From NCBI GenBank assembly GCA_015231955.1, contig JADGAN010000004.1, forward strand, positions 1 to 64,000: DNA of 64,000 nucleotides, written 5' to 3'. The DNA comes from Oligoflexia bacterium (GTDB taxonomy: Bacteria; Bdellovibrionota; Bacteriovoracia; Bacteriovoracales; Bacteriovoracaceae). The notes below the pieces were generated by a model. The model did not search any database. It worked only from the letters and a program-made list of their open reading frames with translations, and had not been told where the DNA came from. The stretch's first letter is position 1, and each line of letters begins with the position of its first letter. Below are positions 1 through 64,000 of the stretch, one piece after another. The position numbers and the translations under genes were made by a program.

Positions 1-2
1 GT

Positions 3-191
3 GGTTTGTGGGTGGTTACGTTTATGAATTATGACATAGGATACTTCGATGAAATTGATTATAAATTTGCACCAAATGAGAGTGCTTTTGGCGACCAACT
101 AAAAACATTAACATTAAAACGGGAAGAAAATAAAATTGACAACGCCAATGGGGGACTTCGCCCCCCAAACCCCCCAGGGTTTTTCGAATAG
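3..191 (+). pseudogene. C-terminal remnant of an integrase-core (IS481-like) transposase
   Basis: The frame is open from the window edge. It starts with LWVVTFMNYDIGYFDE, which from memory resembles the conserved C-terminal end of IS481-type DDE transposases (a W-x-V-x-F-M-x-Y-x-x-G-Y/F-F-D pattern followed by an x-N-x-F-G segment). After the FGDQL residues the reading runs into a GC-rich hairpin and stops at 191. The terminal VLPMSPV stop that I expect for such proteins is found about 330 bases further on (445-468). Only the extreme C-terminus lies in the window, so the upstream transposase may be intact or truncated. Family assignment is by recall, not search. Confidence 0.5.
149..167. repeat. 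GC-rich hairpin (TGGGGG/CCCCCA)
   Basis: A six-base stem, TGGGGG pairing with CCCCCA around a six-base loop, is followed by another C-run and a GGGTTTTT stretch. It lies in an AT-rich neighbourhood where such G/C runs are otherwise absent. It could be part of a small palindromic element or a weak terminator of the transposase remnant. It is a sequence observation only. Confidence 0.45.
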
Positions 192-632
192 GATTTCCAA
201 AGCGATGAAGAAGAAAGGGGAAAAGAAGGATTGGCCTAATGTTTAATAAGGCCAACCCCCATCGCTTTGCAAATCCCATTATAGCTCTCGGGTTGCTCCC
301 CAGCATTGCCCTGTCTTCTATAATGGGAAAAGATATTTAAAGTTTAACAGTGGAGAACCGAGAATTGAGTAAGGAAAATTTTTCATTAAAAAAACATCTA
401 TGAGAGTTGAAATGAGGGGTTGCTATTATTAACAAAAAGAAAAAGTGTTACCTATGTCCCCGGTATAAAATGTAACCCATGTCCCCGAATGTACCCCTTC
501 CCGAATGGGTGGCCGCTAACTGGCAACTGTCCCCGCTAGCTTCACACTGGAACTGCTAACAAATACTGCTACCAGCCACCCTGCTACCTGCTTGCTGGAT
601 TTGTAAAACTGTTTTACTGGAATCCAGTTTAA
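192..632. other. Non-coding stretch with IS-end-like sequence
   Basis: No convincing gene. Positions 445-468 encode VLPMSPV and a stop, which looks like the last residues of an IS481-type transposase. They are followed by two ATGTCCCC motifs (453-460 and 480-487) of the kind seen at the ends of such elements. From about 500 to 630 there is a further run with GTGGCCGCT and ACTGTCCCC motifs, probably element-end debris. The rest (190-430) has no recognisable feature. Confidence 0.35.
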
Positions 633-1124
633 ACTTACAAATTTTTCTACAAAAATTATAGCTACCTAGCAGATGGAAAATTATTAACAAGAAGCATCCG
701 TTTTTTCCCATCTCGAAAGAAGTTCATAGAAACATTACAGTACACACCAAGTGGGAAGCTCTCCCAAAGGAACATAAAATTCGTAAACAAAGATAATAAA
801 ATTTTATCGCAAATTTCTTTAGACTCAAACTTTGATAAATATGATAGAATGATTGGTATGCAAGTAAACCAAACAAATCTTTTCGAGATTGATTACAACC
901 AATACGATTTACCACAAAGCATTCGCCTCCAAGGAGGAGAAGTTATCAATTTCAACTATGACCAAGAGACCAAAGCAAAAAATAAATACTGGTTTACCAG
1001 TGCCCAGTACAGCACGGAATGGCAGTTTAACCATGCTGGAATGATCTCGAGCGAAAAGTTTAATTTTACTACCCAAAATAATTTAACAAGATACTTTACA
1101 GAAAATGTTCGTCACAAAACATAA
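633..1124 (+). pseudogene. Gene remnant with YD/RHS-like beta-repeat pattern
   Basis: The frame is open from just after a stop at 630-632 to the stop at 1124, about 163 codons. No start codon with a ribosome binding site lies near the beginning; the first ATG is at 849. The translation has alternating short strands and turns, such as YTPSGKL, INFNYD and FNHAGMI, with Y-x-x-x-G-K/x-L spacing reminiscent of YD/RHS repeat proteins. It looks like the C-terminal stump of a larger extracellular protein whose 5' part has been lost near the IS-like debris. A translated ORF from 849 alone would be 91 aa. The function is unknown and the YD relationship is tentative. Confidence 0.35.
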
Positions 1125-1237
1125 AGTGTTCGTTTTTTATTTTTTATCGATAATTTCTTATCGTTTGGTATAGCGTGACAGTATACCGATGAACACCGTC
1201 TTTTGAGTTTTACTCTTCCGAGAGGTCTTTCTCGTAA

Positions 1238-1358
1238 AACCAGTCCTCATTCTTGGGACTGGTTATCGCAATCATCTATGCTTGTAATTCCGATGCGCGC
1301 ATCGGTTCTCGCCGAAGGGCGTCTCGCTTGACCCGCCTCTAAAGAAGCGGGATTGCGC
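1238..1358 (+). ncRNA. Candidate orphan structured RNA (HEARO/omega-RNA-like?)
   Basis: Four hairpins lie in succession in a gene-free stretch. They are a perfect 9-bp stem (1238-1246 with 1256-1264), a perfect 16-base palindrome CCGATGCGCGCATCGG (1290-1305), CGCC-GAAG-GGCG (1310-1321), and CCCGC/GCGGG with an inner TCT/AGA (1332-1351), followed by ATTGCGCTC. The density of stems and lack of ORF argue for a structured RNA. The last two hairpins recall HEARO RNAs, the guide RNAs of IscB-type nucleases, but no IscB or TnpB gene is present here. Strand is inferred from that resemblance only. Confidence 0.4.
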
Positions 1359-1590
1359 TCAACTTTTGTTCAAACTATTCAGAAAACCTACCACTAACTC
1401 AATAGTTCTTGTTTACTCTTACCTCTCACGGGGAGGAGAGCACATCCTCACTCACTGATACCATGCTGTAACTTTGCTTGCAGCAGAGGAACATGGACGG
1501 ATTTGGTCCAGTAAAAGGTAGTCTATTAGGCAGCAAGGTGGCCCGGATTTGGCCGCTGATCCATAATGCGACATTCAGGAAAAATCACCA

Positions 1591-1619
1591 TTGACTCATA
1601 TATCGTTAATCTATACAAT
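1591..1619 (+). promoter_or_regulatory. Sigma-70-type promoter of the HTH-helicase gene
   Basis: TTGACT at 1591-1596 and TACAAT at 1614-1619 are separated by 17 bases and lie about 60 bases before the start codon at 1679. The -10 is imperfect but the spacing is ideal. Confidence 0.55.
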
Positions 1620-1644
1620 ACAGCTATTAACGTTAGCGTCGTTA
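1604..1644. promoter_or_regulatory. Candidate operator with repeated CGTTA
   Basis: CGTTA occurs at 1604-1608, 1631-1635 and 1640-1644. TAACG at 1628-1632 makes a TAACGTTA palindrome, and also an inverted repeat with the third CGTTA. The sites overlap or directly follow the promoter of a gene whose product starts with an XRE-type HTH, so autoregulation is a reasonable inference. Confidence 0.3.
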
Positions 1645-1678
1645 TCAATCCAAGACAACATAAATAAAGGAGCAGTTA

Positions 1679-4225
1679 ATGGAACTACCTGAAAGTGAAT
1701 TAGTTAAGAAAGTTAGAAAACTCCTGGGGATGACTCAAAAAGAACTTGCAGGGCTAATCGGTGTCACCACCCAGACTGTCAATCGCTGGGAAGGAGGGGA
1801 AATGTCCCCCCGACAGGAGATCTTGAAGCAGTTCCAGTCCGTCAAAAAAAATTCTCTTCCCTATAAGCGAGCAAAGAAGGAATTAGAGATTATCGAGAAG
1901 CTAATTGACTTTTGTGAGGAGAAGATTAGATCTCTGTCTCAAGTAAATATAACGGCGGGAATGATTCAGCATTTACCATTTCAAAAACATAGAAATCCCA
2001 TTCAAGATTCTATTCTTGCTTACCATAAATTGCGAGAGTTTGCTTATGCCAAGGTCATTGTCGTAAAATCTAAGATCACCGGAGAAAAGCAGATTTTTAG
2101 AATATCCTGGGGAATGGGACTTCCCAAAGAGTTCGATGTCTATGGGCGAAGTGCCCCTAAAATCGAACCGCTAATGTCTGCCTATAAAGGAGATGAGGTA
2201 GATCTTGCTGTGGGGGTGGATAAAAGGACCAAAGAAGTTATTTATGAAGAATATAAAGTACTAGAGGTATCATTACTCAAACGTTTTGATAATCATCTAT
2301 TATTAGGAAATTATAAAAATTTTGAAGAGCTAAAGTACAACATCGATGAGCATGCAAATGCTCAGAGGGTGATCAGAGAAAATTTGCGCCAATATGTCGA
2401 AGAAGAAAGAAAGCACTTCTTAGACTATTTCAATAACTACAAGGTGTCCGATGCCGGAACTCCAGATCTAGAAGTGACCATAGATGATTACCAAGAGTTG
2501 CCAGAATGGATAGATACCAATTATCTCGATAGCGCTTTTCATATGATGCCTACTCGTGATCAAGAAAAGAGTATGCGCTGGCGGGTAGATGGCCTAGTTT
2601 TAGTCGAGGGACTTGGTGGATCCGGAAAAACTAGTGTGGCCATTGGAAGAACATCGATGATCTGTTATTCAGACGATTCCTCTGATACTAAAGGCTTCTT
2701 TACGCCAGAGACTAGTATCGGATTTGTACTCTCTCCTAGTCTGGTGCGCTATTTGCAAAATGTTTGCTCAGGAAAATTAGGCCTGCACTCAATGAAGGTA
2801 AAAGATTTTGAAGATTTTCGGAGTGAACTATTAATAAGGCGAGATATCTTTTCTCAAGGAATCAGACGACAACCCAACAAAAATCATCAACCCGATCAAG
2901 AAATTATCAGCACTACATTTGATTGGTATAAATTAATCGAAAAACTTATAAACAAGAAAATTAGTAAAAAATTTCAGGAGATCTTCCCTACAAACCCACA
3001 AGATCTATTCCCTCAAGGGTTGGAAGGAATTGGCAGTAACCATTGGAAAGAGGTAATTAACTCTTGGCAAGAACTAGGCGACAGCATCTCCAATATCCTA
3101 CAAATAGGACCATTGACAGGAATTGTAGAAAAAATTGATTTAAAAAGAGAAAATTTTGCTGATACACTAAAAGAGTCTCCTCTATGGGAAGGTGTTCGCT
3201 ATTCAGAACAACGGAAAAAACTTCGCGACGAATCAAGAAAGATTATTCTTCAGGCATTTGCTTACGGCGCTCGATACATAGAGGTATTGGCCTCTCCAGA
3301 ATTAGAAGCAGAAATCCTAAAGATGGAACGATTTTCCCTCACAGAAAGAGAGAACTGTATTCATCTTGCCAAGCAAAGATCCTTGGCAAGACAATTGTCC
3401 GATGCTGACCTTGACTGCTGTCTATTGATTGCACACTTTGCTGGTAAAGGATACAGAGGTAGGGCAGATCTCAAGCCAATTTACAAATTAGCAGAGACTA
3501 ATTACTTCTCATCCGTATTTGTAGATGAGGTTCAAGATTTCACAGAGAACCAAATCAAGCTAATGATCGAACAAGCAGATCCTAAATACAAGACCGTTAC
3601 GTTAGTTGGAGATTTTCGACAGCGCTTGAACAAATTGGGAGTTTCTTCACTAAAAAACATTGCCACTCCTCAGGAAAGCACCTTTTTAAATGTAAATAAA
3701 AGACAATCTTATCTTCTCTTTAAATTTTCTAGTGATTTCAGAAACGAAATTCAAGAGGATAATCGTCCGTTAAATGGCAATCTCCCTAAAGCTAGTGACG
3801 AACCTCCGTATAGAATTGACCATTCTGACGAAGAATTAATCAACGCTATTCTATTATCAAGACAAAAACGTCCTGGTTGTACTTTCTCCGTAATCTGCAA
3901 GTCAAAAAAGGAAGCAGAAGAGCTTGAAAGCAAGCTTCATGATCGACTTTGGGAAAACAATCTCCAATCTCAATGTTCCGAAAGCGATAAACTCTGTCAG
4001 CGCTATAAAATTCATTTTACCACGCCACTAGATGTAAAAGGCCTTGAGTTTGATACAGTTATTGTAGTAAACATTGCCTCCTATACCCTAGATAATACGA
4101 CTGAAAGAGACGCCCTTTACGTTGCGATTTCTCGTCCCAGAAAACGCCTATTATTAACGATAGGAGGGGATTTATCTCCTTCATTGGAAGCACTGGTTTC
4201 AAGACATGTCATGAATTTTTCATAA
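1679..4225 (+). CDS. XRE HTH domain fused to UvrD-like SF1 helicase/ATPase
   Basis: The protein is 848 aa. Residues 5-50 form an XRE-type helix-turn-helix (MTQKELAGLIGV, then TVNRWE). The middle, to about residue 290, is charged and unassigned. SF1 motifs follow: Walker A GLGGSGKT around 311-318, motif II VDEVQDF near 615, motif III LVGDFRQRL, motif V TTPLDVKGLEFD and motif VI YVAISRPRKRL near the C-terminus. It is therefore a UvrD/Rep-fold ATPase with UvrD_C_2-type motifs, not a simple regulator. AAGGAGCAGTTA precedes the ATG. It stands alone, downstream of mobile-element debris, which suits a defence or element-maintenance role, but that is inference. Strand and codon style differ from the chaperone operon next to it. 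Confidence 0.8.
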   Translation: MELPESELVKKVRKLLGMTQKELAGLIGVTTQTVNRWEGGEMSPRQEILKQFQSVKKNSLPYKRAKKELEIIEKLIDFCEEKIRSLSQVNITAGMIQHLPFQKHRNPIQDSILAYHKLREFAYAKVIVVKSKITGEKQIFRISWGMGLPKEFDVYGRSAPKIEPLMSAYKGDEVDLAVGVDKRTKEVIYEEYKVLEVSLLKRFDNHLLLGNYKNFEELKYNIDEHANAQRVIRENLRQYVEEERKHFLDYFNNYKVSDAGTPDLEVTIDDYQELPEWIDTNYLDSAFHMMPTRDQEKSMRWRVDGLVLVEGLGGSGKTSVAIGRTSMICYSDDSSDTKGFFTPETSIGFVLSPSLVRYLQNVCSGKLGLHSMKVKDFEDFRSELLIRRDIFSQGIRRQPNKNHQPDQEIISTTFDWYKLIEKLINKKISKKFQEIFPTNPQDLFPQGLEGIGSNHWKEVINSWQELGDSISNILQIGPLTGIVEKIDLKRENFADTLKESPLWEGVRYSEQRKKLRDESRKIILQAFAYGARYIEVLASPELEAEILKMERFSLTERENCIHLAKQRSLARQLSDADLDCCLLIAHFAGKGYRGRADLKPIYKLAETNYFSSVFVDEVQDFTENQIKLMIEQADPKYKTVTLVGDFRQRLNKLGVSSLKNIATPQESTFLNVNKRQSYLLFKFSSDFRNEIQEDNRPLNGNLPKASDEPPYRIDHSDEELINAILLSRQKRPGCTFSVICKSKKEAEELESKLHDRLWENNLQSQCSESDKLCQRYKIHFTTPLDVKGLEFDTVIVVNIASYTLDNTTERDALYVAISRPRKRLLLTIGGDLSPSLEALVSRHVMNFS

Positions 4226-4419
4226 TCTAAATATTAAACAAATTTTTTGCGTAAGATGCTCTCTAGGTTTGGCGTTCCTATCTCTTGTAACTCAAGAAGG
4301 TATTCCGCTTTTAAAAAGACCAACATCTACTGTATTTGGAAATCTAACTTCAAGAGTTGTGGCCGTCTAAAAACGAGAGTGTCCTACCAAAGGAGTAGCT
4401 GGTGCGATGCTGATTCTGC

Positions 4420-4767
4420 TTAAAAGAGATCGTCTAGGGAAGACGTTTTCCAGCACAATAAGGCCCTATACTTTTGGGCCAAATCTATAGCATCAACGCC
4501 AACAGAGGAGTGGTCAAGAGAAGAAGCAGGTAAGAGGTGTGGCAAGAGAAAATGTAAATCGAGGGAATCGTCTTGGATAAAATGTTTCCAAAATTCATCA
4601 TCTCCAACTAAAAAATTATAGGCCTGTCGAATCGCAAGTGACTTCTCAGGGAAAAACTCAGGGGGGTAGCGTTTCATCATTTTGAGATAGGCACTCTCAA
4701 TTTTATCGTGAGCTTCTCCCGCAGAAACTCTCAAAATTTTACAGGCGTCTTCTTGAGTCAACATCAT
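4420..4767 (-). CDS. J-domain-like protein lacking the HPD motif
   Basis: The start is taken at ATG 4767 (115 aa, beginning MMLTQEDACKILRVS). AAGGAGT precedes it by nine bases, whereas the longer reading from 4821 has no such site. Residues 5-50 look like a J domain: helix I (DACKILRV), helix II ending in AYLKMMKRY, and helix III RQAYNFL. The central HPD is replaced by PPE, so the residue that normally stimulates Hsp70 ATPase is absent. The C-terminal half is unassigned. It overlaps the 3' end of the 746-aa gene by 29 bases and is the last gene of the Hsp70/GrpE-like operon, so it is probably the co-chaperone-like partner. Confidence 0.65.
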   Translation of the reverse strand: MMLTQEDACKILRVSAGEAHDKIESAYLKMMKRYPPEFFPEKSLAIRQAYNFLVGDDEFWKHFIQDDSLDLHFLLPHLLPASSLDHSSVGVDAIDLAQKYRALLCWKTSSLDDLF

Positions 4768-6975
4768 TGGTGGCCACTCCTTGTTGTTTCTTTTGCTTAA
4801 CAGCATCGTACTTAATGGCAAACTTTTCTTCGATTATTTCACCTAGATGAGCAAATGCAAGTTGTAGCTGCTTTTGTTGTTCCATAGCAATACCCACACT
4901 TCTGCTATCCTCCAAGTGCACGAGAATAAGAGTGGCCACCAATTTGCGCGTAAAATCCAGCAAGAAAGCAATCGATCCCTTTTTTTTCCAATGAGCATGG
5001 CGATTAGAGGCATCTGACCTTCTGCTTTTATTTGCTTGAAAAAGTGCACTTAGCTGCTGGATCAAAATCAGTACATGTGCTATAGGCCAAGAGGTTACAG
5101 TGTAAGTAGGCCACTGGCAACCTGACTTCACATACTGATAAACTGCTCCATGGAAGAGTGCCTCTTCCAAAGCGTTTCCATCAAGAAATCTATTCCTATT
5201 GCTATCGTTAGTGCTGGTGAGAACGTCTGTAGGATAAGGGAGATAGCGATAAAGAGAATTTAAAAGGCCAGCAAACTCCTTGTCAGAAATTTCATTATCA
5301 TCATCATCATCTTTGCTGATATTGAAACTCTTGCCATCTTTGAAAAGAAATTCTGTCATGTACTGATAAAATTTTATTTTATAGGAATTGGGTATCTTTT
5401 GGTAAAAGCTATGGGAGATATCTTTTAAAGTATGCTCTTCATCTAAACACGAATTCACCGCTTTAAACAACATCTCAATATCGATTTGCTCCAGCGACAC
5501 TATTTTATTAAGCTGCAAAGAAAACTGATTCAATTGATGAATTTGCGAAGAGTAAAGCAATCCTAGGTACGTAAGTAAATTAATGCGATAATCGTTTGGA
5601 AAATCGGCCAACATTGGTGTTAAAACAGGGGGTTCAACACTTGCATTTGCAAAATTAGGTAGAATCTGCTTTATGAAATAATCAATGAGGCGAGAACAAA
5701 TTTTGAGAGCAGAAGAGTTGGTGTTGGTGCTTGCGCCTGCGTGAACCGGGATCTGCTCCCGCGCAAGTGCATAGCACTCTGAGAAAATTTCACAAATCGT
5801 GTCGCCCATCCATGCATGACTTCCACCACTGTTCTTAAAGAGCAGATCGGAGCTTTTCATAAAGGCCTTCATGCGACAGATGGCAAATTGCAATTGCACA
5901 TTTTTGGGCATAGAAGCAACTGGAGATACTCTTTTCTCAAGCGTATCAAGAAAAAGAAAGGAGCGATGCTCTTTATGGGCATTGGCCATAAAGGCGGGAA
6001 TATCTTGCTCTGGTAAAAAATTGATAGGGTCGCGACCTAAAAATTTCTCGCTGATACAGGGGTAGAGCTGAAACCACTCAGGAGTAAAGCCCCCTGCGAT
6101 TTTCGATTCAACTATTTCGCCCATCCACAAAAAGATCGTTCTCAGAGATGGCGTTAGCTCGACTGTCGATGTGCCTCCAATACTTTTTAGTTGCAATTCT
6201 AGTTTATCCAAGATTGTTTTATTGGTTTTCAAATTAAGTTTTTTTAATTTTACAATTTTTTCAAAAGAGGTAACCAGATCACTGGCCCATTTTGCTTTGT
6301 AAACAAACCAGCTTCCAAGAAAATCTGCTTTATCTTGCTGGAGTTGCCGAGTCAACTCTTGCTTAAAGTGCTTAGTGCCCGCGCTCGCCAGTAAACTCTT
6401 CTCTTTACTTAGCAAGGCCAATTGTAGCGGAAATGTAATTTTATCGTTATCGAGTAAAGAGAGTGGTTGTATCCAGGCCTCTTTCAATAAAGCGTGCTCC
6501 TTGAAAAACGCTCCCGTAGCAGAAGTAAATGGCCAATGTTGCAAGCAGTTCGGGGATTGCGCCAGTTGCGTGATCATACTCTCATTACTTAAGAGCGTTA
6601 CTCCCATCAGCGTACTAAAGAGGTCTTCCATGGAATTTGATTCAAAAACTCTATACAAGGAAACAAGATCTTTTATGGTGCATGTCCACGGTTGATTTAA
6701 GCGAAAGTGACGGTGTACTTGCAAGAAAAGTTTGACCAGTTTTTGCGGCCCAGAACTCCGATCGGCGGCCTGCTCAAGCATGACAATCCCCTCTTGCGGC
6801 ATGCCCTCTCCATCATAAACAACCTTTTTTACAAGCTCAAGGATGACTCCATCCGGGGGCATCCTGCTGCCACTGCCATGTGCCTGCGTAGGCGCATGCC
6901 CATGTTCTTGTTGCTCTCGCTGTTTTAATTTTTTTCGTCGCTTTAACTCTTTTTCAAATTTTTTTGAACCTTTGC

Positions 6976-6979
<4 letters not shown>
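4739..6979 (-). CDS. Unknown 746-aa protein of the Hsp70/GrpE-like operon
   Basis: I do not recognise this protein. It begins with a very basic segment (MSKGSKKFEKELKRRKKLKQ), then is a long, mainly helical protein without signal peptide or obvious membrane segments. It has an acidic DDDDDN stretch near residue 560 and a basic C-terminus ending DSRRRL. Its ATG overlaps the stop of the Hsp70 gene by four bases (ATGA), and its own 3' end overlaps the J-like gene, so translation is coupled. Its position between an Hsp70 and a J-like protein suggests a dedicated client or scaffold, but this is inference only. Confidence 0.7.
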
Positions 6980-8959
<1,980 letters not shown>

Positions 8960-8976
<17 letters not shown>

Positions 8977-9577
8977 TGACTATCTCCTTATCGGTTGAAA
9001 CAATAATTTTTGCTTTGCGAATAATTGTTTGATTTTCCCGAACGTATCCTTGAGAGACAATGTCCACGACACTTCCTCGAGGGATCTCACTATTATAAAC
9101 CGCCTCTATAATAACAGTCATCGCTGAATCGTAGGTGGCAGATCCGATGATTGCAACTGCTCTAATCTTCACCAGCTGGCACAACCTCTCATGCATTGAT
9201 GCTAAAACTGCAATCATATCTTGATCGTTGTTTAAGCGACTCAATCGATCGGCTTGCAAAAGCAAATCGAGAATTTGCAGCACCCCTTTTTCCATCTTTT
9301 CCATTTTTTCCATTGCCATTGCTGCTGCGGCCTCGTCCACAATACTCTCCGTTTTCGCATCCGCTTTTTGTTCCAACTTTAGCAATACATTGTAGATATC
9401 CTCTTGCAGAAGATTGCTGCGTCTCGAGGCCTTTAAAACTCTTTCCAGTGACTGCTTCTGCTCCTCATGAAATTCTCGTTGAAGCGAAGAGAGTGACAAA
9501 AGCTGATTCCAGTTTTGAAAGATATGACAACTTCCTACAATGTAATTTTTAATCTTCTCCAAGACAACAATGCCCAT
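8960..9577 (-). CDS. GrpE-like nucleotide exchange factor
   Basis: The protein is 205 aa. The C-terminal part (about 160-200) matches the GrpE beta domain pattern: IPRGSVVDIVSQGYV then IIRKAKIIVS, equivalent to the G-T/S-V-V-x-V-x-x-x-G-Y ... V-I-R-x-A-x-V-x-V-S of GrpE. The N-terminal two thirds are helical with a Met/Glu-rich repeat (MEKMEKMEKG) and would form the long GrpE helix pair. It is the first gene of the operon and its 3' end overlaps the Hsp70 start by 17 bases, which strongly supports a role as that chaperone's exchange factor. TAAGGAAT precedes the ATG. Confidence 0.75.
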
Positions 9578-9772
9578 TATTCCTTACTTCCTTCTCTTAC
9601 TATCGGTTTTTACATTTGCTTAAGCTTTCATAACTTTTTTATAAAAGCAATACCCACATGCTATTTCCAATCGCAAGATACATTGCTTGATGCTTAAAAT
9701 CAAAAACGAAGAAAACGAGAAGGGGGGTGATGAATGCGCGGAAGATGCTGGGAAGGCCCCCCTCTTTCAAAC

Positions 9773-10498
9773 TTAAAATTGGTATCCAAAAGCAAAGAGT
9801 GTTGATAGTGAGTTGTAGCTTGCAAGTGCTGGTTTACCGCTGACCTTATCTAATATCTGATCATGCGCTACTAACTTGGCGTTGTATTTGAAAGTTTTAT
9901 CGTAGCTGTAAATCTCTTTGATCGAAAATAAGAATTTTTGATTAAACTTCATCTCTAAACCAATCCCCGCTTCAAACATATAGCTATAAATATCTGCCTC
10001 TACCCTCAGGCGATCTTGCTGGTTTTTCATTCCAAAGTCACTCCATCCAACTCCTACCAACATTAACGGTCTCACTTCCGTACCACTGCCAGCATCAATC
10101 TTATAATGAAACTGCTGATCGTATTTAAGTGCTGTCATACTTCTCTCTTCGCCATCATTGTCTGCTAAGGTCATATGCGATAGTCCAGGTAACATGGTTG
10201 TTGCAAACTGCTTTCCTAAATCTTTTTCCATCCCCAATGCAAGGTGTACTCCACTGAAAGCATCTATATGAGCATCGCCCTCTTCCCCTGCGCGACTAGT
10301 ATAGTTTTTAATATCTTGCTGTTGAAATCCACCAATAATCTGGTAATTCATTCCACCCTTTTGTGCCCTCTTTACCTCATTCACAGCGCCGACCTCTACA
10401 TCACTACTCACGCCCTGTTTCTCCAATGCCATTGCGCCTGCACTAATCCCAAAGCAACAAACACCTAAAGCTAATCTTAACAAAACACCCTTTTTCAT
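9773..10498 (-). CDS. Predicted outer-membrane beta-barrel protein
   Basis: The protein is 241 aa with a Sec signal peptide (MKKGVLLRLALGVCCFGISA, cleavage near AMA|LE). The mature part alternates polar and hydrophobic residues typical of beta strands and ends in LFAFGYQF, with a C-terminal Phe as in barrel proteins inserted by BamA. GGAG lies seven bases before the ATG. No specific family is recognised. It is monocistronic, separated by about 200 bases from genes on each side. Confidence 0.65.
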   Translation of the reverse strand: MKKGVLLRLALGVCCFGISAGAMALEKQGVSSDVEVGAVNEVKRAQKGGMNYQIIGGFQQQDIKNYTSRAGEEGDAHIDAFSGVHLALGMEKDLGKQFATTMLPGLSHMTLADNDGEERSMTALKYDQQFHYKIDAGSGTEVRPLMLVGVGWSDFGMKNQQDRLRVEADIYSYMFEAGIGLEMKFNQKFLFSIKEIYSYDKTFKYNAKLVAHDQILDKVSGKPALASYNSLSTLFAFGYQF

Positions 10499-10706
10499 TT
10501 TTTGTCTCCATAAGAAAATTTGTTTAATAATACCCTTCTATAGAGCAATCTTGGTGCCAAAACTCTAATTTAGTATTTTCGCAAACTTACGGAAGCACAC
10601 ACAGGATTGGCAGTTGAAAATTCTCCCAGCTGGTAAACTTTCTTTACCGCCAGGGAACTTAAGAGATCAGAGTGGATTATTTAAGAAAATCAAAGGAATC
10701 TTCTGA

Positions 10707-11351
10707 TTACTTTTTTGCGATGATAATATGATCCCCAGGCACAATAAATTTCCCGCTAAAGTCCTGCCGATGGATTTCGCTAAATCCCGCTTTTACCATT
10801 AAGGTTTCAATTTGTTCACCGTCGTAAATGAAAAATCCATGTTTAGTGACGGCAGAAAATTTATTCATTTTGGCCTTTCCAGAAAAACTAAGTGCAAAAG
10901 TTCCACTACTCTTTAGCACTCGCCTGATTTCCAATAGCATTTCCATCGGATTTTCCCAGAAATAAATGGTATTGATGGTAGAGATTTTGGAAAAGCTGCA
11001 ATCGGCAAAAGGAAGATGAGCAGCATCAGTATGCACAAAGTGACAGCGCGAATGCGGAAAATTTTTTTTGCAATACTCGATCATCTCGCTGGAGTAGTCA
11101 ATGCCATAGAGAGATCCTGTGGTAATCCAAGAAGATGCAATCTTTATTGATTTACCACTGGCCACACCCACATCCAAATAACAATCGTCTGCATGAAGAT
11201 CCATAGAAATTAAGGTAGCATTAATGAGTTGTGCATTTCCAAAATTGAAAAGTTTAGTCATCAATAATTTTCCAAAATTTCCACGAGGTTTTTGCAATTG
11301 CGATGCTAAAAATCGCAGCAGAGATAAGTCTGAGAGTGAAAATTTACTCAT
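10707..11351 (-). CDS. Class I SAM-dependent methyltransferase
   Basis: The protein is 214 aa. Motif I is LDVGVASGKS (about 59-68), an acidic residue follows in YGIDYSSEMI, motif post-I/II is HTDAAHLPFADCSF, and motif III is LLEIRRVLKSSG. This is a Methyltransf_11/25-type Rossmann methyltransferase, and its substrate cannot be read from the sequence. The start at 11351 has GGGAG ten bases upstream. No operon partner is apparent. Confidence 0.85.
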   Translation of the reverse strand: MSKFSLSDLSLLRFLASQLQKPRGNFGKLLMTKLFNFGNAQLINATLISMDLHADDCYLDVGVASGKSIKIASSWITTGSLYGIDYSSEMIEYCKKNFPHSRCHFVHTDAAHLPFADCSFSKISTINTIYFWENPMEMLLEIRRVLKSSGTFALSFSGKAKMNKFSAVTKHGFFIYDGEQIETLMVKAGFSEIHRQDFSGKFIVPGDHIIIAKK

Positions 11352-11476
11352 AAAAATAGTCTCCCAATTTTAAGTATTTCTGCGCTAAGGATAACAGCTG
11401 CTCTTTTACTAATTTTTTAATACTTTGACTAGGGACTAGAGTTGATTAGAGGAACTTACGGTATCGTTTAGCATTT

Positions 11477-11947
11477 TTACTGTTTTTCTGCGATTATGAA
11501 CTTTATGGCATCAGCGACAGATAACGCCAAGAAGAGCGTTCCACCTATCATCATAGCATTGCCCGCAATGGATAAGCAGCTATCGCTAGCAGTTGCTGGC
11601 TTTGCTTCGCTAGTAACCGGGTCGGCGGCGGCAGCGGCCACAGGACAAATCGTTTTACCTGCAACCACCAGACAGCCTCCCAGCATACCCAGTGCTCCTA
11701 CTTTAATAAGCTCTTTTACTTCTGCAGCAGCAATGGCGGTTAAAGTGGCCTGTTGATCGATGTCGTTAGCATAATTTTTCATTGTATTTGCATAGTCGCC
11801 AATCTCATGCACAATCTGTCCCATGGGATTACTTATCTTGAAAACACTCTTTGGAAAACTATCGGGAATGAGAAATCCCTCTGCATAACTCACTCTCATA
11901 AAAAAACATAATGATAATACCATTATTAACAAACGTGATCGTAACAT
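11477..11947 (-). CDS. Small exported or membrane protein, unknown
   Basis: ATG 11947 is chosen as start because AAAGGAG lies nine bases upstream and the product then begins with a normal signal peptide (MLRSRLLIMVLSLCFFMRVSYA). The longer reading from 12022 lacks this. The mature part (156 aa in all) has two Gly/Ala-rich hydrophobic segments, GALGMLGGCLVVAGKTICPV and GNAMMIGGTLFLALSVADAI, joined by an Ala/Thr-rich linker with Cys residues. It may be an inner-membrane hairpin. No family is recognised. Confidence 0.6.
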   Translation of the reverse strand: MLRSRLLIMVLSLCFFMRVSYAEGFLIPDSFPKSVFKISNPMGQIVHEIGDYANTMKNYANDIDQQATLTAIAAAEVKELIKVGALGMLGGCLVVAGKTICPVAAAAADPVTSEAKPATASDSCLSIAGNAMMIGGTLFLALSVADAIKFIIAEKQ

Positions 11948-12138
11948 AATATGGATCTCCTTTATGCGAACAATAATTGCGCTCTTGGGCCTCAACTTTA
12001 AAGTCAATTGCTTTAAATACAAAGAAAAATAGTGAGTAGTTAGTAAAGTGCTGTATTTGCATTGGTGGATCGTAGCACTTTAGATCTGAAGCGCCACCTC
12101 AGATAGGCAACTCTTTTCACACAACTCTTTTTGTAGCA

Positions 12139-12168
12139 TTGAAAGTATTAAAAAATTTAATTTATAAT
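12139..12168 (+). promoter_or_regulatory. Sigma-70-type promoter
   Basis: TTGAAA (12139-12144) and a perfect TATAAT (12163-12168) are 18 bases apart, 28 bases before the ATG at 12197. The spacer is extremely AT-rich. Confidence 0.55.
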
Positions 12169-12196
12169 TTGCCCATGGAATGGTACTGTCGGTGCC

Positions 12197-13594
12197 ATGA
12201 AAAAAATAGATCATCTCATTGCTTTATGGTGCACACTTTTTGTATTACTGACGCTCCTCTCTCCTGAGAGTGGTGGGCAAAATCCTAATTCGCGCTTTGC
12301 CTTACTGGAATCGATGAGCACTGAGCATAGCTTTCACATCGATCGCTTTACCCATTGGGGAGACGATTGGGCCCGCACTCCCGGGCCAGCTGGCCACTAC
12401 TACTCCAACAAAGCTCCCGGGGCCGCCTTCTGGGCCTTTCCCATCTATAAAATATTACACCCCCTCTTTGGCAGTAGCAAAATCGACGAAACTCATCCGC
12501 CATCCTTTGCTTACAAACAACTTGTCACACTCCTTACGCAAACTATTCCTTATGCCTTGATCTCTTTTTTTCTGCTAAGAGCACTGGTCTTAAATTTTTC
12601 ACTCTCACTTTCCGCTACACTATGGGGAACAGTGGCCCTGCTCTTTGGCAATACTGCTGTCATCTTTGCTGGAACTTTTTTTGGGCACACCCTGACCGCT
12701 TTTTTTCTACTCACAGCTCTACTCTTCTCTTTTCAAAAAAAATTTATCGCTTTTGGATTCTTTTTGGGATTTGCACTCTTATCAGAGTATACCATGGCGC
12801 TAGTAGTCCCTCTTTTTTTGCTCTTGCCACTCTTTGTGGAAACAGAGAAGCAACAGCGCTTATTAGCGCTGTTAAAGTGTGCGCTTGGAGGCGTGATCCC
12901 GGGTGCACTTTGGTGCTGGTACCATACCCTTTGCTTTGGTTATCCATGGCTGACTGCAGGTAGTTTTCAAAATCCTATCTTTCTCGATGTCAAACACCTC
13001 GATCATAATATTGCAGGACTCTTCTCTTGGTGGCCAATTCCTTGGGATATTGGTGCAGAGCTACTCATTGGAGGGCGACGAGGACTACTCTTTACTAATC
13101 CTTGGATTTTGCTTTTGATGGTGATCTCACTGGTACTCTTTATAAAATTAAAACGCAACAATCGTCACCTGCTGCTAATGGTGATCACCTTTGGCAGTAC
13201 ACTTCTTCTCTTGCTGATGAATATGAGCTTTGGAGGATGGCACGCTGGCGCCTCTGCCGGTCCTCGCTACCTCTGTGCGCTCTTTCCTCTCTGGGCGATA
13301 GTGGGTGCTCTTCTTTATGACAAAATAGTTTTATTCTCTACGCCACTAAAAATTTCACTATGGATTACTCTTAGCGTTGCCGTGATTGTTCGCGGAGCAA
13401 TTCTTGCTACCACTGTACTTGCCCCTCACGAAGAGTGGCTTTGGAGTTGGCTTTACCATAACTTTATCCTTGCCAAAAGCTCGACTCCTTTAGTGCGCTT
13501 TTGCCTCTACCTCTCACTTTTCACGGCCCTCTTCCTTTATTCAAAACGTTCCGAGAAAAGTGGTAGACATTCCTCTTTTCAAGGATTCAAATAG
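12197..13594 (+). CDS. Polytopic membrane protein, glycosyltransferase (GT39/GT-C)-like
   Basis: The protein is 465 aa with about ten hydrophobic segments. The N-terminal loop after the first membrane segment has acidic residues and ends HYYSNKAPG followed by AAFWAFP. This is the Y-S-x-K-x-P-G layout seen in lipid-linked sugar transferases of the ArnT/PMT (GT-C) type, and an expected Asp lies in THWGDDW. A GT-C enzyme using a polyprenyl-phosphate sugar in the periplasmic leaflet is therefore likely, but the donor and acceptor are unknown. A lipoprotein gene follows after 32 bases, probably co-transcribed. Confidence 0.6.
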   Translation: MKKIDHLIALWCTLFVLLTLLSPESGGQNPNSRFALLESMSTEHSFHIDRFTHWGDDWARTPGPAGHYYSNKAPGAAFWAFPIYKILHPLFGSSKIDETHPPSFAYKQLVTLLTQTIPYALISFFLLRALVLNFSLSLSATLWGTVALLFGNTAVIFAGTFFGHTLTAFFLLTALLFSFQKKFIAFGFFLGFALLSEYTMALVVPLFLLLPLFVETEKQQRLLALLKCALGGVIPGALWCWYHTLCFGYPWLTAGSFQNPIFLDVKHLDHNIAGLFSWWPIPWDIGAELLIGGRRGLLFTNPWILLLMVISLVLFIKLKRNNRHLLLMVITFGSTLLLLLMNMSFGGWHAGASAGPRYLCALFPLWAIVGALLYDKIVLFSTPLKISLWITLSVAVIVRGAILATTVLAPHEEWLWSWLYHNFILAKSSTPLVRFCLYLSLFTALFLYSKRSEKSGRHSSFQGFK

Positions 13595-13626
13595 AAAATA
13601 TAAAAATTTTTTTTGGAGGGGAACTT

Positions 13627-15042
13627 ATGAAAAGAAAACAATTTTTAATATCTTCTTTATCTCTTGCTTCATTCATCTTTTCTATGGGTGCTTTTTATGG
13701 CTGTAGCGATGATAGCGCTCCTGCAGCAGCAGCATCTTCTTCTTCTGGCAACCAAGTGACCTCACTGGCACAACTTCCAGGGGCCACCACTCCTGTAAAT
13801 GGAACTTATGCCGATTTTTTGCGCTCCTTGGATACCATCTATCCCGATGGTTATATCGAGCACGATTATGCTGAAGGAAAAGCTGCAACCACCGGGCAAG
13901 TATTATCAGCAGCATCCATCACTCCCTTTTCCTCTGCAACGGCGAAGACTCGTGGCGGATGTGAAGCGGTTGCCCTCTTAAAAGAGAGCTACTCTTTGGC
14001 CGCTCAGCCCGATAAAATCAAATGCTATATTGGCAAGATTGAGGCCAATCAAACAGCAGCAGGACTCACTTCTGGGCAACTTAAAACCGATGGAACTTAC
14101 AACTACTTTACCGTTGTTGAGAATGGCAATACTGCAGGCCAAATCAAATTTAAACTAACCAAGAGTGGCGGTGTGGTCACCAATTTTGAAATGTTTGAAT
14201 GCATGAATACTCCTGGAACTCAAAGTGGTTATATCAGTACTACAATCAGTGGTACTACTTTTGCTATGTCCATGAAAAATCTTCATAGCTACTCCTCTGG
14301 CTCCAATAGTGGAACGTATCGAGGTGACTTTACTGTAAGCGGAACCTTGTCAGGAACCTCCTTAACCTCAAAGCAATTCACTTCCATCTTTGAAAACAGC
14401 GGGACTTTCAGTGGCAATACCAATAGCGGTTATGGAAAAGTTGTAGTGGATGAGTATGCCTCTACCTTTAAGATCAATGCTTACAACCACTTTGAAGGAA
14501 CGGGAATTTGGGGAAGCAACTACTTTGCCAATAGCCAAAACGCAACAATCTTTGGTGTGGTTCAGCTGCTAAATGCCACCCCAGGCAAGATGTCTACACT
14601 TGCTGCAGGAGACGGCTCCTTAAAAGCAATTTTAGTGGGTAAAAACAAGAGCGGTACTAGCGCAGTTACTGTGAGTGAGGCGAATGCTTGTGTTACTAAT
14701 GGCGTTGGGAACTGCTGGGTTCAAGATGAAACCGTAAGTGATGCTTGGACAGGCGATGGCAACCCAGCTGAGATCACCTTTAACAGCAGTGCTTATGGGT
14801 ATACGGAAGTCAATGCTACCACTCCATCACTTACCCAAAGCGATCCAACAATCACCTTTGGCACATCAGAAACCTGGGATTGCTCCACTATTGCTACTGC
14901 TGATGCGGCCGCAGGAGTAACCATGCTGACAGTTACATTAGGCAGTACTCTTCAAACAGAACTTGCCTCTTGTGACACACTCTACGGCTTTGGTGAGCAA
15001 GGTGGCCGTATCGAGTGCTGGCAGTTAGATCGCAACAATTAA
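13627..15042 (+). CDS. Predicted lipoprotein, unknown function
   Basis: The protein is 471 aa. The N-terminus MKRKQFLISSLSL runs into a hydrophobic stretch and a lipobox-like AFYGC, followed by an Ser/Ala/Pro-rich linker. The rest is Thr/Ser/Gly-rich with many short strands and about ten Cys, suggesting a beta-rich surface protein. GGAGGGG precedes the ATG. It lies 32 bases after the glycosyltransferase-like gene. The 3' end is only nine bases from the convergent 811-aa gene. No family is recognised. Confidence 0.65.
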   Translation: MKRKQFLISSLSLASFIFSMGAFYGCSDDSAPAAAASSSSGNQVTSLAQLPGATTPVNGTYADFLRSLDTIYPDGYIEHDYAEGKAATTGQVLSAASITPFSSATAKTRGGCEAVALLKESYSLAAQPDKIKCYIGKIEANQTAAGLTSGQLKTDGTYNYFTVVENGNTAGQIKFKLTKSGGVVTNFEMFECMNTPGTQSGYISTTISGTTFAMSMKNLHSYSSGSNSGTYRGDFTVSGTLSGTSLTSKQFTSIFENSGTFSGNTNSGYGKVVVDEYASTFKINAYNHFEGTGIWGSNYFANSQNATIFGVVQLLNATPGKMSTLAAGDGSLKAILVGKNKSGTSAVTVSEANACVTNGVGNCWVQDETVSDAWTGDGNPAEITFNSSAYGYTEVNATTPSLTQSDPTITFGTSETWDCSTIATADAAAGVTMLTVTLGSTLQTELASCDTLYGFGEQGGRIECWQLDRNN

Positions 15043-15051
15043 CTATTACCG

Positions 15052-17487
15052 CTACTCTTTCTTTAACTCCTGCAAACGGACTTCATAATTTTGAATGCGC
15101 TCAGAAAGTGTCTCTAATGCTTTAGTTTTGCCTTCTCCTTGCGAGCGAAAAACAGAGGACCAATTCTCTTTCGCATGTGGGCCTAAGGTCACTGGCATTT
15201 GCTCATAGATGGCCCCGAACTCTGGATGATTTTTTTCTGCACCGAAGAGTTTGGCCCCGAAACGAAGCGCAGGAAAGAGGGCAGCAGCAACCCCTGTAGT
15301 AATGCCATTTTTAAAATTTTCCATTCTGGTCGATAATCCATCATCTAAATTGGCCAACATTTGCTGATTAAGCGCAATTTTCTTTTCCAATAGTTTTGGA
15401 TTACTCCACTCCTTTTCCGTAGCAATAAGGGTTGGCAAGTTTGCATGCTGTTCATAATAACCACGACGATCACGCTCCCTTTGAAAATGCATGGTAAGTG
15501 GATAGCTTGCTTCCACCTCACGTATGCTTACACTTTCGTCATTAGCAGTAACGCTAAACTTATCCACTTGATTGTGAAATTTTCTTAAATACTTATCAAC
15601 AATGGATTTGATCTCCGGATCCTGACTCTCTAAAATCTCTTGTGGTACTCTTAAGGAGCCCATTAAAATTTTAGACTCTCCATCGGCATCCCCAATCAAG
15701 GCATCTCTTTTTTGCTTTTGCGCAGTCAAAATCCAAGCATCCACAATATGGAGAGCAATATCAAAACTCTTTCCACTTGGCGTAGTGATAGTGATGGCCG
15801 CTGGTTCAGCATCGCCTAAATACCAGTGAAAATCTTTAAGTGTTGCCTTAAATTTTTCTTTCGTATCCAGCGATTGCATACTCCCTTCTGAATAATTATA
15901 GGTAAAACTTTGTCCGGGCAAAAGTTCACCTGCTGTTGCAACTGCTTTGGCAAGTGTTGAGGGTTCATAATTAGAAACCTCTTCTCCGGTAACAGCAAAC
16001 TCCCACTCACTAGCGTAAAGCGGTTTATGCCAATACCCAGTAGCACCCACTTCATTGCTTCCTAACACCCGTAACTCTCGGGCGGCATTGCCCTCTCCTG
16101 TTAAAAAGATGGCGATGCGATTGGACATAGTCGCCTTGCCTGTTAGAGGAATAGGGGCCACTTCACCCCAACCAGGAAGCGGGCGATGACGAACACCAGT
16201 ACAAAGTTCATGAATCATATTCGGATCAGCATCTTTTGTGCCCTCAAAGGAGTGATAATTTCCAGGACAGCCACCCATGATTTCATAATCGTACATCCGC
16301 GTATACATTTTGCGTTGTCCACTGCCATCATCCTTGCCTACGATGAACATAGTAGAACCAGCAGAGGAGATATTCTCTGCTTGAAACATGCCGCGATCGG
16401 GTGTTACAAAGGCCCTCGACCAGTTGCCAGGAAGTCCAGTGTCGGTGTAACGAATCACTCTTCCATTAGGATCTAAACTAAAAAGTGTGGCAGTAAAACC
16501 AAAATCAAACTTATTTCCTAGACCATCTTCAAAGTAGTGAACGATATCTTTTTGATCCATAAACTCTTTCGTGTAACGAATATCGGGTTTCTCTTTGACC
16601 GAGCAACCAAAAGTCCATGCTTTAGAATCTTTTGGCAAAAAAAGTTCTTGCCCTAAAGGGTCACCAATCTCTTTGTACCAATCTACAGGGCGCTCAAGCA
16701 CCGTTGGCTTATACATATGGAAGCGATTCTCATTAGAGAGTGCAACTACAATCTCACTCGCGGCCTGAAATTCCTTAATGTACTCTCCCTTCTTAAGGGT
16801 GGAAGGAACTCCTGTACCATCGTGAAGGTTCCATTGATTGCGATTTCCTACTTTTTCTTTTTCTTCTAACAAGAAGAGATTGCCTCCTTTCATGACGGGA
16901 GCGAATTTTTCTTTGTGGTTTTCACGATTAGGGCGCACATAAATGCGATGATCTTCAGGATTTAAATACCACTCAAAATTCCCAGTTAAATCAATCTTTT
17001 TAGGATTCCTAAAGTGCACCTCTTGTGGAAAGGGTGAAAAATCTTGCCGCAACTTTTTTAGCATTTTTTGCAACTCAACTAGTTTTAAACTTTTGCTGGG
17101 ATCATCCAATTCACACATTGCACTTACAGATTCTAAGGTTTCATAAAAATGCCCTTTTCGTAGTCGATACAAAATATCTGTAAGCGATAAAACGTCTGGA
17201 GAACAAAATATCTCTTCTTTAAAACCTATTTGTAAAAGTATTTGCAAATCTTGATCCCTCATCAATGGAATAGCATCTAGCGATTTAAGATAAGGGCCAA
17301 TCTCTGGCAAATAAAAAAAATTTTTCTTTTCTAATGCCTGAATGAAGGCGATTTCCTTTGCGTATTTAGAAGCATCTTGCTCATATTTCTCAAGACACCC
17401 ACTAGCAAAAAGCAAGCTGCTTTTTGCTACTGCCATCGCCACCACGGTAAGAATGGCCATTGTTTTTAATCCAAACATCTTTTGCAT
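15052..17487 (-). CDS. Exported 811-aa protein, unknown
   Basis: A signal peptide (MQKMFGLKTMAILTVVAMAV...) is followed by LFASGC, which could be either a signal peptidase I site or a lipobox. The mature part begins helical. It then has a middle region with repeated aromatic/Gly turns that may be a beta-propeller-like or sugar-binding fold (for example WYLNPEDHRIYVRP), and it ends with a Lys/Glu-rich helix. AGGAGG lies eight bases before the ATG. It is monocistronic. I cannot name a family. Confidence 0.65.
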   Translation of the reverse strand: MQKMFGLKTMAILTVVAMAVAKSSLLFASGCLEKYEQDASKYAKEIAFIQALEKKNFFYLPEIGPYLKSLDAIPLMRDQDLQILLQIGFKEEIFCSPDVLSLTDILYRLRKGHFYETLESVSAMCELDDPSKSLKLVELQKMLKKLRQDFSPFPQEVHFRNPKKIDLTGNFEWYLNPEDHRIYVRPNRENHKEKFAPVMKGGNLFLLEEKEKVGNRNQWNLHDGTGVPSTLKKGEYIKEFQAASEIVVALSNENRFHMYKPTVLERPVDWYKEIGDPLGQELFLPKDSKAWTFGCSVKEKPDIRYTKEFMDQKDIVHYFEDGLGNKFDFGFTATLFSLDPNGRVIRYTDTGLPGNWSRAFVTPDRGMFQAENISSAGSTMFIVGKDDGSGQRKMYTRMYDYEIMGGCPGNYHSFEGTKDADPNMIHELCTGVRHRPLPGWGEVAPIPLTGKATMSNRIAIFLTGEGNAARELRVLGSNEVGATGYWHKPLYASEWEFAVTGEEVSNYEPSTLAKAVATAGELLPGQSFTYNYSEGSMQSLDTKEKFKATLKDFHWYLGDAEPAAITITTPSGKSFDIALHIVDAWILTAQKQKRDALIGDADGESKILMGSLRVPQEILESQDPEIKSIVDKYLRKFHNQVDKFSVTANDESVSIREVEASYPLTMHFQRERDRRGYYEQHANLPTLIATEKEWSNPKLLEKKIALNQQMLANLDDGLSTRMENFKNGITTGVAAALFPALRFGAKLFGAEKNHPEFGAIYEQMPVTLGPHAKENWSSVFRSQGEGKTKALETLSERIQNYEVRLQELKKE

Positions 17488-17771
17488 TTTCTCTTCCTCC
17501 TTATAAATAAAGTTTCTTTAATTTGGAGCAGTAGAATACAACGGATACTTGCATTTATTTCAATATTTTTTATTTAACACCTTTTTCTAGCTACTTAACT
17601 CTTAATAAAACAATTTTGACCTCTACCTTACTGGCATAATTTATTGCCACCTCGTCTATTTTTATTCCTGTATTTTTTTCAGGGTTGGTCAGTGTGGATG
17701 GTTTTTTTGTGGCTTTCTGCGCAATCCATGGCATACTCCTGGCAATTTTATTTTATCAGGAGCAGGTTATC

Positions 17772-17972
17772 ATGGAAAAGATGCTATCCCACTTATCGTT
17801 ATTACAAGGGCAACTACAACAATATGTCCTAAACAGTTACTCAAAACTAAGACGACCTACTATCAGCGATCTTAAATATTGTTATAAAGAGTATCCTTTT
17901 TTAAGCAAAATTTTCATCTTCGTATTGTTCTGGATCTTTTCTATTTTTACTGCCAACGCTATCTTTCTATGA
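17772..17972 (+). CDS. Possible small single-pass membrane protein
   Basis: ATG 17772 is preceded at nine bases by AGGAG and gives 66 aa: an amphipathic N-terminus, then a C-terminal hydrophobic segment (FIFVLFWIFSIFTANAIFL). The same frame is open back to a TTG at 17685, which would add another hydrophobic segment, but that start has no clear ribosome site. It overlaps the 3' end of the convergent MFS gene by six bases. Evidence is limited to the ribosome site and hydrophobicity. Confidence 0.4.
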   Translation: MEKMLSHLSLLQGQLQQYVLNSYSKLRRPTISDLKYCYKEYPFLSKIFIFVLFWIFSIFTANAIFL

Positions 17973-19592
17973 TGGTTTTGCCGCAAGTGAGAGATCACCT
18001 AAATCATCATCATCATCAGCGGCAGTAGTAGCAGCGACTGTAGCGGCTTCACGCTTCTCCTCATTTTGTTGTAGTTCCGCCTTCCTAAAAAGTTTTCTAA
18101 AAAAAAGTAGTGCAAGTGGAGAGATCATCGACATCGAGCCGATCCAAATCCACACCATATAGTGGTATGGAAAAGAGGTTGCGCCTACTGGTGTATAGGT
18201 TGCCACCAACCAACCCGACAAGGGGCCTGCAAAAAATTTAGCAAGAAAAAAGGGTAAATAAGAAAGAGAGATGTAGGCACCCTCTTTTCCTTTGGGAGCA
18301 ATCTCTGCCGTAAATTGCATCAAGCGAGGAGACCAGATCGCCTCGCCCACAGTAAAGACTGCCACCATCACTACCAGTGCTAAAAAGATCGGTTGTTGTT
18401 GCACAAGTGGCACCTCCAACCAGCGATCAAAGACCAGTTCTGAAACCCAAGTGTTCATGAGTGGAGTGAAAAATTGCGCTGGCAATACTGCTATAAAGAG
18501 AGCGGAAGCACTAATTCCTGTACCCACAAAGAGTAAAGTGTATGACTTAATATTTTTAGTCATTGCTGCCACTAATGGAGTGAGAAAAACAATCATAACT
18601 GGATTTAATACGCCAAAGATGGAACCAATCTTTACCCCTTCGCCTAAAACACGAATACCATATTTGGGAAAGGTGTAATGGAAATGGTAGAAAGCCATAC
18701 GAACAAAGACTAGTGTTCCTAACATGAAAAGGTAGACCCAAAAAGGTTTCTCTACCACCACCTTTTTTAAAATCGCCAAAGAGTCGCTTGCTGCTTTCTT
18801 GATCGCTTGCCAAGCACCGGACTGTGCTGGAGTTTGTACTGGAGTTAAAGCTGGAGTTGGAGCAGTTCCGAGAAACAGCTTTCCATCTTTAAACTCCACT
18901 CCTTCTCGCAAACAGTAGACACCAATAAAGTTTAAAACAGTAAAACCAAGCCCTGCCAAAAAGATGGTTTGATAGGTACTAATTGAGATTGCCCCTTGAA
19001 AAAACTCTAAGCTTCCTCGCTCTCCCATCCATTTTCTAATAAAGTCAAAGATCCAAGCTCCACCGGCCCATCCCACATTCATTAAAGTATAAAAGAGTGC
19101 AAATCCAAGCGCCGTGGTTTCGGGTTTAGTATACTTTTTAATCCCCACAGAGAGCACCGGCCCCATCATGGCCATTCCAATTCCTAGTGGAATAAATCCA
19201 AAGAAGGTAAGGATATAAATATTAGTGGAAAAAGGCATCACTAGTCGCGCACAAAAGAGCAGCAGCGTACCCACTAGCAATGTTTTCCGAATGCCAATCG
19301 CATCCGCCACCGAGCCCACAAACATGGTGGCAAGTGTAAGCGACATCGACCACACTCCGATAAAAGAGCCGGCCGCAATATCACTGAGACCTACATCTGA
19401 AGATAAGAAGAGGACAAAGCAGAGATTCATCGACCCATAGGCGATATATTCCATCACCTTTGCCAGAAATAAAATAATCAGCTCACGCGGTGACGATTTA
19501 AGGCCCTTGGTATAGCTAATAACCATGTAGATGAATGCTGCTATAAAAGCAATCATACCCACATAGATGACGATATCGACTGTTTTCATCAT
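17967..19592 (-). CDS. Major facilitator superfamily transporter
   Basis: The protein is 541 aa with about twelve membrane segments and the MFS loop 2-3 signature as GSVADAIGIRKTLLVG. An unusually long N-terminal segment precedes the first conserved helix, and the C-terminus ends in an Ala/Thr-rich tail with a DDDDDLGDL acidic cluster. The general pattern resembles peptide/POT-like or nitrate-type MFS members, but the substrate is not deducible. AGGAGGG lies upstream of the ATGATG start. It is divergent from the DUF2723 gene across 100 bases. Confidence 0.85.
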   Translation of the reverse strand: MMKTVDIVIYVGMIAFIAAFIYMVISYTKGLKSSPRELIILFLAKVMEYIAYGSMNLCFVLFLSSDVGLSDIAAGSFIGVWSMSLTLATMFVGSVADAIGIRKTLLVGTLLLFCARLVMPFSTNIYILTFFGFIPLGIGMAMMGPVLSVGIKKYTKPETTALGFALFYTLMNVGWAGGAWIFDFIRKWMGERGSLEFFQGAISISTYQTIFLAGLGFTVLNFIGVYCLREGVEFKDGKLFLGTAPTPALTPVQTPAQSGAWQAIKKAASDSLAILKKVVVEKPFWVYLFMLGTLVFVRMAFYHFHYTFPKYGIRVLGEGVKIGSIFGVLNPVMIVFLTPLVAAMTKNIKSYTLLFVGTGISASALFIAVLPAQFFTPLMNTWVSELVFDRWLEVPLVQQQPIFLALVVMVAVFTVGEAIWSPRLMQFTAEIAPKGKEGAYISLSYLPFFLAKFFAGPLSGWLVATYTPVGATSFPYHYMVWIWIGSMSMISPLALLFFRKLFRKAELQQNEEKREAATVAATTAADDDDDLGDLSLAAKPS

Positions 19593-19692
19593 TTACAAAC
19601 CCTCCTATTTATCTTGATTATTTTTTTATAACATTTTCCCTCTGCCTTTTAAAGAGTGACAGGTAATTTTAGACAATGCTACTCTTGAGCTT

Positions 19693-21456
19693 ATGGCCAG
19701 CAATCGTGTTCTCTTTCCGTTTCTCTTTTTCCTCTTATTTATCATGCTTTTTCCTGCGCTTCTCTATTATTTCACTGCTGCTCATACCATACAAGCAAAC
19801 GACTCCAGTGAACTATTAGCAAGTGCAGTCAATTTACAAGTGGCCCATCCACCTGGTTTTCCACTTTTTAGCTGGCTCTATCATCTACCACTTACTCTTG
19901 GTGATGCCCAAAGTGTCGCTTATCGTGGATCACTCTTTACTGCATTTCTAGCATTGCTTACTCTTTTATGTTTATTTAAGCTTTGCACTCACCACGGCCA
20001 ATCTCCTCTCGTCTCCTGCCTAGCACTTCTGCCACTGGCCACATCACACCTCTTTTGGAAATACGCCATTATCCCTGAAGTGTTTATGCTCAATAACCTT
20101 ATTATTGCCCTCTTCTTCTATCTTTACTTCACCCAAAATAACTGTCCACTCCTTCTCACAATCATCTTTGCTCTTGGAATGTGCAACCACCATACGACGA
20201 TTTTTCTTTTGCCTCCACTGCTACACGCACACTACAAGCTCCCCTTGAAAAAAATTTTCCTGCATATTTTTGTTATGGCCACCATTGTTGCTCTCTTTTA
20301 TTATTCACTCTTACTATTGCATCCTAACTCTCGCTTCTCCTGGGGTCTTTTACAAACGCCTCTAGATATCTACAACCATTTCCTACGTAAAGAGTATGGA
20401 AGCTTTCAGCTGCATGGACACTCCTTTGCTGCTGCCACCACTTTTGCTCCTCTACCAATAATCTATTTCTTTTTCCAAAGCATCTTGCTTGACCTTTGGC
20501 CCACTTTGCTCCTCGCCGTGATCACCCTTCTCTCGCCCATTGCCTTAAATCGAAAAATTTTGATTACTCTTCTTTCCTTCGTTCTCTACCTGATCATCTT
20601 CTTTTCCTTATCCAACCTTCCTCTGACTCAGGAATGGATACCGATTCTCGAGCGCTTCTTTCTCTTTCCCATGCTCTTATTGGTCATTCTTGCTTGTATT
20701 GGAGTGGCCAAAGCAAAAAATCACTTTTTGCTTCTAGGAGTGTCTCTAGTCATCTCCACATCCATAAACCTCTATCAAAATTTTCAAAAAAATGATTACT
20801 CTCAAAATACCATTATCGAAGATTACGCCAAAAATTTGATGGCGATGATTGCAGTAAACAACAAAACTCCAGTAATTATTGCCAATAACGATACCCAATA
20901 TTTTTCTTTGCTCTATCTGCAAGCAGTCCTAAAGATCAACCCCCATGCCCTCATCTTTTCCCAAGGTATGTTTTTTGATTTACAACTCTATAAAAAACTC
21001 GCCCCGCTCTATCCTAAAATCAACTTTCCGCAAACGGTTCCAAGCGACAAAGATATCCTGAAACATTTTATTATTCCCAATCTTGCGTTTGCTGACTTTT
21101 ATCTTTTTAAAAACTTCAACGATAGCAAAAATTTCAAACTTACTTTTTTACCACTTGCTCGAAAAATAGAAGAGGGATCTCAACTCTATTTTGATGAAAG
21201 TTCACGCTCACAACTTAGCTTTCGCCACTCTCCGAGTTTGATCACGCATCGAAATCCCAGCTACTTTGTGGAGCAGGAACTCTTTTCCGAATACGCTTAT
21301 TTCTACCTGGCCTACGGCAAACATCATGGTGGAGCAAAGGCCATTCATGCCTATAAAAAGGCCCTCGCACTTGTTCCCTATTGTTTGCCTGCGCTTACCA
21401 ACTTATGCATCTTAGAAGCAAGCAATGAGCTTTGCACCACCAGATCATTTAAGTAA
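19693..21456 (+). CDS. DUF2723 family membrane protein (GT-C-like)
   Basis: The protein is 587 aa with roughly ten membrane helices. The N-terminal loop DSSELLASAVNLQVAHPPGF matches the DUF2723 hallmark (an acidic D-x-x-E, then A-H-P-P-G-Y/F-P-L). DUF2723 proteins are thought to be GT-C fold protein or lipid glycosyltransferases. The soluble C-terminal part ends with a TPR-like helix pair (AYKKALALVPYCLPALTNLCIL). With the 465-aa protein at 12197 this makes two candidate GT-C enzymes within 10 kb. Confidence 0.8.
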   Translation: MASNRVLFPFLFFLLFIMLFPALLYYFTAAHTIQANDSSELLASAVNLQVAHPPGFPLFSWLYHLPLTLGDAQSVAYRGSLFTAFLALLTLLCLFKLCTHHGQSPLVSCLALLPLATSHLFWKYAIIPEVFMLNNLIIALFFYLYFTQNNCPLLLTIIFALGMCNHHTTIFLLPPLLHAHYKLPLKKIFLHIFVMATIVALFYYSLLLLHPNSRFSWGLLQTPLDIYNHFLRKEYGSFQLHGHSFAAATTFAPLPIIYFFFQSILLDLWPTLLLAVITLLSPIALNRKILITLLSFVLYLIIFFSLSNLPLTQEWIPILERFFLFPMLLLVILACIGVAKAKNHFLLLGVSLVISTSINLYQNFQKNDYSQNTIIEDYAKNLMAMIAVNNKTPVIIANNDTQYFSLLYLQAVLKINPHALIFSQGMFFDLQLYKKLAPLYPKINFPQTVPSDKDILKHFIIPNLAFADFYLFKNFNDSKNFKLTFLPLARKIEEGSQLYFDESSRSQLSFRHSPSLITHRNPSYFVEQELFSEYAYFYLAYGKHHGGAKAIHAYKKALALVPYCLPALTNLCILEASNELCTTRSFK

Positions 21457-21497
21457 GATAGAGAGAACTTTCCTGTGGTGCAACGGTGGCCCGATAA

Positions 21498-21836
21498 TTA
21501 TTGAATATTATTCTTTTTTGAAAAATATTTTTGTATATCATTTACATATCCTAAAGGAGCAATAACCAAATAAGAGCACATAACAATTCCAATTATTAAT
21601 AACACGATATTGGTATAAAAATGATGGTATGTTTTTTTTAATATCATAAAAACTAGGCAAGCCAGAAACTCTAACCATAAAAAAACAAGCACAAACCCAC
21701 CACCTATCTCACACAAAGCTTCCCATGGAATGAATACGACAAAGGGTTCTTTAGAAGCGCTTTGGAATATAAAAAAAGTAGATATAGGCATTAGCATGAA
21801 AAAAGTGAGGTATATACTTTTTTGTAATAATATCAT
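21498..21836 (-). CDS. Small membrane protein, three hydrophobic segments
   Basis: The protein is 112 aa with hydrophobic stretches at about 8-25, 40-68 and 75-95, and a polar C-terminus (IQKYFSKKNNIQ). There is no recognisable family and no strong ribosome binding site. It is located between the DUF2723 gene and the PAS relic, in a region with lower GC than its neighbours. Confidence 0.45.
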   Translation of the reverse strand: MILLQKSIYLTFFMLMPISTFFIFQSASKEPFVVFIPWEALCEIGGGFVLVFLWLEFLACLVFMILKKTYHHFYTNIVLLIIGIVMCSYLVIAPLGYVNDIQKYFSKKNNIQ

Positions 21837-21870
21837 GATTTATTAATCTCAAAAAAAAGGTGGAAAAACA

Positions 21871-22147
21871 TTATATTAATTTATTTTCAATGCTTTCAGC
21901 AAGGGTATGGCCTATAACATCTTTTTCTTCCAAACTGAATATATCACAGAAGGCACGGTTGACGAGAATAATACGGTGGTCTTTATCCTTAACGAATATG
22001 AGGCATGCAAACGTGCCTGCTCATTAAGCAGGCTGGTTTTCTCTTTCTCCCTCAATATTGTGACATCCTCCATTGCAAGAAGAATAATTCCTGGGCCGAT
22101 ATCTTTCCCATGAATTTTTCGAGCATTGAGCAAAATAATCTTTCGAG
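21871..22147 (-). pseudogene. Frameshifted relic of a PAS-domain sensor
   Basis: On the minus strand from 22147, the frame reads RKIILLNARKIHGKD and then IILLAMEDVTILREKEK, the typical last strands of a PAS domain followed by a linker helix. Near 22000-22020 the homology moves to another frame: CLIFVKDKDHRIILVNRAF continuing to DIFSLEEKDVIGHTLAE, the start of a second PAS domain, stopping at 21871. So two PAS pieces are joined across a frameshift and both flanks are lost. There is no kinase part. It abuts the recombinase fragment at about 22147. Confidence 0.75.
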
Positions 22148-22486
22148 CTACCCAAAGATCAGCTAGTGCGTCCTACTAATGCACTAACTGACGAGGAAGC
22201 TTTTGCGATTCTAGATCTCGCAAAGACTCATCATCCTGACGAGCGACTACGGGCCTTGCACTATGCTATTTTATCACTCTTCCTTTCCACAGGGATGAGA
22301 AAAAATGAACTTCTAGAACTTAAAGGAAACTCCTACTGTGAAATTGATGGTATCCCTGGCCTAAAGATTTTCGGTAAAGGTGGAAAGATTCGAGAGATAC
22401 CGCTTACCGAGCAAAGCAAGCAAGCTCTCGATGCTTATTTAGAAATGATGAGTAAGAATATGGTTGTCCTAACTTGCAATGCTTAA
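22148..22486 (+). pseudogene. Truncated tyrosine recombinase (XerC/D-like)
   Basis: The coding pattern starts at about 22148 (LPKDQLVRPTNALTDEEAF), in frame with no start codon at its natural N-terminus; GTG 22166 is the first possible start. It has box I with the catalytic Arg (LSTGMRKNELLELK) and the following beta sheet (IFGKGGKIREIPLT). Homology ends near 22460 and the frame stops at 22486, so the C-terminal H-x-x-R and Tyr nucleophile are absent. It also lacks the N-terminal core-binding domain. A non-functional internal fragment. Confidence 0.8.
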
Positions 22487-22593
22487 GAGTATTGCAGCAA
22501 ATAGCATCCTCAATATTAACATCGAATAAATTGACATCTATAGTTCTTTGTGTGAGGTTATTGCACAGCAAGCAATTCTTTAAAGGGGGCAAC

Positions 22594-23037
22594 ATGAAAA
22601 AAGTATTCTTTTTAATCTGTATTATAAGTTTTTATCTTTCAATTCCCATTTGCATGGCAAGAATCCCAAGCGCTAGTGTTTATAATTTTACAAAAGAATT
22701 TGAAATAAAAAATATTACTCTTCAAATGCAAGGAGAAGAACAAGAAGTCATTATTGAAGTTGAGTACATACGGCCAGATTCTTTTAATATGGAGAAGCCG
22801 CAATTTAAATTTGTACCTATTCGCCTGAGCAGGCATTACGAATGTGAAGGTATCATTATTCGTCAGGATTACAACAATTCAAGCTCACATGGATTGAAAG
22901 ACACAACCACAATAAATGTAAATATAAAAAATGTTTTTGGTATATCGGATTGTGATATTGTTGTAATGGGTCCAAGCAAATACTATATAGCGTCTATCTT
23001 TCCTTTTGGCGTGCGTAGCTACGAATATAAAGAATAG
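22594..23037 (+). CDS. Small secreted protein, unknown
   Basis: ATG 22594 is chosen (147 aa) because AAGGGGG precedes it and it starts a clean signal peptide, MKKVFFLICIISFYLSIPIC, cleaved near CMA|RIP. The longer reading from 22474 runs through debris of the recombinase fragment. The mature part is beta-rich and has two Cys. TTGACA occurs at about 22531 but no good -10 follows. Low GC and its position next to two gene relics suggest an accessory gene. Confidence 0.6.
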   Translation: MKKVFFLICIISFYLSIPICMARIPSASVYNFTKEFEIKNITLQMQGEEQEVIIEVEYIRPDSFNMEKPQFKFVPIRLSRHYECEGIIIRQDYNNSSSHGLKDTTTINVNIKNVFGISDCDIVVMGPSKYYIASIFPFGVRSYEYKE

Positions 23038-23326
23038 TTATCTAGTGCTCATCCACTCCTTGATTAGCTTTAGTTTATCCTCTATGATCCTTGTACCACT
23101 GGAAAATGGTTTTAGCTCACGGTTGTTTGATTCGCCAGGTGGCCATGCATGTACTCCTAGATGCAGTAAAGAAAATTGTAAAAATCAAACTAAAACGGCC
23201 ATCATCCCTGTAAACAACCACGTCAACTATTTTCCACCAAGATAACTGTTCATCTGATATTTTATCAACTGCTGATGCCATGATTGTTTGAAACAGCTGC
23301 CGCTATCTCTAAGGTGCGGTTAAGAT
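23038..23326. other. Intergenic stretch, no confident gene
   Basis: Both strands contain only short frames, including a 55-codon minus-strand frame starting MASAVDKISDEQLSWWKIVD and another ending RIIEDKLKLIKEWMSTR. These may be decayed coding sequence but cannot be assigned. Confidence 0.3.
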
Positions 23327-24715
23327 TTAGGCCGTTCCCAATTTTATTTTTTGAATGACCTTCAAAAAACCTTCGATAGTCTTTTTGAAATTGACATGGT
23401 TATATTTCGTTTTAAGGCCTTCGGCCACTTTGTAAATTGAGTTAGAGTTAATTGCTTTCTTATAGATCTCGTTTACGAACTCCTCTGCAACAATCAAGAT
23501 CGATGTCATTGGAGTAATGCGATCAGGGGTGAGGCCTCTAGGAAATCCACGACCATCAAAGCGTTCATGATGATCCATGACCATCTGTTCAATATCTGAA
23601 GGAAAGTTTTGAATCCTCTTCATTTTGAGGGCCATATCACCAGGATGTTTTTGAATGGCATCAAATTGTTTACGAGTAAAAGTATTTGTTTGCAGCATAT
23701 CTTCACCTAATATATCCACCTTGGCCAGTTCCGGATCATCTAGGAGTAGATCATGCATAAGACAAGCGGTAACAATTTTCTGTAGTGTTGCAGAAGTGCT
23801 CCAATTCATTTCTGTTGCGATCATGCTTGCGAAATATGCCATCATCAAGCTATGTTCATAGATATAGTTTTTATTGGCCATCATGATGCTTAAAAGCTTT
23901 AAGATGTCTGGATTATTTTTTACAATCTTTTCAGTGGACTCGGCCAAAAGATTTGTAGTGTCAATAACTGTTTGATTTATTCCAAAGGCCAAAATGGTCT
24001 CCTGAAGAAATTGCATCCCCTCAACCTCTTTTTCAATTCGATCCTCTGTGGATAAATTGCTATCTTGCAGGGAGGCCCGCAATAACTGAGAGTAATGTTC
24101 TGAAAATGCATGAAAATCGGCCCGCTTTACATAGAAAAAACTGAGACCTTTGTTGGCATACTTTTCAATTTGCTCAAAATCAAAACTATCATTTTGATTA
24201 ATCACTTTCAAAAATTTTTTCTGTGATAGTTTTATGAAGATATCACAGCTGCTGGAATTAAATTTAAGAAAATTTTTTATTCCAACTTTACAATAAGGGG
24301 ACTCCTCTGATGTCGGGTCCGAGGTTACTTGGTTATGCAGTAGTTTCTGTACAGTTTTTGTAAGATTTTTAAGATCTCCAGGTTTTTGAATGTAGGCATT
24401 ATTGGAATCACTAGCAAAACCATCTAATTTATTGACCTCCTCCAATCCCATCGAGGTAAACAGCACAAAGGGGATAGTTTTATTACCACTATTTTGACTA
24501 AACTGCTTTACTTGTTCATAGATGTTTCCACCATTACCCTTAGGCGTGCTGTAATCACTAATGATAAGATCTACATCAGGATTTTTCTTAAGATATGCAA
24601 CAGCATCATCGCTCGAAGCAATTTCCACCACCTGAACATCCAGCATCCCCTCTAGCTCTAACGTTCCAAGTTCACGGATTAATTTTTCATCATCAACAAA
24701 AAAAATTATTTTCAT
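23327..24715 (-). CDS. Response regulator with HD-GYP-like domain
   Basis: The protein is 462 aa. Residues 1-120 are a receiver domain with the acidic pair D8-D9, phospho-acceptor D54 (IISDYSTPKG) and conserved Lys 111. A middle domain (about 148-215) contains FIKLSQKKFLKV and KYANKGLSFFYVKRADF. The C-terminal HD domain has EH (287-288), HD (321-322), HP (357-358), and HHERFDGRGFPRG (382-394). It is an HD-GYP-type c-di-GMP phosphodiesterase fold in which GYP is GFP and the HDIGK is changed to HDLLLDD, so activity needs testing. A closely similar paralogue is at 50627. AGGGGCC precedes the ATG. It sits alone, downstream of the CoA-ligase gene. Confidence 0.8.
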   Translation of the reverse strand: MKIIFFVDDEKLIRELGTLELEGMLDVQVVEIASSDDAVAYLKKNPDVDLIISDYSTPKGNGGNIYEQVKQFSQNSGNKTIPFVLFTSMGLEEVNKLDGFASDSNNAYIQKPGDLKNLTKTVQKLLHNQVTSDPTSEESPYCKVGIKNFLKFNSSSCDIFIKLSQKKFLKVINQNDSFDFEQIEKYANKGLSFFYVKRADFHAFSEHYSQLLRASLQDSNLSTEDRIEKEVEGMQFLQETILAFGINQTVIDTTNLLAESTEKIVKNNPDILKLLSIMMANKNYIYEHSLMMAYFASMIATEMNWSTSATLQKIVTACLMHDLLLDDPELAKVDILGEDMLQTNTFTRKQFDAIQKHPGDMALKMKRIQNFPSDIEQMVMDHHERFDGRGFPRGLTPDRITPMTSILIVAEEFVNEIYKKAINSNSIYKVAEGLKTKYNHVNFKKTIEGFLKVIQKIKLGTA

Positions 24716-24762
24716 AATAGGCCCCTTATTTTTTTATTACAAAATACTCTATCGTATTTTTT

Positions 24763-26958
24763 TTATTTTTCATAAAAATTGTTGGACCTAGAGAGGTTTT
24801 GGAGGAGAGTGACAGCGTCTTCCATGAGGTAAAAGATGGGGAGGTTGGCACTTTGTAGGCCCTCTTGATAGGACAAAAATCTTTTGCGATCGATGTCTAC
24901 AACTAGGGCAATCGGCTTTCCACTTTGTTCGCTAATCGCTTTGATGGCGTGTGCGAATTGTTGAATCTTCTCCACCTCGAAAACGTGAAAGTGTTCAATG
25001 AAAGGAGTGAGGCTTAAAATGAGTGCATCGGAGGTACCAAAGGCCAAAAGCTCTAAAACCTTCAGGCAAAGCCCCTCGGTGATCATAGAGGTGAGATCGA
25101 GTGGGTTGTTAACCATGATCAGACCGTCCACCTTGAAGTCACGAAAAATCTGTTCTAAAGCGCTTTTCTCTCTCTCCGTCACTTTATGTAATAAGCGTTC
25201 AGGAAGCAAATCGGCGGCCACTACACTCTCCGAACCGGCATAGGTGAGAATGGAGATTTGCGTGGGAGATGGGGAGTTTTTCCAAGAGGCGTACCATTTA
25301 AGGGCATTGGTAAAATCGTTTACACTTTGAACTGTCACAATGCCTGCATAGCGAAAGAGCGTTTGTTGAAGATCGTAATCGCCACCCATCGCTCCAGTAT
25401 GTGCTAAGGCCGCCAGGCGGCCGTGATCTCCACGCCCTCCCTGATATAAGATAGTGGTAATAGCTTTTTCTTTTTTAAGACGACTGGCAGTTACACTTAA
25501 GTGGTGGGCCTCGCCCGCACCAAAACCCTCCATATAGATAGCAACAGTTTTAATATCGGGGTCGCTCGCCACGATCTCTAAAAATTGATAGGCCTTAAGA
25601 TCCATTTGATTGCCAATGCAATAGGCATACTTGATGGGAATGTTGCTATCACTGAGTGCGCGATTGATAAAGAAGGCCCCGCTTTGACTGATAAAAGCTA
25701 AATGCCCTTTGGGATAGTAAGTGAAACTTGCACGCTTGGGATTGGAAAAGATGGTGGTTAAATTTAAGGGAGAGAAAATACTTCCAAGGTGATTGGGCCC
25801 TACAAGCGTGGGCGTCCACTTCCCCGCCTGCCTTCGCTCGTAAAGGAGCGCATACAGCTTCTCTCCAAGTCCACTCTTATCTCCACCATCACCAATGCCT
25901 CCGGCCACCAGATAAATAATTTCCGCTCCTCCCCCTTGTAACATCACTTTTTTTACTACCTCCACAGAGGCAGCAGCTGGTAAGACCAAGATCAAAGCAT
26001 CAACAGGATCATCAAGGAGGGCACTAACATCGTTATAGGCCTTGATCCCTTGAAAGCTTCCCCCTTCGCATCCAGGTTTAATTACTCGCAGGGAGGAGTG
26101 AGGAATGCTGGAGATCAGCAGGTTGTTAAAAATACGATTCCCATACGACTCTCCCTTGGAAGAGAGACCGGAGATGGCAAAACTCTTTGGAGAGAGAAGG
26201 AGGGGCACGCGATGCTCTGGAAACTTATGCCAATCTGTTAGAGTGCAAAAAGCTACATCTTCGATGCCAACACCATCAAGTGGCACTGGGACACCATCCT
26301 CTTGCCTGAGTACCAAGGGATTAACCTCTAAGAGGGAGACTCGCTCTTGCTGCAGTTTACTCGCTAGCACCCAAATTTTTTTAAAAAAATCGAGAAGGAT
26401 GCTCTCCGTGGTAAGCGGGCATGACTGCCGGAGCAAACCAAGCCACACCTTTCCAATCAAATGGCGCTTTAACTCTGCTAGAGCACTTTCAGGAGAAGCA
26501 AAGGAGATCGGCCACATGAGACTCTTTGCCTTTAATTCTCGACTCCAATCCTCAGCATTGACCCCACCTACACCAAAAAGAATCACCATGCCCATCGAAG
26601 GATCTTCTTTAAAGGATAAAAATGCCTCTGCCGGAACCCCTTTTACCTCAGAAAATTTTACTCGCTCTACCAGCAAATTTTCGATCCAGCGATACTTATC
26701 TTTTAAACTTGCTACAATTTTTTTATGTTGATCGAAAACTATACTCTCTTCATAGGCAAGAAAGGCCAGCGCTCCCTCATCCGATTTATGCCATAAATTC
26801 TCAAACAAACCTTTTAGCACCACCGCCTCCGCCAGAGCAAAGGTGGAGTGCAATGCTGGTAGACGATCCTCTTGGTTTAAAACAATGAATTTGGGAACTG
26901 CGAGATCAACGCTTCTAAAATAGTCATAAACTTTAGTCTCATGGATAAACTTTGACAT
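24763..26958 (-). CDS. Fused ADP-forming acyl-CoA synthetase-like protein
   Basis: The protein is 731 aa. The N-terminal 240 residues resemble an ATP-grasp (beta) subunit (LLEVNPLVL is the typical E-x-N-P-L motif). Residues 265-390 form a CoA-binding Rossmann domain (FAISGLSSKGESYGN) and 390 onward a succinyl-CoA-ligase-like flavodoxin domain (LAFISQSGAF, GNQMDL) with a candidate phospho-His in AHTGAMGG. Such enzymes interconvert acetyl- or acyl-CoA with acid and ATP. The subunit order is ATP-grasp first, the reverse of the common alpha-beta ADP-forming acetate-CoA ligases, and the usual ATP-grasp glycine-rich loops are weak. AGAGGATAG precedes the ATG. Confidence 0.75.
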   Translation of the reverse strand: MSKFIHETKVYDYFRSVDLAVPKFIVLNQEDRLPALHSTFALAEAVVLKGLFENLWHKSDEGALAFLAYEESIVFDQHKKIVASLKDKYRWIENLLVERVKFSEVKGVPAEAFLSFKEDPSMGMVILFGVGGVNAEDWSRELKAKSLMWPISFASPESALAELKRHLIGKVWLGLLRQSCPLTTESILLDFFKKIWVLASKLQQERVSLLEVNPLVLRQEDGVPVPLDGVGIEDVAFCTLTDWHKFPEHRVPLLLSPKSFAISGLSSKGESYGNRIFNNLLISSIPHSSLRVIKPGCEGGSFQGIKAYNDVSALLDDPVDALILVLPAAASVEVVKKVMLQGGGAEIIYLVAGGIGDGGDKSGLGEKLYALLYERRQAGKWTPTLVGPNHLGSIFSPLNLTTIFSNPKRASFTYYPKGHLAFISQSGAFFINRALSDSNIPIKYAYCIGNQMDLKAYQFLEIVASDPDIKTVAIYMEGFGAGEAHHLSVTASRLKKEKAITTILYQGGRGDHGRLAALAHTGAMGGDYDLQQTLFRYAGIVTVQSVNDFTNALKWYASWKNSPSPTQISILTYAGSESVVAADLLPERLLHKVTEREKSALEQIFRDFKVDGLIMVNNPLDLTSMITEGLCLKVLELLAFGTSDALILSLTPFIEHFHVFEVEKIQQFAHAIKAISEQSGKPIALVVDIDRKRFLSYQEGLQSANLPIFYLMEDAVTLLQNLSRSNNFYEK

Positions 26959-26992
26959 TTTTCTATCCTCTACTTAAGTTAAAGAAAGTATA

Positions 26993-28390
26993 TCAAATCT
27001 TTGCTAATTTCCTACCAAGATCCAAGATTTTATCAATCATCTCATCGATGTCTGCCTTGGTTGTAAGGGGATTTAAAAACATGGGCCGCAAAACCACGCT
27101 ACCCTTAATCGAAGCGTAGTTTAGGAGAAATTTACCCTCTTTAACCACCTCTTCGCGGATTTGAATATTAAGTTGATTTAACTGTTTTAGTTTCCTCGCA
27201 GTTTTTGATTCACTTCGATTGGGGTTATAGCGAAAGCATATTCCAAAAGCGTGCTCATGGGCCAAGAGCAGTTGCAACTTCTGCTCTTGTTTTACTCTGG
27301 CAGCTGCATAAGCAGCAAGGGATAAGAGATACTCTACTCGCAAAGCAAGGCCTCTCTCTCCTAACACCTTTAAGAGCATCCAAAGTTTTACACCATCAGC
27401 ACGGCGTCCACATTGCAAAGAGTGGGTGCCAATATCATCCTGGCGCGGATGGTGAAAAAGATAGTCCCCTTCACTGCCGCCCACAGCACTTCTCATTCCA
27501 CCTTTTTTCTTAAAAAGGATAAGGGAGCAAGTGAGTGGCACTCCCATTGCCTTATGTGCATCCCAAGTTAGTGAATCAGCACTGGCAATTCCTTGCAACT
27601 CTTTTTTGCGTTTTGGACTTAAAAGCAAAGAAGCGCCAATCGCACCATCCACATGCAACCACAGACGGTGCTTACGAGCAATCTTGGCAATTTCTATAAG
27701 AGGATCGATGGCACCCTCGACAGTTGTGCCAGCAGTGGCCCCAATGTAAAAAGCGGTGCCTCCACGTGCCTTTTCAATCTTCTCATTAAGATCTTCGGGA
27801 ATCATTCTCCCCTCATCATCTGTAGCAACTTTAATCACATTATTCGTACCAATACCTAGGGTGTTGGCCGCACGTTCAAAGGAGTAGTGGGCACTGGCAG
27901 AGACAAAGAGAAGCAAACGCTGGCGTAATCCCGCTCCCTTGCATTTAGCAAGCAGACGATTTCTCGCTACCAGCATGCTAAACATATTGGCATAACTTCC
28001 TCCAGGAACAATCATGCCTTCACCACGCTTCATGCCTGCAAACCCCAGCATCTTTTGAACTGCGATTCTCTCCATCTGTGTGGAGAGCGGAGACATCTCA
28101 TAGGTAGCAGTTGAAACATTATTGACGATGGAAAAAAATTCAGCGATAAGCGCACTCATTTCCAGACCACCATAGAGCTGATTAAAGAAGTGACGGTGAC
28201 CACTCTTTACGCTCATCTGCAAGTAGCTCTTCAGTATTTTCCATGCATCCTCACTACTTTGCAGTGAGAGCATTTTTTGGATCTCTCCACTTTTTTGATG
28301 ATCAATCACTTTACATTTTTGCTTTGAGAACAAATCCACATAATTTGCAATCTCGCCAAAGGCCCACATCAGTCGATCTCGATTTTTCAT
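26993..28390 (-). CDS. PLP-dependent group II amino-acid decarboxylase
   Basis: The protein is 465 aa, the usual family length. The PLP lysine is K280 in LTWDAHK, the pyridine-N-binding acid is D248 in LHVDGAIGA, the ring-stacking His is H168 in SASAHYSFERAA and the phosphate loop is GGSYANMFS. This is the glutamate/cysteine-sulfinate/aromatic amino acid decarboxylase family (GAD65/CSAD/DDC). The substrate cannot be fixed, but the GGSYANM signature is more like the GAD/CSAD branch. AGGAAG precedes the ATG. It lies 34 bases upstream of the CoA-ligase-like gene in the same direction, so the two may form an operon. Confidence 0.85.
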   Translation of the reverse strand: MKNRDRLMWAFGEIANYVDLFSKQKCKVIDHQKSGEIQKMLSLQSSEDAWKILKSYLQMSVKSGHRHFFNQLYGGLEMSALIAEFFSIVNNVSTATYEMSPLSTQMERIAVQKMLGFAGMKRGEGMIVPGGSYANMFSMLVARNRLLAKCKGAGLRQRLLLFVSASAHYSFERAANTLGIGTNNVIKVATDDEGRMIPEDLNEKIEKARGGTAFYIGATAGTTVEGAIDPLIEIAKIARKHRLWLHVDGAIGASLLLSPKRKKELQGIASADSLTWDAHKAMGVPLTCSLILFKKKGGMRSAVGGSEGDYLFHHPRQDDIGTHSLQCGRRADGVKLWMLLKVLGERGLALRVEYLLSLAAYAAARVKQEQKLQLLLAHEHAFGICFRYNPNRSESKTARKLKQLNQLNIQIREEVVKEGKFLLNYASIKGSVVLRPMFLNPLTTKADIDEMIDKILDLGRKLAKI

Positions 28391-28504
28391 AAAAACTAGC
28401 TTCCTAGGACTTCGTTATGAGAGTTGAATATGCGTCAGCTTGCACGCTTTGAAAATAGATATATTGCAAATAAACCACCTTACATTTATCAGGTGAACAG
28501 ATGA

Positions 28505-29269
28505 TCACATGATCACATTGAAGAAAATTTGGCGGTTATTGGTTGCCAGGCCATAGGTCAAAAAATTTTCAATCAATTGCTCTTTTTGCACCTCTGATAA
28601 TTTTGAAAAGAGTGACCAGTAAGGAGTCTGCGTAGGCAGGGGAAGCATATTGCTACTGAAATGAGTCGTAGCGCTCTTGATGGCCGCACGATTGTTGACT
28701 TTGCTCTTGATACAATCTTTCAAGGCATCTCCTCCTAAGAAATCGTGGAAATGCCAAAGTAGTAATAACAACCAATCGATATACCAAATTTTAAAGGAGG
28801 TCGCTTGCAGTAAACTTATAATCTCTTGCGGAAAATGTTGTAGCGGAGAGGCCGCTGGTACCTGGTTAGAGACAATTCCTGTCAACTTTAAGTAGAAAAA
28901 AAATAGAAAAAGCCGTGACTGCGTCTGTGTCGTATACTTTTCAAGTTGTGCCTCCATAGCAACAACATCACTGACCGCTTCGGGGGTGGTCTCCAGCGGG
29001 TAAATATTATGCTTAAAATAGTAAAGGTAGATGGAGGCCAGACGATCACGGAAATTTTTGGGTCCCAAAAACTTGATAATATGCTTCATCTCCTGCTTAG
29101 GCCAAGTTGAGCGAAAGGCGCGCTCAATCACCATCGAGGTGGCGCCAGAGGAGAAAAGGTGCTGATAACGATCAAGGAGGTATTCACTGCTCTCTTTGTT
29201 TTTCATATCGCTCTGAAGAAGGGTGGTAAACTCCCATGGAAGCGTAAACGCTGGTAAATTGATCATCAT
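28505..29269 (-). CDS. Unknown 254-aa protein
   Basis: The protein is predominantly helical, with no signal peptide. A hydrophobic aromatic stretch lies at about 170-180 (WYIDWLLLLLWHFHDF), which could be buried or membrane-associated. There are no recognised motifs. GGGGG precedes the ATGATG start by a few bases. It is divergent from the 176-aa gene across 158 bases, so it is probably its own transcript. Confidence 0.6.
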   Translation of the reverse strand: MMINLPAFTLPWEFTTLLQSDMKNKESSEYLLDRYQHLFSSGATSMVIERAFRSTWPKQEMKHIIKFLGPKNFRDRLASIYLYYFKHNIYPLETTPEAVSDVVAMEAQLEKYTTQTQSRLFLFFFYLKLTGIVSNQVPAASPLQHFPQEIISLLQATSFKIWYIDWLLLLLWHFHDFLGGDALKDCIKSKVNNRAAIKSATTHFSSNMLPLPTQTPYWSLFSKLSEVQKEQLIENFLTYGLATNNRQIFFNVIM

Positions 29270-29427
29270 TTGCCCCCTATAGATCCACTAGCTCCTATTG
29301 CTACTATTATAATCAATGAGACCAGACACCGCTATTGCCACCTCATTTCCCATCTTCCCTATTTTTTAAGGGAAAGCTATGCTTAAGTCTTAAGATTTAA
29401 GTTCGCTATTAACAGAGCATTTTAAGT

Positions 29428-29958
29428 ATGTTTAAAGAAATCAACATTCAATCTTGTGATCCACAACACTTAGACTCGCTGTGGATTAAAAACCGCGCTG
29501 GTATGCACCCTTTGTATTTAACCATTGGAGCAGATTTGCAAAAATATTATCCCATTAGAAGAATTGTTGATGCCATTGAAGAGTCACTTTTGCGCACACA
29601 TATTCATCCCTATTTTCCTTATCCCATCTATTTAATTCACCAAGATCTTCCCGAAAGTAACTATCTCGAGGTCTTTGATTCACTTAATTCCCTACCGAAG
29701 CATCACCAATTTAAAAGTAAAATTCCTTCCGGCCGAGAAAAATATTTTTTTAAAAAGATCTCCATTTTACGTCCATTACTACTATCGATTTCCTATGAAA
29801 CGCTGTTTGAAAAAATTTATGAGCTTAAAAGTTTACAACGAAAATACTTGCGTTTACTAAGAGAGGTCGATTACCTAGAAGGGGTAAATGAACAAATCAA
29901 AATGGCCAACCGCCCTTTAAAAGGGATACATAGCAGAGGTAAAGTTAGCAGTGAATAA
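29428..29958 (+). CDS. Unknown 176-aa cytoplasmic protein
   Basis: A soluble protein with an N-terminal alpha/beta-looking half (LYLTIGADLQKYYPI, YPIYLIHQDLPESNY) and a C-terminal helical half rich in Lys/Arg/Glu (ELKSLQRKYLRLLREVDYLEG). No motif is recognised. Its stop overlaps the GTG start of the next gene by eight bases, so the two are translationally coupled and probably act together. Confidence 0.65.
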   Translation: MFKEINIQSCDPQHLDSLWIKNRAGMHPLYLTIGADLQKYYPIRRIVDAIEESLLRTHIHPYFPYPIYLIHQDLPESNYLEVFDSLNSLPKHHQFKSKIPSGREKYFFKKISILRPLLLSISYETLFEKIYELKSLQRKYLRLLREVDYLEGVNEQIKMANRPLKGIHSRGKVSSE

Positions 29959-30427
29959 ACCCAGTAAAAAAATCCCACAGCATAACTATCATTGGCAAGA
30001 AAAACAAAAACAGCGAAAGCGTATTCGTGATAGTGACGAATCGATGGGAATCGATGTTCGGCGCTTAGAAAAGACTATTCGAGAATCCCTCAACATCTCT
30101 AATAGCGATCTCTCTTTTGATGAAGATATTGATGCTCAAAAAAGAAAACGTGAAGAGAAGCAAACCAACTGGATTTTGCTAAACTATCTGCAAAATGAAA
30201 ATGAGCGTTTAAGTAAAATGGTGGATCTCTTTTTAAAGAAAATACCAGGCCGCATGCTCTATTCCCAAACCTCTACACTAGTAAGTGAAGCGCTCGCGGC
30301 CAAAGAGGAGACCTTAAAAGAGTTGTTAGCTGAACTTAAAAAACCGGGATCTAGCTTTCAAAAAAATCTTGCAGCACTTTTTCAGAAAAGTTTCAACTCT
30401 GAACTTTTGTCAAGAAAAGAGGATTGA
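29951..30427 (+). CDS. Unknown 158-aa charged protein
   Basis: The start is GTG within the last codons of the preceding gene. The product is very rich in Lys, Glu and Gln with coiled-coil potential (SKMVDLFLKKIPG, KEETLKELLAELKK), and no signal peptide. The function is unknown, but the coupling to the 176-aa gene suggests a complex. Its last 46 bases overlap the 3' end of the convergent 606-aa gene. Confidence 0.6.
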   Translation: MNKPSKKIPQHNYHWQEKQKQRKRIRDSDESMGIDVRRLEKTIRESLNISNSDLSFDEDIDAQKRKREEKQTNWILLNYLQNENERLSKMVDLFLKKIPGRMLYSQTSTLVSEALAAKEETLKELLAELKKPGSSFQKNLAALFQKSFNSELLSRKED

Positions 30428-32202
30428 GCAGTTTGGGAATCGTGTTGTTGCAAAATGATAGGTCCTCCCACATGTTCTAACTCTTCACTAGTAAGCGTGG
30501 AAAATTGGTACCCTTCCAGATCATTTTTAAGCAATAGGTAAAGATAATCTTTAAATCCTACAAGATCTTTGAAGGCAAAGGCCTCTGCAAACGCTTGCAG
30601 CATCGACTCAATTTCCCCATGCTCTCTTGGTTTTAGCGAGAGCGTTCCCTCTTGCAAAATCTTTTCCACAAAGGAGAAAAATTCACTCTCGCTTAGGCCC
30701 ATTTTATTGCTACCTTTTGTAGTATCATCTTGGTAGTGGCCTAAAACAAAGTTAGCAAAACTACTTAAGATAATGGCGGTAAAATCGATACTCTCTACAG
30801 TATAGTTTTTATAGAAAATATCATGAACACGGCCACCACTCTTTAGCTCTTTGAACGCCTTATAAAAACTATCAATATAGGGAAGTAATCCTATCAAGAG
30901 TTCACACTGCCGATACCACTCACTATAAAGTTCCCACGAGTTAATCAGCTCTTGATCGTATTGCAAAGGATAGGTAAACGCTTCGTCGAGGAAGTTTTTC
31001 CAATAGTCACCAACAAACTCCTCTGCATCCTCTTGGTGCATCGCTGTTTTCGCCAAAGCGGCCTTCATCTCTTTTTGAGCAATGGCCATCAAACTCTTGC
31101 CAATTTTATAACTATCGACGAAATCGTAAACAGCAAAAACTCCCTCACGCGATAACAATGCCTTATCAGAAATGCCTGAGGTGGGCAAAGTTGCTAAATA
31201 CCTTAAGTAAGTAAAACCTAAAAGTAGGCGCTGTAAACACTCTTGCCCTACTCGATCGAGTGCAATACTGCCCTCTTTGATGGCCTGGTGATAGGAGATA
31301 TTGGCATTGATCATGCGAATAAAGTTAAATTGTAAAAAATCCTGACGATGCGGAGAAGTCACCTTCTCCACCTCTTGCATCAGCTCCCACAAGAGATCGC
31401 TCTTAGCATGCGAGAATAACACCACCGACTCTTGCGGAGGCAACATCAAGGAGAGCTGGTTTTCATTTAGTTTAAAATATTGCAAACGCCGGGCCTTAAT
31501 AAAATTTTTCAAATCGCGCCAAGAGAGCAGTGGTGTCTCAATGGCCAAAGCGTCGTAATAATCGATTACTCCAACATCCTCTAAGCGTGATTTTTTAAAA
31601 CGATACTCCTCTTCTAACATTTCACTACGAACATCACTCATCGCTTTAAAGAGAAGCGTATAGGCCTCATCGACACCAACTTCGGCGTAGAGATTTTTGA
31701 TTAAACCTTGTAACTCATAAATAGAATCGTCTGCATCCGAGCAAGACTCTAGTGCCGTCAGTTCGATCAACAAGCGATTATCTTCGGTCACAAAAAAGTT
31801 GGAGTGTTCTGGATACTCCGGTTCCTCTTGATCAAAAGTCCACACCTCTGCCACCGATTTCAGCAATAGCAAGAAGAGCGGTGAAGTAAGAAACTCCCGC
31901 TGTAACTCTAATGAAGTCTCACTGTAGATATGAATCCAAGAGGAAAATTGCATGGGATCAAGGTTATCTTTTTTCCAAAGATCGATATCTAAGAGCAATT
32001 GTCGCTGTTCCGAGGAAAGCTTAGGTAAGATTTGCGCTACCAGCTCGCTGGGTTTGCTCTTAATCCCTAAGTAGAGGTGGGTAATAGGAAGCTCGAGAAA
32101 ATCTCCTCCCTCCTCCAGCAAACTCTCTAGATCTTTTGCTTTGGAGTTCAGGGTAAAAATTTGCTCGGTAACACTTTTTAATAGATGGTTATTCATACTC
32201 AT
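30382..32202 (-). CDS. Unknown 606-aa helical protein
   Basis: A long, almost entirely helical, acidic protein with no signal peptide, membrane helix or recognised motif; a helical-repeat fold is likely. No Shine-Dalgarno precedes the ATG at 32202. It is the last gene of the minus-strand run that contains the TatT/TatP pair, 50 bases after the 575-aa gene. Confidence 0.65.
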   Translation of the reverse strand: MSMNNHLLKSVTEQIFTLNSKAKDLESLLEEGGDFLELPITHLYLGIKSKPSELVAQILPKLSSEQRQLLLDIDLWKKDNLDPMQFSSWIHIYSETSLELQREFLTSPLFLLLLKSVAEVWTFDQEEPEYPEHSNFFVTEDNRLLIELTALESCSDADDSIYELQGLIKNLYAEVGVDEAYTLLFKAMSDVRSEMLEEEYRFKKSRLEDVGVIDYYDALAIETPLLSWRDLKNFIKARRLQYFKLNENQLSLMLPPQESVVLFSHAKSDLLWELMQEVEKVTSPHRQDFLQFNFIRMINANISYHQAIKEGSIALDRVGQECLQRLLLGFTYLRYLATLPTSGISDKALLSREGVFAVYDFVDSYKIGKSLMAIAQKEMKAALAKTAMHQEDAEEFVGDYWKNFLDEAFTYPLQYDQELINSWELYSEWYRQCELLIGLLPYIDSFYKAFKELKSGGRVHDIFYKNYTVESIDFTAIILSSFANFVLGHYQDDTTKGSNKMGLSESEFFSFVEKILQEGTLSLKPREHGEIESMLQAFAEAFAFKDLVGFKDYLYLLLKNDLEGYQFSTLTSEELEHVGGPIILQQHDSQTAQSSFLDKSSELKLF

Positions 32203-32252
32203 AAGGAGGCGAAATATAACACTACTCTTTCTCCTTTGTCACATCTTATCTC

Positions 32253-33980
32253 TTATCTAGCAGGGGAATTGGCAACGCAGCGAAGAAGCTCTTTATCCAC
32301 TTTTGCCTTGGGATTTACAATGAAGATCTCCCACTCGCCGTTATCACTGCGATTACTTAGGCGAATCAGCACCGCTCTTACCTTAGGCCCAAGATTCTCC
32401 AAGTCGTTTTCCACATAAAAGCTCTCGCCTAGCACCGTGGTGAGGTTAAAGAGCGCATGGTGTTCATTTTGATCTAAAAGCAATTTTACGAAGGAGAGGG
32501 CCAAGGGATTTTCTGCTGTGCCAATATGATCAAGTCGGCACATCTCACGAAGCGCCTCTTGTGACTTATACGGTTCCATGGCCGGCAGCAGTTGCTTTAA
32601 GATTGTCGGAGCAAAGGTGTGCTCACTACGAAAACGGCGCATGTTAACGCTTACAGCGTTCTCTGAGCTAGCGGCAAGGTAGGCGTAGGCCCCCTCAAAG
32701 GCACTCAAGAGAAGCTTAGGTGAAGGGAGCGCAGTCGGAGTCGGAGTCGGTATTGGGGACGGAGGCCGCGCTTGCGTCGGAAGCGGAGTTGGTAACGCCA
32801 CTACCGCTACCACTAATTTAGCTTTAGGAGTGGGATGCGCTAGCGTCGGAGTAGGTGTGGGCAGGGTATATAAAAAAGAGCTAAGCCCACGCTCATCAAA
32901 CTCTTTCAGCGCTCCGGCCAAAAAAATTCTCCCTTGCAGATAGCGAACCTCTTCATCCTCATCCCCGACCATGCTCTTCATTTTATAGGCCACCTCTGAA
33001 AAAAGCTCATTTAAAGAAGAGAACTTCTCCTCTTTAGGGTGAAAGAGTTTTGCAAAACGTTCTAAGCATCCTCTTCCATTCCCCTCCGCATTGACTAGCG
33101 CAAAGGTATTGGAGAGGTAGAGCAGTTCGGAGAGCAAGGGCGCATCGGAAACACCGTAGAGTTGATCCTCTTCTGAACAAATCTGTAATAACTTTTGCAA
33201 ATCCTCTTTGCAAAGGTTGTTAAAAAGTTGTGGTAAATTTTTTAAGTTTACATTGCCAACATGTAGCTCATGGGACTCACACCAAAGGTGCAGTCGTGCA
33301 TAGGTCACCCCTCGAGGAAAGGAGAGATTGCGACTGCGCTTAAACTCTGTTGACCAATCACTACGTCTTGCTTGTAAAAGCGTCTCTTTGCTCCGCTCTT
33401 TAGCACTATCTTGCGAAAGGTAGGCAATAGCGCGCTCTTTGAATTTTTTCATCTCTTCGCTTTTGGCATTACAGTGACTCATGACTTTGGCCCAATCGAT
33501 ACTACAATTAACGGCCAAAAGCTCTAAACGGTGTAGGGCCTTTTGATAGTCGAGCACTGCCTCATAGAGAAGCCCGATAGAGAGTAGACGATAAAGGTAA
33601 CGAATATAATCTAAGTGCTTTTCTAAAGTTGCATTAGGGCAGCGATTGCCAGCAAGCAACTCCTGCGATAAAAAGCGCTCTAATGAGAAGGCCTTCTTAG
33701 AAATCAGCTCTTCAAAATAGTGCTCGCGCCACTTTTCGTGGGAGTATTCGTACTTGGCCAAATAAAGATTAAAGCTTTGATCCGGGTGATCTACCCCGCT
33801 ATAGTCGTTACTGCTTCCGCTTTGTTCGCCAACAATAACTTTATTAAAAAACGTACTCTTATTCTCTGCCTCTGTTGCAAATAGCAGGGAAGAAAGAAGT
33901 AGGAGCACAAAGCAGAGTGCTTGTGGTAGTGATAGTAATAGTGATAGTGGTACCCGCACTTTTTTAAATCTCTTTAGCAA
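32253..33980 (-). CDS. Exported 575-aa protein with Pro/Thr-rich linker
   Basis: The TTG start at 33980 gives a signal peptide with a basic n-region (LKRFKKVRV) and long hydrophobic core cleaved near LFATEA; GTG 33959, after the TatP stop, is an alternative. The body is helical. A linker around 378-425 contains many PTP repeats (PTPTPTLAHP, PIPTPTPTALP) splitting two domains. It is probably periplasmic. The 5' end overlaps the TatP gene by 17 bases with the TTG start. It may be a partner of the TRAP binding-protein system, by context only. Confidence 0.6.
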   Translation of the reverse strand: MLKRFKKVRVPLSLLLSLPQALCFVLLLLSSLLFATEAENKSTFFNKVIVGEQSGSSNDYSGVDHPDQSFNLYLAKYEYSHEKWREHYFEELISKKAFSLERFLSQELLAGNRCPNATLEKHLDYIRYLYRLLSIGLLYEAVLDYQKALHRLELLAVNCSIDWAKVMSHCNAKSEEMKKFKERAIAYLSQDSAKERSKETLLQARRSDWSTEFKRSRNLSFPRGVTYARLHLWCESHELHVGNVNLKNLPQLFNNLCKEDLQKLLQICSEEDQLYGVSDAPLLSELLYLSNTFALVNAEGNGRGCLERFAKLFHPKEEKFSSLNELFSEVAYKMKSMVGDEDEEVRYLQGRIFLAGALKEFDERGLSSFLYTLPTPTPTLAHPTPKAKLVVAVVALPTPLPTQARPPSPIPTPTPTALPSPKLLLSAFEGAYAYLAASSENAVSVNMRRFRSEHTFAPTILKQLLPAMEPYKSQEALREMCRLDHIGTAENPLALSFVKLLLDQNEHHALFNLTTVLGESFYVENDLENLGPKVRAVLIRLSNRSDNGEWEIFIVNPKAKVDKELLRCVANSPAR

Positions 33981-34995
33981 TCAGCTCAACAACTTTCGCG
34001 GAAAAAAGTTTATCTTTTAATTTTGAGATCACATCCTCTCTAATCTTTTTTCCTTGCTGGATATCCCCTGCAGGAAAATTCACAAAGGTGATTTTGGAAT
34101 CTTTAATCGCTTGTAAGGCCTCAACGTTCTCTTTGATGGTGAGTTCATTAGCTTTTTGAATATGTTTTTTGCAGATCTCTTCTACTATATCTTGATAATT
34201 TTTAGGGATCTTATTCCAAACCGAGTCATGCACCAAAAAGGCACCAATGGAGTAGGTGACTGGAAAATCGATTAAATATTTTACTTTGGTTTGCCACTGC
34301 ATCGCCAAGATCGCAAGCGGTGAAGCGTAGGCCGCATCGATAATTCCGGTGGAGAGAGAGGCAAGTACATCGGGCAGTGCCAGTGGCACAGAGACTAAAT
34401 TCATCGACTGAATCAGGGTGTTGGAGAGTAGATCACCATCCCACGACCAAATTTTTAGCCCCTTTAGTTCTTCAAAATTGCTGGCCTTCTTTGACGAGAT
34501 CAGATAGACCTGGCCCACCTCTAAAAATCCTAAGTTTTTAAACTTATTTTTTTTAAGGCCCTCATTAAAAATCGGAGAGAGTTTGGAGAGTGCATTCCAA
34601 GCACGATCGCGTTTTTCATAGAAGGTAAAGGGCACTTCCATAATACGCACGTCTCCACTAATATCGCCAAGTGTACGTCCGGTGAAAACACCGCCGCTCA
34701 TCTGTCCCATACGAATTTTTCTTAAGACCACTGGCTCATCACCGGAGACTGCACCAAAATACATTTTGAATTTTACTTCACCTTTAGTGGCAGTGGCGAC
34801 CTCTTCTGCCAAGGCCTCCAAAGTGTTGGCCCAAGTGGTTCCTTTGGGTGGTAACACACCAACTTTAAGAGTTACCTCTGCCAAAAGCGTTGGCGTCAAC
34901 AAGATGGTGGTCAACGCAAGCATAAGCACAAACATTGCTGAAAATAAAAAACTCTTTTGCATCTTAATCATCTTCATCCTCTTCATCGTCTTCAT
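33964..34995 (-). CDS. TRAP-type solute-binding protein (DctP/TatP family)
   Basis: The protein is 343 aa or slightly less. Several in-frame ATGs (34995, 34986, 34971, 34962) precede a signal peptide ending TLLAEVTLKVGV. The body matches the DctP family: LPPKGTTWANTLEALAEEV, YFGAVSGDEP, KIRMGQMSGGVFTG, LKIWSWDGD and NLVSVPLALPDVLASLSTG with IIDAAYASP. The substrate is unknown. It lies directly after the TatT lipoprotein, matching the Treponema TatT-TatP arrangement, in which the P component docks on trimeric TatT. No DctQ/DctM genes occur in the window. Confidence 0.85.
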   Translation of the reverse strand: MKTMKRMKMIKMQKSFLFSAMFVLMLALTTILLTPTLLAEVTLKVGVLPPKGTTWANTLEALAEEVATATKGEVKFKMYFGAVSGDEPVVLRKIRMGQMSGGVFTGRTLGDISGDVRIMEVPFTFYEKRDRAWNALSKLSPIFNEGLKKNKFKNLGFLEVGQVYLISSKKASNFEELKGLKIWSWDGDLLSNTLIQSMNLVSVPLALPDVLASLSTGIIDAAYASPLAILAMQWQTKVKYLIDFPVTYSIGAFLVHDSVWNKIPKNYQDIVEEICKKHIQKANELTIKENVEALQAIKDSKITFVNFPAGDIQQGKKIREDVISKLKDKLFSAKVVELIAKEI

Positions 34996-35005
34996 CCTTT
35001 ATGAT

Positions 35006-36001
35006 TTATTCAAAAATGGTTTTATCATACTGTTTTAATACATTGTAATGTTTCATCGCAAGGGCATTTAAGAGATTTTGATGAGGATCATAGCTACTGC
35101 TTGTGCTCTCCTCCCAGTAAGCGGTGATCCTCTGAATAGCACTTTTCAGCTCTGCCATCTGTTTTTGGAACAACTCCTTCTCCTCCAAAGGAATCAGCGC
35201 ATACTCGATCAGTGCAACTTGCAAAAAGAGGTTATCGCGATTTTTTTCAATCCCCTGCTGAAACAGTTGCAACCCTTTTTGTGGATTTCCTCCAAGCAGA
35301 GGAGGTCTACTCACCTCATAAGCGCCATTAAAGGCCATACAGCCGCCAAAAAAGTAGTTGGGTTCACGCAAGCAAACCCAATCAAAGAGCGACTTTACTA
35401 GGGGGAGTTGCCCCATAAGCCGTGGCCTCTCTTTTTGCAAATTAATTAGTCCCGCCCAAGCTTGGGCCAAAAAGAAGATAGCATCTAAATCACGACTATT
35501 TTCTCCATCTAAATTTTGATCTAAAAGCTTTGCTAGCTCTTCAGAGGAGGCAGCAAGCAACTGCTCATAACTCACACCTTGGAGTTTTAAAAAGCGTAAT
35601 CCATAGTTTTGTGCTCTGGTGTAAAAATCGATAGCACGCTTTTTATAATACTCTTCATCTTCACGCTTTCTGCTCTGCTTTTTAATGGCCAGTTTTACCT
35701 CTAAGAGTTCGCTTTCAGAGACTAAAACTGCATAGGAGGCGTACCCTTTCGTTAGCGATGCCAGTAAATTTTCTTCGGAAGGATTCACATAAAGGATTCC
35801 CTCTATAAATTTAAGATTAGGAAGAGCACTCTCGCGAAAGACCTCATAATTGCGCTCCGTCTCCATTTCTCGCTGCCCTTTTTGCAAAAGATCGCCGGCC
35901 ACGCTTGGTGCTAACCGTTCCATGGTACCGCAAGCAAAAAGGAGAGGTAAGGAGAGTGCCACTAACAAAATTTTTACCACTATTCTTGTTGTTGATTGCA
36001 T
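35006..36001 (-). CDS. TatT-like TRAP-associated lipoprotein
   Basis: The protein is 331 aa. The signal peptide has a lipobox LLFAC. The mature part is TPR-like helices: FIEGILYVNPSEENLLASLTKGYASYA, then ARNYG-type helices, and ACMAFNGAYEVSRPPLLGGNPQKGLQLF, which resembles the TRAP TatT component signature (a G-x-x-x-x-P-x-x-L-G-G-x-x-x-x-A segment). TatT forms a trimer with a ligand-conducting pore next to the TatP binding protein. Adjacent placement (10 bases from TatP) supports this. AAGG lies ten bases before the ATG. Confidence 0.75.
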   Translation of the reverse strand: MQSTTRIVVKILLVALSLPLLFACGTMERLAPSVAGDLLQKGQREMETERNYEVFRESALPNLKFIEGILYVNPSEENLLASLTKGYASYAVLVSESELLEVKLAIKKQSRKREDEEYYKKRAIDFYTRAQNYGLRFLKLQGVSYEQLLAASSEELAKLLDQNLDGENSRDLDAIFFLAQAWAGLINLQKERPRLMGQLPLVKSLFDWVCLREPNYFFGGCMAFNGAYEVSRPPLLGGNPQKGLQLFQQGIEKNRDNLFLQVALIEYALIPLEEKELFQKQMAELKSAIQRITAYWEESTSSSYDPHQNLLNALAMKHYNVLKQYDKTIFE

Positions 36002-36018
36002 CTTAATTTTGCCTTTGT

Positions 36019-36942
36019 TTATTTTGCCCTTAAAGTATGGTCAATAATTGCCTCACGGGAGCGCTTGTTGGCATCTGAGCGCAAATATTGAATCAGACTA
36101 TTTTTATTCTCTTCGAGCTGCTTCATTCTTCGTGCATGTGAAATTTCAAAATATCGTTTTTGTGAGCTAAAGGTACTTTCCGCCAAACGCACCTCCAGGT
36201 TTTGTAGGTCCATCCAACAAAATTTTTGTTCTGCTGCTGCAATGAAATTTTTGACACCACTCTCTTCGCCTAAGACAGTGGCGTTCGCATCCCCCGCACA
36301 CACTTTGCGTTTTAATGTTAAGTAGAGATTGATCGCTAAAAGATACTCCTTCCATTTGAGTAAAGTCGCCTCATCACCATCACCAGTAAAGCTGAAGGCG
36401 GCAATCGCATCCATCATCTCTAAAATTTGCGCTCGTCCTACTTTAGGAGTGGCCAAGAGTTCTGCATCAGCTTCTGCCAGCGCCACCATAGGAGAGGAAC
36501 AAAGCAAGAGAAACGAAAAAACAAGAACCAAAATTTTGATTTTTTGTAAAAGCATACTCACTTCTTCAATTTTACTTAAATAATACTTGAGATTTTCTCT
36601 CTTCGCAAAGGAGTAATGTGCTGTAATTTCCTTCTCTTTTGATAACTCTCCACGAGTCACCTCGACCGCACTGGTGGATAACCCTAAAAACTCCGCCACC
36701 TTTTTGCACACCTCTTTATTGGCCTTGCCCTCAATCGGTGGGGCCTTGATCCAAAGCTTTAATACACCAGCGGGAAGCATTTCTAAGCGCTCTTGCCGTG
36801 CTCCGGGCCGTACCTCCACCCCAAGGGTAATTAAAATACCTCCATCACGATCCAGTTGTCGTGAGCGCTTAATGGTGAGGCCAAGCTTAGTCAAGGCCAA
36901 AAGCAACTTCTCGCTATCACCACTATCCTTTGAAAGTGTCAC
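36019..36942 (-). CDS. DUF167 (YggU-like) domain fused to a secreted-type protein
   Basis: GTG 36942 is taken as start: GGAGGGAGGT sits eight bases before it, while the ATG at 37041 would lie far inside maf. Residues about 40-120 form a DUF167 domain (VEVRPGARQER, LKLWIKAPPIEGKANKEVCKKVAEFLG, VTRGELSKEKEI). The same frame then runs through a second Met (36555) with a complete signal peptide (MLLQKIKILVLVFSFLLLCS, PMVALA), followed by a helical domain of about 150 aa. A weak ribosome site (GAAGTGAG) precedes 36555. Either a lost stop codon joined two genes or the second is made by internal initiation. It overlaps maf by 20 bases. Confidence 0.65.
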   Translation of the reverse strand: MTLSKDSGDSEKLLLALTKLGLTIKRSRQLDRDGGILITLGVEVRPGARQERLEMLPAGVLKLWIKAPPIEGKANKEVCKKVAEFLGLSTSAVEVTRGELSKEKEITAHYSFAKRENLKYYLSKIEEVSMLLQKIKILVLVFSFLLLCSSPMVALAEADAELLATPKVGRAQILEMMDAIAAFSFTGDGDEATLLKWKEYLLAINLYLTLKRKVCAGDANATVLGEESGVKNFIAAAEQKFCWMDLQNLEVRLAESTFSSQKRYFEISHARRMKQLEENKNSLIQYLRSDANKRSREAIIDHTLRAK

Positions 36943-37627
36943 CGCTAAAGACCTCCCTCCAGTGCTTGTTGCCATTACCTCTAGCATCACTAGCATCACC
37001 ATCATCATCAACAGCAATAAAAGTTTTAAGCCTCCTGACAAAGTGGCTTAAAGGGAATCCTACAACATTAGAGTAAGATCCTTCCACTCGAGAGATGAAG
37101 GTGAGTGCAGGGCCTTGAATGCCATAGGCACCCGCTTTATCTAAAGGATCAGCGGTTTTAACATACACATCCAGAAGGTCATCACTAATCTCATCGAAGG
37201 TAACCTTTGTCTCCTCGTAGAAAACCTCTTCGCGATAAAGCTTACTCTTGCGATCGCAAAGACCAATATAAACCCCAGTCAGCACCAGGTGGGTTTTGTT
37301 AGAAAGTTTCCGTAGCATCTCTCGCGCATGCAACTCATCTTGTGGTCGTCCTAAAATTTCACCATCAACAACAACGATAGTATCGGAGCCCACCACCACA
37401 GGAAAGAAGTGAGTGGCAAAATCGCTTTGTCCCGTGAGTTCTTTATACACCGCAAGCCCTTTTTGTTTGGCCAAATCCATCACCACCTCAGAAGGATTGC
37501 TAAAGCTACTTTGCTCCGGGATCTGCATTGATTTAATGGCAAAGGGTACTTCCGTCCAACCTAAAAGTTCATTCCTTCGTGGACTAAGACTTGCTAAAAT
37601 TAATGAATACTTTGTTGTCATAGGCAC
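36923..37627 (-). CDS. maf: Maf-like nucleotide pyrophosphatase
   Basis: The protein is 234 aa. Motifs are ASLSPRRNELL (substrate loop), VVGSDTIVVVDGEILGRP with the catalytic Asp, and the C-terminal DKAGAYGIQG and VEGSYSNVVGFPL. Maf proteins hydrolyse non-canonical or modified nucleoside triphosphates to monophosphates. GTG 37627 has GGAG nine bases upstream and starts immediately after the FecR-like gene stop; ATG 37621 is an alternative. The last 35 residues (DDDGDASDARGN...) are outside the usual fold and overlap the next gene. Confidence 0.9.
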   Translation of the reverse strand: MPMTTKYSLILASLSPRRNELLGWTEVPFAIKSMQIPEQSSFSNPSEVVMDLAKQKGLAVYKELTGQSDFATHFFPVVVGSDTIVVVDGEILGRPQDELHAREMLRKLSNKTHLVLTGVYIGLCDRKSKLYREEVFYEETKVTFDEISDDLLDVYVKTADPLDKAGAYGIQGPALTFISRVEGSYSNVVGFPLSHFVRRLKTFIAVDDDGDASDARGNGNKHWREVFSGDTFKG

Positions 37628-39175
37628 TTAAAACATCTCCTTTGAAAAATCGCTCTCTAGAATACTTCTACCGTAGTTCTCTACCCACATCCGCCACCAC
37701 CAATCGTTTACCAAGTCCTCGTGCGATCGTCCCTCTAAGAGATCTAAATAGCTCTTAACGGCCAAGCGGTGGTAAGAGTGGTCGTAACCACTATTGCTAA
37801 AACGATTACGAGGGGTGCTTGTCTCATCCGTTTCAGTTTCAATATCATCCCCAACATCCTCTATATTTTGGAATACAAAATCCTCACTGTAATCGCTTAT
37901 AATATCGCTCTTTATCTTCTTAGCAAGATCTGCTCTTAACTCTGAGTCCTCTTTTTCGATATCAATTAATTTTTGCTTTAATCTGGATTTGGAGATAAGT
38001 AAAGTTGTCTCTACCTTCCTCGTGTGCTCTTGTAAAAATTTAATTCGCAAATCCAAATCATCTTTTCGCAAATCTTCCCATAAACGGTAACCATGAAGAG
38101 TTGCCATCGCTTTAGCAGTGATACCACTACTAAAGAGAGGACGTGAATCTTCATACAGCATAAGCTCCCTTGCGGTGAGGATAGAGTGTATACGCTTTAC
38201 AATCAATTCTGCAATAGAAAATACTGTTTCTCCCCTGCTAAACTCTTCCGTAGTTTTTCCTAAGCGATCGATTTTGTACCATAGTGAAGAAAGCAAATCT
38301 TCTGACTTATATTCATTGTAACCACGCAATGTGAGCTTGCTTTGCTCGCTATAGGAGCGCACATAGGAAATACCTGTTTCGCTATTAACAAAGATCATCG
38401 CTCGCATCGCCATTCCCTCCAGGTTGCCATTTGGTAAAACTAAAAGGGAGTGGGTACTTTTTTTAAAATAGGAGTTGTTTAAAAGAATCAATTGATTTAA
38501 ACGTTTGACGTGCAAAAGTTTACTATCTACTCCCTGATCAAGAGTAGCTGTAAGTTCACTGTCCAAAAGAGTCAGTCGTGGTGGCAAGGGATTGGCCGCA
38601 AAATAGCGTAAAGGGAAAAAGAGTGTCTCGGTCTGGAAAAGATCACTCTCCTCAACTGGATCTGCCACACGCGAATACCAATAGACCAGGCCTTTATGAA
38701 TCCGCACGTAAAGGAAATTTTTCTGCCGCCCCAAATTGATCTCTTGAAAGGCCACCTCACTCTTTGGTGCCAGCCGCACTAAAGTACCCTCTTTTAATAA
38801 AATCCAAAGGTAACTATCATCCTCACACTCCACCTCATCCCCTTCATAAATTTGCGAGCGATAAGAAAGGTAACTATACCCTAGGCCATGAAAAAGTTTG
38901 CACGCTCCAACAATTGCAACCACTCTTCCCATCTGTTCAACGTGCAAGCGATCACGACGAACAAGTTTCCACTGTAGACCTCCCTCTTTTACCTGAAGAT
39001 CTTTTTTCCACTCTAAAAAGCTCAACCACTGATCGGTCTGTTCATAGGTGCTCGCCCAATCAATAAGCGAGGCGCTTTGTGATTTATAAAGATAAAAATC
39101 CTCTGCGCCACCAGCGTCATTGGTATAATGGGTATAAAATAAGTGACATAATAATAAAGCAAGCGCCATCCTCAT
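37628..39175 (-). CDS. Secreted protein with FecR-like domain
   Basis: ATG 39175 has GGGAG seven bases upstream, so it is preferred over TTG 39181. A short signal peptide (MRMALALLLCHLFYTHY) is followed by a region at about 80-170 that resembles FecR: GRVVAIVG, then LSYRSQIYEGDEVECED, SYLWILLKEGTLVRLAPKSEV, and VRIHKGLVYWYS. The C-terminal half is helical and charged. FecR-like domains here act as an anti-sigma-like or envelope sensor module, but no sigma factor gene is adjacent. It heads the maf/TatT operon, and its stop abuts the maf start. Confidence 0.6.
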   Translation of the reverse strand: MRMALALLLCHLFYTHYTNDAGGAEDFYLYKSQSASLIDWASTYEQTDQWLSFLEWKKDLQVKEGGLQWKLVRRDRLHVEQMGRVVAIVGACKLFHGLGYSYLSYRSQIYEGDEVECEDDSYLWILLKEGTLVRLAPKSEVAFQEINLGRQKNFLYVRIHKGLVYWYSRVADPVEESDLFQTETLFFPLRYFAANPLPPRLTLLDSELTATLDQGVDSKLLHVKRLNQLILLNNSYFKKSTHSLLVLPNGNLEGMAMRAMIFVNSETGISYVRSYSEQSKLTLRGYNEYKSEDLLSSLWYKIDRLGKTTEEFSRGETVFSIAELIVKRIHSILTARELMLYEDSRPLFSSGITAKAMATLHGYRLWEDLRKDDLDLRIKFLQEHTRKVETTLLISKSRLKQKLIDIEKEDSELRADLAKKIKSDIISDYSEDFVFQNIEDVGDDIETETDETSTPRNRFSNSGYDHSYHRLAVKSYLDLLEGRSHEDLVNDWWWRMWVENYGRSILESDFSKEMF

Positions 39176-39310
39176 AAGCAAACTCCCGCCATGCTTTTCT
39201 ATCTGCGATTACTCTTCTATTAAATTACGATTCTCTTCCTACAATTCTAGCATGACTCACAGATTTTCTGCTGATAAAAACAAAAGACTTCTGACCGCTG
39301 TAGTCTGGTA

Positions 39311-39339
39311 TTGACTCCTCCTCCATCACCTCGTATACT
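39311..39339 (+). promoter_or_regulatory. Sigma-70-type promoter of ileS
   Basis: TTGACT at 39311-39316, exactly 17 bases, then TATACT at 39334-39339: a near-consensus promoter 44 bases before the ileS ATG. No tRNA-Ile T-box-like leader is seen in the short untranslated region. Confidence 0.8.
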
Positions 39340-39383
39340 TTAAGTAAATCCAAAAATGCCCACGCTAATGCCAAGGATCTGAA

Positions 39384-42300
39384 ATGGAAAATAAACAGAG
39401 TGAACTTAAGCAAACAAAACCACAAGAGAAGCACGAAGAGTTTCATTTAGAAGAGAAAGAGTCCATCTCTTTTCCCGAAATGGAGCAAGAGATTTTAGCT
39501 TTTTGGGATGAGAAAAAAATTTTTGAAAAAAGTTTGGAGGCGAGCAGAAATCGCCCTCCTTACATCTTTTACGACGGCCCTCCCTTTGCCACCGGTCTTC
39601 CTCACCATGGCCACCTGGTCTCTTCCACCCTAAAAGATATCGTTCCTCGTTACTTCACCATGAAGGGATACTATGTTCACCGCCGTTTTGGCTGGGATTG
39701 TCACGGACTTCCCATCGAACAAGAGATCGATAAAAAATTTAATATGTCGGCACAAGAGTTTGTAAAGAAAAATGGCATTGCCGCTTACAATGACGAGTGC
39801 CGAAGTATCGTTTTGCGATTTACGAAAGAGTGGGAAAAGACCATCCGTCGCCTTGGCCGCTGGGTCGATTTTATCAACAACTACAAAACCATGGACCTCT
39901 CCTTTATGGAATCGGTCTGGTGGGTCTTTAAAGAGTTGTGGAATCAGGGACTAGTTTATCGAGGAGAAAAAGTGGTACCCTTCTCCACGGCCTTTGGAAC
40001 TGTACTCTCCAATTTTGAGGCCAATCAAAATTATCAAGAGGTGCAAGATCCTGCGATCACCATTCTCTTTAGACTAAAAGGGCCTAAGGCCTTTGACAGT
40101 GGCCTACCTGTTTACCTCTCTGCCTGGACCACCACGCCTTGGACCCTGCCCTCCAACTTAAGCCTTTGCGTTCATCAAGATATCGAGTATGTGAAGGTGA
40201 AAGATAAAGATAAAAATATTATTTTTTATCTCGCCAAAGATCGCTTTGAAGGCCACTACGGAAAAAAATATAAGCTAGAAGTTTTAGAGAGCATCAGAGG
40301 AAAAGAGCTGGAGGGCCAGGAGTATGAACCACTCTTCCCCTTCTTTGAAAAGCTCGCAAGCGAAGGTGCATTTAAAGTCATGCTCGACGATTATGTCACC
40401 ACTAGCGACGGTACTGGTATCGTTCACCAAGCACCTGCCTTTGGTGAAGACGACTACCGAGTAATGAAACGCTACGGTTTTAAATCGATCGTCTGTCCGG
40501 TGGATGATCATGGAAAATTTACTGCTGAGGTAAGCGAGTGGGCCTCTATGTATGTCAAAGATGCCGACAAGCTCATCATTCGCAAATTAAAAGAGGAAGG
40601 CAAGCTCTATGAGCAGTCCACGCTTGTCCACTCCTATCCTTTTTGTTATCGCACCGATACTCCGCTTATTTATCGTGCAATCTCCTCCTGGTATGTAGAT
40701 GTCGAAAAGATTAAAGAGAATTTAATCAATGCCAATCAAGAGATTCATTGGGTGCCTGATCATATTAAAAATGGTCGTTTTGGAAAATGGCTTGAGGGCG
40801 CACGCGATTGGTCCATCTCTAGAAACCGTATTTGGGGAACGCCTATTCCTATTTGGTTGAATGAAAAAAATGGCAAGTACCTTTGCATTGGCTCCATTGA
40901 AGAGCTTGCTAGTTTGAGTGGTACCAAAGTTAGCGATCTTCATCGTGAGCACGTGGATAAAATTAGTTTTAGAATTCCTGGAGAGGATGGTGATTACCAT
41001 AGAATTCCCGAGGTGCTCGATTGCTGGTTTGAATCGGGATCGATGCCCTATGCTCAACTCCACTACCCCTTTGAAAATTATGAACTCTTTCACAAGACCT
41101 TTCCCGCAGAGTATATTGCGGAAGGATTGGATCAGACACGCGGTTGGTTTTATACCTTGACAGTCTTATCGGCAGCACTCTTTAAGCGACCGGCCTTTAA
41201 AAATGTGATCGTCAACGGTTTAGTGCTGGCAAACGATGGCAAAAAAATGTCCAAGCGCCTAAAGAACTACACTCCACCCGATGAACTGATGGAGAGTTTT
41301 GGTGCTGATGCCTTACGCCTCTTTCTCATCAACTCCGGACTGGTTCGTGGTGAGGAGTTACGCTTTAGTGATGAGGGAGTAAAGGATATGGTCAGGCGAG
41401 CGCTGCTCCCCTGGTTTAACTCCTTTAAGTTTTTTAAAACTTATGCAGAGATTGATCAGTGGAATCCTAGCGAGCATCTGCACTTTGGAGAGAACATCCT
41501 CGATCAGTGGATCATCTCCAGGTTGCAAACACTCATCATTAGCGTAAGTAAAGAGATGGATGCTTACCATCTTTACAATGTTGTGCCTGCGCTGTTTATT
41601 TTTATCGAAGAGCTGACCAATTGGTATATAAGACTCAACCGCCGCCGCTTCTGGGACGAAGGCCTCTCAAACGACAAGAAATCGGCTTACTCTACGCTCT
41701 ATACCGCTCTAAAAACGCTTTCGACCCTGATGGCCCCCTTTACCCCCTTTCTCTCTGAACACATCTATTTGGAGCTAAAAAAACTTGGTGGGGCGACGAA
41801 GGAGTCGGTTCACTTAGAGAGTTATCCTACTCCCAAAATGCAACTAATTAATCAAAACCTGGAAGAGGCCGCCGAGCGCATGATGCAAATTATCTTGCTT
41901 GGACGCCAGCGAAGAAATCAGGTGCAAATTAAAGTTAAAACTCCACTAAGAAAGCTTTTAATCATCCATAAAGATGAGCTTGCTTTAAATGAAATTCGCT
42001 GCAAACTTGCCCCTTACATTCAAGGAGAACTTAACATCAAGAGTATTGAATACTCTTTAGAGGAGGAGCGCTTTATCCGCCTCTATGCTAAACCCAATGC
42101 TCCTCTTCTAGGCAAGCGCTTTGGAAAAGAGTTTGCACGCTTTCGAGCGCTCATTGAAAAACTTGGTAGCAAAGAGGTGGCCATGCTCGAGGCCGGAGGG
42201 GAGATCCTCCTCGAGGGAGAAAAATTTAATGCTAGCGATATTTTGGTTTACCGCGAGCCTATCGGCAATGATGTCGAAATTATCTCCAATCGTTTTATCA

Positions 42301-42611
42301 CCATGAAACTTGATAGCAAGCTTGACCAAGAGCTTATCGACGAGGGTACTGCGAGAGAGATCGTCAATCGCATTCAAAGAATGCGCAAAGAGATGAATTT
42401 TCATGTTAGCGACCGAATCGAAATCAGTGCACAGGGAGATAGTGAGTTAGTGAATGTCATTAAAAAACATGAAGAGTACATCAAGCAAGAGACACTTACT
42501 GGTGTTGTTCACTATATCGATAGTGTTATCCCCGAGGGAAGCGCAGGAGTCTTTCACTTTAGTCATGAAAAAGATGAAAAGCGTGGAGTGACGATTTTGG
42601 TAAAGAGGTAA
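39384..42611 (+). CDS. ileS: Isoleucyl-tRNA synthetase
   Basis: The protein is 1075 aa. The class I HIGH motif is HHGH at 74-77 within YDGPPFATGLPHHGH, and KMSKR lies at about 621-625. The editing (CP1) region includes TTPWTLPSN. The C-terminal anticodon-binding domain includes FIEELTNWYIRLNRRRFW. Its length, the PHHGH form and the long C-terminus suggest the longer eukaryote-like IleRS branch, which often lacks mupirocin sensitivity. It charges tRNA-Ile with isoleucine and edits valine. AAGGATC precedes the ATG; a good promoter lies upstream. It heads an operon with a secreted protein, rarA and a TPR protein. Confidence 0.95.
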   Translation: MENKQSELKQTKPQEKHEEFHLEEKESISFPEMEQEILAFWDEKKIFEKSLEASRNRPPYIFYDGPPFATGLPHHGHLVSSTLKDIVPRYFTMKGYYVHRRFGWDCHGLPIEQEIDKKFNMSAQEFVKKNGIAAYNDECRSIVLRFTKEWEKTIRRLGRWVDFINNYKTMDLSFMESVWWVFKELWNQGLVYRGEKVVPFSTAFGTVLSNFEANQNYQEVQDPAITILFRLKGPKAFDSGLPVYLSAWTTTPWTLPSNLSLCVHQDIEYVKVKDKDKNIIFYLAKDRFEGHYGKKYKLEVLESIRGKELEGQEYEPLFPFFEKLASEGAFKVMLDDYVTTSDGTGIVHQAPAFGEDDYRVMKRYGFKSIVCPVDDHGKFTAEVSEWASMYVKDADKLIIRKLKEEGKLYEQSTLVHSYPFCYRTDTPLIYRAISSWYVDVEKIKENLINANQEIHWVPDHIKNGRFGKWLEGARDWSISRNRIWGTPIPIWLNEKNGKYLCIGSIEELASLSGTKVSDLHREHVDKISFRIPGEDGDYHRIPEVLDCWFESGSMPYAQLHYPFENYELFHKTFPAEYIAEGLDQTRGWFYTLTVLSAALFKRPAFKNVIVNGLVLANDGKKMSKRLKNYTPPDELMESFGADALRLFLINSGLVRGEELRFSDEGVKDMVRRALLPWFNSFKFFKTYAEIDQWNPSEHLHFGENILDQWIISRLQTLIISVSKEMDAYHLYNVVPALFIFIEELTNWYIRLNRRRFWDEGLSNDKKSAYSTLYTALKTLSTLMAPFTPFLSEHIYLELKKLGGATKESVHLESYPTPKMQLINQNLEEAAERMMQIILLGRQRRNQVQIKVKTPLRKLLIIHKDELALNEIRCKLAPYIQGELNIKSIEYSLEEERFIRLYAKPNAPLLGKRFGKEFARFRALIEKLGSKEVAMLEAGGEILLEGEKFNASDILVYREPIGNDVEIISNRFITMKLDSKLDQELIDEGTAREIVNRIQRMRKEMNFHVSDRIEISAQGDSELVNVIKKHEEYIKQETLTGVVHYIDSVIPEGSAGVFHFSHEKDEKRGVTILVKR

Positions 42612-42614
42612 GCG

Positions 42615-43466
42615 GTGAAAGGCAAAGAAGTGTGGCCAGCTTGGATCATAGGGATTCTAGGGATTCTAGGGATTGGAATAGTAGACGCCTGGGCAAAAAG
42701 CAACAACCTCTTTCAAGAGAGAACATCAGTAAACGTCGCACACTTTACCTTCAAAAAAGTGGATTTTACAGAACAAGAGTATGACAAGGAGATTCGTCCG
42801 GCCTTAGAGTATGTGCTTGGAGAGTTCTTGAATAGCTGGAAGGAGTATCATTCCTCTTTTGAAAAGGCGGCCTTTGTTCACCAAAAATACGCCGCACTTC
42901 AAAAGCAAGCGAGCGGCGATCCGGTTGCAACCTTAATTCCTATTCAACATGCACTCTACGCCCTTTCTGCATGGGCCACCAGTAATAATGGCATTGGATA
43001 TAATCTAGATGCTTCAAAACTTCTCAATATGGGGCTATCGATTGAGGCATCTCTGACCACTTCAAAACTTCTTGATGAGCTTATCAACACCAATCTTCTC
43101 TTGATTCACCTGCTCCAAAGCGATCCAGGGGAAGCTCAAGGCAAGAATCAGGCACACAAGATGGCAGCTCTACTAAAAGATCTGGAACTAAAAAGTGAAC
43201 AGCTACTCTTCTCCCTTTTGCCAGCAACTGTCCGTAGCGATTACCTCTATGTATGGAGCAATTTTTTCAGAGAAATTGAACAGCACATTCTCTTGAATGA
43301 AAACCAACACCTCCTTAAGAAGAAACTTGAGGATTTCAATCTCTTCTGGAACCTCTTTTATCGTCGTTTTGCCAAAGAAAAGCTGTTGACACCCGACCGC
43401 ACCTTCGCCTATTTTGCTCGCATAGATGAGAGGTGGAACTACATCATCAAAGTTATTATTGAATAG
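42615..43466 (+). CDS. Exported 283-aa protein, unknown
   Basis: GTG start three bases after ileS, with GAGGT upstream. The signal peptide contains a perfect nine-base tandem repeat region (GGGATTCTA twice then GGGATTGGA, 42650-42676), encoding GILGILGIG. The mature part is helical with a TatT/TPR-like look (ALEYVLGEFLNSWKEYH) and no recognised motif. It is co-transcribed with ileS and rarA. Confidence 0.65.
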   Translation: MKGKEVWPAWIIGILGILGIGIVDAWAKSNNLFQERTSVNVAHFTFKKVDFTEQEYDKEIRPALEYVLGEFLNSWKEYHSSFEKAAFVHQKYAALQKQASGDPVATLIPIQHALYALSAWATSNNGIGYNLDASKLLNMGLSIEASLTTSKLLDELINTNLLLIHLLQSDPGEAQGKNQAHKMAALLKDLELKSEQLLFSLLPATVRSDYLYVWSNFFREIEQHILLNENQHLLKKKLEDFNLFWNLFYRRFAKEKLLTPDRTFAYFARIDERWNYIIKVIIE

Positions 43467-43482
43467 TCATAGCGATTACAAT

Positions 43483-44760
43483 ATGAAAAAAATGGCCCCA
43501 AAAACAGCGACCGCTAATAGCGAAGCACCCCTTGCGTATAAACTTCGTCCCAAGTGCAAAGAGGATTTTGTCGGATATTGCGAATTGACCAGCAAATACC
43601 CCGTGCTTTTGCAAAGACCACTTGCAAGCTTAGTGATCTGGGGGCCACCAGGATCGGGCAAAACCTCACTAGCATCACTGCTTGCAAAAGAGGCGCATCA
43701 AGAACTCTTTACCTTTAGTGCAGTCCTTGGCAGCGTTGGCGATTTAAGAAAACTCATGAGTGATGTGGTAAGCACACGTGACCTCTACGAGGGAAGAAAG
43801 GCGATTATTTTCATTGATGAAATTCACCGCTTCAATAAGGCGCAACAAGATGCCTTGTTGCCTGCAGTGGAGGCAGGAGATTTTACCTTAATTGGTGCGA
43901 CCACTGAAAATCCCCGCTATAGCGTTAATCCCGCTCTGCTTTCTCGACTGCATGTGATCGAGCTTGGAAAATTCTCCATGGAGGATCTTAGAAAAATATT
44001 AAATCGTGCCTTGGAGAAGCAGAGTGTAGGTATAGCGATGAGCGAAGAGGTGCTTTCACTTTTAAGTGAGTTTTCTGATGGCGATGCCAGAAAGGCCTTG
44101 AACCATTTAGAACTTTTACTTTCGCGTTCTCAAAATCAAAATCAAGAAGCTGTCAACTGGGATGCATTAAAGCGCCTTCTCTTTCAAAACAATCGCAACT
44201 ACGACCGCAAACAAAATCGCCACTACGATGTGATTTCTGCCTTTATCAAGAGCATGCGTGGGAGCGATCCCGACTCCGCCTTAATTTGGTTGGCAATCAT
44301 GCTTGATGGCGGAGAAGATCCTCTCTTTATTGCCAGGAGGTTGGTGATTTTTGCTTCCGAAGACATTGGGAATGCTGATCCCATGGGACTTCTGGTTGCC
44401 ACCAGTGCACTTACTGCGCTTCAAAATGTGGGGCTTCCAGAGGCGGCGATTAACCTGGCCCAAGCAGTAACCTATCTAGCATCAACAGTAAAGAGCAATG
44501 CTGCTTATGAAGGACTACGGAGGGCCCAAGAGGTGATCGCAAAGCATGCCACCATTGAGGTACCTGCACACTTAGTCTCCTCTGGAAACAGCAGTTATCA
44601 ATACCCTCACAACTTCAAAGGGCACTTTGTTCGTCAAAATTATTGTAATCTTAAACATCCGCCACTCTATCGTCCAACGACCATCGGTCGTGAAAAATTT
44701 TTTCAAGAGCGCTTAAAAGAGCTTTGGGGAGACCATAACCATGACCATGAGAAAAATTAA
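43483..44760 (+). CDS. rarA: Replication-associated recombination protein A (RarA/MgsA)
   Basis: ATG 43483 (16 bases after the previous stop) gives 425 aa; the reading from 43426 would add residues inside that gene. Motifs are Walker A GPPGSGKTSLAS, Walker B IFIDEIHRFNKAQQDALLP and sensor 1 TLIGATTENP, with the DGDARKALNHLE AAA sensor 2 region and a C-terminal MgsA domain (ISAFIKSMRGSDPDSALIWLA and ARRLVIFASEDIGNADP). RarA acts on single-strand gaps and stalled replication forks. Its 3' end overlaps the TPR gene by 20 bases. Confidence 0.95.
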   Translation: MKKMAPKTATANSEAPLAYKLRPKCKEDFVGYCELTSKYPVLLQRPLASLVIWGPPGSGKTSLASLLAKEAHQELFTFSAVLGSVGDLRKLMSDVVSTRDLYEGRKAIIFIDEIHRFNKAQQDALLPAVEAGDFTLIGATTENPRYSVNPALLSRLHVIELGKFSMEDLRKILNRALEKQSVGIAMSEEVLSLLSEFSDGDARKALNHLELLLSRSQNQNQEAVNWDALKRLLFQNNRNYDRKQNRHYDVISAFIKSMRGSDPDSALIWLAIMLDGGEDPLFIARRLVIFASEDIGNADPMGLLVATSALTALQNVGLPEAAINLAQAVTYLASTVKSNAAYEGLRRAQEVIAKHATIEVPAHLVSSGNSSYQYPHNFKGHFVRQNYCNLKHPPLYRPTTIGREKFFQERLKELWGDHNHDHEKN

Positions 44761-45568
44761 TTTTTATTTTATTACCCTGCTTGCCTTTACTTTTATCACT
44801 ATCACGCTTGCACCAGCTGCTGTAAAAAATCAACTCAGCAGCATGGAACTTGCCGATAACCTTTACAAAGAACGGAGCGATTTTACGAAGGCACGCAGCG
44901 CTTTGGAGCTCTATGAAGATCTCTATAAGGCCACTGCAGAAAAAGATCAAAAAAGTAGGCAATTGCTCTTAAGAAAACTCAGCATGGCCAATTACTTTGT
45001 TGGCCACCATTCGCCTAAAAATGATGGGGATGCTAATCAGTTAAAACGTAGAAAAGATCTCTTTAACCGCGGTATCGAATACGCCAATCGCTGCATCAGT
45101 GAAACCCAAGAGAGCAGTATCCTTGGTGAGTGCTACTTTTGGCTTGCTACCAACCAAGTATTACTGTCCCAAGACGAAGGAAACTTCTCCCTAGTTTTTT
45201 CCTTATCGTCAGTTATTAAAAATTTTGAAAAAGCACAAGAGCTCTCTCCCACTTTTGCCGGAAGTGGAGCACTTCGCATGCTAGGAATTCTTCATCAGAA
45301 GATGCCGGGAATTATTGGAGGGAGTAATAAGAAGGCGGAAGAGTATCTCTTAAAGGCCATCGCTACCTCACCCAAAGAGCCCTTAAACTATATGTTCCTT
45401 GGAAAATTTTATGCAGAAAGTGCCAGCACCCAAAGCAAAGTAAAGGCCTTAATCGATCAGTGGGAGCTGCAACAAGTAAAGAGCATTCCTGTTGAGCAGT
45501 ATGAATCGTTAGGAGCACTAAAAGATATTGAAATTTGGAAAAAAGAGGGACGCTGGCCGATTGATTAA
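44741..45568 (+). CDS. Exported TPR protein, unknown
   Basis: The protein is 275 aa. ATG 44741 has GGGGAG nine bases upstream and lies inside the 3' end of rarA. Signal peptide MRKINFYFITLLAFTFITIT, then helical repeats with TPR character (ALELYEDLYKATAEKDQKS, NKKAEEYLLKAIATSPKEPLNYMFLGKFYA). The G-G-x-x-K-K-A-E-x-x segment resembles those of TatT-like lipoproteins, but no lipobox is evident. It is the last gene of the ileS operon; there is no gene from 45569 to 45820. Confidence 0.6.
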   Translation: MTMRKINFYFITLLAFTFITITLAPAAVKNQLSSMELADNLYKERSDFTKARSALELYEDLYKATAEKDQKSRQLLLRKLSMANYFVGHHSPKNDGDANQLKRRKDLFNRGIEYANRCISETQESSILGECYFWLATNQVLLSQDEGNFSLVFSLSSVIKNFEKAQELSPTFAGSGALRMLGILHQKMPGIIGGSNKKAEEYLLKAIATSPKEPLNYMFLGKFYAESASTQSKVKALIDQWELQQVKSIPVEQYESLGALKDIEIWKKEGRWPID

Positions 45569-45820
45569 ATTGTTATTTGGTGATTCCAAAGCTCGCTGAA
45601 CTTTATTTTTCTCTTTCATACGCATAAACTTCCTCGCTCTATCGACAGAGGGAGCGTTGCTTTTAATAGACGCCTATTCCGACTATTATCATGATATCGT
45701 TCGGGATGCCAGTCCATTATAATCCATAAACAAGCATGAAAATGCCACACAACTTTTTTTGAAGCACATTTTTCAGGCACTTTATTAAGTTGCTGGCAAG
45801 GAAAGGGAGTTGGCCATCGC

Positions 45821-48800
45821 CTAAAGGGAAGAACAGTGTTCCATTTTCTGAATACTTTTATCTTGGCAGGAAAACTTTAATAGCAAGGAGGCATTATAAG
45901 TGTCGTGGTGAGCAAGTCGAATCAGCGCTAAGAGATACGATTTCATCGCTAAAAACTCTTCGCTATTGTCATTGCCGTTTTTATATTCGTTTAATACCAC
46001 TTTTTCCGCCAAGGCATACTCCTGCTGATCGAGTAGCTCTTCCACTTGTTTTAATCTTTGCTGGTGGTTGCTTAAGGCAGGAAGCTGGAAAGCAGCAGCT
46101 TCGCTCTCTTTGTTTAGTAGCAGTGGTTTTTTATTAGGGGTGATATAGGTGGAGATAAGAGGAACAAATTTTGCTTCTGCCTTTAAAGTGGCACAGGCGG
46201 CCTGCTCTTTTTGTAAGAGTGATAAAAAATTTTGGATATTGTCAGTGAGCTTTTGTGCAAGTCCTTTCCACTGGTTCATCTCTGGATGGTTTTTTGCTTG
46301 CTCTAGTTCATTTAAGGCCTCTTGGCGAAAGTTGCTTAAAGCACAAATGGCATCTGCACGAACTTCCAAAGAGGGGGAGTTAGAAAATTTAGTAATCACT
46401 TTAATTTTGTTGGCAATTTGATCTAAAGTGCCCTTGATGATCTCAATGATTGTCGGTGTGGTGGTGGTGGTTGGTATACTTTTTGTCCAAACGCCCCAAA
46501 CTGGATTTTCTTTGTTATAATCTTTATGAAAAAGGGTGCCCCAGAGGGGAGTTAGCGTGGAAGTAGGGATTAACTCCTGTTGGTGTTTTTTTAAAAAAGT
46601 ATCTACTTTAGGTTTTAAAGCATCACTAGTAGTGGTCACAACATAATAAAGATCATTTAACAAAAGGTAGCTTGCATAGTATTGTGGCGAATCTGGAGCA
46701 TAATTTTTCTTTTGGTTGTAGGTAGGAATGATCTCGGTCTCGATGATCACGGAGAGCAGATCCCATGCATCTCTTAGCAAGTTATTCCAGAAAAGAAGGC
46801 GTGCCAGCACGATTTTGTTATCAAGGATTTGCAGCTGAGCAGAATTTTGCTTTTGTAATTCCTTTAAAATTTTTAAAAATTGTTGTTTATTGCGATACTG
46901 CCCATAGGTTAATAAAAGATTGAATAACTCTTTATCTTTTTGTTCTGGAGTTAAAAGTAGTTGATTAGGATTTAACTCTATGGCCGATAAAATGCTAGCA
47001 GCAGCTTTGGAATAATCGCCTAGGTGTTGATAGATATTGCCTTTGCGCATTTTTAGCGAGAAGAGCATATCGTTTACTTCTTGTATCTCCTGTGCAGTTT
47101 TCTCCTCTTTGTTTTCAAAGATAAAAATTGCATTGTCTGCAAAATATTTTTCCATTGCTGCTTGTAGCTTCTCTATCTCGCTAGACCATTCGTAACTCAT
47201 GATTAAGTTATGAATGGCCTTAAGTTTCAGCAATGGATCAACACTACTTTCTAAGCTTTTTGCATACCAGGAGCGTGCCTCCTCTCCCTTCAAAGTAAAC
47301 GCGTACTGAAAAGCGCTCTCTTGTTTGGTAAGTAATATTTTTTCTTTAAATTTTTGATCTTTAAACTTGGAGGAGAGCTGGGACAACTCATCAACTAAGA
47401 TGTAAGTGTTTTTCCAGAAATTACGCTCTTTATAGTAAAACAAAACTTTCATTAACTTATTTTGCTGCTTTTGCGAATCGCCTTTGCTATTAAACAAATC
47501 GATAAGCGTGGTTTTAATTTCTTCATAATCGTTAGCGGCAGCACGTTTGCATAGGTGCTCTAAGAGCAATAAATCGGCAAGATCTCGCCCTTCTGCCTCG
47601 GGAAAATGGGTGATGTACCATTTAAGATGCTCAATGATCTTGGTGTGCTCAAATGGTAACTCGATTTTTTTTTCTTGCTCTTTACTTAAAATACTTAAAT
47701 TATCAGATTTTTTTCGCAAGATGTTTAAAACGCTATGAGCGGCATCCAGGCGATTTTCAAAAGACTCTTGCTGCTGAGGAGATAGTGCGGCCTTTTCATA
47801 GGATAGGATCGCCAAATCTTGCTCTCCCTTTTGCTCATACCTTTGGGCCCCATGATACCAAAGCAGTGCAACTTTAGTGTCACTTAATAGTTCGTTCCAT
47901 ACACTATAGAGCTTATCCACACTTGGCCAATGATCGTTGTTTTCCAATTTTTTTGCCTCTCGATGCATGGTAAGCGTGAGCTGAGTTAATTTCTTATAAA
48001 ATTCACTGGGATCTTCCAGTGTTTCACCTTTACAAACCAAGGGATAATTTTCACGCAGCTCTTTAGCAACTCGTTCTCGCCTTCCCATCCTTAGTTCATT
48101 ATCTAGCATTTCATATAAAATAGTGTAGGCCTTGATTTCACTATAGAGGATCGCTACGCACTTCGAGTTATCGATAAAGATTTTTTTAAACACCACACTC
48201 GATTCATCAAATTTGCCAATTTTTTTATAAATCCGTGCTAATTCCTCTAATACCTGATAGTAGCGATTATCACTATAATGAAAGATTTCTATCTCTTTAA
48301 TCGCCTCTAGTGGAGGCATCAGCTCCGCTAAAAAAAGTAGCATATCTCGCTCGGCTTCTTTGAGAATGCTCGAGGTTTTGCTCCCCTCCTCTTTTTGCTG
48401 CTTTTGATAGTGCAACAAAAGTCGCTCTAAATGCCTCAAGGCCTCCCAAGTTTTTTTTTCATTATAAAAACTCCAAGCGGCCTTATAAATTCCATACGCC
48501 GATTTTTCATCGCCACCAACTTTCACTAATTCTCTAAATTGTTCGATGGCCTTTTGATGCTCTCCCTTTTCAAAATAAAAATCTCCTAAAAGTTGATGAA
48601 CATCTTCTCGATACTGTCCTAAAGGGTAAAAATTGGAAAATTGTCGTAAGTAGGGTTCTGCTACTGCAACATCATTTTTTTCAATCAAGGAAGCAAGAAA
48701 TAAAAAATACCCCTCCTCCGAAATAAGCGGGCGTTTTTGCCTGATGGTGTTTTCCACCATTCCTCGCAACATTTGCGTGGCATTTGTCAGCGCTGCACTC

Positions 48801-49729
48801 CACTCTTTTTGATACTTCTCGGGATTTTCGATGCGATAAATACTGGCAAGATTCCACCACGCCTCTGCTATGAAAAATTTGCACTCACTATCACAAAGCT
48901 CGACAGGAACCTTTTTCGAGTTCTCAATGACACTCATCAATTCTGTTCTATTGGTATTAAAATCCCACTCTTTATTGTGATCGACCCATTGATGAAATTT
49001 TGCTTCTGAAGTGATTTTAAAAAGCATGAGTTGTAAATTATAGGGGATTTTATCCACATTTTTTAAAACTGCTCCTGCAATATTTTCCGCAAGCGTATAG
49101 TTGCCTTTTCGCATCTCTAAAAAGGCGGAGACAATTTCAATCTCACTTGCTAAATCGTAATCGTTATTACCAGCTTGCTTTATGTTCTGTATCAGTTGCT
49201 GCACCTCCTGCAACTTTCCTAGCGCCAAAAGACTCCACGACTCCCCAAGCTTAGAGAGCACATAAAAAATTGAGTCAATAGGAACCCCTTGGTAATTGGA
49301 GATCGATTGTTGATAATTTTTTTGCATATAATAGGAGCGGCCAAGAATCAGGTAAGCGAGTTCTCTCCAAAGCTTAAAGGTGGTTAAGTAGGCATAAGAT
49401 TCACGTACACCGCGATCAAAGCTTCCTTGATAAAGTAAACGCTCCCGCTGCCCTTCTAGTAGTAAAATTACTTCTGCATAATTTTCTTTCTCTAATTCAA
49501 TTTTTAGTCCTTCTAAAATTTTATAAACCGGATACTCTGGCCGATCACTTTTAGGCATCTCTTGTGGTAGCACAATTTTGCCACTACTTTTGAAATTTTT
49601 AATAATTTTCTCTAGTTCATCGACTGAGCGCAAATTATCAGTAGCAAAACTAGTCACGGCCCAGAGAGAGAAAACAAGATAACTAAAGGTAAAAATAAAA
49701 ATCAACCGTGACAGTCTATCATAAAACAT
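45821..49729 (-). CDS. Giant exported TPR-repeat protein of the motor-like locus
   Basis: ATG 49729 is preferred (1302 aa): AAGGA lies eight bases upstream, and it overlaps the GYF gene stop by 11 bases; ATG 49759 lies further inside that gene. A signal peptide or anchor (RLIFIFTFSYLVFSLWAVTS) is followed by many TPR-like helix pairs (for example YLILGRSYYMQKNYQQSISNYQ, QLLGDFYFEKGEHQKAIEQFRE, YEKAALSPQQQESF). It is probably a periplasmic scaffold. By analogy GltE- and GltI-like TPR proteins of the Agl-Glt machine are candidates, but I cannot assign orthology. It is transcribed divergently from the motor genes. Confidence 0.75.
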   Translation of the reverse strand: MFYDRLSRLIFIFTFSYLVFSLWAVTSFATDNLRSVDELEKIIKNFKSSGKIVLPQEMPKSDRPEYPVYKILEGLKIELEKENYAEVILLLEGQRERLLYQGSFDRGVRESYAYLTTFKLWRELAYLILGRSYYMQKNYQQSISNYQGVPIDSIFYVLSKLGESWSLLALGKLQEVQQLIQNIKQAGNNDYDLASEIEIVSAFLEMRKGNYTLAENIAGAVLKNVDKIPYNLQLMLFKITSEAKFHQWVDHNKEWDFNTNRTELMSVIENSKKVPVELCDSECKFFIAEAWWNLASIYRIENPEKYQKEWSAALTNATQMLRGMVENTIRQKRPLISEEGYFLFLASLIEKNDVAVAEPYLRQFSNFYPLGQYREDVHQLLGDFYFEKGEHQKAIEQFRELVKVGGDEKSAYGIYKAAWSFYNEKKTWEALRHLERLLLHYQKQQKEEGSKTSSILKEAERDMLLFLAELMPPLEAIKEIEIFHYSDNRYYQVLEELARIYKKIGKFDESSVVFKKIFIDNSKCVAILYSEIKAYTILYEMLDNELRMGRRERVAKELRENYPLVCKGETLEDPSEFYKKLTQLTLTMHREAKKLENNDHWPSVDKLYSVWNELLSDTKVALLWYHGAQRYEQKGEQDLAILSYEKAALSPQQQESFENRLDAAHSVLNILRKKSDNLSILSKEQEKKIELPFEHTKIIEHLKWYITHFPEAEGRDLADLLLLEHLCKRAAANDYEEIKTTLIDLFNSKGDSQKQQNKLMKVLFYYKERNFWKNTYILVDELSQLSSKFKDQKFKEKILLTKQESAFQYAFTLKGEEARSWYAKSLESSVDPLLKLKAIHNLIMSYEWSSEIEKLQAAMEKYFADNAIFIFENKEEKTAQEIQEVNDMLFSLKMRKGNIYQHLGDYSKAAASILSAIELNPNQLLLTPEQKDKELFNLLLTYGQYRNKQQFLKILKELQKQNSAQLQILDNKIVLARLLFWNNLLRDAWDLLSVIIETEIIPTYNQKKNYAPDSPQYYASYLLLNDLYYVVTTTSDALKPKVDTFLKKHQQELIPTSTLTPLWGTLFHKDYNKENPVWGVWTKSIPTTTTTPTIIEIIKGTLDQIANKIKVITKFSNSPSLEVRADAICALSNFRQEALNELEQAKNHPEMNQWKGLAQKLTDNIQNFLSLLQKEQAACATLKAEAKFVPLISTYITPNKKPLLLNKESEAAAFQLPALSNHQQRLKQVEELLDQQEYALAEKVVLNEYKNGNDNSEEFLAMKSYLLALIRLAHHDTYNASLLLKFSCQDKSIQKMEHCSSL

Positions 49730-50489
49730 GGGCGTTTTCCTTGAGCACAATTTTTTCAATCTGTTTTTTAGTTTCAGGATTCATGCGAATAAAATAAAGT
49801 TCAATTTTTATTAAAAAACTCTCTGTATCTAATTGACTTGATAGATTTGATTTGTCGATAATCGCGGCATGCAAAGTAAAAGCACGAACATTTCCATTAC
49901 TAAAAATCGTTAAGCTTACGCGATCTCCGACTTGCGGTTCTTTGATTTGTAATTCACTTTTCATCTCCATCTCAAGACAGGCCTTCTCTTTATTAAGGGA
50001 GATAACGGCAGCTTTAATCGCATACTCTGAATTATGAATGATCGCTTCAGCTTTAAAAATAACCATCTGATGAAGAGTGATTGCTGGGGAGGAGGCATTC
50101 TCCTCCTCATTGCCTAACAGCTGTAGTGTTTTTGGACTAAGAGAGATATTATTTTCTCCAGCAGCATCTCGGTTACCCTCTTCATCCTTTTCATAAATTC
50201 CTTTACTCAAATGCTTCTCCGTAGGGCAAATAGGTTTACTCGCCATCTCTGCTTCAAACTCTTTGTAACTATAAACCCTATTCCATCCCTCTCTTTTGTC
50301 ATCAGTACAGCAAATATAATCATCAAATTTGAGTGTTCCCTCTTTTAACATCTTAACAATTGTTCCAGTTTCATAAGGACCTTTCGCTGCTACACCCTCG
50401 CGATCAGGAAGATACCACTCTTTGCCATCACTATTCTCCTGCCTTCTCTTACTGTTACTATTACTATTGCTCTTATTTTTATTGAACAT
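49719..50489 (-). CDS. GYF_2-domain protein with PilZ-like C-terminus
   Basis: The protein is 256 aa. After a Ser/Asn-rich start, residues 25-85 match a GYF_2 domain (WYLPDREG, then KGPYETGTIVKMLKEGTLKFDDYI and DDKREGWNRV). GYF domains occur in AgmX/GltJ, where they contact partner proteins. Residues about 140-245 form an all-beta module that may be a divergent PilZ fold (c-di-GMP binding) without the RxxxR motif, so binding is uncertain. No signal peptide, so it is cytoplasmic. GGAG precedes the ATG. It is co-transcribed with the giant TPR gene. Confidence 0.7.
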   Translation of the reverse strand: MFNKNKSNSNSNSKRRQENSDGKEWYLPDREGVAAKGPYETGTIVKMLKEGTLKFDDYICCTDDKREGWNRVYSYKEFEAEMASKPICPTEKHLSKGIYEKDEEGNRDAAGENNISLSPKTLQLLGNEEENASSPAITLHQMVIFKAEAIIHNSEYAIKAAVISLNKEKACLEMEMKSELQIKEPQVGDRVSLTIFSNGNVRAFTLHAAIIDKSNLSSQLDTESFLIKIELYFIRMNPETKKQIEKIVLKENAHVL

Positions 50490-50626
50490 GAAATCTCCAT
50501 ATCATTTCATAGTGAAACCATCAACATTATAGATGTACAACTTTTCATCGGTTTTTTTTTAGCTTTTTATTAATGAAAGTTATTATGGACTCCGAAAGGA
50601 AAATGCCAATCGATGGAGAGCAATGT
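50490..50626. promoter_or_regulatory. Divergent intergenic region of the motor-like locus
   Basis: This is the only spacer between the two arms. A TATAAT-like element reading on the minus strand (rc of ATTATAG, 50526-50532) overlaps a TATAGA reading on the plus strand, so both arms may be driven from one short segment. No confident -35 is seen for either. The ATG candidates at 50573, 50585 and 50603 lack a good ribosome site, whereas GGAG eight bases before 50627 fixes the likely start there. Confidence 0.3.
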
Positions 50627-52186
50627 ATGAGCAAAAAAGTATTGCTAATAGAATCTGACTTAGGTCTTGCTGCTATATTGGATATTGTTATTCGCAAAAA
50701 ATTTGATGCTGAAGTTATCTGTAAAACATCAGCAACTGCTGCTGCCGAATTTCTCCAACGGCATCACGATTTCTCTTGCATCATTGTAGATGATGATGCC
50801 CCTAAAGGTGCTACTAATAAAATGATAAAAGCAGTTCAGCAACTAGACAGAAGTATCCCCGTGATTGCCCTGGTTAATCCGATTGCCACAGGATTTGATG
50901 GTAAATTTGTCTACGCTAAGGTCACCAAACCCGATGTCACTACGACAATTGAGCAAATTTTAAAAAATTTCTTAGATGAACATAACAAAGATGAGAACAG
51001 CATTATTGGATCGATCCTGGCACCTTTTTTCTTTATTCGTCTAGAATCTATCTATTACTTTAATCGTTTAGACGTCGATTTCTATATCAAACTCTCTGAA
51101 GACAAAATTTTAAAACTTTTTGAGGCCGGAAGTTTTTTTGGAAAAGAGGATTATGACAAGTATAATGGCAAGGGTGTTGAGGGGCTTTATGCTCTAAAAG
51201 ATGAGCTTCCCACTTTAATCGATCGCTTATTTCAAAATTATAAAGCGCTCTTCGATCTTAATTTCTACACTTGTGCCGATAACTTAGTGAATTTAATTAA
51301 TGCCCAAGAGGTGTACTCCGACAGCGAAACTGGGCAGATTATCGACAAAGTGGCAAAGTCGCTGCTTAAAGCAGAAGAGAATAGTCTTGGTTACGATGAA
51401 GGAGTTAGTGTTTGCAAAGAGACACTCTCTACTATTTCGAAAACTATTGGGAAATTTGGGATTACCCCCTCCACCCAAAATCTCACCAAGGCCACCGTGC
51501 TATTATCTCTTGCCTTTATTAAAAAGTCACCAATGCTGGGTGGCCTTTTAGAAAAGATGCAAGCAATTAGTGCAGAGACAGAAGACAGTTATCTTGTCGA
51601 TCACTCTTTGTTTCTAGCAAATTTAACTTGTGTGATCGCTGGAGTGATGGGTTGGAACTCCAACCTTACTTACTACAAACTCACACTTGCCTCATTTATT
51701 CATGATATGCCTTTGAAAAATCCTAAACTTGCCAAATTTCGCTCGCTGCAAGAGTTGATGTCAAAATGTGATATTTTTTCAGAAGAAGAGTTACAAGGGT
51801 ATATCAATCATCCCTATGAGGCAGCAAAAATGATAGAGAGTTTTCGGATGATTCCACCAGATATTGCTTCCATTGTACTTGAACATCACGAAAGACCCGA
51901 TGGTATGGGTTTTCCAAGAAAAATAAATTACAATTCCATTACTCCGCTAGGAAAACTTTTCATCGTCTCTCACGATATTGTAAGTTATATCTTTAACAAA
52001 GAAAAAAATCAAAGCGCCCTCTCCTCCAAGAACAAGGAGGAAAGGCCCGATAAACTTAATAGCAATTTAATCACTTTCTTAAATCAACACCGCATGCTCT
52101 ACCAAATGGGAGATTTCAAACATATCTTCGATGCAATTTGGAATAATTTAGTCAACACCTCTAATCCTAAGAGCAGCATCTTATAA
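50627..52186 (+). CDS. REC plus HD-GYP-like regulator of the motor-like locus
   Basis: The protein is 519 aa. Receiver-like domain 1-120 with acidic D55-D57 (IIVDDDAPKG) as potential phospho-acceptor. Middle domain about 135-210 containing FYIKLSEDKILKLFEAG and KYNGKGVEGLYALKDEL, like the paralogue at 23327. HD domain with DH (325-326), HD (359-360), HP (395-396) and HHERPDGMGFPRK (420-432). HD-GYP signature residues are partly altered (HDMPLKNP instead of HDIGK; GFP instead of GYP). A c-di-GMP link to motor control is plausible, not shown. It heads the plus-strand arm. Confidence 0.75.
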   Translation: MSKKVLLIESDLGLAAILDIVIRKKFDAEVICKTSATAAAEFLQRHHDFSCIIVDDDAPKGATNKMIKAVQQLDRSIPVIALVNPIATGFDGKFVYAKVTKPDVTTTIEQILKNFLDEHNKDENSIIGSILAPFFFIRLESIYYFNRLDVDFYIKLSEDKILKLFEAGSFFGKEDYDKYNGKGVEGLYALKDELPTLIDRLFQNYKALFDLNFYTCADNLVNLINAQEVYSDSETGQIIDKVAKSLLKAEENSLGYDEGVSVCKETLSTISKTIGKFGITPSTQNLTKATVLLSLAFIKKSPMLGGLLEKMQAISAETEDSYLVDHSLFLANLTCVIAGVMGWNSNLTYYKLTLASFIHDMPLKNPKLAKFRSLQELMSKCDIFSEEELQGYINHPYEAAKMIESFRMIPPDIASIVLEHHERPDGMGFPRKINYNSITPLGKLFIVSHDIVSYIFNKEKNQSALSSKNKEERPDKLNSNLITFLNQHRMLYQMGDFKHIFDAIWNNLVNTSNPKSSIL

Positions 52187-52199
52187 CAAGGAGACCCCT

Positions 52200-53939
52200 A
52201 TGAGTAATTTTCGTCTTAAAAGCATTTTAGCAGCACTCCTACTGGCAACCACTTCTTTGGCCATGGCCACGGAAGCCCCAAATGAGGGGGATTCCTCAGA
52301 GGCCCCTCTCAATTTTAATTTATCAGGAAATGGTAGTGAAGGTTTCTATTACGACAGTGAAAGACAAAAATATTTCTCCAATGAGAAAAGCATTTTCTCC
52401 ATTAAACCTATAGGACAACAAAAATATCTTGACCGCATTGATGTCAGCATTGATGGTGGTGAATTTGTTCCCTATCATGGCATTTTAGTTTTTGATAAAG
52501 AGGGCCCTCACCAAATCCGTTTTCGTGCTGTTGATCCAGTCTTAAACTGGAGCCCTATTCAAACATTTAGGATTTTTGTAGATAAAACTCCCCCAAAAGG
52601 TCAAGTGGTTTGGAAAGGTCCTACTTTTAAATCTCCAGAGGGCATCTTTGTCAATGCTTTAACTGAGTTAACGGTACTTTCTCAAGACAATCTCTCTGGA
52701 GTTTCTAAAATTTTTTGGAGCGACAAGAGTAAAAGCTCGATTTTTCCTGGGCAGCAAACCTTTTCCAAAGAAGGTTCTTATGAGTACACCTTTTATGGTG
52801 TGGATTATGTTGGAAACCAAGAACAACCTTATACCGTGAAATTTTTTGTCGATACCACTGAACCCAATACCGATGTTGCCTTAAATGGCCTCTCTTATAA
52901 GGCCAAAGATACCAAGGGAGTTTTTGTTAACCTAGGCACCAACTTGGAACTAAAATCACATGATCAACACTCTGGTATCCAGCGAATCGAATATCAAGTT
53001 AATGATGGTCCTGTTGCTATTTATGGCGGCCCCATCATTCTTTCAGGAAAAGAGACCAACATTCGCTATCGCGCTATTGATAATGTCGGTAACACTGAAA
53101 AATGGAATAGTGTAAAACTGATTTTAGATATTAAACCGCCACGTATCGATGTAGAGAAGAGAGGCAATGCCGTGACTCTTGGTGGAAAAATCTATGCTAA
53201 AAATGGTTTTAAACTTAATGTAGGTGTGAATGATGATGATAGTGGCATCAAAGAATATTTGGTATCTTATGACGGAATTAAATATGCCACCACAGAAACT
53301 AAAGATTTTACCTTTGATAAAAGCGGTGAATTTCAATTTAGCTTCAAGGCGGTCGATAACGTTGGTAACCTTGAAGAAAGTAATCCCTATATCATTGTGA
53401 TCGATAACACTGCTCCTGAAGTAAAGTTAAATTCTACTGAAAAATTGGTAGAACGCGATGGTGTTTTCCTCTCCGCTATTCCTAATAAAATTTATTTTGA
53501 TATCAAGGATGATGGCGTTGGGCCAGATAAAATTGAAATCAGTTATGACGGAGAACGCTTCTCTACTCTAACTTCACCCATTGAACTTGCAGAGTGGAAG
53601 AATAATCATCAAACTATTCACTATCGTGGCGTGGATCGTCTTGGAAACGTTGGACCCATTAAAAAAACAGAAATTTTAGTACGCACTCAAGGACCGGCCG
53701 TGGATCTTTTTGTGGAATCGGACAAACTGCCAAACGTTCCTCTCTCCACCATTCGTGAAAAATTCAATGCTGGCAAAAAAAGCAAAGATGAGAGTAACCT
53801 AAGCAGTAGCAGTAGTACAAAATCAAGTGAAGAGTCTGCAACCACTTCCAGTGAAGAAAAACCAAAAAAATCTAAAAAGAAGAAAAATAAAAGTGAAGAC
53901 AAGCGCAGCGAGAGTAATAAAGAAAAAGGACAGGAATGA
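52200..53939 (+). CDS. OmpL47/Ig-like repeat exported protein
   Basis: The protein is 579 aa. Signal peptide MSNFRLKSILAALLLATTSL, cleaved near AMA|TEA. About five tandem beta domains of roughly 95 aa each share an I-D-N/D-x-T/K-P-P-x-x-x opening, for example FVDKTPPKGQV, FVDTTEPNTDV, ILDIKPPRIDV and VIDNTAPEVKL. Each has a Y-R-A-V/I-D-N-V-G-N core, as in OmpL47-type/Big domains. The last 60 residues are Ser/Lys/Glu-rich (SSSSSTKSSEES..KSKKKKNKSED). It is probably an envelope or surface component, possibly the adhesive or peptidoglycan-linked part. AAGGAGACCCCT precedes the ATG. Confidence 0.75.
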   Translation: MSNFRLKSILAALLLATTSLAMATEAPNEGDSSEAPLNFNLSGNGSEGFYYDSERQKYFSNEKSIFSIKPIGQQKYLDRIDVSIDGGEFVPYHGILVFDKEGPHQIRFRAVDPVLNWSPIQTFRIFVDKTPPKGQVVWKGPTFKSPEGIFVNALTELTVLSQDNLSGVSKIFWSDKSKSSIFPGQQTFSKEGSYEYTFYGVDYVGNQEQPYTVKFFVDTTEPNTDVALNGLSYKAKDTKGVFVNLGTNLELKSHDQHSGIQRIEYQVNDGPVAIYGGPIILSGKETNIRYRAIDNVGNTEKWNSVKLILDIKPPRIDVEKRGNAVTLGGKIYAKNGFKLNVGVNDDDSGIKEYLVSYDGIKYATTETKDFTFDKSGEFQFSFKAVDNVGNLEESNPYIIVIDNTAPEVKLNSTEKLVERDGVFLSAIPNKIYFDIKDDGVGPDKIEISYDGERFSTLTSPIELAEWKNNHQTIHYRGVDRLGNVGPIKKTEILVRTQGPAVDLFVESDKLPNVPLSTIREKFNAGKKSKDESNLSSSSSTKSSEESATTSSEEKPKKSKKKKNKSEDKRSESNKEKGQE

Positions 53940-54256
53940 AACTTTTTCATCTCTTTACGTTTACACTGCTACTCTTATTGCTCATGAATCTTGGCATTGC
54001 CAAAGAGAAAATCACTAAAAGCGATAAAAGCGATGATAATAGCAGAGTAAACGTAAAGACTGTTATCAAGTACAAAAAGCACACCGAAGTGGATTTAAGT
54101 GGCACTATTGTCAAAGGGAAAGCACGAAACCCAGAGGTGTTCTATATTTTCCAGCGTAAAAGATCGGGTAGTCGCGCCTTTGTAAATACACCAAATAATC
54201 TTTCACACCACAAAGTGAAAACAAGTGAACTGGTAAAAGGAGGCATTGGCGAGTGA
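53936..54256 (+). CDS. Small secreted protein of the motor-like locus
   Basis: The protein is 106 aa. The ATG overlaps the preceding stop (ATGA). A signal peptide (LFHLFTFTLLLLLLMNLGIA) is followed by a short basic domain with VDLSGTIVKGKARNPEVFY and IFQRKR. I recall small exported proteins with a similar (D-L/F-x-G ... K-P-E/x ... R-K-R) pattern beside TolQ/TolR-like genes in delta-proteobacteria, but this is not checked. Its GTGA overlap with the next gene indicates coupled translation. Confidence 0.6.
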   Translation: MKLFHLFTFTLLLLLLMNLGIAKEKITKSDKSDDNSRVNVKTVIKYKKHTEVDLSGTIVKGKARNPEVFYIFQRKRSGSRAFVNTPNNLSHHKVKTSELVKGGIGE

Positions 54257-56130
54257 AGGATAATGCCATTTATCTCAAACACCCACACACCAGTGAAGAG
54301 CAATTACTCGATTTTTTTGATAATGAGGCCTTTATTGGATCGGCGCCAGCAGCGAGCATAAAACTCTCCGATGTGCAGTGTAGTGACATCCACGCCTACA
54401 TTGCAAAAACTACGACTAGCGACAGTTACTATCTTTTAGATCTTGGCAGTAAAAGTGGAACTAGCATCGAAGGGAAAAAATTAAAAGAGGGCACTCTTAA
54501 AATTGGCGAAGAGTTCGTGATTGGCAACTCTCACCTCCTGATCAAAAAAATTTCAGGAGAATCGTCTCAAAAGAAAAAAATGCTCGAATCGTTTTTGGAT
54601 CAGACCGCCTCGAACATCTCCATTGCCTCCTTTCCCCTCTCCCCAACTGCGACTACGGCCGCAGCTGCAGCTACACCGGCACTCTCAAAAGAGAGCAACA
54701 AAAAAAATGCCCTTAAAGCGCCAACACTAAAGCGACAGTTGCTACAAATCTCTCTCTATTGGGGAGAAAAACAGTTAGAACTTCGCACCTTTGCTCCTGG
54801 CAACACTATTACCATCGGCTCTAAAGCAAACGTCATCTTTAGCGTCACTTATCCCGGAAAGCACATCTATAAACTTGCCACTTACAAACAAGAGGGACTA
54901 ACCCTGCACATTCCTCCCAAGGCAAAAGGCATCCTCTGGAAAGAGGGAAAGGTAATGCTGATCGATGAACTAAGAAACCCGGCGCAAGAATCTACTTCCG
55001 TCGTCTTGCATCTAGGTGATCATGCTGATTTAAAAATTGGAGAGCTAGTACTCTCTTTTCAATTCATCACCCCCTCCCCTAAGTTGCCACGTTTTATTTT
55101 GCCTTCTATTGAAAAACGCTTGTTACAAATTTTAGGAGTAATGGTACTTCTCTATCTTCTGCTTCTACTCTTACTGCTCTTCTCTCCTAAAGAGGAAAAA
55201 ACAGCAGAGTCCACTCCCATTATCAAGAAGACAAAAATTGCCAAGCGCTTACAAAAATTTCTCTTTAAACCTGGAGTAGAATGGGGCAAAAGTGTGCAAA
55301 AAAGTGCTGTAGGAGAAATTTTAAGTAGCGAAGGTGGCCGTGCCAAGGGTGAAGAGGGAGCAGTCAAGGCCGCAAAAGATACACCGGCCCCCAGTAAAGA
55401 AAAAAACAAAGTAGAAAAAATCAATCTTGCACACAAAACAAAAGCAGAGCAAAGCAAAGAAAAAGACAGCGCCAAATTTCAAGAGCTAAATGCAGAGGCA
55501 CAAAAGCAACAAGAGGTGGATAAACTTTTTGCAAAAGATTTTGCCGTCGACACCAACTCCGCACTCTACAAAGAGCAGGGAGCAACGGGAAAAGGTGGTC
55601 GCGACCGCTCGGTCGAAGAGGGCAGCAATCTTGCTGCCATTAGCGGTGGTGTCTGGGCGCGCGGAAGTAGTGGCCTTGGAGCGGGAGGAGGCGGTGTAAG
55701 TGTCGGCGTAGGTACACTCAAGGGGCTGGCCACCGGTGGTGGCATGGGTGCAGACGATATGGGAACTGTTCCGACCAAAGGGCACTCCAATGTTACCATT
55801 GCCACAGAGGAAGAGGTCTTACTACTTGACGGTCTTGATCCCGATGTCATCGCCGCCATTATCAAACGCTATCTTCCCCAAATCCAACACTGTTATGAAT
55901 CACAATTGGTTCATCATCCTAACATTCAAGGAAAAGTTGTCGTGAAATTTAGCATCATTCATGATGGCAGTGTGGGCAAAGCAGCGATTGCTGAAAGCAC
56001 CCTAAAAGATCCACCGACTGAAAAGTGTATTATCGAAAAAATATTAAAGTGGAATTTCCCTAAACCCAAAGGCGGTGGAACAGTTGAAGTGAAATATCCA
56101 TTTTTACTGATGTCCACAAAGAGTAATTAA
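54253..56130 (+). CDS. FHA-TM-TonB/AgmX C-terminal protein, GltG-like
   Basis: The protein is 625 aa, starting at GTG 54253 with AAGGAGG upstream. Residues about 5-95 form an FHA domain (AFIGSAPAASIKLSD, DIHAYIAK, YLLDLGSKSGTSIEG). A second FHA-like beta region spans 170-275. One membrane helix lies at about 289-312. A Lys/Glu-rich, Gly-rich periplasmic stretch follows, then an AgmX/PglI-type C-terminal domain (525-620) with the paired Cys (C547 in IQHCYE and C592 in TEKCIIE), KVVVKFSI and WNFPKPKGGG. This domain order matches GltG of Myxococcus. It would transmit the force of the ExbB/D-like motor to outer-envelope parts. Confidence 0.85.
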   Translation: MKDNAIYLKHPHTSEEQLLDFFDNEAFIGSAPAASIKLSDVQCSDIHAYIAKTTTSDSYYLLDLGSKSGTSIEGKKLKEGTLKIGEEFVIGNSHLLIKKISGESSQKKKMLESFLDQTASNISIASFPLSPTATTAAAAATPALSKESNKKNALKAPTLKRQLLQISLYWGEKQLELRTFAPGNTITIGSKANVIFSVTYPGKHIYKLATYKQEGLTLHIPPKAKGILWKEGKVMLIDELRNPAQESTSVVLHLGDHADLKIGELVLSFQFITPSPKLPRFILPSIEKRLLQILGVMVLLYLLLLLLLLFSPKEEKTAESTPIIKKTKIAKRLQKFLFKPGVEWGKSVQKSAVGEILSSEGGRAKGEEGAVKAAKDTPAPSKEKNKVEKINLAHKTKAEQSKEKDSAKFQELNAEAQKQQEVDKLFAKDFAVDTNSALYKEQGATGKGGRDRSVEEGSNLAAISGGVWARGSSGLGAGGGGVSVGVGTLKGLATGGGMGADDMGTVPTKGHSNVTIATEEEVLLLDGLDPDVIAAIIKRYLPQIQHCYESQLVHHPNIQGKVVVKFSIIHDGSVGKAAIAESTLKDPPTEKCIIEKILKWNFPKPKGGGTVEVKYPFLLMSTKSN

Positions 56131-56164
56131 TAAAAGCTAAAAACTAAAATCGGAGGAAACGCAT

Positions 56165-56821
56165 ATGCAAGAGTTCATTAAATTTTTCAATGATGGTGGC
56201 TTTTTTATGTACCCTATTCTCATCCTTGCCATCATTGGCTCCATCATTATTGTAGAAAGAATCTATATGATTATCTTTGTCTACTATGCTAGTGGTGCTG
56301 TCTTAATGCAAAAAATTCAACGACTCATTCTCGACAACAATCTCGATGAAGCAGTCAAAGTTTGTAACTCCAAAAAGCATGCGGCCATTTATCAAATCTT
56401 CAAAGCGGCGCTAGTTACTGCTGATCGTCCCTATGAAGAGATCCAAGATCATGTGCAAGTGGCAAATCTCGCTCTCATTCCCAAACTCCAAGATCGCATG
56501 CCCTACCTCTCTACCATCGCCAATGTCGCTACCCTACTCGGTCTCCTTGGAACCATCGCTGGGCTGATTCAAACCTTTCAATCCATCGGTGCAGTAGAGG
56601 AGTCGCAAAAGCAGCTCATGCTCGCCGCGGGGATTTCTACGGCGATGAATACTACCGCCTTTGGATTAATCGTGGCGGTTCCCTGCTCCCTCGTTTACGG
56701 ATTTCTTTATAACAAAATTAACACCGTTATCGATGAAGTAGAACACTATTCAGGACGCTTGCTACTACTTCTACGCACTGGTGGACAATACTTCGATTAT
56801 GCTAAGAAAAAAGAGGAATAA
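56165..56821 (+). CDS. TolQ/ExbB/MotA-family channel protein, AglR-like
   Basis: The protein is 218 aa with three membrane helices (GGFFMYPILILAIIGSIIIVE near the N-terminus, then ATLLGLLGTIAGLIQTF, and the AFGLIVAVPCSLVYGF segment). The conserved TLLGLLGTIAG and VAVP motifs are those of proton-channel subunits. It forms a stator-type motor with the two ExbD-like proteins that follow. GGAGGAAACGCAT precedes the ATG. Confidence 0.9.
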   Translation: MQEFIKFFNDGGFFMYPILILAIIGSIIIVERIYMIIFVYYASGAVLMQKIQRLILDNNLDEAVKVCNSKKHAAIYQIFKAALVTADRPYEEIQDHVQVANLALIPKLQDRMPYLSTIANVATLLGLLGTIAGLIQTFQSIGAVEESQKQLMLAAGISTAMNTTAFGLIVAVPCSLVYGFLYNKINTVIDEVEHYSGRLLLLLRTGGQYFDYAKKKEE

Positions 56822-56827
56822 GCTTAG

Positions 56828-57388
56828 ATGAAGCGATTTAAACGAAAAGCACTCTTTCCCTTAACTGAAGTGAATGTGGTTTCGCTCATGGATATCATGA
56901 CCACCCTACTCTTCTTTCTAATCCTCATGGCCAGTTGGACTCACTTCTCCTCCATGAAAAGCAAGGCCGCCGCCAGTGCTACCAGCAATAATGAAAAACA
57001 TAAATTTTCTCTGGCGGTAGTGCTTGTGGATCGAAAAAATATTGAAGTCCATTTAGGAAAAATCGATAAATTAGAGGTTACAAATACAGAAGCTTTGGCC
57101 AACTACTTGGCCCAAAATTTTTCTGGAAATGCTAAGGCGGGATACAAGCAAAAAATCACGTCAGCGAGTACCTCCCAAAGTGAGGAGGAACAATGGAAAG
57201 AGATGTTAAAAAAACTTCATGCCAGCATCAAGGCGATCAAGTCCTCCTTCCCTACGGAGGATGGTGCAAGTTTAGTCATTGCCAATAACATCATCTATCA
57301 AGATATCATCTCCGCCATGGAAGTTATCTCTAGTGAAAAAACATTAGCACTCTTTCCCGATATCACCCTACAGGAGAGTTTGAAATGA
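56828..57388 (+). CDS. ExbD/TolR-family protein 1
   Basis: The protein is 186 aa. The N-terminal membrane helix carries the essential Asp, D22, in VNVVSLMDIMTTLLFFLIL. The periplasmic part (about 45-186) is the TolR-like domain (LAVVLVDRKNIEVHLG, SLVIANNIIYQDIISAME). It would pair with the ExbB-like protein as an AglQ/AglS-type partner. Six bases follow the exbB-like stop. Confidence 0.85.
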   Translation: MKRFKRKALFPLTEVNVVSLMDIMTTLLFFLILMASWTHFSSMKSKAAASATSNNEKHKFSLAVVLVDRKNIEVHLGKIDKLEVTNTEALANYLAQNFSGNAKAGYKQKITSASTSQSEEEQWKEMLKKLHASIKAIKSSFPTEDGASLVIANNIIYQDIISAMEVISSEKTLALFPDITLQESLK

Positions 57389-57912
57389 TCTCCTTAAGAA
57401 GAAAAAGTTCGGTTAAACTTGAACCACTTCCTCTCAATATCACCTCCCTCATGGATGTATTGACAGTGCTGCTCTTTTTTTTGATTCGTTTCTTTACCGT
57501 CAATCCCATGACCCTTTCCATCCCCAAAGATATTGCGCTCCCCAAGGCCAGTGTCAATCAGCAAATCATCGAGGCACTAGTGATCAGTCTTAGTAAGAAC
57601 GAACTACGTATTCAAGGCCATTTAGTGGTTACCCTTGAAGGCGGTAGCTTTAAAAAGAGCGATCTTGCCCCAAATGGAGTAATCATTCCCAAAGTGCAAA
57701 CTTATCTCGCTAGTGAGATAGACAAGCGAAAAAACATCCTAGAAGATAATGAGCACCCAACCAACCCAGCAATCAAAGAACTTCCTCCCGGGAAAGTGAT
57801 CATTCAAGTGGATAAAGATTTAACCTTCGACACCATCAAACGACTACTTCACACCGCCACCAAGGCCGGCCACGGCGACTTTCAATTCTTAGTCACCACC
57901 ATCCAACAGTAA
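57385..57912 (+). CDS. ExbD/TolR-family protein 2
   Basis: The protein is 175 aa. It overlaps the first exbD by four bases (ATGA). The membrane helix carries D24 in NITSLMDVLTVLLFFLI; the periplasmic domain ends KVIIQVDKDLTFDTIKRLLHTATKAG..., with a TolR-like strand-helix and GDFQFLVTTIQQ. Two TolR-like proteins per TolQ-like protein is the Agl motor arrangement (AglR, AglQ, AglS). Part of its 3' end is repeated at 58522. Confidence 0.85.
   Translation: MISLRRKSSVKLEPLPLNITSLMDVLTVLLFFLIRFFTVNPMTLSIPKDIALPKASVNQQIIEALVISLSKNELRIQGHLVVTLEGGSFKKSDLAPNGVIIPKVQTYLASEIDKRKNILEDNEHPTNPAIKELPPGKVIIQVDKDLTFDTIKRLLHTATKAGHGDFQFLVTTIQQ
57861..57912 (+). repeat. exbD-2 3' end, intact copy of direct repeat
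   Basis: The last codons and stop of the second exbD gene. They share a 37-base stretch with three mismatches with 58533-58569, and weaker similarity with gaps further upstream. Confidence 0.85.
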
Positions 57913-57989
57913 GGGGCCGGACGCCTGACCAATCCACAAAGAAAACTGACCTTAACTTTTCAGGAACAGATGATCATGCAGCGTGGGGG

Positions 57990-58472
57990 TTAATTTAAAG
58001 TACAATCAACAGTAGCAAGATAACTATTATCATTAGCAAATTCAACTGTCCCTATGTAATCTCCATCACTCTCTCTACTGAGCTTTATCTTGACCGCAAG
58101 GACATCCCAGTCATTAGGCAACCAAGCAGTAAAACGATTTTCTGTGTTGTCTAAAATCTTCATATAGGCCTTCGTTCGTGCTTCCGTTTCATTACGAATC
58201 TCGTCAGGAGTATCAGCAATACCCATAAAGCGCTCATTTACAGATATCCCATCGACATCAATATTTAGTGGAAGATATTTTCCATTGAGCTCAATGTTTT
58301 TCATGGAGATAAACATAGGGTCAGCGGGCCACATCAAAGTGTGGGTTTGCTCCACAACTTTGCAAGTAAGTTTTTGCTTGGAAAAATCAAGAGGAGCAAA
58401 AGTCCAATAAGCATGAACCGCGATTGGTAGAGATAAGAGTAAAATAGCGACAGCAACTAAAGTAGTTTTCAT
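57990..58472 (-). CDS. Secreted 160-aa protein, unknown
   Basis: Signal peptide MKTTLVAVAILLLSLPIAVH, cleaved after HA (AYWTF). The mature part is beta-rich, with Cys-containing ends (LTCKVVE, TVDCTLN) that could form a disulfide. AAGGAG precedes the ATG. It is located between the true exbD-2 3' end and its degenerate copy, so it may have been brought in by the rearrangement that duplicated or deleted that region. No family is recognised. Confidence 0.65.
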   Translation of the reverse strand: MKTTLVAVAILLLSLPIAVHAYWTFAPLDFSKQKLTCKVVEQTHTLMWPADPMFISMKNIELNGKYLPLNIDVDGISVNERFMGIADTPDEIRNETEARTKAYMKILDNTENRFTAWLPNDWDVLAVKIKLSRESDGDYIGTVEFANDNSYLATVDCTLN

Positions 58473-58521
58473 AGATAAACTCCTTTGTCTATTAAGTTGA
58501 TATTAACGTTCGCGCCACGCA

Positions 58522-58569
58522 CAAGGCACCGGCGATTTTCAATTTTTAATCACCACCATCCAACAGTAA
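58522..58569 (+). pseudogene. Relic of an exbD 3' end
   Basis: Codons GGC GAT TTT CAA TTT TTA ATC and onward read GDFQFLITTIQQ and stop, against GDFQFLVTTIQQ in the intact gene. Substitutions are synonymous (GAC/GAT, TTC/TTT) or conservative (GTC/ATC), so this was once coding. The upstream part (CACAAGGCACC) has lost or gained a few bases against CACCAAGGCCGGCCAC. The remainder of the second copy is gone. Confidence 0.75.
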
Positions 58570-58620
58570 ACAAAAAAGCATCGTGCGCTTATGTATGATT
58601 TAGTATGACGATGAGTGTGG

Positions 58621-60147
58621 TTAGTAGCTGTAGGTGGTGATGGTTGAGGAGTCTGTGTAACCCTTGTTGTTGGTGAAAGTCAGGGTGGTTGGGCCGCTTC
58701 CAGAGGATTGCTGATAGTAGAAAGTTACTGAGCTTTCGTTTATTGGGAAGCTGATATTGCCATCAGGCATGCTACTGGTGCAACCGGAGTTAAAAAAGAA
58801 GCTTCCACTTCCAGCACCACTACTGGCCACTACTACAATCCCTACTGGATAGACGGCCATCACTGCACTATTGCCAGCATCTGCCAAAGTTATTGTGTAC
58901 CCAAGGCAAGCTCCATGTGTTCCAGTTGCAGGGCCCGTGATATTAAGCTTAGAAGGGATTCCTGTAACGTTCACACTAGAGGTGGCGCTGATAAGAGTGG
59001 TCATCGCTGCCGTGAGCACGACGCTTGCATCACTACTACTCTTTTTGAAATAGAATTGCGTACTGCTATTTCCACTTGTAACTATTTTTTGTGTGATGGC
59101 AGTACTACTACTGCAAGTAGCATCGCTATAAAATCCTCCATCTTGAGTTCCACTATAGCTTAAAGAGACAACTGAATCTTGGGCCACATTGATAAAAACA
59201 GAAATGGAGTCTTGTACACTGACGGTATATGGCCCAAGGCAACTGCCATAGCTTCCAAGAGAGCTTCCCGTGAGGTTTAGTTTGTAGGCGACTCCTGGTT
59301 GAGGGGCGGAGTGGTGAGCAAGAAAAATATCGGTGTAGTGAGTACCGGCCAATACTAAAGCATTATTGGCCCCATTGATAAGGCCCGATGAAAAATCGAA
59401 GTCTGATACCCAGGGGAACATTCCGGAACAGTCTGAGGATTCGTAGGCCCTAACTCTCATGCCAAAACGGTGAGTGCCACTTTTACCAATAGGAACTTTT
59501 ACCAGAGTTGTCGTATCGGAAACTGTTCCGCTAGATCCGCTCAAGCAAAGACTCTCTATCGCTGGAGTATAGGGCATGGAGATGGAGGAGGGATCGCTCA
59601 CCGGATACCCGAGAACTTGAATTTTATAAGAGCCAGAGGATCCCTTGTAGAAAGCACCATCACAATTTCCATCGGCGGCCACTCCACTAATACTTTTACA
59701 AGTAATTAGTCTTAGTGGTTTAAACTCCCCTCCCCTTAAAAAGCTGGCCGGTGCAAACTCTTCATGATTGCAATTTGCAGAGGAGGCACTGATAGCGACC
59801 GACTCATCAACTGCTTGAAGGTAGGCAGCACCCATTCCACAGCGAACGGTACCAAGAAGAGAGGCAGCATCCCACCCTACCACTGGAAAAAGCCAACTGC
59901 CTGTACTGAGTACGATCGATTCTGGGCCTGAGTCATTATTGTAAAGAATAGAGAAGCTCTCTCCCTTTATTCCACCCTCTCCCCATATCGCAATCCCACC
60001 CGGAAAGGAGGGATGGAGCGCTTTAGAGGAATCAGAGGAGGCAAAATGCACATTACTATAATTACCATTATCATTCTTAAAATTTTCACTACACGCTAAC
60101 AGCATCATGAAAAATGAAAACGTACCTAAAAAAAGCAATACTCTCAT
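58621..60147 (-). CDS. Large surface lipoprotein with Ig-like repeats
   Basis: The protein is 508 aa. Signal peptide with lipobox LLACSE; then Ser/Gly-rich beta segments and many Cys. From about residue 290 two Big/Ig-like repeats of about 105 aa start LNLTGSSLGSYGSCLGPY and LNITGPATGTHGACLGY. Each contains a V-x-L/V-S and a Cys pair (YSDATCSSST, FNSGCTSS). It is likely outer-surface exposed. It starts opposite oleC across a 179-base divergent region (60148-60326). Confidence 0.7.
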   Translation of the reverse strand: MRVLLFLGTFSFFMMLLACSENFKNDNGNYSNVHFASSDSSKALHPSFPGGIAIWGEGGIKGESFSILYNNDSGPESIVLSTGSWLFPVVGWDAASLLGTVRCGMGAAYLQAVDESVAISASSANCNHEEFAPASFLRGGEFKPLRLITCKSISGVAADGNCDGAFYKGSSGSYKIQVLGYPVSDPSSISMPYTPAIESLCLSGSSGTVSDTTTLVKVPIGKSGTHRFGMRVRAYESSDCSGMFPWVSDFDFSSGLINGANNALVLAGTHYTDIFLAHHSAPQPGVAYKLNLTGSSLGSYGSCLGPYTVSVQDSISVFINVAQDSVVSLSYSGTQDGGFYSDATCSSSTAITQKIVTSGNSSTQFYFKKSSSDASVVLTAAMTTLISATSSVNVTGIPSKLNITGPATGTHGACLGYTITLADAGNSAVMAVYPVGIVVVASSGAGSGSFFFNSGCTSSMPDGNISFPINESSVTFYYQQSSGSGPTTLTFTNNKGYTDSSTITTYSY

Positions 60148-60326
60148 CTATTCACTTTCCCCTTATTATTTTTTTTGTTACTAAATTTAATGGTATTGAT
60201 CGAATCGTACTCTGTAAAGAAGAGTGCCCGTTCGCACGCGTTCGGCGTTCGAAAGAGAAAAAAGGGAACAAGGGAAAAGTGCTTTTTTTCTTTTCATTTG
60301 ATAAAAAGTGGCCTTTTATAGGCTCT

Positions 60327-62096
60327 ATGAATATTGCCAATAGAATTCGTAACTTTAGTAAAGAGCATCCCCATAAGCTTGCCATCATTTCCGAACTTGA
60401 TGCCGGGAGGGAGCAAACTTTTCAAGAGTTGGAGATGCTCTCCAACAAAATCGCCAAGTACCTCGCGACCCTAGGGATACGCAGGAGTGACAAAGTTGTT
60501 ATCTTTGTGAGGCCACGCCTGCACTTTCCTGCGATCATGTGGGCGCTTTTTAAACTGGGTGCAATTCCTGTGCTCATCGACCCTGGCATGGGAAAAAAAA
60601 ACTTGCTACAAGCGATTCTAGATACTGCTCCAAAGGCAATGATTGCTGAGCCCATCGTTTTTTTGGCAAAAATCTTCTACCCCAAATTCTTTAAAAGCGT
60701 GAGAGAAGTGATCTTAACCAAGGAGAGTTGTTGGGTTACGCTCTTAAGAAAACTCTTCGCCTATACACAAGCACCCCTCCACTTCATTAGCAAAATTGTT
60801 GGCGAACCAGGTAGTGCCACTCCCTTTGAGGTGGCGATCGAAGATCTTGATGCTGATGACTTAAGCGCGATCCTCTTTACCTCTGGAGGAACCGGAGTTC
60901 CCAAAGGGGTAATCTATACCCATGAAATTTTTGAAAAGCAGATCACTGCTTTGGAAACGATGTTCAAGCTCACACCTTCGGATCGCGATCTTCCAGGGTT
61001 TCCGTTTTTTTCTCTGTTTACACTCGCAATGGGCATGAGTGTGGTACTACCAACGCTCGATCCGACAAAACCCTCCAAGGCCAATCCTGCAAGTATCGTA
61101 CGCTCCATCAATCGCTATAAGGCCACCTTTGCCTCGGGCTCGCCCGCTATTTGGGAACGTGTAGCGCTTTACTGCAAAGAGCATAAACTTACGTTACCCT
61201 CACTTCGCTCTCTGGCCATGTTTGGGGCCCCGATTAGACCTGACCTCATTGCCGCTTATAGCGAGATCCTTGTCGCTCCTGGCGCCGATACCTATACCCC
61301 TTATGGGGCCACTGAGGCGCTTCCACTCACCAGTGTGAGTGGCCTTGAAATTCTCACCCAGGGAAAAGAGCGCTGGCGCGCTGGAGAGGGCATCTATCTA
61401 GGAAGGCCACTGGAGCAAGCAGGAGTGCAGATCAAAATTATCGCTATCGATTATGAGATTCATAAAAGTCTTGAAGAGGTCTCTATTCTTCCTGCAAATA
61501 CTAAAGGGGAGATCATCGTCAGTGGTGATATTGTAACTAAAGAGTATTATGGAATGCCAGAGAAAACACTACTCGCAAAGATCCGCGATCATGAACAAAG
61601 ATTGTGGCATCGCATGGGTGATGTGGGTTATCTCGATGAGAGTGGGGCACTCTGGTTTTGTGGCCGCAAAGACCATGTGGTGTTTTCAGATTTAGGGGAG
61701 TTCTATCCTGTCTGTATTGAGGCGATTTTTAATCAACACCCTAAAATCAAGCGAAGTGCACTGATCGGGCTGTGCAATCGCCGCGAAAGCGACTGTCAGC
61801 AGCAGCAGCATGCTCCCAAAAGCACACTTATTCCCGCCATTGTCATTGAACGCCTTGATCAACAAACCTTCTTAAGCGGCGAAGAGCGCTCGCAATTTGA
61901 AAATGAACTCATCTCACTTGGAAGAAAACACCCGCTTGCCAGCACTATAAAATTTTTCTTTTACCACCCCTCTTTTCCGGTGGATATAAGACACAATATC
62001 AAGATCGATCGCCTGGCCTTACAGCATTTTGCCCAGAAAATTTATGAGAAAGAGCATCTTCACTATAGAGAATGTCCTGGAGAAAAGAAACCATGA
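60327..62096 (+). CDS. oleC: OleC-like AMP-dependent synthetase
   Basis: ATG 60327 gives 589 aa (MNIANRIRNFSKEHP) as in other OleC-like proteins; the longer frame from 60114 is implausible because it overlaps the divergent gene. Motifs are FTSGGTGVPKGV (about 184-195), FPFFSLFTLAMGMSVVLP, GSPAIWERVALY, YTPYGATEALPLTS and the hinge DVGYLDESGALWFCGRKD. OleC forms beta-lactones from 2-alkyl-3-hydroxyacids in long-chain olefin synthesis. It is coupled to oleD by an ATGA overlap, but oleA and oleB are not in the window. Confidence 0.75.
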   Translation: MNIANRIRNFSKEHPHKLAIISELDAGREQTFQELEMLSNKIAKYLATLGIRRSDKVVIFVRPRLHFPAIMWALFKLGAIPVLIDPGMGKKNLLQAILDTAPKAMIAEPIVFLAKIFYPKFFKSVREVILTKESCWVTLLRKLFAYTQAPLHFISKIVGEPGSATPFEVAIEDLDADDLSAILFTSGGTGVPKGVIYTHEIFEKQITALETMFKLTPSDRDLPGFPFFSLFTLAMGMSVVLPTLDPTKPSKANPASIVRSINRYKATFASGSPAIWERVALYCKEHKLTLPSLRSLAMFGAPIRPDLIAAYSEILVAPGADTYTPYGATEALPLTSVSGLEILTQGKERWRAGEGIYLGRPLEQAGVQIKIIAIDYEIHKSLEEVSILPANTKGEIIVSGDIVTKEYYGMPEKTLLAKIRDHEQRLWHRMGDVGYLDESGALWFCGRKDHVVFSDLGEFYPVCIEAIFNQHPKIKRSALIGLCNRRESDCQQQQHAPKSTLIPAIVIERLDQQTFLSGEERSQFENELISLGRKHPLASTIKFFFYHPSFPVDIRHNIKIDRLALQHFAQKIYEKEHLHYRECPGEKKP

Positions 62097-63109
62097 TTCG
62101 TGCTTTTATCACTGGCGGAGGAGGATTCCTTGGTCGCCATATCAGCAAAGAACTTTTTGCCTATGCAAGCACACATGAGATTGAAATTTTTAGCTACTCT
62201 CGCTCAAAGCACAGCGATAAAGGTCTTGATCCCAAAGTGGTTCAATTGCAAGGATCGCTTCACGATGCTGCCAAGTTGAGGGCGACGATTGCCTCTATTT
62301 ATCAAAAACAGGGGCCAATCCAAGTGATCTTTCATACGGCCGCACTCACCGATCAATGGGGCAAGTGGGAAGACTTCTACGAGACCAATGTCCAAGGCAC
62401 TAAAACTCTGCTCGCAGTTGCAGCAGAGTTCAAGATTCCATACTTTATCTACTCCAGCTCTCCCAGTGTTGTTTTTGGCAACACCCCTCTTTGCGGTGTG
62501 GATGAGTCGATCCCCTATCCCGATCCCAGCATTCAAAAATCTTTTTATGCTCGCTCTAAGCGCATGGCCGAAGAGCTGGTCTTAGCAGCAAACTCTCCTG
62601 GAAATTTGCGAACCCTTGCCTTACGTCCTCACTTGATCTGGGGCGAAGATGATCCACATATAACCCCTCGTCTCCTACAAAAAGCAAAGGCCAAGAGACT
62701 TAAGGTGATTGGCGATGGAAAAAATTTAGTAAGCGTTACTCATGTGACTAACGCAGCGATGGCACACATTAAGGCCTTTGTTGCACTCTCCTCCAGCGAA
62801 GAGAGTGCCTCTCGTTGTAGCGGCAAGGCCTACTTCATTGCTGATGAAAGGCCAGTGCTTCTCTGGGACTTTATCAATCAAATTTTAAAGGCCAATCAGC
62901 TTAAAGAACTCTCCCTTACAAGAGGAATCCCTTTTAAAATTGCTTATGCTCTTGGCCACCTTTGCGAACTTCTCTTTCGTAATCAAGAACCCCCTTTAAA
63001 TCGGTTCATCGTTATGCAACTAGCACACTCCCACTACTTTAACCTTGAAAATGCTAAACGCGATCTCGGATACCAGGGCAACCGGCACAAAATAGCTACC
63101 CTCCTCTGA
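62093..63109 (+). CDS. oleD: OleD-like NAD(P)-dependent reductase
   Basis: ATG 62093, four-base overlap with oleC and GGAG ten bases upstream (338 aa). Extended SDR: the N-terminal ITGGGGFLG coenzyme motif, HTAALTDQWG, YSSSPSVVFGN, the Y-x-x-x-K catalytic pair in YARSKRMAEE and LRPHLIWGEDDP. These are distinctive of OleD, which reduces 2-alkyl-3-ketoacids to the 3-hydroxyacid that OleC cyclises. A standard 3-beta-HSD-like SDR is the alternative. Confidence 0.75.
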   Translation: MIRAFITGGGGFLGRHISKELFAYASTHEIEIFSYSRSKHSDKGLDPKVVQLQGSLHDAAKLRATIASIYQKQGPIQVIFHTAALTDQWGKWEDFYETNVQGTKTLLAVAAEFKIPYFIYSSSPSVVFGNTPLCGVDESIPYPDPSIQKSFYARSKRMAEELVLAANSPGNLRTLALRPHLIWGEDDPHITPRLLQKAKAKRLKVIGDGKNLVSVTHVTNAAMAHIKAFVALSSSEESASRCSGKAYFIADERPVLLWDFINQILKANQLKELSLTRGIPFKIAYALGHLCELLFRNQEPPLNRFIVMQLAHSHYFNLENAKRDLGYQGNRHKIATLL

Positions 63110-63409
63110 TCAATTTTTTGACAATATCACCCTATTGCCAACCTTTGTTGGCAGTCCATCTTCTCTAATATTAACTTTTTTTTTCCTAAGCTTTTAAAAT
63201 CAGGTCAAGATGGTTTTTTTTAAAAAAAATTCAAGTCCACTTAGAATTTATGCCTTAGAATTGTTTTGAGATTCGAAATAAAAATAGAAATAGAAATAAA
63301 AATAAAAAACGAGGTTCCTTATCTATCTAATATAACAATCCCGAAATTTTTTTGCTGCCTTCAAAAAAAATCCCTATCCCCCCTCTTATCCTGGCAGCAA
63401 AAAAGTTAG
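63110..63409. other. Non-coding stretch
   Basis: No gene seen. TGCCAAC-CTTT-GTTGGCA at about 63136-63153 is a possible weak hairpin after oleD, and 63280-63310 is a low-complexity run of AAATA/AAATAG units. The rest is AT-rich. Confidence 0.5.
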
Positions 63410-63441
63410 GCCCTTTGTGCAAACAAAGGGCTTTTTTTTTT
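63410..63441 (+). terminator. Strong intrinsic terminator
   Basis: Perfect nine-base stem GCCCTTTGT/ACAAAGGGC with a GCAA loop (63410-63431), followed by ten T (63432-63441). It would end plus-strand transcription from oleCD; because A-rich sequence lies on the other side it may also serve the convergent multicopper oxidase gene. Confidence 0.9.
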
Positions 63442-63489
63442 GTCTTTTTCAAAAAATAAAGGGAACTGATAGAACGGAAATGTTTTATG

Positions 63490-63999
63490 CTATGGAAGAA
63501 CTTTATAAGGCCTCATCATATCATTGTCCTCGTGATCAAGGATATGACAATGCCATACATACCCTGGTCCTGTTTTGTAACCAGTGAGTGGATCAAGCTC
63601 TCCTTGCTTGAGAGACGGTGTAAAGGGAAAAAAATTCATTCCTACTCGCGGGGATCTCGGGCCTTGTGCAGGAGCATCGGTAGGGGCCCAACGGATAACA
63701 AACCTTGCCACTTCTCCATGGCCGACTCGAATAGTATCCTTCCATCCATCTTCATTAGCGTCCGGCCCTCTGGGGGCACCCTGAAGATAGGGAGTGACGT
63801 CCAGGTTGCCACTGGGAAAAGAGGGGTCTTTGGGTCTTGGCACTCCAGATTCAGGAATAAAATGTCCACCAGGAAAGGAGGCCTTGTAAGCATTCAGATA
63901 AGAGTCCATATCAAAGCTCTGGCGATTTAAAAGTTGAAACTGCACCAAATGCAAATGAATGGGGTGGGTATCCATCGTGGTGTTAATGATCTCCCACAC
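63490..63999 (-). CDS. Multicopper oxidase, C-terminal part (5' end beyond window)
   Basis: The frame continues past the window end. About 170 residues are visible. HPIHLHLVQFQLL and WHCHILDHEDNDMMRP carry the type 1/type 3 copper ligands (H-x-H and the H-C-H-x-x-x-H-x-x-x-x-M set), as in CotA, bilirubin oxidase and CueO-like enzymes. The VEDN-type end of HEDNDMMRPY suits the CotA-like branch. It oxidises phenolic or metal substrates with O2. It lies next to a strong terminator. Confidence 0.85.
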   Translation of the reverse strand: MWEIINTTMDTHPIHLHLVQFQLLNRQSFDMDSYLNAYKASFPGGHFIPESGVPRPKDPSFPSGNLDVTPYLQGAPRGPDANEDGWKDTIRVGHGEVARFVIRWAPTDAPAQGPRSPRVGMNFFPFTPSLKQGELDPLTGYKTGPGYVWHCHILDHEDNDMMRPYKVLP

Positions 64000-64000
64000 C

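Follow-up and report, generated by a model that had tools for sequence, protein, structure and literature searches.

A divergent Bdellovibrionota locus read as a distinct variant of the Agl-Glt/Nfs class of envelope motors

Introduction

In Myxococcus xanthus, AglR was found to bind GltG, and the transport of the Glt and Nfs complexes was found to be driven by the proton motive force (PMC3169522, PMC3858216). The Agl-Glt machine of this species is encoded by the clusters M1, G1 and G2, whereas the Nfs spore-coat machine is a paralogue set of Glt for another cargo that borrows the AglRQS motor (PMC3858216). A seven-gene core complex containing AglRQS, GltC, GltD, GltE and GltG in one cluster was described from Gammaproteobacteria and others (PMC3169522). 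Expanded Glt operons are known in Bdellovibrio bacteriovorus, where the PilZ gene Bd1482 precedes a gliding operon and gliding is under the control of a diguanylate cyclase whose effector was merely guessed (PMC3271064). The motor, the adhesins and the force path of Bdellovibrio gliding were named as a major open challenge in a 2026 review (PMC13104615).

Gene content and layout of the locus

The window is the whole stretch of 64,000 nucleotides that was analysed, and it corresponds to contig C59 of a 5.6-Mb Bdellovibrionota genome (G000) in 114 contigs. The coordinates and the gene order claimed in an earlier note on this DNA were found as stated there, with the open reading frames where they had been placed. 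Two genes run leftward, the GYF gene followed by the TPR gene, and seven genes run rightward from the REC-HD gene to the second ExbD gene, as follows.

45821-49759, minus strand: GltD-like periplasmic TPR protein, at most 1312 aa, N-terminal signal; TPR Pfam match 1.4e-12
49719-50489, minus strand: GYF-PilZ protein, 256 aa, cytoplasmic; PilZ and GYF_2 matches in relatives, and window model
50573-52186, plus strand: REC-HD-GYP-type regulator, 537 aa; HD_5 match 2.2e-9
52200-53939, plus strand: exported OmpL47-type repeat protein, 579 aa; NF047446 match 3.1e-60
53936-54256, plus strand: GltF/CglF-like small exported protein, 106 aa; NF033764 match
54253-56130, plus strand: GltG-like transmitter, 625 aa, GTG start; NF033760, NF033768 and FHA matches
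56165-56821, plus strand: AglR-type TolQ/ExbB subunit, 218 aa; MotA_ExbB match 3.2e-26, and tree
56828-57388, plus strand: first AglQ/S-type TolR/ExbD subunit, 186 aa; ExbD match 4.8e-9
57385-57912, plus strand: second AglQ/S-type TolR/ExbD subunit, 175 aa; ExbD match 7.5e-11

The TTG start of the TPR gene is uncertain, and an internal ATG is present near 49729. The four-base overlaps that had been reported for the rightward row were present at 53936, 54253 and 57385, the remaining gaps being 13, 34 and 6 nt, and the rightward genes presumably form one transcript. Promoter sites were no more numerous than in shuffles, and the terminator scan gave 11 against 8.0 (sd 2.9). The flanking AAA ATPase, TRAP T-component, AMP-binding enzyme and 3-beta-HSD were considered as Glt parts and rejected, none of them being similar to such parts. 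The TRAP-transporter solute-binding protein DctP was found together with a T-component (TAtT) at 33967-36001 of the window, and another TAtT-like protein (44741-45568) adjoins the motor locus.

Motor subunits

The presence of one TolQ/ExbB-like and two TolR/ExbD-like subunits, as proposed earlier, was borne out by the profile searches (MotA_ExbB 3.2e-26; ExbD 4.8e-9 and 7.5e-11). Both ExbD subunits were found to contain an SLMD motif and to keep the proton-path Asp, which lies in SLMDIMTTLLFF in the first subunit (56828-57388) and in SLMDVLTVLLFF in the second (57385-57912).

A maximum-likelihood tree of ExbB proteins was built from 78 rows. The rows of TolQ, ExbB and other Ton/Tol proteins were split from the AglR and Glt-linked core-complex rows with support of 100/100, and the window row was placed on the AglR/core side, which is the grouping that the earlier note had named as a check. 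Eight of the 10 ExbB rows from OmpL47-type loci formed one clade (100/100), and the other two (G356 and G285) branched elsewhere in the AglR/core group; the inner order of the tree is unsure because of several long branches, namely ExbB and TolQ of E. coli and the row from contig C67 of the source genome. In other phyla, too, a protein with the GltG tail lies next to most of the closest ExbB homologues.

An ordinary Tol-Pal or TonB/ExbBD energiser, serving envelope integrity or iron uptake, would likewise explain the matches to the TolQ/ExbB and TolR/ExbD profiles. It is considered highly improbable and was ruled out by the tree, which puts the subunit with AglR, and by the gene content, since TolB, Pal and a TonB-dependent receptor are absent from the locus. 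The subunits are therefore treated below as an AglRQS-type motor. A separate ExbB-ExbD-AgmX_C trio of the source genome (L039, G000:C48:115001-135000, at 14922-17257) adjoins genes whose products resemble subunits of the complex-I or hydrogenase type.

GltG-like transmitter and periplasmic proteins

The GltG-like protein was found to contain an FHA domain followed by a second FHA-like domain, one transmembrane helix near residues 285-308, a linker and an AgmX/TonB-like C-terminal domain. The order of FHA, transmembrane helix and AgmX-type C-terminus read from the sequence in the first place was thus recovered by the searches, with matches to FHA (1.8e-9), to the AgmX/PglI C-terminal model NF033768 (7.3e-31) and to the GltG model NF033760 (1e-62), the last at 212 bits and so far below the equivalog cut-off of 650 bits. 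A scan of the genome collection with the GltG sequence alone gave no match. The window GltG carries Ser in place of the phosphopeptide-binding Arg of the FHA domain. This Arg was also absent from most of the Bdellovibrionota GltG copies examined and was kept in G216 and G217; its loss is common in other Glt loci and was therefore rejected as a hallmark of the OmpL47-type set.

The TPR protein, described earlier as a scaffold of 1.3 kaa, was confirmed as a TPR protein by Pfam (1.4e-12), and a profile comparison with a Myxococcota GltD gave a probability of 98.9% over 377 columns. A non-TPR motif, H.EaKKT...aD.(L/V)Y, was found to be common to the window-type TPR proteins and the Myxococcota GltD, and reads 'HKEAKKTDD..W.AVD.LY' (profile consensus) against 'HNEGKKTRNEETFRYADAVY'. 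Judged by its sequence, the TPR protein is GltD-like. The match between the window TPR protein and the TPR protein of contig C67 was weak, and these two are not clearly alike. The small protein had been described as tiny, secreted and basic; it is indeed a small exported protein, and its identity is corrected here to GltF/CglF-like, since the CglF model NF033764 was matched by all 12 of its 12 relatives (best 1.9e-8) and by the window copy at 0.002.

OmpL47-like exported protein

The OmpL47-like protein was found to contain an ordinary signal peptide followed by five repeats and a basic disordered tail, and the five repeats that had been proposed correspond to five stretches matching NF047446 (3.1e-60). 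Its structural model was all-beta, and the best PDB matches were the adhesin domains of GhpA, the grappling-hook protein of Aureispira, and of SiiE of Salmonella; the global TM-scores were low because strings of repeats flex. The beta-barrel that the family name would imply was rejected, as the model consists of chained sandwiches with Ig-type matches. The protein is taken here as an adhesin-like string of Ig-like sandwiches, as predicted by the model. Two adjoining OmpL47-type repeat proteins were also observed at 2-3590 of another locus (L148, G008:C42), motor genes being absent nearby.

Salmonella has, in SiiAB, a proton channel that serves its giant adhesin SiiE. By analogy, the motor of the window might supply the energy for exporting or releasing the OmpL47-like protein rather than for moving cargo along the surface, and the repeats resemble the SiiE Ig domains both by sequence (1.2e-6) and in fold; in the main class of loci, moreover, the motor row begins with the adhesin-like gene, and this gene invariably accompanies the motor. 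This explanation is nevertheless quite unlikely, since type I secretion genes are absent from the locus, the signal peptide is of the ordinary kind, and GltD, GltF and GltG, which are parts of force-transmission machines, are kept. Against the preferred reading of a motor with an adhesin, it was counted that neither an outer-membrane anchor nor an export channel is encoded at the locus.

Conservation across Bdellovibrionota

Of the 369 Bdellovibrionota genomes, 13 were found to contain the OmpL47-like gene; they come from seven families (f1, f2, f3, f8, f16, f22 and f26), and the GYF-PilZ and TPR genes were adjacent in all 13. A homologue at E<1e-20 was found in none of 195 Myxococcota genomes, in a search run without a positive control. 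In ten genomes the row reads OmpL47, CglF, GltG, AglR, AglQ/S, AglQ/S, and most of them have the divergent GYF-TPR pair beside it. In G142 the pair is retained at a distance from the motor genes, and in G321 it lies on a different contig; the contig ends in G017 and G011 fit the standard layout. In three genomes (G356, G285 and G290) the locus was rearranged: one row consists of GYF, TPR, CglF and GltG, the opposite strand carries OmpL47, and ExbB and ExbD adjoin OmpL47. In the loci of this rearranged class (L161, L185 and L160), GltG was observed without its N-terminal FHA domain. The full set of eight genes was present in 11 of the 13 genomes, the other two, G304 and G290, being cut by contig ends (in G304 after the start of GltG). 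Relatives hence keep the TPR, GYF and OmpL47-like genes together with those of the motor, usually in the same divergent arrangement, which was the second check named for this locus.

At E<1e-30, the GYF-PilZ protein was found in 11 of the 13 OmpL47 genomes against none of the 356 others (next best 3.9e-19), with a profile that was built from seven of the 13. When these seven genomes were left out, the counts were four of six against none of 356 (p 2e-8), and such p values overstate the case because genomes are not independent observations.

GYF-PilZ protein and REC-HD-GYP regulator

The product of the first leftward gene had been called a GYF_2 protein. The window copy itself gave no Pfam match, and its PilZ half had been missed; the GYF part of the assignment holds, as GYF_2 was matched by six of seven relatives (best 7.6e-6) and a GYF domain is present in the window model. 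PilZ was likewise matched by six of the seven relatives (best 6.3e-14). The AlphaFold2 model of the window protein, made from 13 aligned sequences with a mean pLDDT of 74, matched PilZ structures (prob 1.00), and the GYF domain of GIGYF2 appeared at rank 49. The protein is accordingly predicted by the model to fold as PilZ plus GYF, with the second half as the PilZ domain.

Both c-di-GMP motifs of PilZ, RxxxR and [DN]xSxxG, were found to be kept in nine of the 13 GYF-PilZ orthologues, RxxxR alone was kept in G356, and both were lost in the window copy, G011 and G290. A REC-HD-GYP gene in the row was seen only in the window and in G011, where one contig ends inside the gene and another begins inside it, and the PilZ motifs are lost in both; yet G290, where the motifs are also lost, has no REC-HD gene in the locus. 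A single common ancestor may lie behind the loss of the PilZ motifs and the presence of REC-HD-GYP in the window and G011. The copies without motifs that have REC-HD-GYP in the row lie at 49719-50489 of the window and at 2464-3111 of L183. As to the regulator, which had been named REC-HD-GYP-like, the HD-GYP part stands, with an HD_5 match (2.2e-9) and with HD, HH and GYP-like GFP motifs, and the match to REC was weak (E 0.13).

As a general marker of Glt loci the GYF-PilZ gene was rejected, since most of the other GYF-PilZ genes of the phylum lie away from Glt genes. Three of 20 sampled were near Glt genes (G323, G212 and G223), and G036 and G037 were added from the surveyed Glt loci; the presence of PilZ beside Glt loci in these five genomes and in B. 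bacteriovorus indicates that the link between PilZ and Glt recurs. The Glt loci that the GYF-PilZ gene adjoins in these five genomes (L253, L254, L260, L050 and L273) are of the canonical, GltC-containing type, and in G323 the GYF-PilZ gene and the end of GltG share a single base.

Outer-membrane parts and other Glt loci

Among 32 further Glt loci of Bdellovibrionota, GltC was present in 29, GltA/B in 25 and the OmpL47-like gene in none; counting was per locus, six of the loci had served to train the profiles, and some contigs end within loci. None of the 13 loci of the OmpL47 genomes contained GltA/B, and GltC was found neither in the window nor in the ten loci of its class; two GltC flags at loci of OmpL47 genomes fell on TPR proteins of 1.45 kaa. 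Among the window proteins scanned, no match was found for GltE or for GltH, GltI, GltJ and GltK.

Elsewhere in the genome, GltC was present in 12 of the 13 OmpL47 genomes. A second Glt locus of the source genome (L038, G000:C67:4001-24000, at 5051-15016) was found to contain an OMP, a GltC-like protein (NF033756, 2.6e-25), a small protein, AglRQS, two TPR proteins and GltG. The outer-membrane parts could therefore be borrowed, and the locus would then be a plain duplicate of a gliding machine that takes its GltA/B/C parts from the genome's other Glt locus, a source which the C67 locus and the GltC of 12 of the 13 carriers would offer. That explanation is judged unlikely, since the OmpL47-like and GYF-PilZ proteins are specific to the OmpL47-type machine and kept across seven families, since the AglR of this machine forms its own clade (eight of 10 members), and since the paralogous clusters of M. 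xanthus do not replace each other in motility (PMC3169522). Because GltC is encoded elsewhere in all but one of these genomes, the OmpL47-type set is an additional, specialised machine and not a degraded sole copy.

Proposed mechanism

The product of the locus is probably a transport motor of the Agl-Glt/Nfs class that spans the envelope, is driven by protons and has output and control parts of its own. The parts recognised by sequence are the AglRQS-type motor, GltG, the GltD-like TPR protein, GltF/CglF, the OmpL47/Ig string replacing GltA/B and GltC at the locus, and GYF-PilZ; the cargo that is moved, the gating by a second messenger and a function in gliding or particle transport would follow from these parts. 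Proton flow through AglR-AglQ/S would move GltG, whose periplasmic AgmX/TonB-like domain would relay the force by way of GltD and GltF to the OmpL47-like protein. The latter would hold on to a substrate, a surface polymer or an adjacent cell and be carried along the cell. GYF-PilZ may couple or uncouple the motor in response to a cyclic dinucleotide, in the manner of the PilZ proteins that act on flagellar stators. Where the PilZ binding motifs are lost, in the window and its closest relative, the REC-HD-GYP protein of the operon would probably supply the signal input.

A further-reaching reading is offered tentatively, namely that the loci form a separate Bdellovibrionota class of Agl-Glt-type motors in which a dedicated Ig-string adhesin is carried over the surface, the motor-bound GYF-PilZ protein acts as a clutch switched by a cyclic dinucleotide, and the receptor role has passed to REC-HD-GYP in one lineage. 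The locus names a compact set that joins a motor to candidates for an adhesin and for a cyclic-dinucleotide receptor, and it offers a concrete means of testing how Agl-Glt-type motors are controlled and what they grip. It also shows that the outer-membrane module of Agl-Glt is replaceable, which would be expected of a general platform for surface transport (PMC3858216).

Comparison with known systems

Like the Agl-Glt machine of M. xanthus, the locus contains an AglRQS-type motor, a GltG with FHA and AgmX/TonB-like domains, a GltD-like TPR protein and GltF/CglF; unlike it, the locus is without GltA, B, C, E, H, I, J and K and adds the OmpL47-type exported repeat protein, GYF-PilZ and, in the window, REC-HD-GYP. 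The likeness to Nfs lies in an AglRQS-type drive and a paralogous set for another cargo (PMC3858216), whereas the locus comes with a motor of its own and differs in its outer parts. With the seven-gene core complex (PMC3169522) it shares AglRQS, GltD and GltG in one cluster, the GltE and GltC of the core being set against GltF, the OmpL47-like protein and GYF-PilZ in the window set. The expanded Glt operons of B. bacteriovorus (PMC3271064) are from the same phylum and have a PilZ gene beside a gliding operon, and an OmpL47-like partner is not reported there.

GltE and GltC were not found at the locus, and the set is therefore not called the gliding machine itself. The description of the partners as unfamiliar is narrowed, as the small protein is GltF/CglF-like, the TPR protein is GltD-like and the GYF protein carries PilZ; it still applies to the OmpL47-like and GYF-PilZ proteins, which are not standard Glt parts. 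These two are kept with an AglR-type motor where GltA/B is absent, and the locus is read here, in agreement with the suggestion of a distinct variant, as such a variant of the Agl-Glt/Nfs class. The PilZ proteins YcgR and MotI/DgrA are brakes or clutches of flagellar stators and act on stators of the MotA type. They are without a GYF domain, unlike the protein of the window; like them, the latter is a PilZ protein of matching fold that is linked to an ion-driven motor, and the parallel would be a functional one.
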